50,135 nucleotides of DNA from Bacillota bacterium (lineage in GTDB: Bacteria > Bacillota > Clostridia > Lachnospirales > Lachnospiraceae): positions 1 to 50,135 of the forward strand of contig JAMPHT010000017.1 in the NCBI GenBank assembly GCA_023663285.1, in the 5' to 3' direction. Of the stretch, positions 1 through 50,135 are shown piece by piece. Made by a program: the position numbers and the translations under genes. Position 1 is the first letter of the stretch, and every line of letters starts with the position of its first letter. The notes under the pieces are model-generated. The model worked only from the letters and a program-made list of their open reading frames with translations, was not told the origin of the DNA and ran no database searches.

Positions 1-2
1 AG

Positions 3-392
3 ATGCAGCCGATCACAGCAATACCCGAAGCGGAAGACTATATCAAAGGCCTGATCAATCTTCGTGGTAAGATCATTCCCGTGATCGACGTTCGTGTAAG
101 GTTTAAGATGGACCCTGTGGAATACACGGATCGAACATGCATTATTGTGATTGACGTAAAATCAACGGTGATTGGACTGATCGTGGAAAAGATAGCAGAG
201 GTGAACGATATACTGGATGACGATGTCGTTCCCCCGCCTACGCTTGGAGGCCATAAGGACGAGAAAAACAAATATGTCTACGGCCTGGCGAGGACAGGGG
301 ACACCATGAAGCTGCTGTTGGATCCGGAAAAACTGATTAAACAAGAGGACTTAAATATTCTTGAAGAGATTCAGGAAGAAGAACAATCATAA
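3..392 (+). CDS. cheW: CheW-like chemotaxis coupling protein (5' end outside window)
   Basis: CheW couples chemoreceptors to the CheA kinase in the cytoplasmic signalling array. The visible part carries the CheW core [16 protein letters not shown], followed by the beta-strand segments [18 protein letters not shown] and a C-terminal [19 protein letters not shown]. The family's N-terminal strand region, roughly 30 residues before the visible start, is missing because the window begins inside the gene, so the ATG at 3 is internal. The chemoreceptor gene follows after 16 bases with its own strong ribosome binding site, which indicates one operon. The fold and context make the assignment secure. 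Confidence 0.9.
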
Positions 393-408
393 AGAAGGAG
401 AGTTTACC

Positions 409-2187
409 ATGAAGAAGAAATTTTCAATTAATGACATGCCTGTAAAGACAAAAATCAGAATGTTCACTGTCGTGATGCTGGCGTTTATGGTCATCATCGC
501 GGGAGTGGGCCTGTTTACCGCGACCGACATCAATGATGTCCGCAAGGAAAGCTATGACAATTATGCCATGAGCCAGTATTACATTGCAAATGCGTTCACC
601 GACTTTGCAAATATCAAGACCTGTGTCAGAAACATTGTGTTCTATTATTATGACGACTCAAGCAAGACAAGTGAGCAGAACAGCAAGATCAGCCAGTATC
701 ACGACGATATGTTTGCAAACCTGGCTTACTTCGAGGCGAATCTGGAGGAGTTGGATCCTGATATCACGACCCAGTATAATAAGGTGCTGACAGCGGCAAA
801 CCAGTGGCTGGATAGCGTGACAAGCGAGGTTCAGCGTGCAGTAACCGGCGACCAGGAAGGCGCTATAGAGGAGCTGCTGGGCAGGGGCGTCACCATGGCT
901 GACAGCGCCGAGGCGGAGACGAGGACCCTGATCAGTATGCTGGAAGAGGATTCGGACCAGCATGACAGAGCAGTTCAAAACCAGATGGTTGCCCTGATAG
1001 TCGTAATGTGTGTAGTAGCTGTTATCGCGGTACTGATCGGCTTCGCTTATGCGGCAGTCATAACCCGCGCTATCACCATTCCCATTGAGAAGCTGACAGC
1101 AGCTGCTCATAAGATGGAGGTGGGCGATATCGATGTGGACTGCCAGAAGCTGCACAATGACGATCTGGGCGAGTTGATGGATGATTTCGCGAAGATGGCG
1201 GACGGTATCAGAGACCAGGTGAGGATCGCAGATCAGATCGCAAAGGGCGATTTCACGGTAGAGGTAAAGCCCAGGAGCGACAGGGACGTGCTTGGCAAGG
1301 CTCTGCTGAAGCTGGTTCGCGACGAGAATATGACTCTGAACAACATCAGGGAGGCAGGCTCTCAGATCACCGTAGGTTCCGAGCAGGTGGCAAATGCCAG
1401 CCAGGCTCTGGCACAGGGTTCTACCGAGCAGGCAAGCGCTATTCAGCAGGTGACCGCTTCTATGGATGAAGTGACACAGCGCACCAAGGAGAATGCAACC
1501 GAAGCAGGCCAGGCAAGCAACCTGGTACACAATATCAAGGACATGGCGGCGGAAGGCAACGATCAGATGAAGTCCATGATCCAGGCTATGGACAGCATCA
1601 ACGAGTCCTCCGAGATGATCTCCAAGATCATCAAGACCATCGACGACATTTCCTTCCAGACCAATATCCTGGCTCTGAACGCTGCCGTTGAGGCTGCAAG
1701 AGCAGGCGTACACGGCAAGGGCTTTGCAGTGGTAGCAGAGGAAGTCAGAAACCTGGCGTCAAAGAGTGCATCCGCTGCAGGCGAGACCGCTGAGATGATC
1801 GAGGATACCATCCGTAAGGTGTCTACCGGTACTAAGATCGCGGAAGAGACCGCTAAGTCTCTGGATGCTATCGTGAAGTCCATTGATGAGATCGTGGTGC
1901 TGATCAGCAACATCACGGCTTCCTCCAATGACCAGGCAACGGCGATCTCCCAGATCGACCAGGCTATCTCCCAGGTATCCACAGTGGTACAGACCAATGC
2001 AGCTACCAGCGAGCAGTGTGCGGCAGCCAGCGAGGAGCTTTCCAACCAGGCTGTTACACTGAAGGAGTTGATCGGCCAGTACAAGCTGATGACGGGCGGC
2101 GGCCAGGGATCATCCTTTGGCAGCTCCGGTTCCTACTCGGACAACGAGCAGATCATTTCCCTGGATGGAGATTTCGGCAAGTATTGA
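409..2187 (+). CDS. Methyl-accepting chemotaxis protein
   Basis: This is a membrane chemoreceptor of 592 residues. From the N-terminus it has a cytoplasmic tip, a first membrane helix (about residues 18-38), an extracellular helical region of about 150 residues like a four-helix-bundle sensor, a second membrane helix near residue 200, a HAMP linker ([18 protein letters not shown]), and a long signalling coiled coil. The hairpin tip that binds CheA and CheW is intact ([12 protein letters not shown] followed by [13 protein letters not shown]). There is no C-terminal CheR-tethering pentapeptide; the tail is Gly/Ser-rich. ATG 409 is chosen over an upstream TTG at 361 because AAGGAG sits 8 bases before it and the TTG lies inside the preceding gene. 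The ligand cannot be told from sequence. Confidence 0.95.
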
Positions 2188-2203
2188 TAAAGAGCAATAA
2201 AAT

Positions 2204-2236
2204 AAAAAGGAAGTCCGGTGACGGGCTTCCTTTTTT
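2204..2236 (+). terminator. Rho-independent terminator after the chemotaxis operon
   Basis: A 9-bp stem (GGAAGTCCG with CGGGCTTCC, one G-T pair) closes on a GTGA tetraloop. It is extended by an A-tract on the left and a six-T run on the right. It lies 17 bases after the receptor stop codon. Confidence 0.9.
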
Positions 2237-2337
2237 AGTGATGTTGCCGGAATGTTTTTTCTATCCATGGTAAAGCTATAAAAACCCACTGGTCCACATA
2301 TAATTTTATGAGGATAACAGGAAACAGGGTGTCATCT

Positions 2338-3054
2338 ATGAAAAAATTTGTAACAGCGATCCTGATGTTCGATTTGATAGCAGGATTGCTGTTTTTGGGT
2401 CTGCAGGAGAGCCGGGGACAGATTCCCACGGCGGGCGGAGCAGCCGCCCGGACCGCTGCTGGCAGTGCAGCCGGTGAGGAGACAGCGGATGTTTTTGCTG
2501 TCCGGAAGGTCGCCATTACATTTGATGACGGTCCTCATCCCTCCTACACGGAGCAGCTTCTGGACGGGTTGAAGGAGCGGGGCGTCCATGCAACCTTCTT
2601 TGTGACGGGAGAACACGCCGAGCTGCATCCGGATATCATATTGAGGATGCAGGAAGAGGGCCATTTGATCGGGAATCACACCTACAGCCATATCCAGCTC
2701 ACAAAGGCAAACAGGGAGACCTTTAAGGAAGAGCTGATAATGACCAATGAGATCATAAAGGAGATCACCGGGGAGGAGGTGGAGTTCGTGCGTCCGCCTT
2801 ACGGCAGCTGGGACAAGAGCTTTGAGAAGGAGTTGAATATGTTCCCGGTGCTCTGGAATGTGGATCCCCTGGACTGGTGCTCCGGCAACGTGTCCTGCAT
2901 CGTGGAGAAAATCGTGAGCAAGACCGAGGAGAATGATATCATCCTGATGCACGATTATTATGACACATCCGTGACGGCGGCGCTGGAGGCTATCGACGAG
3001 CTGACGGAGAGGGGATATACCTTTGTGACGGTGGAGGAGATATTGTTTGACTGA
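2338..3054 (+). CDS. Membrane-anchored polysaccharide deacetylase (NodB family)
   Basis: The protein likely removes N-acetyl groups from peptidoglycan or another extracytoplasmic polysaccharide. It is 238 residues, with an N-terminal hydrophobic segment (about residues 4-20) that is a signal anchor, then a NodB domain. The metal and catalytic motifs are all visible: ITFDDGP, GNHTYSH, RPPYGSW, the DW segment before SGN, and the late ILMHDYYD. ATG 2338 is preferred to ATG 2308 because only the former has a plausible AGGG ribosome binding site and directly starts the signal segment. It stands alone between a terminator and the AT-rich island. The exact substrate is unknown. Confidence 0.88.
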   Translation: MKKFVTAILMFDLIAGLLFLGLQESRGQIPTAGGAAARTAAGSAAGEETADVFAVRKVAITFDDGPHPSYTEQLLDGLKERGVHATFFVTGEHAELHPDIILRMQEEGHLIGNHTYSHIQLTKANRETFKEELIMTNEIIKEITGEEVEFVRPPYGSWDKSFEKELNMFPVLWNVDPLDWCSGNVSCIVEKIVSKTEENDIILMHDYYDTSVTAALEAIDELTERGYTFVTVEEILFD

Positions 3055-3171
3055 AAATATGGAAATTATAGAATAGATCTATATAGGTGAGATGAGATAG
3101 AAAAGGTAGTGTGAAATATTCAGTTTTATGATATGATACTGGTAGAAAGTCCATAAGGGAAAGTAAAATTT

Positions 3172-3381
3172 ATGTGTCAGTTGATTCCGGTAAGAACGAA
3201 TTTTGATACAGAGATAGAAGTAGCTGGTATCAAAAAAGATTATATAGAGAATATCATAGAGGCTGCCGGTGTATGTACAAGAATATGCCAGATCATTTTA
3301 TTTGGGTCTGTAATAGAGAGCAGATGTACAGAGGACTCAGATGTTGATATGTTAGTTATCAGTGATACTTCCCGTTCATAG
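3172..3381 (+). pseudogene. Nucleotidyltransferase (MNT-type) fragment
   Basis: The 69-residue frame holds a nucleotidyltransferase active-site signature: IILFGSVIESR, then EDSDVDMLVI, matching the GSx10DxD pattern of MNT/polymerase-beta-like proteins. Reading continues in frame past the TAG at 3379-3381 with LYKDKGYREFLKRR, which is how the family normally goes on, so the stop is a premature nonsense mutation and not the natural end. A second stop follows 17 codons on, and the next segment matches an unrelated repeat (3423-3463). I infer an inactive remnant of an MNT antitoxin or enzyme. Confidence 0.65.
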
Positions 3382-3456
3382 CTCTACAAGGATAAAGGTT
3401 ATCGGGAATTTCTGAAAAGGCGTTACACCTAGCGGAAGGCTGGCTTAGAGAAATAG

Positions 3457-3687
3457 AGACTTGAATTCGGTGCTTTAAGCACTCTGACTTTTGAAACAAT
3501 ACATACACTTATTGAGTGGATTATATTGGAACATCTTATTTTGAAAACAAAGGAGAAATACTCTGTATTACATTCAACATATGAAGGGCTGCACTATTCA
3601 GAAAAGCTTAAGAAGTACCTGGAGGAAGAACTGATAGAGACCAAAGAGATCACAAAAGAGATTACCGGGGAGGTGAAAAATCTGTGA
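3457..3687 (+). pseudogene. Unrecognised 5'-truncated reading frame
   Basis: An open frame of 76 codons has no good start codon and ends in TGA at 3685-3687, overlapping the GTG start of the next gene, so it was probably once translationally coupled to it. The C-terminal half is charged and helical, ending in repeated EITKEITGE-like units. I do not recognise the family. The sequence just upstream (3423-3463) resembles 4837-4877, so this is part of a rearranged stretch. Confidence 0.35.
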
Positions 3688-4271
3688 CACCGGCGGAATT
3701 AAACAAATCATTCACACTTTTGTTAAATGAACTATTGGCAGACACTGATTTCAAAAAAAAGAAAATTGGGTGTTTGAAGCGGAGCATATCGGAATGTGAA
3801 CAGTTTTTTTCGTTCTATTTTACCAGGGATCGGGGATTGCCGGGAAACTTATACTCATTGACAGCCACTCTAAGTTTTTCTTTTCCTGAATTAAATCGAC
3901 TTACATATAACTTTCTTGTCAAGGAATATGATGAGCGTGCCAAGCAATTTCACACGGGAGCAGAGCCGCTTTATGCAATCGTTCCGGACAGGCTGCCAAC
4001 GCAATATAAATACTGCGCTGATGAATCGATCTATCGATTGGCAGAAATGGTGTCGGGAGATTTTCATGCCTATGCGCTTCCTTTTTTTGAAAAGTATGAT
4101 ACGCTGGAGAAGTTTGAGAATTACTTTGAGCGAAGGTTTCATGGAGATAAGCGCGGCTTTCGGGTAATTCACGAAGGCCAAAAGCCCGGAAGCGGTCAAA
4201 AATGTTGTTATGCTGCAGTCCTTTATTTCTTAGGGAAAAAAGAAAAATTGGAGGACCTGAATTTTTCATGA
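3684..4271 (+). CDS. Hypothetical protein, immunity-island member
   Basis: A 195-residue soluble protein with no signal peptide. The GTG start at 3684 is supported by GGGGAGGTG about 9 bases upstream and overlaps the preceding stop codon (GTGA). The N-terminal half (LNKSFTLLLNELLADTDFKKK) and the central aromatic strand region recall DUF4304-like proteins that are often found among toxin-immunity genes, but the match is weak and by eye only. The C-terminus (about residues 150-190) is basic and could be a joined foreign segment. The gene is AT-rich like its neighbours. Function unknown; an immunity role is inferred from context. Confidence 0.55.
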   Translation: MTPAELNKSFTLLLNELLADTDFKKKKIGCLKRSISECEQFFSFYFTRDRGLPGNLYSLTATLSFSFPELNRLTYNFLVKEYDERAKQFHTGAEPLYAIVPDRLPTQYKYCADESIYRLAEMVSGDFHAYALPFFEKYDTLEKFENYFERRFHGDKRGFRVIHEGQKPGSGQKCCYAAVLYFLGKKEKLEDLNFS

Positions 4272-4392
4272 TTCCATAATGGCTGTATGCTTTTATTTGA
4301 TTTAGGCTGTAATTTCCAATCTTTAGAACTGCATAGAAAATCATGAAATGTATGATTATTTATGGAAATTTTGGAAGATAGAGGAATAGTTT

Positions 4393-4767
4393 ATGAAAAA
4401 CTGTAGATTGGATCATAATGATTTATTAGATGACAGCCATTTACCTGTTTTAATGGTTATGAACATGATCAGCGAGGAACGTTTTTTAACAATACTTAAG
4501 GCCATAAACGGGGGAAACGGTTTTGGAGAGGAATATGGAGTCTGTACGTTACCAAATGACTTAGATGAATTTGATAAAGCAAACGGAGAGAGATTAGATG
4601 GTGTAGAATTTGCCTTGTATAGTGGGGAAGAAGTTGTAATTGACTTTGAAACATTTTATTTCTATTTGAAAATTTTATGTGGCAAATATGTAAAGGATAA
4701 TTTTGAACAGGTTGACGTTGTTGATAGATTGCTGGAAGAGTTTACCAGTAAATTTTTAAGAGAGTGA
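4393..4767 (+). CDS. CdiI-like immunity protein
   Basis: A small acidic cytoplasmic protein of 124 residues. The pattern of a helical start, then GGNGFGEEYGVCTLP, then a VEFALYSGEEVVIDFETFY strand block and a C-terminal helix resembles the CdiI family that neutralises ribonuclease toxins of contact-dependent inhibition systems. The family name is from memory of its conserved layout, not from a search. No cognate toxin gene is adjacent, so it would be an orphan immunity gene protecting against toxins of other strains. ATG start at 4393; the Shine-Dalgarno is weak (GATAGAGGA). Confidence 0.6.
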   Translation: MKNCRLDHNDLLDDSHLPVLMVMNMISEERFLTILKAINGGNGFGEEYGVCTLPNDLDEFDKANGERLDGVEFALYSGEEVVIDFETFYFYLKILCGKYVKDNFEQVDVVDRLLEEFTSKFLRE

Positions 4768-4791
4768 AATAATAACGGTGCTACCGGAAGG

Positions 4792-4881
4792 TATGACCTA
4801 CACTTTGCTGTCAGGGTTGATTCTGTGGAGAGGGATTTACATTTAGCGGAAAGCCGGCTTAAAGAAATGGGGCTTGATTAG
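4792..4881 (+). pseudogene. Gene-end fragment with a copy of the 3423-3463 repeat
   Basis: The frame reads YDLHFAVRVDSVERDLHLAE, then SRLKEMGLD, then stops at 4879-4881. It is in frame with, and directly behind, the stop of the CdiI-like gene, so it has no start of its own. Positions 4837-4877 match 3423-3463 at most bases, and both can encode LHLAE followed by a short charged tail. Its TAG overlaps the GTG of the next gene (TAGTG), the mark of a former coupled gene pair. The parent family is not recognised. Confidence 0.45.
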
Positions 4882-5171
4882 TGGACGAATTAAAACAATT
4901 ATTTAAGGAGTTACTTATAATAGTACAGCAATATGGAGATAACTCTTATAATACACAAAAAGAGATCATTAAAAAAATAATAGAGGATATGGATGGAGCC
5001 GGTGCTGACATTGATGATTTCTCCCAAGTCAAATGTGAGTACAAAAAACTGTTTTATCCCAAAAGTCCATTGTCGGAGTTTTATGTTTGGAGGGACGATT
5101 TTTCTGAAAGGGAAAAGGTAAATGGTTCGTTAGAAAATATAAGGAATAGATTGTGGGAACTGTTGCAGTGA
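4881..5171 (+). CDS. Small hypothetical protein, putative immunity protein
   Basis: A 96-residue acidic protein starting at a GTG that overlaps the preceding TAG, with GGGG about 8 bases upstream. It has a helical N-terminus, a central disordered acidic stretch, and a conserved-looking C-terminal motif, LSEFYVWRDDFSEREK. I have the impression that this ending recurs in short proteins next to toxin and immunity genes, but cannot name the family. No signal peptide or membrane segment. Function unknown. Confidence 0.5.
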   Translation: MDELKQLFKELLIIVQQYGDNSYNTQKEIIKKIIEDMDGAGADIDDFSQVKCEYKKLFYPKSPLSEFYVWRDDFSEREKVNGSLENIRNRLWELLQ

Positions 5172-5254
5172 TAGGAAGATGAAGAGAAAAAAGGTCCGAA
5201 GCAAAAAACTTCTGGAGAGATTCCAAAAGGATCAAAGAGGAGTTAAGAGCACTT

Positions 5255-5339
5255 CAAAAAGTGGGTCAATCGACGTCGCTTCCGCGCAAAAAGTATGAGA
5301 AAATGTTTTTTTCACAAAAAACGATTGCCCCACTTTTTC
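5255..5339. repeat. 85-bp sequence bounded by 18-bp imperfect inverted repeats
   Basis: The left arm at 5255-5272 (CAAAAAGTGGGTCAATCG) and the right arm at 5322-5339 (CGATTGCCCCACTTTTTC) pair at 16 of 18 positions. The interior is AT-rich. It sits in the 550-bp gap 5172-5722, which otherwise holds the two hairpins and one tiny frame listed below and no convincing gene. It could be a miniature mobile-element relic. Confidence 0.6.
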
Positions 5340-5437
5340 AGAAGGGTATTGACTTTTTGGGTAAATTAGTCGATAATTGTAGATAGAAAGCATGATAAAT
5401 GCTGTTGTTGATAGCCCGATATAGAGGGCACCCAGTT

Positions 5438-5470
5438 TGTCTGCGCATAATAGCGCAGACATTTTAATTT
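5438..5470 (+). terminator. Hairpin with T-rich tail, terminator-like
   Basis: A perfect 9-bp stem, TGTCTGCGC paired with GCGCAGACA, around an ATAATA loop, followed by TTTTAATTT. It could stop transcription arriving from the small immunity genes upstream. Confidence 0.55.
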
Positions 5471-5473
5471 ATG

Positions 5474-5508
5474 ACAATAGAATTTTCGCGAAGCGTGAAT
5501 TCTATTGT
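5474..5508. repeat. Perfect 11-bp inverted repeat
   Basis: ACAATAGAATT at 5474-5484 and AATTCTATTGT at 5498-5508 enclose 13 bases containing TTCGCGAA. It follows the previous hairpin directly. It may be a second terminator, a protein-binding palindrome or an end of a lost element. Confidence 0.55.
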
Positions 5509-5620
5509 TGCGCAGAAAGTACCTTGACCATAAACAGAAATCCGTTTTTGAGGGAATGATCAATATTGACTTTGGGGAATAAAGAGGGGATAATAGTTTT
5601 ATTGAATGGGGGAGACAACC

Positions 5621-5719
5621 ATGGGTAAAATTTTAAAATCTTCCTTTTGCACAAATAAATTCCATAGGATATGTGATCAAGCAACGTATGATTTCAATGT
5701 GGCAGTATGTAAGAGGTGA
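5621..5719 (+). CDS. Possible 32-residue peptide
   Basis: ATG 5621 has a good GGGGGAG ribosome binding site 7 bases upstream. The frame runs 32 codons to a TGA at 5717-5719, 3 bases before the next gene. It contains three cysteines and no recognisable domain. It may equally be a remnant that retained its start region. Confidence 0.25.
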   Translation: MGKILKSSFCTNKFHRICDQATYDFNVAVCKR

Positions 5720-5722
5720 CAA

Positions 5723-6190
5723 ATGAATTATTTATCTTTGGATGAAGTTATCAGCTCAGGGACAGAGTTTACCGACCCGGTGTGTTATTCAGGGGAGTAT
5801 GGAGAACAAGTGTATACTAAGGAAGCAGAGGAGGGTGGAATCCCCATAGAAGGAATACTTTATGAAAGATGGCCCAATGGATTATTGCATTATTATTGTT
5901 TCTACCGTGACGGTATTCCAAACGGACAGAGAGTGAGATTTTTTGAATCAGGTAAAATCAAGAGTCATTGTATCATGGATGCGGGGACAATTGACGGAGA
6001 ATATATCGAGTGGCATGAAAATGGTAACGTAAAGCTCAAGAAGCAATGCAAATATGGGTTGGTGCTGAAAATGCAGGAATTTGATGAGAGCGGAAATCTT
6101 TTAAAAGAAAAAAAAGAATTGAGCGACGGAGAGAAACGTATCTTTGAAAAGTGGGCAGCGCATTATGAAGGACGGACAGATAGCGAATGA
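5723..6190 (+). CDS. YwqK-like MORN-type antitoxin/immunity protein
   Basis: A 155-residue protein built of short beta repeats of the MORN/YwqK type: GILYERWPNGLLHYYCFYRDG, GQRVRFFESGKIKSH, and GEYIEWHENGNVKLKKQC, at about residues 45-120. In Bacillus, YwqK is encoded beside the LXG toxin YwqJ; proteins with these repeats are common immunity factors. AGAGGTG lies 6 bases before ATG 5723. A truncated second copy of its first ~90 bases occurs at 7454-7541. The next gene follows at once, suggesting co-transcription. The target toxin is not present. Confidence 0.7.
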   Translation: MNYLSLDEVISSGTEFTDPVCYSGEYGEQVYTKEAEEGGIPIEGILYERWPNGLLHYYCFYRDGIPNGQRVRFFESGKIKSHCIMDAGTIDGEYIEWHENGNVKLKKQCKYGLVLKMQEFDESGNLLKEKKELSDGEKRIFEKWAAHYEGRTDSE

Positions 6191-6191
6191 C

Positions 6192-6620
6192 ATGAAAGAC
6201 TGTAGATTAAAGAGTAAATGCATCTTCGCCATAAAATTGGCAGAAAGGGCTTGCTTATATTTACAGGAAAGCAGTGCTAAAGCTTTATTAGACGAAGCTA
6301 TAAAAGACTGTTGGCAGTGGGTACACAAAGAAGAAATTTCAGGAGAAGTACTTTATGATTTTCTGGATAACGAAGAGAATGGGTTCACATTATTTCAGGA
6401 AATGGAGGAAGATGAAAAAAGTGTAAGTGCGTGGGATTGTATTATAGATGCTGTTGCATATATAGCAAGAGCGGCATACGAAAAAGAAGGAGCAAAATAT
6501 TTACCGGAGCCTGTTGAAATAGTCGATGATGGTATTTTCGCACATATGGTGCATAGTTTGATTTTATGTGATAACTTGGAATGTGAATATATTGAAAAGA
6601 TATATACAGAGTGCTTATGA
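6192..6620 (+). CDS. Imm6-like immunity protein
   Basis: A helical cytoplasmic protein of 142 residues. The features I associate with the Imm6 family of polymorphic-toxin immunity proteins are an N-terminal CIFAIKLAERACLYL helix, the DCWQWV motif, YDFLDNEENGFTLFQEMEED, and the AWDCIIDAVAYIARAAYEKEG helix, followed by YLPEP. The start is uncertain. The frame is open from TTG 6144 and has ATG codons at 6165 and 6192; 6192 is preferred because it begins just after the upstream stop (6190) and gives the compact family-like N-terminus. Probably co-transcribed with the YwqK-like gene. Confidence 0.68.
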   Translation: MKDCRLKSKCIFAIKLAERACLYLQESSAKALLDEAIKDCWQWVHKEEISGEVLYDFLDNEENGFTLFQEMEEDEKSVSAWDCIIDAVAYIARAAYEKEGAKYLPEPVEIVDDGIFAHMVHSLILCDNLECEYIEKIYTECL

Positions 6621-6684
6621 GAATAAAGTAATATAAAATGATTATAGAAAAGGTATTAATAAGACATGAGAGGAAAAATACAGG

Positions 6685-6762
6685 ATGAAAAAGACTTTCC
6701 GGATCATATTTGACATAGTATCAGTTACCGAGGTCCGACGCTTTGAGGAAGGCGTTTTATAA
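6685..6762 (+). pseudogene. Fragment duplicated from the lipoprotein part of 7542-8618
   Basis: About 50 bases at 6714-6763 (encoding VSVTEVRRFEEGVL) closely match 8149-8198 inside the lipoprotein segment downstream (VSVTEVQRLEDGVLYELEVD), then the frame ends in TAA. The first ten codons are unrelated. It is a shuffled gene piece and not a functional gene. Confidence 0.6.
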
Positions 6763-6767
6763 TTTTA

Positions 6768-6799
6768 TTGACATAAAAATTGCTTGATGATAATATAAT
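6768..6799 (+). promoter_or_regulatory. Promoter for the structured leader
   Basis: A consensus -35 TTGACA at 6768-6773 is followed 17 bases later by TAATAT at 6791-6796, or with wider spacing by TATAAT at 6794-6799. Transcription would begin near 6803, giving a ~175-base untranslated leader. Confidence 0.7.
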
Positions 6800-6802
6800 A
6801 TT

Positions 6803-6962
6803 AAAGATAGGCAACTTGAGTGTCTATTAGCTAAAGATATATGTTGCTTGGTCAGACGAGTGACATATGGAGGCAATCTTGGGGTTGCATAGTTTCCACA
6901 ATCTGACTAGGTGCCTGCACCGAAAGAAAATATGCAGGGGCTCTGTATACAGGGCCTCTTTT
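6803..6962 (+). ncRNA. Structured 5' leader with terminator/antiterminator choice
   Basis: Nested helices can be drawn. GCAAC 6811-6815 pairs with GTTGC 6843-6847. TGGTCAGA 6849-6856 pairs with TCTGACTA 6902-6909, enclosing TGGA/TCCA (6868-6871 with 6895-6898) and GCAATC/GGTTGC (6873-6878 with 6883-6888). A 10-bp terminator hairpin with loop TATA and a TTTT tail spans 6936-6962, 16 bases before the next start codon. CCTGCA 6914-6919 can instead pair with TGCAGG 6933-6938, which would open the base of the terminator. That is the layout of an attenuator or riboswitch. It does not match a riboswitch class I can recognise. The gap 6621-6978 holds nothing else except the fragment and promoter listed separately. 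Confidence 0.5.
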
Positions 6963-6978
6963 ATGTAGGAGAAAAGAT

Positions 6979-7456
6979 ATGGCTGAAAAGACAGATGATC
7001 ATAAAGCAAAGAATATGCTTTATGATGCAGCGGTAAAATATGGCAAACTGCTGACTAAAGGATATCATATTATTTTAGGCAGAAAGGGAAAAGAATATCA
7101 TATACAGCTGAGATTTCCATATGACTCTTTTTTTCATTTGGTTGGTTTGCAGCATCTGACAGATTTAACATATCCGTCTAAAAATAAAGAGAGAATATAT
7201 AAAGAAATAATATAAAGAAATAATATATAAAGAAATAATAGAGGAAAGCCTTACATATGAAATGATTAGTAAATCTCAATATTTTGATGTTTTTTACATT
7301 AAAGAACGGTTAAAATATTTGGATTATCTTGAAAGTATGCTGGATTCCTGCAAACTGACCTATTTAATAAATCCACAGGAATATGCAAAGTATACAAAAA
7401 TAAAGGCGGATTTTTTATTTGAACATAATATTTTTGCGGGAGAAGCGGTCATTTGA
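6979..7456 (+). pseudogene. PBECR4-like nuclease-domain gene, broken by a tandem repeat
   Basis: The first frame (6979-7215) has KYGKLLTKGYHIILGRKGKE and HLVGLQHLTDL; the second (7262-7456) has IKERLKYLDYLESMLDS and TKIKADFLFEHNI. Together these match my memory of the PBECR4 family, barnase/EndoU/colicin-like RNases found in toxins and mobile elements. Deleting 28 bases of a triplicated 13-bp unit at 7198-7238 joins the frames into one protein of about 149 residues. The C-terminal end is also missing: the frame runs into a fragment of the YwqK-like gene at 7454. The start ATG 6979 follows GTAGGAG by about 8 bases. It is likely an inactivated toxin domain. Confidence 0.6.
7198..7238 (+). repeat. 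13-bp unit repeated three times
   Basis: TATAAAGAAATAA occurs at 7198-7210, 7211-7223 and 7226-7238, with an extra TA between copies two and three. The added 28 bases are not a multiple of three and create the stop that breaks the PBECR4-like gene. Confidence 0.9.
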
Positions 7457-7541
7457 ACTATTTATCATTGGATGAAGTTATCAGCTCCGGGACAGAGTTT
7501 ACTGGTCAGGTGTGTTATTTGGGGGAGTATGGAGGACAAGA
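7454..7541 (+). pseudogene. Truncated second copy of the YwqK-like gene start
   Basis: Bases 7454-7535 match 5723-5804 nearly throughout. They encode NYLSLDEVISSGTEFT as in the full gene, but with TTG in place of the ATG start. Similarity ends at about 7535-7541, exactly where the next gene begins. The fragment now supplies the GGAGG ribosome binding site of that gene. Confidence 0.8.
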
Positions 7542-8618
7542 ATGTTTGATGAATTTGATAAATATATTTCTATGTTTGCAGAGGAAGATTTTGCTGTTGA
7601 TTACTGGTATGATGAAGGGGCTGAAATAGCAGAAAATATGCTTTGTGAATTTAAGGAAGAAGATTGGAAAATATTATTGAAAATAGTACCTGAAAGAAAG
7701 ATACAATGGCAAAAACGTGTAGCATATTGTATGCATGACAAGAGTGATCAAAACCAATTAAAAGTATTATTAAACCTAGTAGAAACGGATGACGATGAAT
7801 TACTTGAAATTGTAGTGGATTCTTTGAGAGGTTTTACAAGCGAAGAGAGTTTAAAGTTAATATACGCAGATTCGCGAATGGTTTCTAAAATCAAGAAGTT
7901 AATGCCTAAAGTAGGAGATGCGACAAAAAGAGTATTTGAAGAATTCCTGAAAGTAAATAGGATATTGGCTATATTATCAGTTTTCTTTCTTTTATGCGGA
8001 TGTTCTAAGGAGCAAATAAATCAGGAAGCAAATCAGGAAGCTCCCTCTGATGAGCAGATCGGCTATTTTTTCCCGCAGGAGGTAGATTCTCAGGAATATA
8101 CAGCTGTATTTTCCGGATTTTCCGGGCAGCCGGAACAAATGAAGGTGACAGTATCAGTTACCGAGGTTCAGCGCCTTGAGGACGGTGTTTTATATGAATT
8201 AGAAGTAGACAGTGACGAAGAAGGGTTTGACAGATATGAGGAATATAGAGGAAAGTGGTGGTACATAGGTCTCTTTTTTGTGCAGGGGGAGGACATCTAC
8301 TTTATCCGCGGTGAGGATGTCCAAAATGAATTCCGGTCGGCAGAGGAGATTCAAGAGGCAGGGACACTGGTGTGTAATGAAGCCGGAAAAGAAGATTCCC
8401 TCGGTGAGGACATAAAAGGCTGGCATGAATATATTGCAGCGGATGGAGACAGGAGAGAGTATCATGCTTACAGTGATCTGGTGGAAACAGGATATTATGA
8501 GTGTTTTATCTGGGAAGCCGGAAGCGGGCTGATCGAATACCGGAGCGGATACGGAGCGCAGTCCAATCACATAGAGTTACATCTGTCCGGCGGAGATAGC
8601 TATGAAGTTTACAGATGA
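7542..8618 (+). CDS. Chimeric protein: helical immunity-like domain fused to a lipoprotein
   Basis: The frame of 358 residues has two unrelated halves. Residues 1-135 are acidic and helical with HEAT-like spacing (RVAYCMHD, LLNLVETDDDELLEIVVDSLRGF), like Imm30-type immunity proteins. Residues 139-154 are a complete lipoprotein signal (VNRILAILSVFFLLCGC, lipobox Cys154). The rest is an acidic extracytoplasmic-type domain rich in Tyr and Trp. A signal in mid-protein cannot work normally, so this looks like an in-frame fusion of two genes. An internal TTG at 7965 might start the lipoprotein separately. ATG 7542 is chosen because GGAGG lies 7 bases upstream, inside the YwqK fragment. Confidence 0.6.
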   Translation: MFDEFDKYISMFAEEDFAVDYWYDEGAEIAENMLCEFKEEDWKILLKIVPERKIQWQKRVAYCMHDKSDQNQLKVLLNLVETDDDELLEIVVDSLRGFTSEESLKLIYADSRMVSKIKKLMPKVGDATKRVFEEFLKVNRILAILSVFFLLCGCSKEQINQEANQEAPSDEQIGYFFPQEVDSQEYTAVFSGFSGQPEQMKVTVSVTEVQRLEDGVLYELEVDSDEEGFDRYEEYRGKWWYIGLFFVQGEDIYFIRGEDVQNEFRSAEEIQEAGTLVCNEAGKEDSLGEDIKGWHEYIAADGDRREYHAYSDLVETGYYECFIWEAGSGLIEYRSGYGAQSNHIELHLSGGDSYEVYR

Positions 8619-8627
8619 AAGCAGTTA

Positions 8628-8978
8628 GTGGTGAATGATGTGAGTTATTTAAGTTTGACCAAAAGGATAATGCAGAATGAGCTGACGAATGAAGAACTGG
8701 TTGAATGCCTGAATATTCCGAATGTCCCGGTGCTTCAGCAGACAATGCTTAAATTAATAGAAAGAAATGTTCAAAATGCAGATGTACACATCAAGCTTTT
8801 GGAATATAGTAACTATATGGATAACAGATTTAAGATCCTGGGGCTATGCAAGATCGGGCATTTGGCTGTCTATGCTTTAAAAAGATTAGGGTACATAGAA
8901 GATTTCTCAAAAATATATGAAGAATTGCCGGATGAGGACAAGGAGCAGATCGCGATCTTGGAGCAGGCATTTGTTTGA
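8628..8978 (+). CDS. Small helical hypothetical protein
   Basis: An all-helical 116-residue protein without signal or membrane segments. Its helices (LTKRIMQNELTNEELVECL, FKILGLCKIGHLAVYALKRLG) suggest a short HEAT-like or immunity-type fold, but I do not recognise a family. The start is uncertain between GTG 8628 and GTG 8631; no strong ribosome binding site is seen. It begins 10 bases after the chimeric gene and is the last member of the AT-rich island, just before the promoter of the methyltransferase operon. Confidence 0.5.
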   Translation: MVNDVSYLSLTKRIMQNELTNEELVECLNIPNVPVLQQTMLKLIERNVQNADVHIKLLEYSNYMDNRFKILGLCKIGHLAVYALKRLGYIEDFSKIYEELPDEDKEQIAILEQAFV

Positions 8979-9028
8979 TTGACGGAAGCTGAAAAGGTAT
9001 GATACAATGCAATAAGTGATTCATACCT
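8979..9028 (+). promoter_or_regulatory. Promoter of the defence-like operon with flanking inverted repeat
   Basis: TTGACG at 8979-8984 and TACAAT at 9003-9008 are spaced 18 bases. A perfect 8-bp inverted repeat, AGGTATGA at 8995-9002 and TCATACCT at 9021-9028, brackets the -10 box and the expected start of transcription. This would suit repressor control of the operon. Confidence 0.55.
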
Positions 9029-9062
9029 AAGGATACGGGAAATTGAAAGGGCAAATGCCATT

Positions 9063-10493
9063 ATGTCAAAACAGGATAAAAATTGTCAGGTTCCCACCCC
9101 GATTCAGTATGTGGAACAGATGCTTGACTATGTGGGATATAAACATGATTTATGGGGACGCAAGGTATTGGAAAATTCCTGTGGAGAAGGTAATATACTT
9201 GTAGAGATAGTGAAAAGATACATTGCTGATGCCAAAAGCCGCCAATATACTCCGAAGGAGATTGCCGACGGTTTGGAGAAAGATATTGCAGCATATGAGG
9301 TGGATCAGGAAAAAATAGAAATATGTCTCAGGCGTCTGAATGATGTGGTTTCTTCAGAGGGTCTGCCAAAGCCCGGATGGAATATCCGGCAGCAGGATTT
9401 TTTAAAAAGTGACGAGCAAAACGCAGAATTTATAATCGGTAACCCACCATATATTACTTATCATGATCTTACACAGAAAGAAAGAGAGTTTCTACAGAAG
9501 AATTTTTCCGTATGCCGAAAAGGACGGTTTGATTATTGCTATGCTTTTATCGAGGCAAGTGTGAAGGCTTTGGCGGATAACGGCAGGATGATATACCTGA
9601 TACCGTTCAGTATCTTTCGCAATCGGTTTGCGGCAGGATTAAGAGCCTTTCTTAAGGATTATGTTACAAAGATCGTGGACTACAGGAGCATGAATGTATT
9701 TCCCGGAATAACCTGTTCCACGTCGCTGCTGGTGTGTGAAAACGGATGCATACAGAATGAAGTCGAGTATGTGGATTTTGCAGCACAAAAAAAGATTTGT
9801 CTGGATCGTTCTTCGCTGGATCCTGATGGGGGGAAGTGGATCTTTGACAGAACAATAAGCGGAAACAGAAGGTTTGGCGATTATTTCAGCGTTCATAACG
9901 GTGTTGCGACGCTATGTAATGAGGCTTTTTTGTTTTCGGCGGATGCAGAGGCAAAAGATTGCTATATCGTTGGAGGAATGCCGATAGAAAAGAAAGTGAC
10001 GTTACCTGCTGTAAGCACTAAAAGCAGCAGGGCTGTGAAAAAAGGCGGGGAGACATTCCGAATTATTTTTCCCTATAAGCTGACAAACGGTAAAATCGGC
10101 CATTATTCGGAAGAAGAATTTGAAAATCAGTATCCCTGTGCCCGGAAGCATTTATATCAATATCATAATGAGTTGAAACGCAGAAAGGCAGATGAAAGGG
10201 CCAAATGGTTTGAATACGGAAGAACCCAGGCATTAGAAGAGGTCTTTGGGGAAAAGCTTGTGCTGCCCATGGTGATAACAAATTCCACAAAAGCGTATAT
10301 TGCCCCCAAAGATGCAATTCCGTATGCGGGGTACTTTGTCACGTTAAGGCCGGGCTCCGGTATGACGCTGAAGGATGCAAAGGCAGCGCTGGAAAGCGCT
10401 CAGTTTTACCAATATGTCCAAGAGGTAGGAACACCCACAACTATATCTTCTTATAGAGTATCCGTACACGATATCAATGAATTCATGTTTTAG
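9063..10493 (+). CDS. Class I adenine-specific DNA methyltransferase
   Basis: The 476-residue protein carries the catalytic NPPY motif of N6-adenine methyltransferases at residues 127-130 (IGNPPYITY) and a motif I SAM-binding loop, LENSCGEGNILVEIV, near residues 39-53. The layout, with the C-terminal half as a likely target-recognition region, resembles Eco57I/TaqI-type modification enzymes. It probably methylates host DNA to mark self. It is the first gene of a tight four-gene operon: 9 bases separate it from the ATPase/kinase gene. The ribosome binding site before ATG 9063 (AAAGGG) is weak and distant, perhaps limiting expression. The recognition sequence is not deducible. Confidence 0.9.
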   Translation: MSKQDKNCQVPTPIQYVEQMLDYVGYKHDLWGRKVLENSCGEGNILVEIVKRYIADAKSRQYTPKEIADGLEKDIAAYEVDQEKIEICLRRLNDVVSSEGLPKPGWNIRQQDFLKSDEQNAEFIIGNPPYITYHDLTQKEREFLQKNFSVCRKGRFDYCYAFIEASVKALADNGRMIYLIPFSIFRNRFAAGLRAFLKDYVTKIVDYRSMNVFPGITCSTSLLVCENGCIQNEVEYVDFAAQKKICLDRSSLDPDGGKWIFDRTISGNRRFGDYFSVHNGVATLCNEAFLFSADAEAKDCYIVGGMPIEKKVTLPAVSTKSSRAVKKGGETFRIIFPYKLTNGKIGHYSEEEFENQYPCARKHLYQYHNELKRRKADERAKWFEYGRTQALEEVFGEKLVLPMVITNSTKAYIAPKDAIPYAGYFVTLRPGSGMTLKDAKAALESAQFYQYVQEVGTPTTISSYRVSVHDINEFMF

Positions 10494-10502
10494 GGGAGAA
10501 TA

Positions 10503-12932
10503 ATGACTAAAAATCTTTATTTCAAAACAAACTCAAGGCATATAGGTCAGCTGGGAAGAGAGCTTGTAACGGATTTTGTGACGGCTTTGGTTGAACTTGT
10601 TAAAAATTCCTATGATGCAGATGCAGGCAGTGTGCAGATCACCATTGAAAATGCCAATACGCCGGAAGCATCCATTATTATCACGGATACGGGCAGCGGT
10701 ATGACCCAGGAAGAATTTGAGAAGAAGTGGATGGTGATCGGAACAAGCAATAAGGTCAGCGAGCCCTATACCCCCAAAGGCAGGAAGCGGACAGGCAAAA
10801 AAGGAATCGGACGTTTTTCCGTGGAGAGGCTTGCTGAAAGGGCAACGATATATTCTTTTACCGATCATGAGGATTTTAAGGTGTCCATTAACTGGAATCG
10901 TTATGAAGAGATTTCAGTGGAGGCATTAAAGCAAAGAATTCGGATACTGCAGGAAGGAAAAGATGTTTCTGCGGCAAAGTATATTGCCAATAAACTGGAT
11001 TTTTTTCTGTTGTCCACAGGAGTTGAGGAGCAGGACAGAAGGGTCGTGGAGCAATATGCGGAGGCGGCGGATAATTACGAGCTGCTTTTTCAGAAAGAAG
11101 TTTTGGCAGATATAGAAAAACGGGTCATCCCTGTATTGGAAAAGCTGGAAGGCAGTGAATACGGTATTGATGAAATCGGAAACCCGCTGGAGCAGATAGC
11201 GGATCGAAGTGGGGAAGAGAGCTACAGGCTGCTAAAGGAGCTTAAAGGCAGGGAGAAAACTACAGAAAACGACAAGAAAGTAACGGGAATGGTATTGGTG
11301 CTTGAGCGTCTGCGGGATAACTGGCGTCAGAAAGATATCGATAAGCTTCAGAAGGAACTGAGGCTTCTTGTGGCACCTGAATTTATCGAGAAGGATCCTT
11401 TTTATATCGAACTTGTGGCAGACCAGTTCAACATACCTGAGGAAATGTCTATCAATGATATTCTATATATGAGTTATGCCAAGCTGGAAGCAGGCATTCT
11501 GGATGGGGGGAAAAGATCTGTGATCGCCTATTGTGATAATGACGGAAATAAGCGGAAGATCACAGATCAGTATGAAACGCCGTTACTGTGCGGAGATATT
11601 TCTTTTGAACTGTACTTTTTTTTAAGGGATGCGGTTCATATGAGAAATGAGAATTATGACTATCGCTTTGCGCTGCGGATCCTTGATACATATTGCGGGA
11701 TCAAGATATACAGGGATAATTTCAGGGTAAAGCCCTATGGCGAGATCGGTAACGACTGGCTGGAGCTGGACAAGAATAAGGTAAAGGATACACATGGATA
11801 CAGAGTGGGTAATAACCAGACGGTTGGCGTCATCAAGATTTCGGACAGAACGAATCCCTTACTGACTGACGCGACAAACAGAGAGGGAATTATTGAGAAT
11901 CAGGCATATGAACAGTTAAAAGAGTTTATACTTAAATGTATCAACGTTATCTCAGAAATCAGACGAGAGGTATATGAGGAATCCAAATCGGAGCTGGATA
12001 AGGCTAAAGAGGCGAAGAAACAGCATCAGCAAAGGGAGGAGCAGCACAGGAGAGAGCAGGAGGAACGCTTTCAGCATACAATGGGCCTGATGAAAAGCGG
12101 GGCCGCCGTAAATGAGGTGCAGAGCGCCTTTGAACAGTGGAAGCGGGACGAGGAGCAGTATCAGAAAGAAAAGGAAGCGCAGTACGAACAGACGGAGGAT
12201 GCGTACCGGAAGGTATTGGAATACCAGGAAAATGAATTGTCCATGTACAAAAATCTTGCCACACTGGGTATCTTAACAGGTAATTTCGGGCATGAGACAC
12301 AGGACATTATTTCCAGGATCGGCAACAGCATTGCATATTTTGAAGCGTTGACGCCAACAATAGAAAACAGGCATTTCGGAAATATTACAGGTATACTGAA
12401 ATCAGATTTTGCACGGATAGAGGGCTACAGCTCCATGATCGTGGAGTTTTTGCGCAAACATAAGAGAGATGTAAAGGAAAACCTGGACTTTGGTGCGGTG
12501 CTGAATGGTATCTGTCGTTTGTATCTGGGGATGCTTCAGGAGTTTAAGATCGAGTTTGCCTGGAACGCACAGTATGACATCAGTTTCACCATGCGGCAGA
12601 TAGATTTGGAGTCTATTATAATCAATATGATAACAAATGCGTTTGAGCAGTTGAGGAGCAGTGCGCGGAGGGTTATTCATATACGGTTCAGGCAGGAGGA
12701 GGAAAATATTTTCCTGGAATTTGAGGACAGCGGGAATGGAGTACCGGCGGGGAAGCGTGAAGAGATTTTTCAGGCATTTGTGACTACAAAGGAAGATGGT
12801 ATAGGATTGGGGCTTAATATTGTTAGAGATATTGTAGTAAGCTATGGCGGAACAATAAGCGTATTGGATTCAGAAGAATTAGGCGGTGCAAAGTTTCTGA
12901 TTCACTTTACGAAGAAGGAGAAGCATCCATGA
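10503..12932 (+). CDS. Dual-GHKL protein: MORC/Hsp90-like ATPase fused to a histidine-kinase module
   Basis: The 809-residue protein has two ATP-binding Bergerat folds. The N-terminal one has ELVKNSYDADA (N35), the ITDTGSGM lid motif and GKKGIGRFSVERL, the pattern of MORC/MutL/Hsp90-type ATPases seen in some restriction-like systems. The middle is about 300 residues with a charged coiled coil near residues 490-580. The C-terminal part has a DHp-like helix (GILTGNFGHETQDII, candidate phospho-histidine) and kinase N, G1 and G2 boxes (IINMITNAFEQL, FEDSGNGVP, GIGLGLNIVRDIV). There is no membrane segment, so it senses something cytoplasmic. It has a GGGGAG site before ATG 10503, and its end overlaps the receiver gene by 4 bases (ATGA). 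Confidence 0.88.
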   Translation: MTKNLYFKTNSRHIGQLGRELVTDFVTALVELVKNSYDADAGSVQITIENANTPEASIIITDTGSGMTQEEFEKKWMVIGTSNKVSEPYTPKGRKRTGKKGIGRFSVERLAERATIYSFTDHEDFKVSINWNRYEEISVEALKQRIRILQEGKDVSAAKYIANKLDFFLLSTGVEEQDRRVVEQYAEAADNYELLFQKEVLADIEKRVIPVLEKLEGSEYGIDEIGNPLEQIADRSGEESYRLLKELKGREKTTENDKKVTGMVLVLERLRDNWRQKDIDKLQKELRLLVAPEFIEKDPFYIELVADQFNIPEEMSINDILYMSYAKLEAGILDGGKRSVIAYCDNDGNKRKITDQYETPLLCGDISFELYFFLRDAVHMRNENYDYRFALRILDTYCGIKIYRDNFRVKPYGEIGNDWLELDKNKVKDTHGYRVGNNQTVGVIKISDRTNPLLTDATNREGIIENQAYEQLKEFILKCINVISEIRREVYEESKSELDKAKEAKKQHQQREEQHRREQEERFQHTMGLMKSGAAVNEVQSAFEQWKRDEEQYQKEKEAQYEQTEDAYRKVLEYQENELSMYKNLATLGILTGNFGHETQDIISRIGNSIAYFEALTPTIENRHFGNITGILKSDFARIEGYSSMIVEFLRKHKRDVKENLDFGAVLNGICRLYLGMLQEFKIEFAWNAQYDISFTMRQIDLESIIINMITNAFEQLRSSARRVIHIRFRQEEENIFLEFEDSGNGVPAGKREEIFQAFVTTKEDGIGLGLNIVRDIVVSYGGTISVLDSEELGGAKFLIHFTKKEKHP

Positions 12933-13429
12933 AAGAGTTGCTGGGTTTATATATCGAAGACGATGTGAACAATGTTATGGTGCAGCAGGCCAGATTTGAT
13001 CTGTTTGAAGGAATCAGCATAAAAGGACTGGACGAACTGCCGGAAAAGGTTGAGGATTTTTATCCTGTCATTGTCAGAGACCACATAGATTTCCTGATCA
13101 TTGACCACGAATTGGATAAGCAGACGGTATCTTATAAGGGATGCGATGCATTAAATGAGATACGGAAGTATGACAGCACGATATATGCGATCCTGCTGAC
13201 CAATTATCCTCTGGCGGATTACAAGGAGGAGCTGGGGGCTTATGACTATCAGCTGACAAAAAGTGAAATGAAAGAACCCGGAAAACTGGAGGAAGTAGTT
13301 CAAAAAATCAAGAGGGCCTGTGAATTAAGACGTGATAATAAATTGTTGGCGGAAATGGAACAACGGCAGAAAGAGAAAGAGGAATTGATTCGTGAGTTAA
13401 AGAGTCTTGCAGCAGGTAAGAAAGGGTAA
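12929..13429 (+). CDS. Stand-alone receiver-domain protein
   Basis: The 166-residue protein reads as a response-regulator receiver: an acidic pocket at IEDD (residues 9-12), phospho-acceptor Asp59 in FLIIDHELD, Thr91 in ILLTNYP and Lys111 in QLTKSE. These are the standard catalytic positions at nearly standard spacing. The last 40 residues form a charged helix in place of a DNA-binding domain, so the output is probably protein-protein contact. The overlap with the kinase gene strongly implies that the kinase's C-terminal module phosphorylates it. The following HNH nuclease gene is the plausible target of its control. AAGGAG lies upstream of ATG 12929. Confidence 0.82.
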   Translation: MKELLGLYIEDDVNNVMVQQARFDLFEGISIKGLDELPEKVEDFYPVIVRDHIDFLIIDHELDKQTVSYKGCDALNEIRKYDSTIYAILLTNYPLADYKEELGAYDYQLTKSEMKEPGKLEEVVQKIKRACELRRDNKLLAEMEQRQKEKEELIRELKSLAAGKKG

Positions 13430-13432
13430 CCA

Positions 13433-14356
13433 ATGGATTACATAAGAAAAAAGCGCTGGGTAAGGTACAGTCACATAAAATGCAAAATGTACTTACGCAA
13501 TGATTTTCATTTTGAATGTGCCTATTGCCGGATGCGGGAACAGGATACGGGCGCTTTCGGTGAGGAAGGTTTTGAAAAAGATCATTTTGCCGCAAGGTCA
13601 TCGGGAGAGCAAAGTAAACGTGATTCCTACGATAATATGGTTTATGCCTGTTCTAAATGCAATGGCACGAAATCAGATCAAGGTGTTGAACTGCTGCTGG
13701 ATCCCTGTAAGGACAATATTTATACAGGGGACAGACCTCATGTTACAAGCCTTGGTAAGAACGGAGAATATCAATTGGTCGGCAATACCGAGGAAGGCCG
13801 GCAATACATAGAGTCGCTGCAGTTGAATGCAAGATTTTACAGAGATATGCGGGAAAGGCAGGAGCAGGCATACGAAGGCGATCATGAGCTGGAAAAACTT
13901 ATAAATGAGATTTCGGGCAAATATGCGGTGTCGGAGGACTTACTGCAAAGGCTGCGGAAGCTGGTGAGCAGTAATTATCTGATGCAGTCGGATAATCCGC
14001 AGAATACCGCATTCAGATGCGGACGTTCAAAAGCCGGAAAGGCATTTCAGGAAGTATTGAGTATTTTGGATGAGCTATCGGTTTCATATGAATTGCTTTT
14101 TGCTGAAAAGGATTTTGATATTAAAATGCGATATAATGACAGGGATTATTTATGCGAGATCGTACTGAATGACAGCGCGGAAAGGCCGGTCAGAAATATC
14201 CGCATGAACGCGGAGCAAAGAGAAAGCTGGCTGGCAGAGAGCGGAGAGCATGGAATTCTATATTATTATCTAAAGACCGGAAGGCTGGAATTTTACAATA
14301 TTGGTGAAGAAAATGAGTTGCTGGCCTGCTTAAGGAACGAAACCGTTCAATGCTGA
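13433..14356 (+). CDS. HNH endonuclease
   Basis: The 307-residue protein has an N-terminal HNH nuclease with a zinc-binding frame: CAYC at about residues 27-30, KDHFAA, then YDNMVYACSKCNGTKSD. Two CxxC pairs and the His/Asn core are present; the last position is Lys in the CNxxK form common in HNH restriction enzymes. The C-terminal ~200 residues are unrecognised and may bind DNA or the receiver. It starts 3 bases after the receiver gene. Together with the methyltransferase it gives a cut-and-mark pair. It ends one base from the end of the convergent protease gene. Confidence 0.87.
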   Translation: MDYIRKKRWVRYSHIKCKMYLRNDFHFECAYCRMREQDTGAFGEEGFEKDHFAARSSGEQSKRDSYDNMVYACSKCNGTKSDQGVELLLDPCKDNIYTGDRPHVTSLGKNGEYQLVGNTEEGRQYIESLQLNARFYRDMRERQEQAYEGDHELEKLINEISGKYAVSEDLLQRLRKLVSSNYLMQSDNPQNTAFRCGRSKAGKAFQEVLSILDELSVSYELLFAEKDFDIKMRYNDRDYLCEIVLNDSAERPVRNIRMNAEQRESWLAESGEHGILYYYLKTGRLEFYNIGEENELLACLRNETVQC

Positions 14357-14357
14357 C

Positions 14358-15572
14358 TCATTCCAGCGCCCCGATCCTCTGACTTACCGTGGGATGGTCA
14401 TAGGTAAGGCTCACAAGCATGGGATGGGGAGACAGGCAGATAAAGGAGTTGCGGGCCAGCACCTTAAGGGCGGAGATCAGGGCGCCGCCATAGCCCTGAT
14501 CCTTTGCAAAACGGTCCGCCCGGTATTCAAAACGCCGGGACAGGGCTGCGGAAAACAGTCCCAGAAAAGGGGACAGGAAGGAAAGGCATACCGTTCCCAG
14601 AAGGTAAAAGGCAAACCCGTAATTTACCCTGTCAAAGCCGAAATATCCGTAAATTTCCGGAACGGATACCAATGCCCACACCAGCAGTACCATCACCACC
14701 AGATTCACAAGGCTCACTGCCTGCATTTTCAGATTATCTTTGTGCTTATTGTGCCCCATCTCGTGGGCAAAGACCGCCACTATCTCATCCGTTGACATCT
14801 GCTCTAACAGCGTATCGTACAGAACGATGGTCTTTGTGCTGCCGATACCGCTGAAATAGGCATTGGCCTTGGTGGAGCGCCTGGAACCGTCCATCACCTT
14901 GATCTCTTTTACGGTACAGCCGTTTTCCTTCAGCAGTCCGCACAGCCGCTCTTTAAGCTCGCCCTCAGGAAGAGGCTCAAACTTGTTGAAAATTCTGGAA
15001 AAGATCGGATACAGGAACATAAGCAGCAGGAGCAGCAGAAAGGCTATGCCGATGAATACGGGTATCATCAGGTTTCCCAGGGTCTTGTGAAGCCGGATGA
15101 ACAGACAGCACAGCCCGCCCATGACCGCCAGCTCAATGACTGTGCTTTTGAGCCGGTCCAGGAAGAAGGTTTTCTTTGTCATCTTATTAAAACCGTATTT
15201 CTGCTCTATCACCATAGAATTTACATAATTGCAGGGAATCGCCACCAGCAGTCCCACCAGCATATCCGCAGCCAGCACCACGATGGCGGCGGCATAATCG
15301 TTTACAGGCGATATCCCCCATACAAGCCAGGCATAGGCGTCCAGACCCAGCACCAGATAGACCGTCAGATAGGACAGCAGATGCCGGATAAAGGCAAGCC
15401 GGGTCTTTTCACGATAATATTGCAGCCATTTCCGGTAGGCCGATTCATCATATACATCCTTCACATTTTCGGGGATCTCACGTTCGGCCGATTTCATCTC
15501 CAGCCACAGCATAAATGTCTGAAAGAAAAAAGTCAGGGTGACTACAAGCACCGCAATCAATTTATAGTCCAT
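14358..15572 (-). CDS. M48 family membrane metalloprotease (Ste24/CAAX protease-like)
   Basis: A 404-residue integral membrane zinc protease. It carries the HExxH zinc site, FAHEMGHNKHKD (His270 to His274), and a third ligand in FEYRADRFA. Several hydrophobic helices precede and follow the site, as in Ste24-type enzymes. The large frame opens at 15677, but the start is placed at 15572 because GGAGG lies 9 bases upstream and the extra N-terminal residues are basic and unlike the family. It probably takes part in membrane protein quality control or peptide processing. It converges on the HNH gene; no terminator is visible between them. Confidence 0.9.
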   Translation of the reverse strand: MDYKLIAVLVVTLTFFFQTFMLWLEMKSAEREIPENVKDVYDESAYRKWLQYYREKTRLAFIRHLLSYLTVYLVLGLDAYAWLVWGISPVNDYAAAIVVLAADMLVGLLVAIPCNYVNSMVIEQKYGFNKMTKKTFFLDRLKSTVIELAVMGGLCCLFIRLHKTLGNLMIPVFIGIAFLLLLLLMFLYPIFSRIFNKFEPLPEGELKERLCGLLKENGCTVKEIKVMDGSRRSTKANAYFSGIGSTKTIVLYDTLLEQMSTDEIVAVFAHEMGHNKHKDNLKMQAVSLVNLVVMVLLVWALVSVPEIYGYFGFDRVNYGFAFYLLGTVCLSFLSPFLGLFSAALSRRFEYRADRFAKDQGYGGALISALKVLARNSFICLSPHPMLVSLTYDHPTVSQRIGALE

Positions 15573-15656
15573 TTCTCTTTTGCCTCCGTTGTATACATTA
15601 TAAGCTTTCTTTCGGGAATATGCAATAATGGACCGGCTTGATCTTAGCCGTGAACG

Positions 15657-15830
15657 TAACAGTTCAGCCCCTCCCATTCATAAAAGCGTCTGCTTCGCAT
15701 CCGTCGCCGCTTCCGCGGCTCACCTTTTATTTCATGTGAGGGCGCTCCGCTCATAAAATGATATGTAAGCAGCGCTTTATGCGCAAGCGCCTACGCACTG
15801 CTCACATATCATTTTATGGCTGAACTGTTA
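15657..15830 (-). repeat. Dispersed ~175-bp element, copy A
   Basis: The ends are TAACAGTTCAG and CTGAACTGTTA, a perfect 11-bp terminal inverted repeat. The whole sequence matches the reverse complement of 24139-24313 at most positions. An internal hairpin pairs 15755-15766 with 15804-15815 (12 bp perfect), and within it GCGCTT 15772-15777 pairs with AAGCGC 15785-15790. A 12-bp direct repeat, TTAGCCGTGAAC, flanks it (15644-15655 and 15828-15839), consistent with a target duplication. No protein is encoded. It fills most of the 376-bp gap between the protease and STAND genes. Confidence 0.85.
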
Positions 15831-15886
15831 GCCGTGAACAAAATAAGCAGATTTTTGAACAAAATTGTCGATAAAAGACGACTTTA

Positions 15887-15915
15887 TTGAAAAAGAGTGG
15901 TGGAAATAATATAAT
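15887..15915 (+). promoter_or_regulatory. Promoter of the STAND NTPase gene
   Basis: TTGAAA at 15887-15892 and TATAAT at 15910-15915 are separated by exactly 17 bases, upstream of ATG 15949. It lies just outside the right end of repeat copy A. Confidence 0.8.
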
Positions 15916-15948
15916 ATATTTTGATTTTACAGGACGGGTGGGCATCAG

Positions 15949-18903
15949 ATGAAAACAGATATTCTGTCTTTAAAAAGTCTTTATCAATTTCTGACAAACA
16001 ATGATTATCCGGTGTATTCAGAAGGGATCATCACAAGGAAAAACCACAGAGGACTTACACTGACAAAATTCTGGCAGGACAATATCCTGTATGATTTTCG
16101 CAACCGCAAATGCGGCAGACAGATATGGAGAAGCAGCGAGGGGCGGAACCGTTACATTTCAGATATTTGTAACCGCAGCGGACGGCTGGGCTGTTATGGG
16201 GAGTATGCGGAGGAGATCTGCCATGCGGCCACGCAGGAGGCTGTAGCCCGGCAGATACAGCAGTTTATGAGCGTATTGCTGGAACGGAACTATCATCATG
16301 AGGTTTTCTGCCAGAAGCTTCCGGCTTATATCAGGCTGATAGCGGAATGGGACGACAGCTTTTCGGAGGCTGCGCAGAGATTTTTTACAGAGGCGCTGGG
16401 GAAGGAGCAGGTTTTTGCCGATCAGGGAAGCAGCGGGCGGCTTTTCTACTGCGGCTACTTTCTCACCATGCTTATGCTTCATGCCCTGTCGGGAAATGGG
16501 GAGGGAGAGGGCGCGCTGTGCAGGCTCCGGGAAGATCCGGCGCTTTCCATAGAAGCTCTGGGCGGCTTCTGCCTGAAAAACGCTGCGGAAAAGAGCAGGA
16601 AAGAGGTCATCTGGCTTACCGGTCAGAACAATGAGCTTTGCAGCGCGCCGCTTCCCAGACAGCATTTCTTCGGCAGAGAGAAGGAGCTTTTTGAACTGCG
16701 GCAGATGCTGCTTGCGGGCGGGAAATACCTGATCAGCGGTATCGGCGGAATCGGCAAGACGGAGCTGATGCGCCAGCTGCTTCGATGCTGCGACGAGGAG
16801 GCCCTGACAGATTACATTTGCGTCATTCAATATGAGGGAAGCCTGATGGCAAGCTTTGTAAAGGCGTTTCCTCAGATACACGGCATAAAGGCGGAAGATA
16901 ATTTCAAGGAAGCGCTGGCCTGTATCCGCTCCCATGAGGGAGAGCGGGTGCTGATCATAATTGATAATCTGGGGGAATATGAGGAAGAAGAGCTGGCCGT
17001 TCTTAAGACGCTGCCCGCCGTTATCTTTATTACCTCAAGATACCATGAGCTGAAAGGATTTACCACCTATCCCGTGCAGATCATGGACCGTAGCGCGGGA
17101 GATCTGATCTTCCGGGATAATTATGAAAAGAATCTGACGGAGAAAGACAGACAGGCCCTGTCGGAGATCCTGGATGCCGATATCTGGCGGCACACTCTGA
17201 CTTTGCGGCTGCTGGGGCGCACCGCAGCGGTAAGAGGCTGGACCATACCGGAGGTAAAGAAGCTGCTGGATCAGGGGATCCTGCCGGCGTCCATGCAGGA
17301 GCAGGATATTTATCAGGGCTTGCAGCAGATGTACCGCAGGATGTATGCGGATCTTGGAACGAAGAAGATAAACGGGCTGCTGCAGACATTTGCGGTATTG
17401 CCCTATCAGAGCTATACGGCGGAATTTGCAGAGAAATTTTTCGCGGGCTTTATGGATGAGGAACAGTCCATAGAGGAGGAGCTGGAAAAATTATATATTG
17501 CAGGACGGCTGGAAAAGCATCCAAACGGGTATTCCATGCATCCCTTTATGGCGGAATGTGTCCGCAATAATGGGGGGGGCGTGAGAGAAAAGGATATCGG
17601 GCCTTTTCTGGATGCGCTGGCGGCTGCCTGGGGAGACAGGGAAAAAGGACCTGACACGGAGTCGGTGGAGAATCTGCTGCTGGAGTGGGGAAGGGCCTGC
17701 GAGGGTCTGGATCAGGCGCTTTTGGCGGCCACACAGCTGCTTCCCTCCCTTGTCTTAAAGCTGACCGGAAGGTGCAGCAGGAAGCTTTCCGGGCTGGTTC
17801 TGGCAGCCTTTGCCATCCGGTGTAATACCCTGGGAAGTCCGGGAATCGAGGCAGAGCAGCTGGAAGCCGTGAAAAAGAAGCTGGGGCGCCTGGATGAGGA
17901 GGAAAAGCTGGTCCTCTGCGTTCTGCAGTGTATGGACGGCGGCGGGAACCCGGAGAAGCTGGAGAAGGAGTGCGCCGCTTTGCTGGAAAGTCCCGGAGTC
18001 GGCAGAAGAGGAAAATTTCTGCTCATAGGGCAGCAGGGACTGATGTTTTTCAGAAAGGGCAGTCTGGAAAAGGTGGAGCAGGCGGCTAATGTGCTGGAGG
18101 AATATCAGGGGGAAGAGCACGCAAAGGAGATCTCATGTTTCCTGCATACGGTGATGGCACAGCAGCAGGGAGACCTGGAAAGCTATGAGAAATGGCTACT
18201 GGAGGGTTACGAGGCGGCAAAGACGGAAGGCCACGAAAAGGGAGCGGTCATGATGGATACTCTCTCCGCCCTGGCGGACCTTTACTATGCTACCAGGCAG
18301 TTTGAAAGGGCGGAGCAGTTCCTGCAGGAGCTTGAAGAAAACTTTGCAGACCAGCCGGGTGTGAATGTCCGCATGATGCTGTCCTTTTACCGGGGCGGAC
18401 TGGCGTTGTTCAAAGAAGAGGAAGGCTTTGGGATCCAACAGCTGGAGGAAGCCTGCAGGCTGGCTAAGAACTTCTGGTCAGGCGTGGACGACGGCGCGTA
18501 TGCCACGTTTTTGACGAATCTTGCCATGGCATACAATAAGGCGGGCCGCAGGGAAGAATCCGCAGAGAGCTATCAGCAGGCCATTGCCCTTCTGGAGAAC
18601 AAACCGGGCTATGAATACGACAGGAGCAGGACGATCAACAACATGAGCGTGATGTATCTGGACTGGGGGAAACCCAAGGAGGCGCTCCACTGGCTGGAAA
18701 AGGTCCGGCCCTTTGTATGCGGGACGGGAGGTCCGGGACTTGCGGAGAGCAGCTACAATCTCTCCAGGGCGTGGCGGCAGCTTGGCGACAGGGAGAAGGA
18801 GCTGCAGTACCTGAAGGAGGCGGCGCCGCTGCTGGAGCAGTACTATGGCAGCGTGCATCCCAAGGTGGCGGATGTAAGGAAAAGGCTGAGAGACGTCCAA
18901 TAA
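15949..18903 (+). CDS. STAND-type NTPase with TPR-like C-terminus
   Basis: The 984-residue cytoplasmic protein has an N-terminal domain of about 230 residues that I do not recognise, then a STAND/NB-ARC-like NTPase: the linker HFFGREKEL, Walker A GIGGIGKTE (residues 264-272), Walker B VLIIIDNL near residue 336, and a sensor FITSRYHE. A winged-helix-like stretch follows, then from about residue 620 to the end a long helical array with TPR-like pairs (AMAYNKAGRREESAESYQQA, WRQLGDREKELQYLKEAA). Such proteins act as ligand-triggered switches in signalling and phage sensing. It is monocistronic, with its own promoter and terminator. The N-terminal domain would be the effector or output, unidentified. 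Confidence 0.85.
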   Translation: MKTDILSLKSLYQFLTNNDYPVYSEGIITRKNHRGLTLTKFWQDNILYDFRNRKCGRQIWRSSEGRNRYISDICNRSGRLGCYGEYAEEICHAATQEAVARQIQQFMSVLLERNYHHEVFCQKLPAYIRLIAEWDDSFSEAAQRFFTEALGKEQVFADQGSSGRLFYCGYFLTMLMLHALSGNGEGEGALCRLREDPALSIEALGGFCLKNAAEKSRKEVIWLTGQNNELCSAPLPRQHFFGREKELFELRQMLLAGGKYLISGIGGIGKTELMRQLLRCCDEEALTDYICVIQYEGSLMASFVKAFPQIHGIKAEDNFKEALACIRSHEGERVLIIIDNLGEYEEEELAVLKTLPAVIFITSRYHELKGFTTYPVQIMDRSAGDLIFRDNYEKNLTEKDRQALSEILDADIWRHTLTLRLLGRTAAVRGWTIPEVKKLLDQGILPASMQEQDIYQGLQQMYRRMYADLGTKKINGLLQTFAVLPYQSYTAEFAEKFFAGFMDEEQSIEEELEKLYIAGRLEKHPNGYSMHPFMAECVRNNGGGVREKDIGPFLDALAAAWGDREKGPDTESVENLLLEWGRACEGLDQALLAATQLLPSLVLKLTGRCSRKLSGLVLAAFAIRCNTLGSPGIEAEQLEAVKKKLGRLDEEEKLVLCVLQCMDGGGNPEKLEKECAALLESPGVGRRGKFLLIGQQGLMFFRKGSLEKVEQAANVLEEYQGEEHAKEISCFLHTVMAQQQGDLESYEKWLLEGYEAAKTEGHEKGAVMMDTLSALADLYYATRQFERAEQFLQELEENFADQPGVNVRMMLSFYRGGLALFKEEEGFGIQQLEEACRLAKNFWSGVDDGAYATFLTNLAMAYNKAGRREESAESYQQAIALLENKPGYEYDRSRTINNMSVMYLDWGKPKEALHWLEKVRPFVCGTGGPGLAESSYNLSRAWRQLGDREKELQYLKEAAPLLEQYYGSVHPKVADVRKRLRDVQ

Positions 18904-18918
18904 ATGGGACAAAAAGTC

Positions 18919-18952
18919 AAAAGGACGGGAGATAAAGGCTCCCGTCCTTTTT
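18919..18952. terminator. Bidirectional terminator between STAND and phosphofructokinase genes
   Basis: AAAAGGACGGGAG at 18919-18931 pairs perfectly with CTCCCGTCCTTTT at 18939-18951 around a 7-base loop. A-tract and T-tract ends let it serve both converging genes. Confidence 0.9.
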
Positions 18953-18960
18953 GCCGTATC

Positions 18961-20226
18961 TTATTTTTTGTTCAGAACCAGATGCTGTGGCAGACCGTTT
19001 ACCATGAAGGGCTGGTAATCGCCTTGGATCAGCGGTTCAATGTAGTTGATGAATTCGTCGGTGATATAGTTCCCCTCCTTGTTCACCCACTCTCTGGGAA
19101 CCAGCTTCTCATTGTTGGCGATGCGGTGGACGTCATAAATACCTGCGGAGCTCATGTACGGGTCGTCTGCGATACGGTCAATGACCACCATCTTTCCGGT
19201 ATCTCCCTCATCGGCAGCTTTCACGGCGGCGCCGCCTACCATGAAGGCTTCGTCGATGTCCACACGGGAAGCCATGTGGGAAGCGCTCCTCTGCAGAGTG
19301 GAGAATTCGATGCTCCTGGTCTTGCAGCCAAGCTCCGCCCCCAGGAAGCCTGCCAGGTACGCGGCAGTCCCCTGTAACTGCTTGTGGCCGAAGGCGTCCA
19401 CATAGTCCGCCCCGCCGGACAGCTCGCAGACATAGCGGCCGTCCTCCAGCGTGATGCCCTCGGAGACGGCGATGACTACGGAATCCTTTTTCTTTAACAG
19501 CTCGCCGGTTTTCTTTAAAAAGTGGTCGATGTTAAAGGTGACCTCCGGCAGATAGATCAGATCCGGCCCGTCGCATTCCTCGGTCTTGGCCAGAGCGGTG
19601 GCTCCTGTGAGCCATCCGGCATTTCGCCCCATGATCTCCAGAATGGAGACCATCTTTCTGTTGTAGGCAAGCCCCAGAGCGTCCCGGATGATCTCCTTGG
19701 TGGAAGCGGCGATATATTTTGCGGCGCTGCCAAAGCCTGGGGTGTGATCCGTCAGGGCCAGATCGTTGTCAATGGTCTTGGGAACCCCCAGGAATTTCTG
19801 AGTATGCCCCTTGACAATGGCATAGTCGGACAGCTTCTTGATGGTATCCATGGAATCATTGCCGCCGATATAGATAAAAGCTTCGATCTCCAGCTTGTCC
19901 AGAATGCTGAAAATTTTCTCATAGATCCCCGGATCCTCGTGGATCTCCGGAAGCTTATACCTGCATGAGCCAAGAAAGGCGGAGGGGGTCCTCTTTAACA
20001 GTTCTATGTCCATATCGGAATGGATCTGTGTGGAGAGATCTACATATTGCTCGTCCAGAAAGCCTTCGATTCCGTGAAGCATACCGTATACGGTGTCAAA
20101 TCCACGCTCTCTGGCTGTCTTGTAGACCCCCGCCAGGCTGGAATTGATGACGGCGGTAGGTCCGCCGGACTGTCCTACGATAATGTTGCGCTTTGCAGCG
20201 CCTGTGTTACTGCTTGTTTTTGCCAT
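18961..20226 (-). CDS. pfp: Pyrophosphate-dependent 6-phosphofructokinase
   Basis: The enzyme converts fructose 6-phosphate to fructose 1,6-bisphosphate in glycolysis. The 421-residue protein has the N-terminal loop VGQSGGPTAVINSS, the GGNDSMDT motif, the catalytic PKTIDND (Lys150, Asp153) and EIMGRNAGW. The lysine in PKTIDND, where ATP enzymes have Gly, marks the pyrophosphate-using class, which works reversibly. The ATG is preceded by AAGGAGG on the minus strand. The gene is complete and shares a terminator with the STAND gene. Confidence 0.92.
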   Translation of the reverse strand: MAKTSSNTGAAKRNIIVGQSGGPTAVINSSLAGVYKTARERGFDTVYGMLHGIEGFLDEQYVDLSTQIHSDMDIELLKRTPSAFLGSCRYKLPEIHEDPGIYEKIFSILDKLEIEAFIYIGGNDSMDTIKKLSDYAIVKGHTQKFLGVPKTIDNDLALTDHTPGFGSAAKYIAASTKEIIRDALGLAYNRKMVSILEIMGRNAGWLTGATALAKTEECDGPDLIYLPEVTFNIDHFLKKTGELLKKKDSVVIAVSEGITLEDGRYVCELSGGADYVDAFGHKQLQGTAAYLAGFLGAELGCKTRSIEFSTLQRSASHMASRVDIDEAFMVGGAAVKAADEGDTGKMVVIDRIADDPYMSSAGIYDVHRIANNEKLVPREWVNKEGNYITDEFINYIEPLIQGDYQPFMVNGLPQHLVLNKK

Positions 20227-20402
20227 ATTGATGATACCTCCTTCCTTTCCATCTTACAGTGGAATGGTTCTGCTTGCAAGTAAAATTATTGAAAAAGAGA
20301 TAATCGGGCACTTTGTTGTGAAAAAATATGGAAAAATTATGAATATTGTGGTAATATTTTTGGTAGGCGAAAGCGGCTCTATGCTTTGGGAGGTAGAATA
20401 AA

Positions 20403-22052
20403 ATGAGCGATATTTTCAACAATGAGCTCTTTGAGGCGTTTGCAGCGGCGTCGGACAATGTTTACATTTATGTCTGCGACATGAGGACCGATATTTCCAG
20501 GTGGTCAAAAGCGTCTGTGGAATATTTTGATCTGGAGGGAGAGTATATTGAGAATGCAGGGGCGGTCTGGGAGGAGCATATCCATCCTGAGGACAGGGCG
20601 CTTTACGAGGAGGATATCAACGGGGTATTCTCAGGGGCAAAGGCCCGCCATCAGTGCCAGTACAGGGCGCTGAACCGCTATGGCGAGTATGTTTGGCTGG
20701 AGTGCAGAGGCAGTGTGATCAAGGATAAGGATGGGACGCCGATCATATTTGCGGGCCTGATGACCAGGCTGGACGGTCAGAATAAATACGATAATCTGAC
20801 AGGGCTGCCCACCTCCTATGAGCTGTATCATTACAGTATTTCCGATGAGAAGGGGATCGCCGTGCTGCTGGGGCTGGACGGCTTTCGGAAGGTAGTGAGC
20901 AACTATGGTTACAATATCGGCGACGAGCTGCTGATCCTGTTTTCCAGGATCATGCGGGACGCCTGCGGGCCTGCCTGGCGGCTGTTCCGCTTCAGCGGGG
21001 ATGAATTCATAGCCATTGCACCCACCATGGACAGGCGGGAGGCGCAGGACTTTTTTGAAAAGGTATGTAAAAAGGCGGATGCGATGGAGCTGGCAAACGG
21101 ACAGAAGATCAGTCTCTCTGTGTCGGGAGGCGCGCTGCTGTTTCCGGATGACGCGGATTCCAGAGAGAGATTGATCAAGCAGCTGGAGCACTGTCTGGAA
21201 TATGCAAAGATGCACCACAGAGGAACGCTGGTGTTTTTCTCGGAGGAGATCGTAAGGCAGCATCAGCGCAGTCTTGCTCTGCGGGAGGATCTGAAATATT
21301 GTATCAAGAATAACTTTAAGGGCTTTGAAGTGTTTTTCCAGCCCTTTGTGGATCCGATCGACCGCCGGATAACAGGCTGTGAATGCCTGCTTAGGTGGAA
21401 GGGGGAGCAGATCAGGGATTCCTACCCCATGGAGTTTATCAAGGTGCTGGAGGAGTACGGCGGCATCAGGGAGGTGGGCTTCTGGGTCATGGAGGAGGCG
21501 ATCCGGCAGCAGGTGGCATGGCGTGAGAAATACGGCGAGCTGCGGGTGAGCTTCAATGTGTCTTATCAGCAGTTCCTGGACGATGAATTCGAGGACAGGC
21601 TGAATCACTGTCTGGACAAATACGGATGTAATCCGGAAAATATCATCATAGAGCTGACGGAGAGCTGCCAGGTGGACAAACCCCAGGAGCTTGCCACCAT
21701 GTTTGACAGGCTCAGAGAGCGGGGCTTCAAGGTGGCGCTGGATGATTTCGGCACGGCCTATGCTTCGCTGGAGATGCTGAAGGCGCTTCATGTGGATTAC
21801 ATAAAGGTGGAGCATTCCTTTGTCAGGGAATTGTCCGAGCCGGGGCATGATATCGATTATGTGATCATAGATAATCTGTTGAATATGTGCAGGCGGCTTG
21901 GGTATGATTCCATCGTGGAGGGAGTGGAGAACCATGAGGTGGCGGACATTGTGGGGCAGATGGACGCTACGCTGCTGCAGGGATATTTCTTCTCCCGCCC
22001 TGTGTGCAGGAATGACTTTGAAAAGCTGCTGGACAATGACAAAGCGAGTTGA
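20403..22052 (+). CDS. PAS-GGDEF-EAL protein, probable c-di-GMP phosphodiesterase
   Basis: The 549-residue soluble protein has a PAS domain (about 20-125; WEEHIHPEDRALYEED), a diguanylate-cyclase-like domain (125-280) and an EAL phosphodiesterase domain (295-545). The cyclase signature is altered to SGDEF near residue 197, which may be inactive or regulatory. The EAL signature is ECLLRW at residue 327: the catalytic Glu is kept and Ala is replaced by Cys. The other EAL residues are present (FNVSYQQF, ELTES, DDFGTAYASL, IKVEHSF, VEGVEN, QGYFFSRP), so phosphodiesterase activity is likely. GGGAGG precedes ATG 20403. Confidence 0.9.
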   Translation: MSDIFNNELFEAFAAASDNVYIYVCDMRTDISRWSKASVEYFDLEGEYIENAGAVWEEHIHPEDRALYEEDINGVFSGAKARHQCQYRALNRYGEYVWLECRGSVIKDKDGTPIIFAGLMTRLDGQNKYDNLTGLPTSYELYHYSISDEKGIAVLLGLDGFRKVVSNYGYNIGDELLILFSRIMRDACGPAWRLFRFSGDEFIAIAPTMDRREAQDFFEKVCKKADAMELANGQKISLSVSGGALLFPDDADSRERLIKQLEHCLEYAKMHHRGTLVFFSEEIVRQHQRSLALREDLKYCIKNNFKGFEVFFQPFVDPIDRRITGCECLLRWKGEQIRDSYPMEFIKVLEEYGGIREVGFWVMEEAIRQQVAWREKYGELRVSFNVSYQQFLDDEFEDRLNHCLDKYGCNPENIIIELTESCQVDKPQELATMFDRLRERGFKVALDDFGTAYASLEMLKALHVDYIKVEHSFVRELSEPGHDIDYVIIDNLLNMCRRLGYDSIVEGVENHEVADIVGQMDATLLQGYFFSRPVCRNDFEKLLDNDKAS

Positions 22053-22158
22053 AAGGAAGCAAAGGCGACCTGTATAAAATGGTAAAATCTGACGTATACT
22101 GCTACATAGATTTTGCTTTGCAGTGGATCTATTGATTAAATGATTGGAGGATCATGAT

Positions 22159-22728
22159 GTGAAACGGTTTTGGGCAATGCTTTTGACGGCGGTCATAGTG
22201 TTATCATTCACGGCCTGCGGCGGGCAGGAAGAGGCGGGAGGAGACGGGGAAAAGATCGCGGACTCCCTTACGCTGCTGAACACGATCTGGGACAGCTACG
22301 GGGAGGATGAGAAATTTTCCGCCATGGGCGGCGACTTTTCCGAGGAAAATATGGTGGACGGCGCTCCCGGCAATTACGGGCTTGAGGATACAGCCATGCT
22401 GGATTATTCCCTGGGACTGCCGGAGGCTTCCGCTTCCATGGTGGACGGGGCAGCTTCCCTGGTACACATGATGAATGCCAACACCTTTACCTGCGGTGCG
22501 TTTCATGTGAGCAGCTCTGATGACGTCTCCGCCGTGGCGGATTCCCTGCGGGAAAATATTCTCCAGAGGCAGTGGATGTGCGGTTTTCCGGATAAGCTGG
22601 TGGTGATCACAGTGGGAGATTATGTCATTTCCGCTTTCGGAAACGAGGAACTGATCGACACCTTTAAGGCCAGGACAATGTCGGTATACGAGGCGGCGAA
22701 GGTGGTTTATGAGGAGCCTGTCATCTGA
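22159..22728 (+). CDS. Lipoprotein of unknown function (DUF4358-like)
   Basis: A 189-residue secreted lipoprotein with a signal peptide and lipobox LSFTAC. The mature domain resembles the DUF4358 proteins of Lachnospiraceae, by eye only. The start is GTG 22159, eight bases after GGAGG; the TTG at 22144 overlaps that site and is rejected. The stop lies 10 bases before the start of the MBOAT gene, and both probably form an operon with the DHHW gene, suggesting a role with the surface acylation machinery. Confidence 0.75.
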   Translation: MKRFWAMLLTAVIVLSFTACGGQEEAGGDGEKIADSLTLLNTIWDSYGEDEKFSAMGGDFSEENMVDGAPGNYGLEDTAMLDYSLGLPEASASMVDGAASLVHMMNANTFTCGAFHVSSSDDVSAVADSLRENILQRQWMCGFPDKLVVITVGDYVISAFGNEELIDTFKARTMSVYEAAKVVYEEPVI

Positions 22729-22738
22729 GGAAAAGAGT

Positions 22739-24136
22739 ATGGTTTTTTCAAGCATTCCCTTTCTTTACTATTTTCTTCCCTGTGTGCTTCTGCTGTATTT
22801 TGCGGCGCCGGGGAAGCTGAAAAATACAGTGCTGCTCCTGGCAAGCCTGTTTTTTTACGGGTGGGGGGAGCCGAAGTTTGTCTTTGTGATGCTCCTCACT
22901 GTTCTGCAGGGGTATCTGTTCGGAATACTGATAGAAAAGAGCGGAGGCCGCCGGGCCAGGGTATATCTGGCGGTCTCCGCTGTTATTAGTCTCGGTCTGC
23001 TGGGATACTGTAAATATGCGGATTTCTTTATTGAAAATATCAACAGAGCTGCCGGGCTGTCGATCCCGCTTTTGCGGGTGACGCTGCCCATCGGCATCAG
23101 TTTTTATACCTTTCAGATAGTAAGCTATATTGTGGATGTTTACAGGAGAAAGGTTCCGGCCCAGCATAATTTCATCGATCTTGCCACGTACATTGCCATG
23201 TTTCCTCAGCTGATTGCAGGTCCTATCGTGCGATATGCGGATATTTCCGGCCGGCTGGCTGAAAGGAGGCACAGCTTTGAAGGGTGTGCGCTGGGGATCA
23301 GGCGTTTTGTCCTGGGGCTGGGAAAGAAGGTCCTCATTGCAAACGCCATGGGAGAGCTCTGCGGCATATTCAAAGAGTCGGAGGATAGATCGGTGCTGTT
23401 TTTCTGGCTCTATGCAGCGGCCTGCGCCCTGCAGATCTATTTTGATTTCTCAGGCTACAGCGATATGGCGATCGGCCTGGGGCGGATCTTCGGCTTTGAT
23501 TTCCCGGAGAACTTTCATTATCCCTTTATCTCGAAAAGCGTCACCGAGTTCTGGCGGAGGTGGCATATTTCTCTGGGCTCCTGGTTCAGGGATTATGTGT
23601 ATATCCCTCTGGGGGGCAACCGAGTAAAAAGGCTCCGCTGGCTCTGTAATCTGATGCTGGTATGGCTCCTGACGGGCTTCTGGCACGGAGCGGAATGGAA
23701 TTTTATCCTATGGGGGCTTTCCTTCGGGGTGCTGTTGATCCTGGAGAAACTGGCGCTGGGGAAGCTGCTGGAAAGGTCCGGGATCTTGCGGTATATTTAT
23801 ATGGCGCTTGTGGTGCTGTTAAGCTTTGTGCTTTTTGACGCGGCCAGTCTTTCCGATGCCTGGAGCTATATCAGGGCAATGTTTGGAGCAGGCGGATTTC
23901 CCGCCGTTTCCGCAGAAGGTCTGTATTATCTGAAGAGCTACAGCGTTATTCTGGTGATGGCGTTCATTGGCGCCACGCCCCTGATTTCTACGGGGATAAG
24001 GAAGCTGCGGGAGCGGGAAGCGCCTGCAAAGGTGCTGAACGCTGCGGAGCCGGTGGTTTTGCTGCTGCTGCTGTTTATCATCACAGGCTATATCGTGGAT
24101 GGTTCCTTTGATCCGTTCCTGTATTTCAGGTTTTAA
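22739..24136 (+). CDS. MBOAT family O-acyltransferase (AlgI/DltB-like)
   Basis: The 465-residue multi-pass membrane enzyme moves acyl groups across the membrane onto a surface polymer. MBOAT hallmarks are visible: FYGWGEPKFV, LPIGISFYTFQ, YFDFSGYSDMAIG, WRRWHISLGSWFRDYVYIPLG and the catalytic His316 in TGFWHGAEWNF. ATG 22739 is chosen over 22709, which lies in the previous gene. A repeat element begins 2 bases after the stop codon, and the DHHW partner lies beyond it. The usual pairing suggests O-acetylation of an exopolysaccharide or wall polymer. Confidence 0.93.
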   Translation: MVFSSIPFLYYFLPCVLLLYFAAPGKLKNTVLLLASLFFYGWGEPKFVFVMLLTVLQGYLFGILIEKSGGRRARVYLAVSAVISLGLLGYCKYADFFIENINRAAGLSIPLLRVTLPIGISFYTFQIVSYIVDVYRRKVPAQHNFIDLATYIAMFPQLIAGPIVRYADISGRLAERRHSFEGCALGIRRFVLGLGKKVLIANAMGELCGIFKESEDRSVLFFWLYAAACALQIYFDFSGYSDMAIGLGRIFGFDFPENFHYPFISKSVTEFWRRWHISLGSWFRDYVYIPLGGNRVKRLRWLCNLMLVWLLTGFWHGAEWNFILWGLSFGVLLILEKLALGKLLERSGILRYIYMALVVLLSFVLFDAASLSDAWSYIRAMFGAGGFPAVSAEGLYYLKSYSVILVMAFIGATPLISTGIRKLREREAPAKVLNAAEPVVLLLLLFIITGYIVDGSFDPFLYFRF

Positions 24137-24138
24137 TT

Positions 24139-24313
24139 TAACAGTTCAGTTGTGAAATGATTTGAAAGCTGTGCGTGGGTGCTTGCACACAAAGCACTGC
24201 TTGCAAATCATTTCATAAGCGGAGCGCCCTCATATGAAATAAAAGGTGAGCCGCAAAGCGGCGTCGGATGCGCAGCAGACGCTTTTATGAATAGGAGGGC
24301 AGCTGAACTGTTA
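24139..24313 (+). repeat. Dispersed ~175-bp element, copy B
   Basis: The ends are TAACAGTTCAG (24139-24149) and CTGAACTGTTA (24303-24313). Its reverse complement matches copy A. The hairpin GAAATGATTTG 24154-24164 with CAAATCATTTC 24204-24214 is perfect, and GTGCTT 24179-24184 pairs with AAGCAC 24192-24197. Compared with copy A, paired bases change together (A-T to G-C at the base, C-G to T-A in the inner stem). No clear flanking duplication is seen. It separates the MBOAT and DHHW genes. Confidence 0.85.
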
Positions 24314-24345
24314 TTTTCAAGCGGTCAGATCGGAGGAAAAAACAA

Positions 24346-25446
24346 TTGACAGAAAAGGCAAAAAATAAGATAGTAGTGTTATCCGTGGCGGTTTTCTTTC
24401 TGGGCTTTTTTGTCTGGTGCCTGTTCAGATCCCCGGACGCCGTTTCCGACAGCGAGAGAAGGCCCCTTGCAGATAGACCGTCTCTCAGTACAGCTTCCGT
24501 CCTGTCGGGGAAATTCATGCAGGATTTTGAAAGCTTTTGCCTGGACCAGTTTCCTATGCGGGACAGCTTCAGGACGCTGAAGGCCCTGACGGCCCGGTAT
24601 CTTTTCGGACAGAGGGATGTGGAAGGGATCTATACGGCGGGGGGCTATGTCTCCAGGCTGGAATATCCTATGGACAGGGAGTCGCTGGACAACGCGGCGG
24701 CAAGGTTTGGGCGCATCTATGAAAAATATCTGGAGGGGCGGGATGTGAAGATTTATCTGTCTGTCATACCGGACAAGAATTTCTTTCTGGCGGGACAGAA
24801 CGGGTATCCGGTCATGGATTACGAAGCCCTTGTGTCCTATTTGCGGGAACAGACGGAATACATGGAATACATTGATATTTTTGACTGCCTGGCGCTTGAG
24901 GACTACTATAAAACGGACACCCACTGGCGGCAGGAAAAGCTTACGGACGTAGCGGAAAAGCTGGCGGCGGGGATGGGGGCAAGCCTCTCCGGCCAGTACG
25001 GCTTTACGCTCCTGGAGAATCCTTTTTATGGGGTCTACTACGGACAGTCCGCCCTGCCCCTTCCGGCGGAACAGATCTATTATCTGGAAAGCGATGTGCT
25101 GGATGCCTGCCGGGTATATGATCATGAGACAGATAAGGAGATTCCGGTTTACGATATGGAAAAGGCGTGGGGAAAGGACCCGTATGAAATGTTTCTGTCC
25201 GGTCCAAAGTCCCTGCTGGTCATACGGAATCCCGCCGGGGCTGCGGACAGGAGGCTGATCGTGTTCCGGGATTCCTTCGGCAGCAGCCTTGTACCTCTGC
25301 TGGCGGAGGGCTATGGGGAGGTCACGCTGATAGATATCCGCTATCTTTCCGGTGAACTGCTGGGAAACTATGTGGAATTTGAGGGCAGCGACGTGTTGTT
25401 TTTGTACAGCACGCTGGTGTTGAACAACAGTGAGACGCTGAAGTAG
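24346..25446 (+). CDS. DHHW-family (AlgX/AlgJ-like) protein
   Basis: A 366-residue protein with one N-terminal membrane anchor (about 9-27) and an extracytoplasmic SGNH-like domain. The family motif appears as TDTHW at about residues 192-196, with FRDSFGSSLVPLL later giving the serine-containing block. Partners of MBOAT proteins of this kind pass acyl groups to polysaccharide. The TTG start at 24346 is supported by CGGAGG 9 bases upstream and lies only 32 bases after the repeat element, whose insertion left the ribosome binding site intact. Confidence 0.85.
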   Translation: MTEKAKNKIVVLSVAVFFLGFFVWCLFRSPDAVSDSERRPLADRPSLSTASVLSGKFMQDFESFCLDQFPMRDSFRTLKALTARYLFGQRDVEGIYTAGGYVSRLEYPMDRESLDNAAARFGRIYEKYLEGRDVKIYLSVIPDKNFFLAGQNGYPVMDYEALVSYLREQTEYMEYIDIFDCLALEDYYKTDTHWRQEKLTDVAEKLAAGMGASLSGQYGFTLLENPFYGVYYGQSALPLPAEQIYYLESDVLDACRVYDHETDKEIPVYDMEKAWGKDPYEMFLSGPKSLLVIRNPAGAADRRLIVFRDSFGSSLVPLLAEGYGEVTLIDIRYLSGELLGNYVEFEGSDVLFLYSTLVLNNSETLK

Positions 25447-25474
25447 GGAATAGCGGATACAAGGGTAAAAATGC

Positions 25475-25516
25475 AGAACAAAGAATGTAGAATATAGAAC
25501 AAAGAATACAGAATAT
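25475..25516 (+). repeat. Tandem 21-bp repeat in the intergenic gap
   Basis: AGAACAAAGAATGTAGAATAT (25475-25495) is followed at once by a copy differing at two bases (25496-25516). It lies between the DHHW and dipeptidase genes, in a 102-base gap with no other visible signal. Confidence 0.85.
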
Positions 25517-25548
25517 AAAATAAGCAGTGTGCGCAGGAGGACGGAGGT

Positions 25549-27105
25549 ATGGGAGTATTATCTGATTTGGAACCAAAGAATGTGTTTCGCTTTTTTGAGG
25601 AAATCGCAGGGATTCCCCACGGTTCGGGAAATGTGGGGCAGATAAGCGATTACCTGGCGGATTTTGCAAGAGAAAGGAATCTTTTTTTCATTCAGGATGA
25701 GCTGAAAAACGTGATCATTGTAAAGGAGGCTACTCCCGGATATGAGCAGGAGCCGGGGGTGATCCTCCAGGGGCATATGGATATGGTGGCGGTGAAAAAG
25801 CCGGACTGTTCCATCGACATGAAGAAAGAGGGCCTGCAGCTTGCGGTGGATGGGGATAAGATATACGCTAAGGGCACCAGCCTGGGCGGGGACGACGGTA
25901 TTGCCGTAGCCTATTCCCTGGCGCTGCTGGATTCTGACACCATCAGTCATCCAAAGCTGGAGGTGATCATCACCGTTGACGAGGAGGTCGGCATGGATGG
26001 CGCCAGAGGCATCGATCTTTCCATGCTTACCGGCAGCCGCATGATCAATCTGGATTCTGAAGAAGAGGGCATTTTTCTGACCAGCTGTGCCGGGGGAGCC
26101 AGGGTGAAATGCCGGGTGCCGTTGGAAAAAAGTATGAAAGTAACAAATTTGGAAACGCCAGGAGGCAGCAGAGAGGCTGTTTCCGGGGGAGGTGCATTTG
26201 CGGAGAATGCTGCCGGCAGCGGAGAGTACTCAGCCTATGAGGTGACTGTGGGCGGTCTGCTGGGCGGTCATTCCGGCGGGGAGATCCACAAGGAGCGGGG
26301 CAATTCCAACTGTCTGTTTGGCAGGCTGCTTGGCAGGCTGTGCGAAAAAATGCCGGTGGCGCTTGTCAAAGTACAGGGGGGCCTGGCGGACAATGCCATT
26401 CCCAGAGAGACCAGGGGAACGCTGGCGATCAGAGAGAAGGACAGCGAGGCGTTTGCCTCGGTGCTGGATACGGTGGAGAAGGAGATCCGGGCGGAATTAT
26501 CTGTAAAGGATCCGGGGGTCTTTATCAAAGCCGAAAAGAAGGGGCAATGTGATCTGAACCGCAGTGCCGTGGAGGGCACGAAGCGGGCGGCGGATTTCCT
26601 GTGCGGGCTGCCAAACGGCGTTCAGGCCATGAGCGCAGATATGCCGGGGCTGGTGGAGACCTCGTTGAATCTGGGGATACTGGAGTATGAAGAGGTTGTT
26701 TCAGGGGAGTTCTTGGCGGAGTTCTCCGTTCGCAGCAGCATTGAAAGCGCGAAGAATGCCCTGATCGGAAAGCTGCGGGCAGTGACGAAGCTGGCAGGCG
26801 GGACTGTTACCGTCACCGGAGATTATCCCGGCTGGAGATTTAGAAAGGATTCTCCGCTGCGGGAGAAGATGATCAGGGTGTATGATAAGATGTACGGCAA
26901 GGCTCCTGCGGTGGAGGCCATCCATGCAGGACTGGAGTGTGGTATCCTGGGAAGCAAGATCCCTGATCTGGACTGCGTTTCCATAGGTCCGGATATGCGG
27001 GACATCCATACCACGGAAGAGACATTGAGCATTTCTTCCACCGGGAGGGTCTGGGAGTATCTGGTCCGCCTGCTGGGGACAAAGGACGGAGAGAAACCGG
27101 AATGA
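25549..27105 (+). CDS. pepD: Aminoacyl-histidine dipeptidase (M20 family, PepD)
   Basis: This cytosolic zinc dipeptidase cleaves Xaa-His and other dipeptides. The 518-residue protein shows VILQGHMDMVA with a metal His/Asp pair, the SLGGDDGIAVAYSLALL block, the catalytic DEEVGMDGARG, and LLGGHSGGEIHKERGN. It is longer than the usual ~485 residues: a Gly/Ala/Ser-rich insertion at about residues 203-227 precedes the GGHSGG segment. ATG 25549 has GGACGGAGG just upstream. A short gap separates it from the beta-galactosidase gene. Confidence 0.92.
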   Translation: MGVLSDLEPKNVFRFFEEIAGIPHGSGNVGQISDYLADFARERNLFFIQDELKNVIIVKEATPGYEQEPGVILQGHMDMVAVKKPDCSIDMKKEGLQLAVDGDKIYAKGTSLGGDDGIAVAYSLALLDSDTISHPKLEVIITVDEEVGMDGARGIDLSMLTGSRMINLDSEEEGIFLTSCAGGARVKCRVPLEKSMKVTNLETPGGSREAVSGGGAFAENAAGSGEYSAYEVTVGGLLGGHSGGEIHKERGNSNCLFGRLLGRLCEKMPVALVKVQGGLADNAIPRETRGTLAIREKDSEAFASVLDTVEKEIRAELSVKDPGVFIKAEKKGQCDLNRSAVEGTKRAADFLCGLPNGVQAMSADMPGLVETSLNLGILEYEEVVSGEFLAEFSVRSSIESAKNALIGKLRAVTKLAGGTVTVTGDYPGWRFRKDSPLREKMIRVYDKMYGKAPAVEAIHAGLECGILGSKIPDLDCVSIGPDMRDIHTTEETLSISSTGRVWEYLVRLLGTKDGEKPE

Positions 27106-27189
27106 GAAAGGCGGCAATGCAAAAAAATACATTGAGAGAGTAAGAAACTCCATTTTGAAACCGGATGCAGAATGATATAGTAAGTATAA

Positions 27190-30405
<3,216 letters not shown>

Positions 30406-30413
30406 AAAAGTGC

Positions 30414-30442
30414 TTGCTTTTTTCCCCGAAACACGTTATAAT
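30414..30442 (+). promoter_or_regulatory. tRNA promoter embedded in an 11-bp inverted repeat
   Basis: TTGCTT at 30414-30419 and TATAAT at 30437-30442 are 17 bases apart, and the tRNA starts 14 bases later. CCCCGAAACAC (30424-30434) and GTGTTTCGGGG (30450-30460) form a perfect inverted repeat around the -10 box. The right arm includes the first five bases of the tRNA. Confidence 0.85.
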
Positions 30443-30455
30443 GCTTACTGTGTTT

Positions 30456-30530
30456 CGGGGTGTGGCTCAGCTTGGTTAGAGCGCCGTCTTAGGGAGGCGG
30501 AGGTCGCGAGTTCGAATCCCGCCACTCCGA
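30456..30530 (+). tRNA. tRNA-Pro, anticodon AGG
   Basis: The 75-base gene folds as a normal cloverleaf. The acceptor stem CGGGGTG pairs with CACTCCG (one G-T), the D-loop is GCTCAGCTTGGTTAGAGC, the anticodon arm is CCGTC/GGCGG with loop TTAGGGA, and the T-loop is GTTCGAATC. The anticodon at 30491-30493 is AGG, reading CCU. CCA is not encoded. The body resembles other Firmicutes proline tRNAs. An A at position 34 is unusual in bacteria. Confidence 0.92.
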
Positions 30531-30540
30531 TAGAATGTTA

Positions 30541-30593
30541 ACAGCCGCAAAATCAATGATTTTCCAGTAAAATCAAAGGTTTGCGGCTGTTTC
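30541..30593 (+). terminator. Terminator-like hairpin after tRNA-Pro
   Basis: ACAGCCGCAAA at 30541-30551 pairs perfectly with TTTGCGGCTGT at 30580-30590 over a long AT-rich loop that can itself pair. The T-run after it is short (TTTC), so termination strength is uncertain. Confidence 0.6.
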
Positions 30594-30696
30594 ATATCAG
30601 TTTCTTTTTTTCATCTTTTGTTCGATAGACTTTGCGGTCGGGCTGTGGTATTCTGTCAGTAATCGGTGATCAAAAATCAATGCGGGGGGTGATACT

Positions 30697-31008
30697 ATGA
30701 CAGAAAACGAAAAGCTTGATCTGATTCTCTCAGAGATGCAAGGTATGAAATCAGAGATGCAGGGTATGAAATCAGAGATGCAGGAGTTGAATCGGCGCAC
30801 AACCAATATTGAGTTACATATTGAAAATGTTACTGACAAGAATATCCAGCTTATAGTCGAAAACTTCATTGAACTTACAAAAAAGATTAACCAGGCTATT
30901 CCGGTAGCTGATAAAAACCTTGCTTACGAGGTAAAGGTCAATTATCTTGTATGTGAGGTTGACAAGCTGAAGGCGGAAATTGCAGAGCTGAAAAGCAAAA
31001 TAGCGTAA
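30697..31008 (+). CDS. Small coiled-coil protein with 21-bp internal repeats
   Basis: The 103-residue protein is almost wholly helical. Near the N-terminus the unit EMQGMKS occurs twice and EMQELNR once, from 21-bp tandem repeats at 30733-30774. The C-terminal helix KLKAEIAELKSKIA is a second coiled coil. GGGGGTGATACT precedes ATG 30697. Similar short proteins are common in Lachnospiraceae, sometimes regulators or structural factors, but no function can be given. It stands alone between the tRNA and the ABC operon. Confidence 0.7.
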   Translation: MTENEKLDLILSEMQGMKSEMQGMKSEMQELNRRTTNIELHIENVTDKNIQLIVENFIELTKKINQAIPVADKNLAYEVKVNYLVCEVDKLKAEIAELKSKIA

Positions 31009-31023
31009 TAACAGCTGCTGAGA

Positions 31024-31755
31024 TCACTGCTTCTTCATCTGCCGTACAAAGAGCAGGACAGCGGCGGCTGTGGCGGCGGCTCCGTAGCCCAGGACCCAGT
31101 ACAGGTGGGGAAAGATATCGGTGAAGCGTCCGTTCAGCACCGCCCTTTCCAGCTCCACTGCGTGGATGAAGGGCAGCAGGTTTGCGATTTTCCGGAAAGC
31201 GCCGCCCACAAGGTCAAGGTCGAACCATACGCCGGAGAGCCATGCGGTCAGGTTGGTCAGCAGCGCGCCGCAGATGCCGCCCACCTGCTTTGAACTAAAG
31301 ACGCTTCCGCAGAGCAGCCCCAGGGAAATAAAGAACAGGGAAACGGGAATGATAAACAGCACCGCATACAAAATGGTCACTGTTACAGGCAGTCCTAAGC
31401 ATACGGCGGCAATGTAGCAGATGACGCCCTGGGCCATGGCAATAGGCAGGATGGGCAGAGCATATCCGAAAATGAAATCCACCGCCGTAAGGGGAGTAGT
31501 GTATAGCCTTTGTAAAAGAGCGCTCTCCCGGTCTTTTGCAATCAGGGTGGCGGAAAACAGGGTCATGAAGGAAAGGCCGAACACGGTGATGCCCGGAGCA
31601 AGGGTTTCGATTTCAAACAGGCTCACGGGAATGTTGGCCTGTATGGCGGAGAGCAGCAGGATAAGACATAAGGGAAAGCCCAGGCCGAATCCCAGGTTCA
31701 GCGGGTCGCGGAGTATTTCCTTTGCGGTTCTTCCCGAAAATGTAAGCAGTCTCAT
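31024..31755 (-). CDS. ABC-2 type transporter permease
   Basis: A 243-residue membrane protein with about six hydrophobic helices and the ABC-2 export permease style: an LLQRLYTTPLTAVDFIFGY loop in the middle and PFIHAVELERAVLNG near the end. It forms the channel of a drug or lipid exporter together with the ATPase encoded immediately upstream; the two frames overlap by 4 bases (ATGA). It is the last gene of the TetR-ATPase-permease operon on the minus strand. Confidence 0.88.
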   Translation of the reverse strand: MRLLTFSGRTAKEILRDPLNLGFGLGFPLCLILLLSAIQANIPVSLFEIETLAPGITVFGLSFMTLFSATLIAKDRESALLQRLYTTPLTAVDFIFGYALPILPIAMAQGVICYIAAVCLGLPVTVTILYAVLFIIPVSLFFISLGLLCGSVFSSKQVGGICGALLTNLTAWLSGVWFDLDLVGGAFRKIANLLPFIHAVELERAVLNGRFTDIFPHLYWVLGYGAAATAAAVLLFVRQMKKQ

Positions 31756-32480
31756 TTTGTCTCCCCCTTTACGATCGCGATGAAAGCTTCTTCAAACTTA
31801 TCCGTTCCTGCCATTGTTTTTAATTCCTCAGCCGTTCCCACTGTGAGAAGCCGGCCGCTTTTCATGATGCCGATGCGGTCGGAGAGGGCCTCCGCCTCTT
31901 CCATGTAGTGGGTCGTCAGAATAATAGTGATCTTGCCCTTCAGGGCGCGAATGGTATCCCACAGCTCGCTGCGGGCAAGCACATCCAGTCCCAGGGTAGG
32001 CTCGTCCAGAAACAGGATGCCGGGCTCGCTGATAAGAGCCATGGCAAGGCTTAATCTGCGCTGCCAGCCGCCGGACAGCTTTCCGGCTTTTTTACCAAGT
32101 ATTTCCGTAAGCTCAAACTGTTCTGCAAGTTCTGCTGTCTTTTGCTTCCGCTTTTCTTTTGCAAAGCCGTGAACGCCGCACATCAGCTCCAGATTTTCTC
32201 TGACCGTCAGATTTGGCGCTACGGCCGTTTCCTGGGGAGACACGCCGATCATGCTTTTTACCTTTGCCGTATCTGACACAATGCTCGCGCCGTTTAAAAA
32301 GGCGTTCCCGCCGCTTGGCTTCGTCAGGCAGGAAAGCATTTTGATAGTGGTGGTCTTTCCCGCGCCGTTCACACCCAGAAGGGAAAACAGTTCTCCCTGC
32401 ATTACCGTCAGGTTTAAGCCGTCAACGGCGGTCAGGTCTTTGTATTTTTTCGTCAGCGCCTGTGTTCTAATTGCTTCCAT
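31752..32480 (-). CDS. ABC transporter ATP-binding protein
   Basis: The 242-residue ATPase has Walker A LGVNGAGKTTT, a Q-loop near GVSPQETAV, the signature LSGGWQRRL, Walker B ILFLDEPTLGLD and the switch His in TTHYMEEAE. It drives the permease encoded downstream. The DrrA/CcmA-type sequence suggests efflux of a toxic compound. Its start overlaps the end of the TetR regulator by 14 bases, so all three genes are translated from one mRNA. Confidence 0.93.
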   Translation of the reverse strand: MEAIRTQALTKKYKDLTAVDGLNLTVMQGELFSLLGVNGAGKTTTIKMLSCLTKPSGGNAFLNGASIVSDTAKVKSMIGVSPQETAVAPNLTVRENLELMCGVHGFAKEKRKQKTAELAEQFELTEILGKKAGKLSGGWQRRLSLAMALISEPGILFLDEPTLGLDVLARSELWDTIRALKGKITIILTTHYMEEAEALSDRIGIMKSGRLLTVGTAEELKTMAGTDKFEEAFIAIVKGETK

Positions 32481-33072
32481 TGGTATCGGTCCTCCCTAAT
32501 GTTGAATCATCGGACAGTTTTGCATAACGGTGTTTCAGTCCCATATAGGCGTCAGTCAACACCCTGCTGATAAATTCCTCCTGCCAGTCGAGATAGGAGG
32601 TTGCAAGCATTGTGGCGATTCCGTGGACATACAGCCACATTTCAATGTGGAACAGATAGGCTTCATCCTCGGAGATCCCAAGATTTTGCTGTATCAGCTC
32701 AAGCAGCGGTCGGATCTCCTCTCTGTTTTCCTCCGGCTTTTCCTGACTTCTGTCCCGCATGAAAAGCAGCCTGAAAAGCTCCCGCTCCTCTTTTGCAAAG
32801 CGGATATAGGCCATACCGCTGGCCTTATAAGGCGGATACTTTCCCTCCGCCATATCCTTCTGCAGATAGCTCTGGTACAGACCCTGGGCAGAAAGATAAA
32901 CTGTCCGCTGTACCTCCTCCATATTTTCAAATGCGCCGAAGATCGGTTTCACAGAGCAGCCAAGCTCCGCCGCCAATGCTCTGGCTGTCAGGCCGGACAG
33001 ACCGCTCCTTCGCGTGAGATCCAGGGCAGCGTTTGTGATCTCTTCTTTTGTAAACTTGAATTTCGGCGGCAT
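32467..33072 (-). CDS. TetR-family transcriptional regulator
   Basis: The 201-residue repressor has a TetR helix-turn-helix (ITNAALDLTRRSGLSGLTARALAAELG, then VKPIFGAFENMEEV) and a helical ligand-binding domain of the WHG type (FRLLFMRDRSQ, IEMWLYVHGIATML). It is the first gene of the exporter operon and most likely represses it, releasing on binding the exported compound. A palindrome lies just downstream of its promoter (separate entry). Confidence 0.9.
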   Translation of the reverse strand: MPPKFKFTKEEITNAALDLTRRSGLSGLTARALAAELGCSVKPIFGAFENMEEVQRTVYLSAQGLYQSYLQKDMAEGKYPPYKASGMAYIRFAKEERELFRLLFMRDRSQEKPEENREEIRPLLELIQQNLGISEDEAYLFHIEMWLYVHGIATMLATSYLDWQEEFISRVLTDAYMGLKHRYAKLSDDSTLGRTDTNGSN

Positions 33073-33096
33073 ATAATTTCACCTCAAAAAGAAACT

Positions 33097-33156
33097 TTTG
33101 TTGCGCAACGAATGTTGCTTATTAATATATTATACGCGTCTCACGGTAAAAGTCAA
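33097..33156 (-). promoter_or_regulatory. Promoter and putative operator of the TetR-ABC operon
   Basis: On the minus strand, TTGACT (33151-33156) and TATAAT (33129-33134) are 16 bases apart. The palindrome TTTGTTGCGCAACGAA at 33097-33112, with core GTTGCGCAAC, follows the start of transcription and fits a TetR-family operator for autoregulation. Confidence 0.75.
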
Positions 33157-33205
33157 GAGCAAAAATTAGACTTTCACCGTTTACACTTCAGACAGGGTTC
33201 GGCGG

Positions 33206-33234
33206 TTGAAATTTATCGTGAAAAATGATATGAT
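33206..33234 (+). promoter_or_regulatory. Promoter of rlmD
   Basis: TTGAAA at 33206-33211 and TATGAT at 33229-33234 have a 17-base spacer. The -35 box coincides with an in-frame TTG, which argues against that TTG being the start codon. Confidence 0.75.
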
Positions 33235-33316
33235 TGGCACAGTGTTCCAAAGGCGCCGTGTTTTGAGAAGTCTTAAATATGTATATGCCGGGCCCGGCAG
33301 GGCAGGAGAGTTACCG

Positions 33317-34615
33317 ATGAAGCAGAAGCAGGCGGGTCTTGCTGTCAGGCAGGAAACGAAGCAAAATAAAAAAGAAGATATAGAGCAAAATAGAAAGAAA
33401 AATACGCGCTGTCCCGTGGCGTCCAGATGCGGAGGCTGCCGGTGGATCGACAGGGACTATCAGGAGCAGTTGAAGGCGAAGGAGACCCGGTTTCGGAAGC
33501 TGATGGAGCCTTACTGCAGGCCGGAGGCAATAATAGGCATGGAGCAGCCGGAGCATTACCGCTGCAAGGTACACGCTGTATTCGGAGAGGACAGAAAGCA
33601 CAATATCATTTCCGGTATCTATGAGGAAAAAAGCCACAGGATCGTGCCGATGGACAGCTGCCTGATCGAAGATAAACAAGCGGACGCGATCATCGTATCC
33701 ATTCGGGGCCTGCTGAGATCCTTTAAGCTGCAGCCCTACAATGAGGACGCCGGATATGGCCTGCTGCGCCATGTGATGATCCGCACAGGCAGGGCGACGG
33801 GCCAGATCATGGTGGTGCTGGTGCTTTCCTCTCCTGTGATGCCCTCCAAGAATAATTTTGTGAAGGCGCTGCTGAAGCTGCATCCGGAGATCACCACCAT
33901 AGTTATAAATGTCAACGACCGGGATACCAGTATGGTGCTGGGGGACAGGGAGCAGGTGATCTACGGGAAGGGCTATATTGAGGACATACTCTGCGGCAGG
34001 AGGTTTCGCATCTCACCCGGCTCTTTTTATCAGGTAAACCCGGTGCAGGCGGAAAAGCTGTACAGGAAGGCCATTGATTATGCCGGACTCACCGGGAAAG
34101 AGACAGTCATAGACGCCTACTGCGGTACCGGCACCATCGGGATCGCGGCGGCGGAGAAGGCGGGCCGGGTCATAGGGATAGAATTGAACCCGGACGCTGT
34201 GCGGGACGCCCGGAGCAACGCAAAGCGCAATCAGGTCAGGAATATAGAATTTTACCGGAATGATGCCGGGAAATTTCTGGCGGATATGGCGGCGCAATCT
34301 GCTGATTTGCGCCTGCAGCCGGACGTGATCCTTATGGATCCGCCCCGGAGCGGCAGCAGCCAGGAGTTTCTGGACGCGGCGGCAAAGGCTGCGCCCGACA
34401 GAGTGGTATATGTATCCTGCGATCCGGACACTCTGGTAAGGGATATTAAGTATTTGAAAAAGAAAGGTTACGCAGTGCAAAAGTGCGCTGCAGTGGATAT
34501 GTTCCCATTTACCGAGGAGATAGAGGCGGTGGCTCTTTTGACCCGTGAGGCAGAGACCGCAGGGAGAAGCGGAGGATATAAAAATGGACAAAAAAAGAAG
34601 TATTCTGGGAAATAA
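33317..34615 (+). CDS. rlmD: 23S rRNA (uracil-5-)-methyltransferase, RlmD/RumA type
   Basis: The enzyme methylates a uridine in 23S rRNA (or tRNA in related proteins) using SAM. The 432-residue protein has the iron-sulfur cysteine pattern CPVASRCGGC, the motifs FRISPGSFYQVNP and DAYCGTGTIGI, and the catalytic YVSCDPDTLVRDI. It lacks a clear TRAM domain at the N-terminus; a Lys/Gln-rich segment replaces it, as in many Firmicutes homologues. ATG 33317 is chosen because AGGAG lies 8 bases upstream. The 3' end overlaps the next gene by 32 bases. RlmD, RlmCD and TrmA-type specificities cannot be separated by eye. Confidence 0.88.
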   Translation: MKQKQAGLAVRQETKQNKKEDIEQNRKKNTRCPVASRCGGCRWIDRDYQEQLKAKETRFRKLMEPYCRPEAIIGMEQPEHYRCKVHAVFGEDRKHNIISGIYEEKSHRIVPMDSCLIEDKQADAIIVSIRGLLRSFKLQPYNEDAGYGLLRHVMIRTGRATGQIMVVLVLSSPVMPSKNNFVKALLKLHPEITTIVINVNDRDTSMVLGDREQVIYGKGYIEDILCGRRFRISPGSFYQVNPVQAEKLYRKAIDYAGLTGKETVIDAYCGTGTIGIAAAEKAGRVIGIELNPDAVRDARSNAKRNQVRNIEFYRNDAGKFLADMAAQSADLRLQPDVILMDPPRSGSSQEFLDAAAKAAPDRVVYVSCDPDTLVRDIKYLKKKGYAVQKCAAVDMFPFTEEIEAVALLTREAETAGRSGGYKNGQKKKYSGK

Positions 34616-36188
34616 AATATACCTGTATCTGACGGAGTTTTTCGCGGGAATGTCCGTCATGGCGGTGGAGCTGGGTGCCAGCAGGCTTCTTGCGCCTTAC
34701 TTCAGTTCCTCCCAGATCGTGTGGACCATCATTATCGGGACCATCATGATAGCCATGGCCCTTGGAAATGTCTGGGGTGGCAGAAGCGCCGACAAAAATC
34801 CTGATCCGGACAAGCTGTACGGCAGGATCCTGATCGCGGCAGTGTGGATCGCAGCCATACCGGTGTTTGGGAAATATATCATTGTGGCGGTCTCAGGGCT
34901 GCTGATCATTGCGGTCAGTAACCAGTTTCTGATCATAGCCGCCTTTATCAGCTGTATGGTCCTGTTTGTATTTCCGCTTTTTCTGCTGGGGACGGTGACG
35001 CCGTCTCTGGCAAAGTATGCGGTGGGGAATCTGGAGGAGAGCGGCAAGACCATCGGCACCCTGGGGGCGTTCAACACCATAGGAAGCATCATCGGGACCT
35101 TTGTTCCCACCTTTATTTCCATACCGGCGGTAGGAACAAACGTCACTTTCCTGATTTTTGCGGCTATTCTTCTGGCGCTTGCGCTGATATACTTTATCTC
35201 TGAGAAACGTAAGCCTGTGAAAACCGTCGTCTCCGTGCTGCTGGTCCTTCTGTGCAGCCTGTTCGGGCATTCCCCAAGCTTTGCTTTCTGGGAGGACGAT
35301 CTTACCTACGAGGGGGAATCCATTTATAATTATCTGCAGGTAAGCGACACTCCCCGAAGCACCATTTTGTCCACCAATGTGCTGTTCGGCGTCCAGTCGG
35401 TCACCATGAAGGGAGATTCCCTGACAGGGCTGTATTATGACTATGCTCTGGCGGCGCCCTATATGACAGAGAAAGCGGAAGGGCTGGACATTCTGATACT
35501 GGGGATGGGCACCGGGACCTATGCCAGCCAGTGCAGCCGTTATCTGAAGGAGGCAAAGGTGGAGGGCGTGGAGATCGACAGCAAGATCACGGAGCTTGCC
35601 CACAGGTACTTCGGACTTTCGGAGGCCGTGAAGGTGACCACCTATGACGGCAGAGCCTATCTGCAGGCGGTGGATGAAAAATATGATGTGATCATGGTGG
35701 ACGCCTATCAGGACATTACCATTCCCTTTCAGATGTCATCGGTGGAATTTTTTGCGCTGGTGAGGGAGCACCTGAAGGAGAATGGGGTCATGGTGGTGAA
35801 CATGAATATGCACTCTTCTGAAAATCTGGAGGGGGATATCAATGTCTATCTTGCGGATACCATATCCGGAGTGTTTCCGGAGGTGTATGTGGTGGATGTG
35901 CCCTATTGCACAAACAGAGAGCTGTTTGCCTCCCTGGATCCGGCAATGCTTGAAAACTTCCGGACAAACACGGCGGCGGAGGAGAACGGGGAACTGCAGG
36001 AGCTGCTGGAGGAGATCCTGCCGGGACTTACAGCCTATGAGGCCGGTGACAGGATCCTCACAGATGACAGGGCTCCGGTGGAGCTTTTGGGGATGCAGAT
36101 GATAGACAGCATAATTCAGGATGAGATCGGATATTATAAGAACATCTTCCGGGAGCAGGGAATCGCCGGACTATTGAATGCCATGTAG
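34584..36188 (+). CDS. Membrane protein with spermidine-synthase-like domain
   Basis: The 534-residue protein has about seven membrane helices in its first 230 residues (start VELGASRLLAPYFSSS) and then a Rossmann-type polyamine aminopropyltransferase-like domain: ILILGMGTGTYASQ, VEGVEIDSKI, DGRAYLQ and IMVDAYQD. This is the arrangement of proteins named fused MFS/spermidine synthase. Whether it makes polyamines is unknown. GGAGG lies 9 bases before ATG 34584; the GTG at 34545 is rejected. It overlaps rlmD and is probably co-transcribed with it. Confidence 0.85.
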   Translation: MDKKRSILGNKIYLYLTEFFAGMSVMAVELGASRLLAPYFSSSQIVWTIIIGTIMIAMALGNVWGGRSADKNPDPDKLYGRILIAAVWIAAIPVFGKYIIVAVSGLLIIAVSNQFLIIAAFISCMVLFVFPLFLLGTVTPSLAKYAVGNLEESGKTIGTLGAFNTIGSIIGTFVPTFISIPAVGTNVTFLIFAAILLALALIYFISEKRKPVKTVVSVLLVLLCSLFGHSPSFAFWEDDLTYEGESIYNYLQVSDTPRSTILSTNVLFGVQSVTMKGDSLTGLYYDYALAAPYMTEKAEGLDILILGMGTGTYASQCSRYLKEAKVEGVEIDSKITELAHRYFGLSEAVKVTTYDGRAYLQAVDEKYDVIMVDAYQDITIPFQMSSVEFFALVREHLKENGVMVVNMNMHSSENLEGDINVYLADTISGVFPEVYVVDVPYCTNRELFASLDPAMLENFRTNTAAEENGELQELLEEILPGLTAYEAGDRILTDDRAPVELLGMQMIDSIIQDEIGYYKNIFREQGIAGLLNAM

Positions 36189-36221
36189 GCTGGTTTTCAC
36201 GGGCGGGTGTGCTTGGTGCCC

Positions 36222-36322
36222 ATGCATCGCAGATGCATTTTGCTTTGCATCGGGGTCGTTGACTTTGATCAGAAGATACCGGGCTGCGATAGGAACCCAA
36301 TCTATTTGAGCCGCTAAAGCGG
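36222..36322 (+). other. Hairpins in the leader of the CapA-like gene
   Basis: ATGCATC/GATGCAT (36222-36238, 7 bp) with a second TGCATC at 36247-36252 allows alternative pairing, and CCGCTAAAGCGG (36311-36322) lies directly before the ribosome binding site. The 147-base gap 36189-36335 holds no gene. Confidence 0.45.
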
Positions 36323-36335
36323 TATGGGAGATACT

Positions 36336-37601
36336 ATGAGAAAAGGGTCATGGAAATGCGGGGCATTGTTTGTCTGCTGTCTTTTGCTGGCGGGCTGCAG
36401 GACCCCGGAAAATCAGATGGCCGCCGGGTCTAAGGGCCGGGTGGAAGCGGGAGAAGAGAGTCCGGAAAGCAGCCGGAATGTTGCGGAAATGGCGCCGGAG
36501 GCCGGGACAGGAGATTCGGGGCCCTCAACGTCGGATGGCGGCTCCACAGAAACGGAAGAAAATGCGGATCCGGCAGGAGTATCCGGCGGGCTGCCCGAAT
36601 CGGTAGAATCGGCAGAACCGCAGCTACATTCCGATTTTTCGTTTACCCTCTGCTTTGCCGGAGACGTCAATCTGGACGAAAGCTGGGCCACTACACAGTT
36701 CATGGACAGTCAGGAGAACGGCATTTACGACTGCATTTCTCCGGAACTGATAGAGTACATGAACAATGCGGACATTATGTGCCTGAACAATGAGTTCACC
36801 TACAGCACGGGCGGAACGCCTCTGGAGGGAAAGGTATACACCTTCCGGGCAGCCCCGGAGAGGGTGGAGGTCCTGCATCAGCTGGGTGTGGATGCGGTGA
36901 CGCTGGCGAACAATCATGTCTATGATTATGGAAAGGAGGCGCTGCTGGACACCTTTGCAGTGCTGGAGGAGGCTGAGATCCCTTACTTTGGAGCGGGAAG
37001 AGATCTGGAGCAGGCAATGTCGCCTCTCTATATGGAGGTGGATGGGAAAACGGTGGCGCTGGTGGGGGCGTCCAGGGCGGAAAAGTATAAAATGACGCCC
37101 CAGGCCACGGAAACGGAGCCAGGCATCCTGCGGTGCTACGACACGTCAGCTTACAGGGAGGCGATCGCGGAAGCCAAAGCCAATGCGGATTTCTGCATTG
37201 CCTTTGTACACTGGGGAACAGAGTACAGTTATGAGCTGGAGCAGGTGCAGCTGGACACGGGAAAGGAATATCTGGACGCCGGGGCGGATGCGGTCATTGG
37301 CGCTCATTCCCACTGTCTGCAGGGACTGGAATATTACGACGGGAAGCCCATCATATACAGCCTGGGAAATTACTGGTTCAACAATAAGACGCTGGATACC
37401 ATGCTGGTGCTGCTGCATATCTCCGGAAATGAGGAAGAAACCAGTATTCAGGTGGAGATCGTTCCCGCGGTACAGTCCGGCTGCCGGACGATCTATGCGG
37501 GGGAGGAAGAGGAGCGGCAGCGCATATTCGATTTTTTGGAGAGCATTTCGGTGAACATTGAGATCACGGAGGAAGGAATCGTGAAAGAGTTGTCAAATTA
37601 A
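36336..37601 (+). CDS. CapA-family lipoprotein (poly-gamma-glutamate/metallophosphatase-like)
   Basis: The 421-residue lipoprotein has a signal peptide ending in LLLAGC, a Ser/Glu/Gly-rich spacer of about 75 residues, and a CapA/PgsA domain: FAGDVNLDE, CLNNEFTYS, TLANNHVYDYG, FVHWGTEYS, IGAHSHCLQG and YSLGNYWFNN. These metal-binding motifs belong to the calcineurin-like phosphoesterase fold. The domain is used in capsule biosynthesis and possibly in other wall processing. ATG 36336 follows GGGAG by 5 bases; an upstream in-frame ATG (36324) has no such site. Confidence 0.9.
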   Translation: MRKGSWKCGALFVCCLLLAGCRTPENQMAAGSKGRVEAGEESPESSRNVAEMAPEAGTGDSGPSTSDGGSTETEENADPAGVSGGLPESVESAEPQLHSDFSFTLCFAGDVNLDESWATTQFMDSQENGIYDCISPELIEYMNNADIMCLNNEFTYSTGGTPLEGKVYTFRAAPERVEVLHQLGVDAVTLANNHVYDYGKEALLDTFAVLEEAEIPYFGAGRDLEQAMSPLYMEVDGKTVALVGASRAEKYKMTPQATETEPGILRCYDTSAYREAIAEAKANADFCIAFVHWGTEYSYELEQVQLDTGKEYLDAGADAVIGAHSHCLQGLEYYDGKPIIYSLGNYWFNNKTLDTMLVLLHISGNEEETSIQVEIVPAVQSGCRTIYAGEEEERQRIFDFLESISVNIEITEEGIVKELSN

Positions 37602-37633
37602 AATCTGATGATAGGCTGTCAGGCTTTGTCAGG

Positions 37634-37664
37634 TACGCCGATTTCCGGAAAAACCGGAGGCGTA
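37634..37664 (+). other. Stem-loop downstream of the CapA-like gene
   Basis: TACGCC/GGCGTA and TCCGG/CCGGA pair around an AAAAA loop, with a four-base bulge. There is no T-run, so it may stabilise mRNA 3' ends or be a weak terminator. It lies in the 111-base gap before rubrerythrin. Confidence 0.4.
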
Positions 37665-37712
37665 TCTGATTGAAGGCGTTACAGAATAAACACAAACAAG
37701 GAGGAAGCGAAC

Positions 37713-38249
37713 ATGAACAAGTACGCAGGAACACAGACAGAGAAGAATCTGGAGGCAGCATTTGCCGGAGAGTCACAGGCGAGGAACAAGTATACTTATT
37801 TTTCGTCGGTGGCAAAGAAGGAGGGCTATGAGCAGATCGCCGCGATCTTCTTAAAGACGGCGGACAACGAGAAGGAACACGCAAAGCTGTGGCTCAAGGA
37901 GCTTCAGGGGATCGGCGGCACCACGGACAATCTAAAGGCGGCGGCAGAAGGTGAAAATCACGAATGGACCGATATGTATGAAGGCTTTGCCGTGACCGCC
38001 GAGAAAGAGGGATTCCCCGAACTGGCGGAAAAGTTCCGTCAGGTGGCGGCTATCGAGAAGCACCATGAGGAGAGATATCGTGCGCTGTTAAAAAATATTG
38101 AGATGGCGGAAGTATTTGCAAAGAGCGAGGTCAAGGTGTGGGAGTGCCGTAACTGCGGCCATATCGTAGTGGGTACGCAGGCTCCGGAGGTGTGTCCTGT
38201 CTGTAACCATCCCCAGAGCTATTTTGAAGTGAGTGCGGAGAATTATTGA
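37713..38249 (+). CDS. rbr: Rubrerythrin
   Basis: This 178-residue non-haem iron protein reduces hydrogen peroxide in anaerobes. The diiron helices carry the usual Glu/His ligands ([41 protein letters not shown]). The C-terminal rubredoxin-like centre has CRNCG and [15 protein letters not shown] precedes ATG 37713. The asparaginase gene follows one base later, with its ribosome binding site inside the rubrerythrin coding end. Confidence 0.96.
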
Positions 38250-38250
38250 G

Positions 38251-39267
38251 TTGAAGAAGATTTTATTGATTGCCACCGGAGGCACCATTGCCTCCGGGTA
38301 TACGGAAGAGGGGCTTGCGCCTAAGTTCAGCGCTCCGGAGCTGCTGCAATATGTGGAGGAGCACAGGGAGTTCTGCCGGGTGGAGGTACTGCAGCCCTTT
38401 AATCTGGACAGTACCAATATCTGCGGAAAGCACTGGCTGGAGCTGGCGGATGTGATCGAGAAGCATTATGAGGCCTACGACGGCTTTGTGATCTGCCACG
38501 GAACGGACACCATGGCATTCACTGCGGCGGCTTTGTCCTATCTGGTTCAGAACAGCCGCAAGCCCATTGTGGTGACGGGTTCCCAGAAGCCCATCGATCT
38601 GCCGGTGACGGATGCCCGGACCAATTTATTGGACAGCCTGCGGTTCGCCTCGGACCCCAAGGCCCACGGCGTCAGCATTGTCTTTGGAGGCAATGTGATC
38701 GCAGGCACCAGGGCAAAGAAGGAGCGTTCCAAAAGCTACAACGCCTTTTCCAGCATCAATTACCCTTCCGTGGCGGTCATCCGGGACGGCAGGATCGTAT
38801 TCTATATTGATGACAAGGAAAAGACAGAGGGAGAAGTCCGTTTTTATCATGGGCTGAATGAGCGGGTGCTGCTTTTAAAGCTGGTACCGGGGATGGACGG
38901 CGGCGTTTTGAACAGGCTGTTTCCCTATTATGACGGTGTCATCATAGAGGCTTTCGGCGTGGGCGGGTTTCCGGAGTACGGGGCGGTCCCCTTTTATCCG
39001 GAGATAAGACGGTGGACAGACGGGGGCAAGATCGTCATGCTGGCCACCCAGGTGACCCATGAGGGCAGCGATATGGAGGTGTACCAGGTAGGCCGGGCCA
39101 TCAAGGAAGATTTTCATTTGATGGAGGCATATGACATGACCCTGGAGGCCACGGTGACAAAGACCATGTGGGCAATGGGACTGACTACGGACCCGGAGCA
39201 GTTCCGCAGACTGTTTTACAGGACGGTCAACCATGACATCCTGCTGACGCCGGAGAGCCCCTATTAA
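38251..39267 (+). CDS. ansA: Type I L-asparaginase
   Basis: This cytosolic enzyme hydrolyses asparagine to aspartate and ammonia. The 338-residue protein has the two catalytic threonine motifs, IATGGTIASG near the N-terminus and ICHGTDTMAFTAAAL near residue 80, then VVTGSQKPI. TTG 38251 is taken as the start: GGAG lies 10 bases upstream and the protein then begins as the family does, KKILLIATGG. A GTG at 38233 would extend it into the rubrerythrin gene. Confidence 0.92.
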   Translation: MKKILLIATGGTIASGYTEEGLAPKFSAPELLQYVEEHREFCRVEVLQPFNLDSTNICGKHWLELADVIEKHYEAYDGFVICHGTDTMAFTAAALSYLVQNSRKPIVVTGSQKPIDLPVTDARTNLLDSLRFASDPKAHGVSIVFGGNVIAGTRAKKERSKSYNAFSSINYPSVAVIRDGRIVFYIDDKEKTEGEVRFYHGLNERVLLLKLVPGMDGGVLNRLFPYYDGVIIEAFGVGGFPEYGAVPFYPEIRRWTDGGKIVMLATQVTHEGSDMEVYQVGRAIKEDFHLMEAYDMTLEATVTKTMWAMGLTTDPEQFRRLFYRTVNHDILLTPESPY

Positions 39268-39296
39268 AATAAGAAAATAAGAAAGGCGGACAAACT

Positions 39297-39608
39297 ATGG
39301 TAACAAAGATTCAAAATAACGATATGACGGATGTGGAAAAGAGCGGACTGGCAGTGGTGGATTTCTCTGCTGCCTGGTGCGGGCCCTGCAAGATGCTGGC
39401 GCCGGTGTTCCATGAGCTTGCGGAGGAGATGGAAGGCATAGATTTCTATAGCGCAGATGTGGACGAGAATCAGGATCTGGCTGAAAAGTACGGCATTCGG
39501 GGTGTGCCTACCGTGCTTGTGCTTCAGAACGGAGTCCAGGCGGACAGGAGCGTGGGTTTCCAGCCGAAGGACAAGCTGCGCCAGTTTATTGAGGAGCAGA
39601 AGAATTGA
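39297..39608 (+). CDS. trxA: Thioredoxin
   Basis: A complete 103-residue thioredoxin with the active site WCGPCK (Trp27 to Lys32), the DVDENQDLAEKYGIRGVPTV block with cis-proline, and VGFQPKDKL at the end. It reduces protein disulfides in the cytoplasm. AAAGGCGG precedes ATG 39297. Its position behind rubrerythrin and asparaginase suggests a shared stress-related transcription unit, though this is inference. Confidence 0.95.
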   Translation: MVTKIQNNDMTDVEKSGLAVVDFSAAWCGPCKMLAPVFHELAEEMEGIDFYSADVDENQDLAEKYGIRGVPTVLVLQNGVQADRSVGFQPKDKLRQFIEEQKN

Positions 39609-39647
39609 GTGGAAAAATTAAATTTATTTAAGATTCTATCGGCATGA

Positions 39648-39676
39648 TTGAAGTGCAAGCGTTAGTATGGTAAATT
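39648..39676 (+). promoter_or_regulatory. Putative promoter of the ZorAB-like operon
   Basis: TTGAAG at 39648-39653 and TAAATT at 39671-39676 are 17 bases apart. A small hairpin (CGAAATGAG with CTCATTCG, 39700-39724) lies in the leader before the ribosome binding site AGAAGGAG. Confidence 0.5.
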
Positions 39677-39743
39677 GAACTCAACATGATGAAATGCCTC
39701 GAAATGAGTGAAGATCCTCATTCGGCGGGCAGAAGGAGTACCA

Positions 39744-40895
39744 ATGAAAAGTAGACTGCATTTTTTATTGTTTCCGCTCTATGCCGTCGTCGTATTCTTT
39801 GTGTTATATGTGAACGGCGCGTTCTCAGGGCAGGTCAGCTCTGTGGAGAATCTGGCGATCAATATAGGGTTTCTGGCGGTGATCGGGGTGCTGTTCCTGA
39901 TCTCCATGCTCAGCTTCAACAGACTGAACCACTGTACGGACGAGCTGACGGAGGTGGCTCTGCAGATCCAGAAGGATTATCAGGAGGCAGGCGGCAAGAA
40001 CCTCTGGAGCAGCTATCGGGACCGGAAGGAGGTCTTCTTTGAGAAGCCTTTGGCCGACGCTTTCCGCAGATACAGGCTGCGGATGCGCAGAGCCGCGGTG
40101 GGAGGCGGCTATGCCGGCGCCTGCGGGCTGGAGGAGTACATAAATGAGGATTTGCTGGACAGAGTGGGCAGATCCCATTTTAATTCAGGTATGTCGGGAA
40201 CCCTGACCGGTCTGGGGATATTGGGAACCTTTCTGGGGCTGGCGCTGGGGCTTGGCTCCTTCCAGGGGGATGATATCTATACTATCTCGGACAACGTGGG
40301 CCCTCTGCTGATGGGTATGAAGGTGGCGTTCCATACGTCTGTGTACGGCATTTTCTTCTCTCTGGTATTTAATTTTATCTATCGCGCCATTATGGCGGAC
40401 GCTTATGAAAAGCTGGGACTTTTCCTGGATGTGTTCCGTCAGTGCGTGCAGCCTGCAGCGGCGGACGGCGGGAACGAAACGGCTATGCTGGTATATCAGG
40501 CAAATATTGCAAACTCCGTGAAACGTCTCCTGGAGCTCGCCCAGGGGGAAAGCAGAGAACAGGCGGCGGGCGTGGAACGCATTGTGGATCAGTTTACGGA
40601 GCAGATGAATGCCTCTCTGGGAGCGAATTTCCAGAAGCTCGGCCTGATCTTGAATGACGCGGCAAAGACCCAGACCGGCAACGCAGAGCTTTGCAGGGAG
40701 TTGATAGAGTCTGTGAACGGCATGGCGGAGACGAATCGGGATATGCTGCGGGACCTGGAGCAGCTGTTTGAGCGGCAGAAAGCCCTTCAGGAGGAGCTGG
40801 AGGCACAGAAGGAACAGCTGTCCACAGCCTGCGGGGAGATCGGCAGCCAGCTGTATACCTTCGGACAGATGAGGAAGCAGTATGAGAAACAATAG
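39744..40895 (+). CDS. MotA/ExbB-type channel protein, ZorA-like
   Basis: The 383-residue protein has two membrane helices near the N-terminus (about 5-25 and 38-58), a cytoplasmic loop, then two more (about 155-175 and 195-225) carrying the MotA/TolQ/ExbB signature: TGLGILGTFLGLALGLGSF and LLMGMKVAFHTSVYGIFFSLVF. A helical cytoplasmic tail of about 130 residues follows, ending in a coiled coil. This matches ZorA of Zorya anti-phage systems but with a short tail. It would form an ion-driven motor with the next gene product; the frames overlap by 14 bases. ATG 39744 has AGAAGGAG before it. Confidence 0.82.
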   Translation: MKSRLHFLLFPLYAVVVFFVLYVNGAFSGQVSSVENLAINIGFLAVIGVLFLISMLSFNRLNHCTDELTEVALQIQKDYQEAGGKNLWSSYRDRKEVFFEKPLADAFRRYRLRMRRAAVGGGYAGACGLEEYINEDLLDRVGRSHFNSGMSGTLTGLGILGTFLGLALGLGSFQGDDIYTISDNVGPLLMGMKVAFHTSVYGIFFSLVFNFIYRAIMADAYEKLGLFLDVFRQCVQPAAADGGNETAMLVYQANIANSVKRLLELAQGESREQAAGVERIVDQFTEQMNASLGANFQKLGLILNDAAKTQTGNAELCRELIESVNGMAETNRDMLRDLEQLFERQKALQEELEAQKEQLSTACGEIGSQLYTFGQMRKQYEKQ

Positions 40896-41802
40896 AAGAA
40901 ACCGGGAGGCATTTTCAGAGCACAGCTACTGGCAGTCTTATTCTGATATGATGGCGGCGCTGCTGCTGGTCTTTATTCTGATAATCGCCATCACCCTTGC
41001 CATTTATAAACAGAAAACCACGGATCTGGAGACTACAAGGCAGGAGCTTTCGCTGGCCAGAGAGGATCTGGAGGGCTTTCGGGCGGCCATTGAAAAGACA
41101 AATGAGGAGCTGGCGGCGTCCCTGGCGGAGCTGCAGACTGCCTATGAGGAAGCGGCGCTGACCAGACAGGAGCTGAATGACGCCTATCTGGAAATCGAAA
41201 ATGCCCAGAAGGAGCTGACAGCCACCAAAAGCGAGCTGCAGGATATTGTGGGGATCCGCACGGATATCATCGGAGCCCTGCAGGGAGCATTCAATAATAC
41301 AGGCATGAAGGTGGACGCTCACACCGGATCCATCACATTTTCCTCAGACGTGCTGTTCCAGTTCGGCAGCTATGCGTTGACGGAGGAAAGCGAGGCGGCG
41401 CTCAAGGAGGTGATACCCAAGTACCTTGAGGTGCTGCTGCAGGATCAGTACAGGGGCTATATTGCGGAGATCATCATCGAGGGACATACGGATACGGAGA
41501 GCAGCTATGAGACAAATATGGAGTTGTCCTGCAACCGTGCCAAGGCTGTGGCGGAGTTCTGCCTGGACGATCAGAACGGCCTCAGTGAGGAGCAGATCCT
41601 GCGGCTGCAGCAGCTGCTTACGGTAAATGGCCGCTCCTTCAGCAATCCGGTCTATGTGAAAGACAGTGCGGGAAATCCTACCGCCGAGGTGGATATGGCG
41701 GCCTCCAGAAGAGTGGAGATCAAGTTCCGCCTGAAGGAGGACGAGATGATCGAGAAGATCACGGAAGTGCTAAACGGGCAGGAGGGCACGGCGCCGGAAT
41801 AA
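40882..41802 (+). CDS. MotB/OmpA-type protein, ZorB-like
   Basis: The 306-residue protein starts with a single membrane helix preceded by SYSDMMAALLLVFILI, with the ion-binding Asp22 at the position used by MotB and ZorB. A long coiled coil (about 45-120) leads to a C-terminal OmpA-like peptidoglycan-binding domain: IIEGHTDTESSYETNMELS, then NRAKAVAEF, and ASRRVEIKFR. It would anchor the motor to the cell wall. The gene overlaps the ZorA-like gene and is followed after 13 bases by the hybrid kinase gene. Confidence 0.85.
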   Translation: MRNNRRNREAFSEHSYWQSYSDMMAALLLVFILIIAITLAIYKQKTTDLETTRQELSLAREDLEGFRAAIEKTNEELAASLAELQTAYEEAALTRQELNDAYLEIENAQKELTATKSELQDIVGIRTDIIGALQGAFNNTGMKVDAHTGSITFSSDVLFQFGSYALTEESEAALKEVIPKYLEVLLQDQYRGYIAEIIIEGHTDTESSYETNMELSCNRAKAVAEFCLDDQNGLSEEQILRLQQLLTVNGRSFSNPVYVKDSAGNPTAEVDMAASRRVEIKFRLKEDEMIEKITEVLNGQEGTAPE

Positions 41803-41815
41803 GAGGAAACTAACT

Positions 41816-44800
41816 ATGAAAAAGTATTATAACATTTTGATCGGGATCACCATGCTGACCATACTGAGCGTATTTTTTATCCTGTACCAGTTCAAATCGG
41901 AGGACGACGCGGCGGAAAAGGATGCGGTCTATGAGATGAATGAGGGCTGGCGGCGTATTTTAAGGGAGTCTCATGGGAAAGAACAGGAGCCGGGAGACAA
42001 AACATCATGGGATGAAGCCTCATGGGACGAAGCACCATGGGACAGCGAGAGAGCCGCTATTGCCGTATCCCTTCCTTATAATGGAATCAGCGAGCCGGGG
42101 CAGCCGGTCATATTTGAGAATACGATCCCCCCGGAGTATGCCGGACTGACGCTGGTGTTTTATTCTACAAGATCTGCGGTGCGGGTAAGCCTTGACGATA
42201 AGGTAATCTATCAGTATGGTGTGGAGAACCAGCGGATATTCGGCAAGTCGCCGGGCAACAGGATAAATTTTGTGGATCTGCCTGACAGGATAGAGGGCGG
42301 ACGTCTTCGCATCGAGCTTATCTCGCCTTACGAGGATGCGGCGGCCACCCTTAGCAGGGTGAAGGTATCCCAGAAGAATACTGTTATTTTGCAGATGATA
42401 GAGGATAATCTGGTGAATTTATCCTGCTGTATCGTCATATTGATATGCACGGTCGTATTTCTGATCTTACAGTTTGTGTGTATGCGTACCGGCCGGAATA
42501 CATACGGCATACTCTGGCTGGCCGCCCTTGGCATAGACACGGGGCTGTATTATCTGGTCAGGACGGAGATCCTGAGCGTCCTCTATGGCGCCAAGGCCAT
42601 CTTTTCCATGGGGCAGTATCTTTTTATCATGCTGATCCCCATATTTATGCTGCTGTACCTGTCAAAAAATATCGGGAAGGCATACCCGAAATTCTTTGTG
42701 GTATTATTTGCGGCGGCTAATTTAAATGTGTTTGTGCAGCTGGTCCTTCAGGTATGTAATATTTTCGATCTGGCGGACATGGTGAAGGCAACGGCTTTAT
42801 TGTTCCGGGTGGTGATCGTCACAGGTATCTATTTGAATGTGAAGGAGGGCGTGACCCACAGAACGGCAGGCAGCTGGGTCACGGCAGCCATGAGCGGGAT
42901 ATTACTGCTGGGAGAGCTGGGGGAGATATTCGGTCTGGGGAAGGGTTCCGCGTTTGACGCCCAGGGAAGCACAAAAAGCAGCCGGTATGCCATGACTCTG
43001 TTCCTGTTCATCATGGCAGGCTACTATATCATCCATATCACAAGGAATCAGAGGAAGGAGGCGGAGGAAAATGCCCGGAAAGCCCTTGCCGCAAGCGAGG
43101 CAAAGGGAAAGTTTCTGGCAAATATGTCACACGAGATCCGCACCCCCATCAATGCGGTCTTAGGGATGGATGAAATGATATTGAGGGAGTCTAAGGAAAC
43201 CAGGACCAGAGAATATGCCATGGACATTCTGACAGCCGGACAGACCCTTCTTTCGCTGGTCAACGATATTCTGGATCTTTCCAAGATAGAATCCGGTAAG
43301 ATGGAGCTCATGCCGACAAATTATGATATCAGCAGTATGATCCACGATCTGGCCAATATGACGGAAATGCGCGTGGAAAAGAAAAATATGCAGGCCAGGG
43401 TGGAGACGGATCTGGAGTCCGCCTGCGCCTATCTGCAGCTTCATGTGGAAGTAGACTCCGAGATTCCTTGTACCCTCTATGGGGATGATGTGAGGATCCG
43501 CCAGGTGCTCACGAATATTCTCACCAATGCAGTAAAGTATACCCATGAAGGCCATATCTGGCTCCGTGCCCGCCTGGAAAAGAAGGAGGACCGAAAGGCC
43601 ACCCTCTATTTTGAAGTGGAGGATACGGGGATCGGGATCAAGGGGGAGGATCTGCCGAAGCTCTATGCGGAGTTTGAGCGGATCGAGGAAAACAGGAACC
43701 GTAACATAGAGGGGACAGGGCTGGGCATGAGCATCACCATCCAGCTGCTGCAGCTGATGGGCAGCCGTCTGCAGATGGAGAGCGTTTACGGAAAGGGATC
43801 GAAATTCTCCTTTTATCTGGAGCAGGACATTGTGGAAGATAGATCGGTGGGCGATTTCAAGCAGAATGTGCAGAGGCTGGCGGCGGAGTATATCTATAAG
43901 ACAGGCTTTACGGCGCCGGATGCAGAGGTGCTGGTGGTGGACGACAACGGGGTGAACCGCAAGGTGTTTGGGAACCTGCTGCGCCAGACGCGGGTAAAGA
44001 TCACAGAGGCGGATAGCGGTGCAAAATGTCTTGAGTTGACAAAACAAAAACATTTTGACATAATCTTCCTGGACCATATGATGCCGGAGATGGACGGCGT
44101 GGAGACCCTGGAGCGGCTGCGGAAGGATGCTGCAAATCCCTGCAGCGGCGTACCGGTGATAGCGTTGACGGCAAATGCCGTTTCAGGAGCAAGGGAGCAG
44201 TATCTGGAATGTGGCTTCAACGATTATCTGTCGAAGCCCATCGTTGCGGAAAAGCTGGAAAGAATGTTGTGCAGTTATCTGCCGGAGGACCTGATCCGGG
44301 AAGCGGAGGAAGAGGACGGGGAGCCCGCGGAGAGCGCCGCAGAAAAGCCGGACTTGGAACAGCTGCCAGCAGTGGAGGGGCTGGACTGGAATTACGCTTG
44401 GCTGCATCTGCCGGAAATGGGCCTGCTGCAGACCACGGTGGAAGCCTTTTACGAGCAGATACCCATGGCAGGAGAGAAGCTTGCGGCCTGCTATCAGGAT
44501 ATCGGCGGGGGCGGTGAGTTCTCGCAGTACCGGATACAGGTACACGCCATGAAAAGCCTGGCCGCTACGGTGGGCATCCTTCCCCTTGCGGGAATGGCAA
44601 AGGTCCTGGAGGACGCAGCCGGAAAAGAACAGCCGGAGACCATTCACAGTATGCACGGGATATTTATGGCAGAGTGGAACAGTTACCGGGAAAAGCTGGC
44701 GGGTGTATTCGGAATAAAAGCGCCGGAGGAAAAGGCGGAAATGAAGGACAGCTCCATCATCTGCGCGCTGCTGGAAATGCTTTGTCTTGCCATGGAGGAT

Positions 44801-44980
44801 ATGGATATCGATGAAGCGGACGAGAGGATGAAACAGATCTATACCTATCGGTATCCGGAGGAAATACAGAGGAACGTGGAGCTTTTGAGGGCAGCAGTGG
44901 AAAATTTGGATCCGGAACAGGCTAAAGCCTATGCGCAGACGCTGATAAAGCAGCTTTCCGGACAGAAAGTGAGTGTGTAA
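41816..44980 (+). CDS. Hybrid sensor histidine kinase with receiver and HPt domains
   Basis: The 1054-residue membrane kinase has an N-terminal anchor (about 5-22), an extracytoplasmic region to residue ~195 containing a beta-rich 7TMR-DISM-like sensor, a block of about seven membrane helices (200-410), a DHp domain with phospho-His439 in MSHEIRTPINAV, an ATPase domain (TNILTNAVKYT, DTGIGI, GTGLGMSI), a receiver with Asp753 in IIFLDHMMPEMDG, and a C-terminal HPt with His910 in VHAMKSLAA. A short tandem repeat of SWDEA/PWDSE lies near residues 63-75. The order predicts a His-Asp-His relay ending on a separate receiver, which the next gene encodes. Confidence 0.9.
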   Translation: MKKYYNILIGITMLTILSVFFILYQFKSEDDAAEKDAVYEMNEGWRRILRESHGKEQEPGDKTSWDEASWDEAPWDSERAAIAVSLPYNGISEPGQPVIFENTIPPEYAGLTLVFYSTRSAVRVSLDDKVIYQYGVENQRIFGKSPGNRINFVDLPDRIEGGRLRIELISPYEDAAATLSRVKVSQKNTVILQMIEDNLVNLSCCIVILICTVVFLILQFVCMRTGRNTYGILWLAALGIDTGLYYLVRTEILSVLYGAKAIFSMGQYLFIMLIPIFMLLYLSKNIGKAYPKFFVVLFAAANLNVFVQLVLQVCNIFDLADMVKATALLFRVVIVTGIYLNVKEGVTHRTAGSWVTAAMSGILLLGELGEIFGLGKGSAFDAQGSTKSSRYAMTLFLFIMAGYYIIHITRNQRKEAEENARKALAASEAKGKFLANMSHEIRTPINAVLGMDEMILRESKETRTREYAMDILTAGQTLLSLVNDILDLSKIESGKMELMPTNYDISSMIHDLANMTEMRVEKKNMQARVETDLESACAYLQLHVEVDSEIPCTLYGDDVRIRQVLTNILTNAVKYTHEGHIWLRARLEKKEDRKATLYFEVEDTGIGIKGEDLPKLYAEFERIEENRNRNIEGTGLGMSITIQLLQLMGSRLQMESVYGKGSKFSFYLEQDIVEDRSVGDFKQNVQRLAAEYIYKTGFTAPDAEVLVVDDNGVNRKVFGNLLRQTRVKITEADSGAKCLELTKQKHFDIIFLDHMMPEMDGVETLERLRKDAANPCSGVPVIALTANAVSGAREQYLECGFNDYLSKPIVAEKLERMLCSYLPEDLIREAEEEDGEPAESAAEKPDLEQLPAVEGLDWNYAWLHLPEMGLLQTTVEAFYEQIPMAGEKLAACYQDIGGGGEFSQYRIQVHAMKSLAATVGILPLAGMAKVLEDAAGKEQPETIHSMHGIFMAEWNSYREKLAGVFGIKAPEEKAEMKDSSIICALLEMLCLAMEDMDIDEADERMKQIYTYRYPEEIQRNVELLRAAVENLDPEQAKAYAQTLIKQLSGQKVSV

Positions 44981-45813
44981 TGAAAAATATTTTATTCATT
45001 GGTAGACTGAATGATATTGTAAAGGATGTAAATGCGTATCTGTCGGAATGCTTTCATGTGCAGCTGTGCTCCGAAAATGCGGGCGTTGTGGAGGGAATGC
45101 TTAAAATCGTAAAGCCCGATCTGGTACTGATCAGTCTGGTGGGAGCCTATGATATAGACGCCTCCATCTTTTATCTGCTGAGCAAGGATTATCATGATAC
45201 GCCGGTCATCACCATAGGTACAAAGGACGAGTGCTCCTATTTTACCAGGTTTTATGAGGAGACTCAGTTCGAGAACCTGATCCGGCCGGTGGAGAATCAG
45301 GATATTTATCAGGCGATCTGCCGCAGGCTTGGGATCGAGGCGGCAGCCGGGGCTGAAAAGATAAGTCCCGCCGAAGCCGCAGGCCGGGACGGGAAGGCAG
45401 GCCCGGACGGAAAGGTCAGTCCGTCGGAAGAGCTGAGTCCGGCAAAAAAGCATATTCTTGTGGTGGACGATAACGGCACCACATTGCGCACGGTGAAAGC
45501 CATGCTGGAGGAGCGCTTTGAGGTCTCGGTGGCGATCTCCGGCGCCCAGGCCATGACCTCCATGGGAAAGAAGCGGCCGGATCTGATCCTGCTGGATTAT
45601 GAAATGCCGGTCTGCGACGGGCGCATGACTCTTGAGATGATTCGGGCTGAGAAGGAACTTTGTGACATTCCTGTCATTTTTCTGACCGGCGTGAACAGCA
45701 GGGATCACATAGAGGCTGTGTTGGAGCTGCGCCCGGCAGGGTATTATCTGAAACCGCCGGTAAAGGAAGTGCTGATCGAGAAGATAGAGGGTGTGCTGGG
45801 GAAAAGCAGCTGA
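44980..45813 (+). CDS. Double-receiver response regulator without output domain
   Basis: The 277-residue protein has a first receiver-like domain (1-120) that lacks the phospho-Asp (ISLVGAYD where IxxD is expected), a Gly/Ala/Ser/Pro-rich linker (about 125-155), and a second, complete receiver with DDN, Asp206 in LILLDYEMP, Thr in FLTGV and Lys in YLKPP. No DNA-binding or enzyme domain follows. It starts inside the TAATG overlap with the kinase gene, so it is the natural phosphate acceptor from the HPt. Its output is probably by binding a partner, perhaps the ZorA-like tail. Confidence 0.85.
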   Translation: MKNILFIGRLNDIVKDVNAYLSECFHVQLCSENAGVVEGMLKIVKPDLVLISLVGAYDIDASIFYLLSKDYHDTPVITIGTKDECSYFTRFYEETQFENLIRPVENQDIYQAICRRLGIEAAAGAEKISPAEAAGRDGKAGPDGKVSPSEELSPAKKHILVVDDNGTTLRTVKAMLEERFEVSVAISGAQAMTSMGKKRPDLILLDYEMPVCDGRMTLEMIRAEKELCDIPVIFLTGVNSRDHIEAVLELRPAGYYLKPPVKEVLIEKIEGVLGKSS

Positions 45814-45936
45814 ATCACCAAAAACGGAAAAGTAGTGGCAAAGCTGACGAATCCATATCAGGACAGAGTACAGACCGCGAAATCCTTATTTGGAATTCTT
45901 CCGGCGGATGCGGATATAGATAAGTGTACCCGCTAA
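45814..45936 (+). pseudogene. Phd/YefM-type antitoxin fragment
   Basis: Directly after the regulator's stop, 40 codons read ITKNGKVVAKLTNPY and then KSLFGILPADADIDK before a TAA. This is the C-terminal half of a Phd/YefM antitoxin; the DNA-binding N-terminus is missing and there is no start codon. No toxin gene follows. The break lies exactly at the regulator's last codon. Confidence 0.7.
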
Positions 45937-45986
45937 ATGTGAGTTATGATTGTATTTGCAAATGGGTATTTATATGGAGGTGTTAA

Positions 45987-46160
45987 GTGAAAAAAGTTAA
46001 TATTGCATTGGTAGTCGTAGGATTGACTGTTGTTTTATTTGCCGCATTTTGTCCGTCAATAATAGCAGAATTCCACAGTATAACATGGAGAATCGTAATT
46101 GGTTTATTGGGGTGTTTTTCACTTGCTTCAGGTATGTATAAGATTGCGTGCAAAAAATAA
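45987..46160 (+). CDS. Small two-helix membrane protein
   Basis: A 57-residue protein starts at GTG 45987, 6 bases after a clean GGAGG. It consists of KKVNIALVVVGLTVVLFAAF, a short loop with FHSITWR, and a second hydrophobic helix IVIGLLGCFSLASGMY ending in CKK. It is too short for a family call. It is AT-rich and lies between the antitoxin fragment and the LacI gene; the rest of the gap to 46267 shows no other feature. Confidence 0.6.
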   Translation: MKKVNIALVVVGLTVVLFAAFCPSIIAEFHSITWRIVIGLLGCFSLASGMYKIACKK

Positions 46161-46267
46161 ATATATTAGGAATACTGGCAGTGACAGGGGATGAATGTAT
46201 AGATTCTTATAACTTTAATGGAACAAACAGGAAATGCAATGTAAGGACAATGTATGGCAAGCGGGTA

Positions 46268-46296
46268 TTGACTTAAGAAAAACGTTTTGGTATAAT
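46268..46296 (+). promoter_or_regulatory. Promoter with LacI-type palindrome in its spacer
   Basis: TTGACT at 46268-46273 and TATAAT at 46291-46296 are 17 bases apart. Between them the palindrome AAAACGTTTT (46279-46288) has the central CG typical of LacI-family operators. It is well placed to repress the regulator gene that follows and the lipoprotein gene behind it. Confidence 0.8.
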
Positions 46297-46319
46297 CAGG
46301 GCAAAGGAAGGAGTTTGCT

Positions 46320-47309
46320 TTGAAAAGGATTACGATCAAGGATGTGGCGCGGGAAGCGGGGGTATCCATAACGACAGTGTCTCATGCGCTGTCCGGACAG
46401 GGTGTCATGAAGCAGGAGACCCGTGACAGGGTGATTGAGATCGCCCATAAAATGCAATATATGCCGGACTGGAACGGGCGAAACCTGAAGGCATCTGAGA
46501 CGGGTGTGGTGGGATTCTTTGCATCTTCCATCCGCGGATACTACGGAATACTGGCGGACGTCATGTATGAGGAGTGCCGCAAAACCGGATATGAAATGGA
46601 GGTATTCATTACCGACAGCGGGGACAGTCTGCTCAATATCCTGCTCAGTCGGCGTGTGGACGGAGCAGTGATCCTGCATAACGGTTTTCTGGAAAGGCAT
46701 GAAGAGATACTGAAGGATTCAGAGCTGCCCACGGTTTTTCTGGACAGGGAGATCCGGACGAAGTACATATCCAGCGTTCTGATGGATTCTTATCCGGCGG
46801 GGCGGATGGCGGCGGAGTATCTGTTTTCTCTGGGGCATCGTAGTCTGATGATGATCAGGGGAGCGGATACCTTTGACGGGATCGAGCGTCAGAAAGGATT
46901 TGAGGATTATCTGAGGGAGCAGGGGCATCCTCTGGAGGCTGACTATTTGTTGAACGGAAATTTTGACAGATGGGTGGCATATGGGGAGATGAACCGCTTC
47001 CTGGAAAAAAAGCTGCCGCTGCCGGATGCGATTTTTGCAGCCAATGACGACAGTGCTTTTGGCTGTATCAAGGCGCTTACGGAGGCAGGGTACAGCGTCC
47101 CGGCGGATGTCAGCGTCTTAGGCTGCGACGACATCGAGCTGAGCCAGTGGTATGTTCCGGCACTTTCCACCATCTGCACCCACATAGCGGATCAGGGGAT
47201 CACTGCCATGAATGAGATCGTGGACCTGATACGCAAGGAATGCAGCGGGAAGATCCAATTGATAAAGGGACAGATCGTTGAGAGGGCGTCCTGTAGAAAG
47301 GCGGAGTAG
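46320..47309 (+). CDS. LacI-family transcriptional regulator
   Basis: The 329-residue repressor has a standard LacI helix-turn-helix (ITIKDVAREAGVSITTVSHAL) and hinge, and a periplasmic-binding-protein-like sugar domain (VVGFFASSI, DGAVILHNG, AIFAANDDSAFGCIKAL, SVLGCDDIELSQW). The TTG start at 46320 follows AAGGAAGGAG by 8 bases. The beta-helix lipoprotein gene follows closely, suggesting the regulator controls it in response to a carbohydrate. Confidence 0.93.
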   Translation: MKRITIKDVAREAGVSITTVSHALSGQGVMKQETRDRVIEIAHKMQYMPDWNGRNLKASETGVVGFFASSIRGYYGILADVMYEECRKTGYEMEVFITDSGDSLLNILLSRRVDGAVILHNGFLERHEEILKDSELPTVFLDREIRTKYISSVLMDSYPAGRMAAEYLFSLGHRSLMMIRGADTFDGIERQKGFEDYLREQGHPLEADYLLNGNFDRWVAYGEMNRFLEKKLPLPDAIFAANDDSAFGCIKALTEAGYSVPADVSVLGCDDIELSQWYVPALSTICTHIADQGITAMNEIVDLIRKECSGKIQLIKGQIVERASCRKAE

Positions 47310-47399
47310 GCTGTGGAGGCCGTTGGCCGATTGGATGAGGGCCGCCAGAGTATAAGGGGCAGCATGAGTAAGAATAATGAAAAAAGTACGGGAAGGGAA

Positions 47400-49454
47400 A
47401 TGAAGAAAAACGGGCGGAAAAAGAACAGGGTCCTCATGTTTTGTGCAGCTGCCGCCTGTATGGCGTTCTGCGCCTGTGGAGCGGCAGATACGGATGGTAC
47501 GGCGGGAACGTCGCAGGGAACGATCCGGGAAAATGCTGCGGAGCAGAACGGCGGCAGTGGGGCGCAAGAGTATGATACTATGCCTGAAACGGATGCAGGA
47601 GCTTCCGGGGAGGGGATGAGTCCGGCGGAAAGTATGAGTCCGGCGGAAGGAGACAGGGGAATGGAAGAAAATTTACAGCGGGATCCGGATCCTATTTCAG
47701 GAGCGGAAGTCATTCCCGGAAGGCAGGACTATCATCTGGAAGCATTCGGCGGGAATGTGTATTTTTTTGCACCGGAGGACGACCCGGAGGAGGTGCAGAG
47801 GATACTGGAGGAGATCTGGAAAAAGCAGGAGAAAAATCAATTCGGTGACGACAGGTATGCAGTTTATTTCCTGCCCGGCGTCTATGATGAGAAGATTCGG
47901 GCAAAGGTGGGATTCTATACGCAGATAGCAGGTCTTGGAGCCTCGCCGGACGACGTATCCCTTTATGACCTGACCTGCGACGCAAGATGGCTGGGAGACA
48001 ATAAGAATCATAATGCCACCTGCAATTTCTGGCGGGGGGTGGAAAATCTGTCCGTCCGGGAATATGCCACTTGGGCAGTATCCCAGGCAACCTTCATGCG
48101 GCGTGTGCATATAGGAAAAACGATTTATCTCCATGACAGCAACGGCTGGGCCAGCGGCGGATTTCTGGCGGACAGCAAGGTGGAGCTGGCGGTCAATTCC
48201 GGCACTCAGCAGCAATGGTTGTCCCGGAACTGTGATTGGAGTACATGGATCGGCGAGAACTGGAATATGGTCTTTGCCGGGATCGAGGCGGGAAAGACGC
48301 CGGAGGGAACCTGGCCGGAGCACGCCTATACAGACGTGCCGGAAGTGAGCAGTATCAGGGAGAAGCCCTTTCTGGCATATGATAATGAGCAGGGATTCGG
48401 CGTCTATGTCCCGGAAATAAGGACAGATGCAGTGGGAGTGGACTGGGATCCGGGAGAGTTCATTTCTGTTGAGAATTTTTACATAGCAAGGGCGGAAGCG
48501 GATACGGCGGAGACCATGAACCGCGCCCTGGAGGAAGGAAAAAACCTGCTTTTGACGCCGGGGGTGTATGAATTAGACGCAGCGCTGACAGTTGACAGAG
48601 AGGGAACGGTGATTCTGGGGACAGGTCTTGCAACGCTCCGCTCTATGCAGGGAAACTCTTGTATGGAGGTGACAGGCGGCGGAGTGACGGTGGCGGGCAT
48701 TTTGTTTGATGCCGGGCCGGAAGCTACGGAGTATCTGCTGGCGGTGGGAGAGGAGCCTGCGGACGACAACCGGAAAGCAGCTGATGAGGCGATCGCGGGG
48801 GGATCCCAGGCGGCAGACAGCCGGACAGCAGCGGACGGCGGAGAGACGCTCGGTGCCACCCTGCTGGCGGACTTATTTTTCCGTGTGGGCGGCGCAAGGA
48901 ACTATGATACAGAGGTAGACTGCTGTGTGGAGCTTCATCAGGACGGTGTGATAGGGGACAATTTCTGGGTCTGGCGGGCGGACCACGGAAGCGGCGTGGG
49001 CTGGCGGCGCAACAGAGCCAGAAACGGAATCCGGGTGACAGGGGATGACGTGACGATCTATGCGCTGATGGTGGAGCATTTTCAGGAGTATCAGACGATT
49101 TGGGAAGGAGAAAACGGGGAAGTGGTCTTTTACCAGTGCGAGATCCCCTATGATGTGCCGAGCCAGGAGGAGTGGGTCAGCCATGACGGAGCGGTCAACG
49201 GATTTGCGTCCTACAAGGTGGCGGATACGGTGGAGAGCCACCGGGCATACGGACTCGGAATCTATCTGTACAACAGGGACGCCACAGTGGAGCTGCACAG
49301 TGCAATGGAGGTCCCTGAGAAAGCAGAGGGGATCCTTGTGCATCATATATGCACGGTGATGATCACGGGAAATCCGGGCATTACTCATATCATCAATGAG
49401 CAGGGAGATGCGGTGGTGACTCCCGGCGCAAGGGCAGTGATCCTGGAGTATTGA
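47400..49454 (+). CDS. Secreted beta-helix lipoprotein, GH55/pectate-lyase-like fold
   Basis: A secreted lipoprotein of about 684 residues: basic start, hydrophobic core, lipobox-like FCAC, then a Gly/Glu/Ser-rich spacer with MSPAES/MSPAEG repeats. The folded part shows GNVYFFAPEDDPEEVQ, RYAVYFLPGVYDEK, GFYTQIAGLGASPDDV, CNFWRGVENLSV, SGGFLADSKVE and QQWLSRNCDW, a set I associate with GH55-like double beta-helix proteins, often misnamed adenylyl cyclase. A polysaccharide target is likely. An Ala/Gly-rich insert sits near residues 460-485. The start is uncertain: ATG 47364 is possible (AAGGGG 4 bases upstream) and the frame opens at 47313. It is probably under control of the LacI gene. Confidence 0.72.
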   Translation: MKKNGRKKNRVLMFCAAAACMAFCACGAADTDGTAGTSQGTIRENAAEQNGGSGAQEYDTMPETDAGASGEGMSPAESMSPAEGDRGMEENLQRDPDPISGAEVIPGRQDYHLEAFGGNVYFFAPEDDPEEVQRILEEIWKKQEKNQFGDDRYAVYFLPGVYDEKIRAKVGFYTQIAGLGASPDDVSLYDLTCDARWLGDNKNHNATCNFWRGVENLSVREYATWAVSQATFMRRVHIGKTIYLHDSNGWASGGFLADSKVELAVNSGTQQQWLSRNCDWSTWIGENWNMVFAGIEAGKTPEGTWPEHAYTDVPEVSSIREKPFLAYDNEQGFGVYVPEIRTDAVGVDWDPGEFISVENFYIARAEADTAETMNRALEEGKNLLLTPGVYELDAALTVDREGTVILGTGLATLRSMQGNSCMEVTGGGVTVAGILFDAGPEATEYLLAVGEEPADDNRKAADEAIAGGSQAADSRTAADGGETLGATLLADLFFRVGGARNYDTEVDCCVELHQDGVIGDNFWVWRADHGSGVGWRRNRARNGIRVTGDDVTIYALMVEHFQEYQTIWEGENGEVVFYQCEIPYDVPSQEEWVSHDGAVNGFASYKVADTVESHRAYGLGIYLYNRDATVELHSAMEVPEKAEGILVHHICTVMITGNPGITHIINEQGDAVVTPGARAVILEY

Positions 49455-49481
49455 GATATTCACTAAAAAAGGCAGAGGAAT

Positions 49482-49874
49482 ATGAGGTTTGTTATTGATA
49501 AAGCAGAGCGGCAAAACGACATGACACTTGTTACAGGAAAGACTTCCGTTGGAACGATCAAAGGAATATGGAAATACAGGGAATTGCCTGTAATCAACGA
49601 CAGTTACCATATTGAATTAAAAATAGATCATCCGTGTGAGCGACGTATTCCGCAAGGAGCACAAGCGATTCCTTATGTATGTCTTGAAAAGGAACAGGTT
49701 ATATTTCAAGGTGTATGTGAAGATATAGACGAGGAAGTTTATTATATACGTTTGGATACCGATTGGCTTGAAATGCTTGAAATCAACACTGTTGATTCCA
49801 ACAAGAAAATCGGAGATCTTATTTCGTTTTCAGCATCTGTTTATGGTATAGGAATTTTTCCATATACATTATAA
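49482..49874 (+). CDS. Hypothetical protein
   Basis: A 130-residue, beta-rich, acidic soluble protein (TIKGIWKYRELPVIND, YHIELKIDHPCE, YVCLEKEQVIFQGVCED). AGAGG lies just before ATG 49482. No family recognised. Base composition turns AT-rich here, like the 3-9 kb island, and the next features are an antitoxin gene and a fragment, so an accessory or immunity role is possible but unproven. Confidence 0.55.
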   Translation: MRFVIDKAERQNDMTLVTGKTSVGTIKGIWKYRELPVINDSYHIELKIDHPCERRIPQGAQAIPYVCLEKEQVIFQGVCEDIDEEVYYIRLDTDWLEMLEINTVDSNKKIGDLISFSASVYGIGIFPYTL

Positions 49875-49950
49875 GTCAACATTATATTATTACAGTAGGA
49901 AAAATACACGCAGCATATTAGAAAATTTAACATTGGCTCAAATACAGTCC

Positions 49951-50028
49951 ATGGCGCCGGAAGAATGGGTAATGAGAGTATTAGAAGAAAGAAGAGTGAA
50001 ACATTATGCCACTTATTATGCCTATTAA
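49951..50028 (+). pseudogene. Short unrecognised frame before the antitoxin gene
   Basis: An open frame, extending upstream without a start, reads LAQIQSMAPEEWVMRVLEER and then ends KHYATYYAY, overlapping the antitoxin start in another frame. It may be the tail of a lost gene. Little can be said. Confidence 0.2.
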
Positions 50029-50135
50029 GGATTTGCGCAATACGACCGAGATTTCCAACATCGCACACAAGGAGCAGGAGCCTATTTTTATTACTAAAAA
50101 CGGATATAGCGACTTGGTTGTAATGAGTAGTGAAT
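50006..50135 (+). CDS. Phd/YefM-family antitoxin (3' end outside window)
   Basis: The first 43 codons show the antitoxin N-terminus: PLIMPIKDLRNTTEISNIAH, then EPIFITKNGYSDLVVMS. This is the DNA-binding half of a Phd/YefM antitoxin, which represses its own operon and neutralises a cognate toxin, usually RelE- or Doc-like and encoded next. The window ends before the stop. GAAGAGTG lies about 7 bases upstream of ATG 50006. Confidence 0.8.
   Translation, partial: MPLIMPIKDLRNTTEISNIAHKEQEPIFITKNGYSDLVVMSSE

Follow-up and report, generated by a model that had tools for sequence, protein, structure and literature searches.

A mobile four-gene operon that may place a PtuB-like nuclease under two-component control

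Four adjacent genes in a Lachnospiraceae genome (Bacillota) probably serve as a mobile defence system: a two-component phosphorelay would gate a PtuB-like nuclease, and a DNA methyltransferase would protect self. The window, that is the whole stretch of 50,135 nucleotides that was analysed, carries them head to tail, and the gaps of 9, −4 and 3 bases given in the first-pass annotation were reproduced in position and spacing, with all four open reading frames on the forward strand. The features of the operon are as follows:

8979..9008, + strand: promoter-like site upstream of the methyltransferase gene, 10 of 12 matches
9063-10493, + strand: methyltransferase, 476 aa
10503-12932, + strand: dual-GHKL sensor histidine kinase, 809 aa
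10503..10910, + strand: N-terminal MORC/MutL-type GHKL ATPase domain of the kinase, residues 1-136
12291..12293, + strand: codon of the phospho-acceptor His597
12597..12911, + strand: C-terminal HATPase_c of the kinase, residues 699-803, E 1.7e-26 (Pfam)
12929-13429, + strand: receiver protein, 166 aa
13433-14356, + strand: HNH nuclease, 307 aa
13517..13681, + strand: HNH/zinc motif, residues 29-83
14021..14335, + strand: predicted restriction-endonuclease-like fold, residues 197-301

As the region contains 10 such promoter-like sites against a mean of 11.6 in shuffled sequence, which is no excess, the site at 8979..9008 is a weak one. The analysis supports the idea of one conserved functional unit, with an intact kinase-receiver pair and a nuclease that is inherited together with the kinase. 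Recurrence of the gene set and the substitution rates speak against a chance arrangement. Compared with the related locus L043, dN/dS was 0.10 for the methyltransferase, 0.06 for the kinase and 0.14 for the HNH protein; for the receiver dS was saturated and dN was 0.067.

Relatives were gathered by kinase similarity alone, which gave 92 loci: 80 from named genomes (the best 80 of 571 confirmed), 11 from plasmids (11 of the 30 matches listed, out of 1168 records matched) and the window itself. Conservation of the gene order in other genomes had been proposed as a check, and a walk along the strand found kinase, receiver and HNH gene together in 34 of the 92 loci (the genome part being the best 80 of 571), including the loci L034 and L093 with a split kinase gene. 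The loci with this gene set presumably span about ten phyla, as counted from record titles. The kinase alignment covered 88 of the 92 loci (L034, L093, L052 and L108 were left out as split or cut) and the kinase tree 87 sequences, with L080 also left out. A scan of viral contigs returned 56 further loci, of which 36 were examined and 33 used for residue counts (L133, L137 and L150 have no downstream gene); seven of the 36 were of the HNH type, all seven with a methyltransferase. Among 397 genomes searched in the family of the window, such a kinase was found only in the window's own genome.

The kinase had been described as a MORC/Hsp90-type ATPase joined to a complete histidine-kinase core, and indeed both domains were matched and the key residues are present. 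The N-terminal part matched HATPase_c_3 of Pfam (residues 25-136, E 1.1e-23) and the NCBIfam model NF050001 for BbrUII/HgiDII restriction enzymes (residues 15-134, E 1.4e-20), and in a sequence search of the PDB residues 27-115 resembled MORC3 (E 0.0015). The closest PDB sequence was the kinase core of ZraS, which residues 567-799 resemble (E 2.7e-15); the catalytic residues comprise N708 and N712 of the N-box as well as D742 and G766, G768 and G770 of the G-box. No TPR family was found in the window kinase at E <= 0.1 (Pfam). His597 was present in all 88 aligned kinases and in 33 of 33 further viral-contig copies; both this residue and Asp59 of the receiver lie outside the peptide patterns of the genome and viral scans. 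E31, N35 and D62 were kept in 88 of 88 aligned kinases, a count biased by a genome-scan pattern that includes E31 and N35, and none of the 33 viral-contig copies, for which the scan pattern did not include E31, had lost this residue. The loci L034 (a Klebsiella variicola plasmid) and L093 are natural broken copies, with the kinase gene in pieces and the receiver and HNH frames open.

The window receiver matched Response_reg of Pfam only weakly (E 0.005, below the cut-off) and belongs to the NCBIfam family NF052378, the LM5578_1851 family response regulators (256.5 bits, E 7.7e-77, curated cut-off 150), to which, of the 83 downstream proteins compared from the gathered loci, 17 were assigned at E <= 1e-5. 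Asp59, Thr91 and Lys111, which the first-pass annotation had called intact, are all present, as are E10 and D11, and no output domain was found by Pfam or NCBIfam. Downstream proteins of 83 of the 92 loci could be aligned (L051 and L057 have none, those of L070, L077 and L109 are short, and those of L039, L071, L111 and L118 are too long). All 82 receivers among them have Asp59, and so do all 33 copies from viral contigs; the 83rd aligned row, L122, was rejected as a receiver, being a NAD-epimerase-like protein with an Asp aligned by chance. Position 111 was Lys in 28 or 29 of the 34 HNH-type receivers, depending on the alignment.

The fourth gene, called an HNH nuclease from the outset, matched HNH of Pfam (E 4.5e-7), and C29, C32, H51, N68, C73, C76, N77 and K80 were kept in 34 of 34 HNH proteins of the gathered loci. 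In its predicted fold the protein resembles a PtuB-like nuclease with an additional C-terminal restriction-endonuclease-like domain. In each of the 10 sequences from the window's clade, D229 and E242 of this domain are retained and the ExK motif has no Lys. Outside this clade the HNH proteins have 189-259 aa where the gene is uncut, and no target-recognition domain was seen in them. For PtuAB effectors, tRNA-Tyr or nicked DNA has been reported as the target (PMC13096335, PMC11555353), so that a restriction nuclease is not assured, and the substrate may be DNA or, by analogy with some PtuAB, tRNA. A DNA target is favoured by the presence of a methyltransferase in every HNH-type locus with a resolvable context.

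Judged from its sequence, this methyltransferase is an N6-adenine-type DNA methyltransferase of the Eco57I/type II family. The NPPY motif on which the earlier assignment was based is present, and matches were obtained to Eco57I (E 2.6e-18) and N6_Mtase (E 2.7e-7) of Pfam as well as to MTase_II of PADLOC (E 1.5e-51). With models built from the gathered loci and with motifs, a search which a methyltransferase of another family could escape, a methyltransferase was found upstream or downstream in 30 of the 34 HNH-type loci (in L069 on the opposite strand), and the remaining four (L052, L054, L083 and L094) run off their contigs. In 27 HNH-type loci the methyltransferases fell into four sequence clusters and the kinases and HNH proteins into one each, with thresholds that differ by protein. 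For L046, L047, L049 and L050 of the window's clade identities were 49-51% for the kinases, 28-33% for the HNH proteins and 17-18% for the methyltransferases. Kinase, receiver and nuclease thus look like the core, and the methyltransferase like a replaceable part.

The association of kinase and effector was also visible in the kinase tree, in which one change sufficed for the HNH label and two for the metallo-beta-lactamase (MBL) label, where shuffled labels needed 24.9 and 15.7, respectively (none of 500 shuffles was as low); the single HNH branch has weak support (22). Distances in the 27 HNH loci with a methyltransferase correlated at 0.60 for kinase and receiver, at 0.42 for both kinase and HNH and receiver and HNH, and at 0.19 and 0.12 for the methyltransferase with receiver and kinase, respectively. 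The kinase-HNH value lies little above the 0.37 of HNH and methyltransferase in these loci, whereas with the window's clade set aside, which left 18 loci, the two values were 0.67 and 0.30, next to 0.62 for kinase and receiver, 0.51 for receiver and HNH, 0.27 for receiver and methyltransferase and 0.39 for kinase and methyltransferase. Co-inheritance with the HNH gene is no proof of its control by the receiver.

At the position of the HNH gene, the strand walk found a protein with an MBL-fold motif in 18 of the 92 gathered loci, and a Pfam scan of 68 effector-position proteins assigned 34 to HNH and 16 to Lactamase_B. This sister class, with a metallo-beta-lactamase-fold protein in the place of the HNH protein, comprises L033, L036, L068, L073, L074, L086, L088 and L091 and further L098, L099, L102, L103, L108, L113, L114 and L121. 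The active-site Lys is present in two of 17 MBL-type receivers, and no methyltransferase was found in the sequence available around some cyanobacterial members (L103, L114 and L121), so that neither the methyltransferase nor canonical receiver chemistry is universal in the wider family. Most of the gathered loci of neither type have longer receivers. Those of L085, L042, L040 and others are 340-470 residues long, no fold being assigned to their C-terminal part, and some adjoin C5 methyltransferases; the effector of such loci may be part of the receiver itself. A family of about 230-290 residues follows long receivers in L089, L096, L105, L112, L119, L101, L104, L110, L082, L037 and L090. It conserves the motifs H.D, HP.YH and PR..H.P.D, shares no Pfam family that was seen, and is a candidate third effector class.

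The GC content of the window is 0.34-0.44 at 4 to 14 kb and 0.51-0.55 farther right. Genes near the operon with recognised domains (Pfam) encode an Imm6 immunity protein, an M48 peptidase and a STAND-like NTPase, and no catalogued defence system was found among these neighbours. The stretch at 3054-9000 is GC-poor (0.34-0.37 at 4-8 kb) and has several small genes of no assigned family. It looks like polymorphic-toxin immunity cargo between a deacetylase-like gene and the operon, and includes:

5723-6190: MORN-repeat protein
6144-6620: Imm6 immunity protein

On the other side of the operon, at 15949-18903, lies a gene whose product of 984 residues combines an AAA_16-type NTPase match with TPR repeats in a STAND-like architecture; its PADLOC matches are weak, and it is possibly a further defence gene.

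Defence-type surroundings, namely integrase and repressor genes, Wadjet and a type III methyltransferase, were observed in some relatives. In L043 and L045 the operon directly follows the gene which is also present at 2308-3054 of the window, read here as a putative polysaccharide deacetylase, and about 6 kb separate the two in the window. JetA, JetB and JetC of Wadjet come after the operon in L043, and a type III methyltransferase flanks it in L050. Ten flanking proteins were scanned in all, those of L043 and L050 included; one from L047 matched the candidate PDC-S57, and five others, encoded upstream or downstream in L044-L048, had no match. Among the viral-contig loci, L129, which is perhaps P2-like, has an integrase on one side and a CI-like repressor on the other, with nicking at an origin of replication also in its annotation; L140 adjoins an integrase and a replication initiator, and L144 a tape-measure gene. 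Such prophage-type places are common sites of defence cargo. On a Hymenobacter plasmid (L037), a set of kinase, receiver, uncharacterised gene and methyltransferase adjoins genes annotated as encoding a Piwi-domain protein and a large DNA methyltransferase.

On the observed genes, domains, invariant sites, co-inheritance and context the following scheme can be built. The N6-adenine methyltransferase, of which the domain family is evident, would mark the host genome, with a specificity and a role that we infer. A kinase dimer would sense a cue of invasion, perhaps unmodified or phage DNA, with its N-terminal MORC/MutL-type ATPase clamp. Closure of the clamp would activate the C-terminal kinase core, His597 would be autophosphorylated and the phosphate passed to Asp59 of the receiver, a relay suggested by the invariance of these residues and by co-inheritance. 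As the receiver has no known output domain it would act by contact and switch the PtuB-like HNH protein on or, in a reverse version, off, and the nuclease would then destroy the nucleic acid of the invader or abort the infection. Such a scheme would be similar to Septu or a retron in which the ABC ATPase PtuA has been swapped for a kinase-receiver switch. Points that count against it are the tRNA-Tyr target reported for PtuAB, the missing ExK Lys, the low support of the single HNH branch, the exceptions in the MBL class, the small lead of the kinase-HNH correlation in the 27 loci, and window neighbours that include no catalogued defence system.

It appears unlikely that the operon is instead an ordinary type II-like restriction-modification pair, in which the HNH protein cuts unmethylated sites alone and kinase and receiver only time or restrain it, for example to prevent cleavage of the host's own DNA on arrival of the island in a new cell. 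The regular methyltransferase of the HNH-type loci (30 of 34, the other four being cut by contig edges) and the likeness of the kinase N-terminus to the ATPase part of BbrUII/HgiDII restriction enzymes would fit with this idea. However, the HNH proteins outside the window's clade are small and without a visible target-recognition domain, and the HNH proteins form one sequence cluster against four of the methyltransferases, which a stand-alone enzyme should follow. In addition, the retron-Eco7 work, in the passages concerned, found PtuB alone not to be toxic without PtuA (PMC11555353).

The same methyltransferases bear on the reading of the operon as an abortive-infection switch, in which the HNH protein has tRNA or some other nucleic acid of the host as its target, and the kinase guards the methyltransferase, its product or its inhibition. 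DNA self-protection is the easier reading of their constant presence in HNH-type loci, and a kinase that stays the same while methyltransferase families are exchanged is difficult to square with the guarding of a single methyltransferase. This switch appears rather improbable. Hardly probable at all is a repair or regulatory module, for mismatch processing of the MutL/Vsr kind or as a two-component system of transcription, which stands beside a methyltransferase by history. The MORC/MutL-type ATPase and the association of sister kinases with C5 methyltransferase and Vsr genes (PMC8011034) speak for it, but the receiver has no output domain by Pfam or NCBIfam, the distribution is patchy (of the 397 genomes searched in the family, only that of the window yielded the kinase), copies lie beside genes for integrase, repressor and tail proteins, and kinase and effector are co-inherited.

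For the gated defence system preferred here, the chances appear about even that it represents a broad immunity class, unnamed in PADLOC-DB, in which a fusion of MORC-type ATPase and histidine kinase would use a receiver to address plug-in nucleases (PtuB-like HNH proteins, metallo-beta-lactamases or parts of long receivers) and the methylase is freely exchanged. If so, restriction would no longer be an automatic cut but would be decided by phosphorylation, and the nuclease of Septu would be at work again under another switch, which would point to PtuB as a module that several unrelated switches employ. Restriction-type defence would then come under two-component control, with one switch and interchangeable nucleases and methylases in many phyla and on mobile DNA. 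This would explain the two-component genes beside restriction-modification genes that were remarked on in 2010 and 2021.

Detocs follows a kinase-receiver-effector logic with exchangeable effectors; sensing by its kinase relies on TPR repeats, and the best known of its effectors breaks down ATP. In contrast to Detocs, the window has a MORC-like ATPase, a nuclease and a methyltransferase, and its kinase has no TPR match. A match to an already named system was looked for in PADLOC-DB 2.0.0 of 2023, where no single named or candidate system had models that matched both kinase and receiver in the scans. The window receiver matched none of its families and the window kinase only REase_II, TmtA and MzaB, in part; across 42 kinases REase_II models matched 33 and 32, TmtA models four and one, MzaB one and PDC-M43B one. 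The candidate model PDC-M01B matched 22 of 68 effector-position proteins, the window HNH protein not being among them within the E limits used, and no PDC-M01 model matched the kinases scanned.

With Septu and the PtuAB of retron-Eco7 the window shares the predicted PtuB fold of its nuclease. It differs from them in that PtuA, the ABC ATPase, is absent, with the kinase-receiver pair in its place and an M48 peptidase as the other neighbour, and in the additional methyltransferase and restriction-endonuclease-like domain. MORC/MutL-type GHKL ATPases beside methyltransferases, helicases and HNH or other nucleases in restriction-modification operons are described in passages of Iyer 2008 (PMC2292703), and a MORC/MutL-type GHKL ATPase near a methyltransferase and a nuclease is common to these MORC/paraMORC operons and the window. 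The histidine-kinase half of the window kinase is not described in those passages, and the words "receiver" and "two-component" are absent from the main text (PMC2292703).

The first-pass annotation knew of no described system that joins these parts, a statement which finds no support in that form in view of a Listeria gene set of 2010 (PMC2834635) and a sister kinase-receiver family of 2021 (PMC8011034). In the Listeria island LGI1 a kinase (LM5578_1852) and a response regulator (LM5578_1851) lie between two "restriction modification components" (LM5578_1850 and LM5578_1853), which the relevant part of the paper reports in one sentence without domain analysis or function (Gilmour 2010, PMC2834635). 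The window order of methyltransferase, kinase, receiver and HNH gene parallels 1853-1852-1851-1850, with genes of restriction-modification type on both sides, and the window receiver falls, as seen above, into the family named after LM5578_1851. Methyltransferase and nuclease roles of 1850 and 1853, and orthology of 1850, 1852 and 1853, are suggested by gene order alone. In the HEF_HK/Response_reg_2 systems, kinases with HATPase_c_3 and HATPase_c occur with receivers near restriction-modification genes and are linked to paraMORCs, and control of restriction-modification systems, not a receiver-gated nuclease, was proposed speculatively (Bellieny-Rabelo 2021, PMC8011034). The window likewise has a kinase with N-terminal HATPase_c_3 and C-terminal HATPase_c beside an Asp/Thr/Lys receiver and restriction-modification genes, and three HEF_HK-matching proteins are homologous to the gathered kinases (best phmmer E 1.8e-29 to 2.6e-34 among the 92), yet the kinases that they match best (L092, L107 and L078) belong to the long-receiver class and not to the window's class. 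HEF_HK (PF19191) was found in none of 17 genomes or records (the window's genome and 16 others), with 3 of 149 genomes over the cut-off in a control; Response_reg_2 (PF19192) was likewise found in none of the 17 and was absent from the 15 families that the 83 downstream proteins matched, the control having been run for PF19191. No functional test of such a system was found in the literature searched. C5 methyltransferases and Vsr are prominent in the HEF_HK systems (PMC8011034), whereas the window has an N6 methyltransferase and a PtuB-like HNH nuclease. With related gene sets known from 2010 and 2021, the new points are therefore the N6 methyltransferase, the PtuB-like nuclease and the exchangeable effectors.
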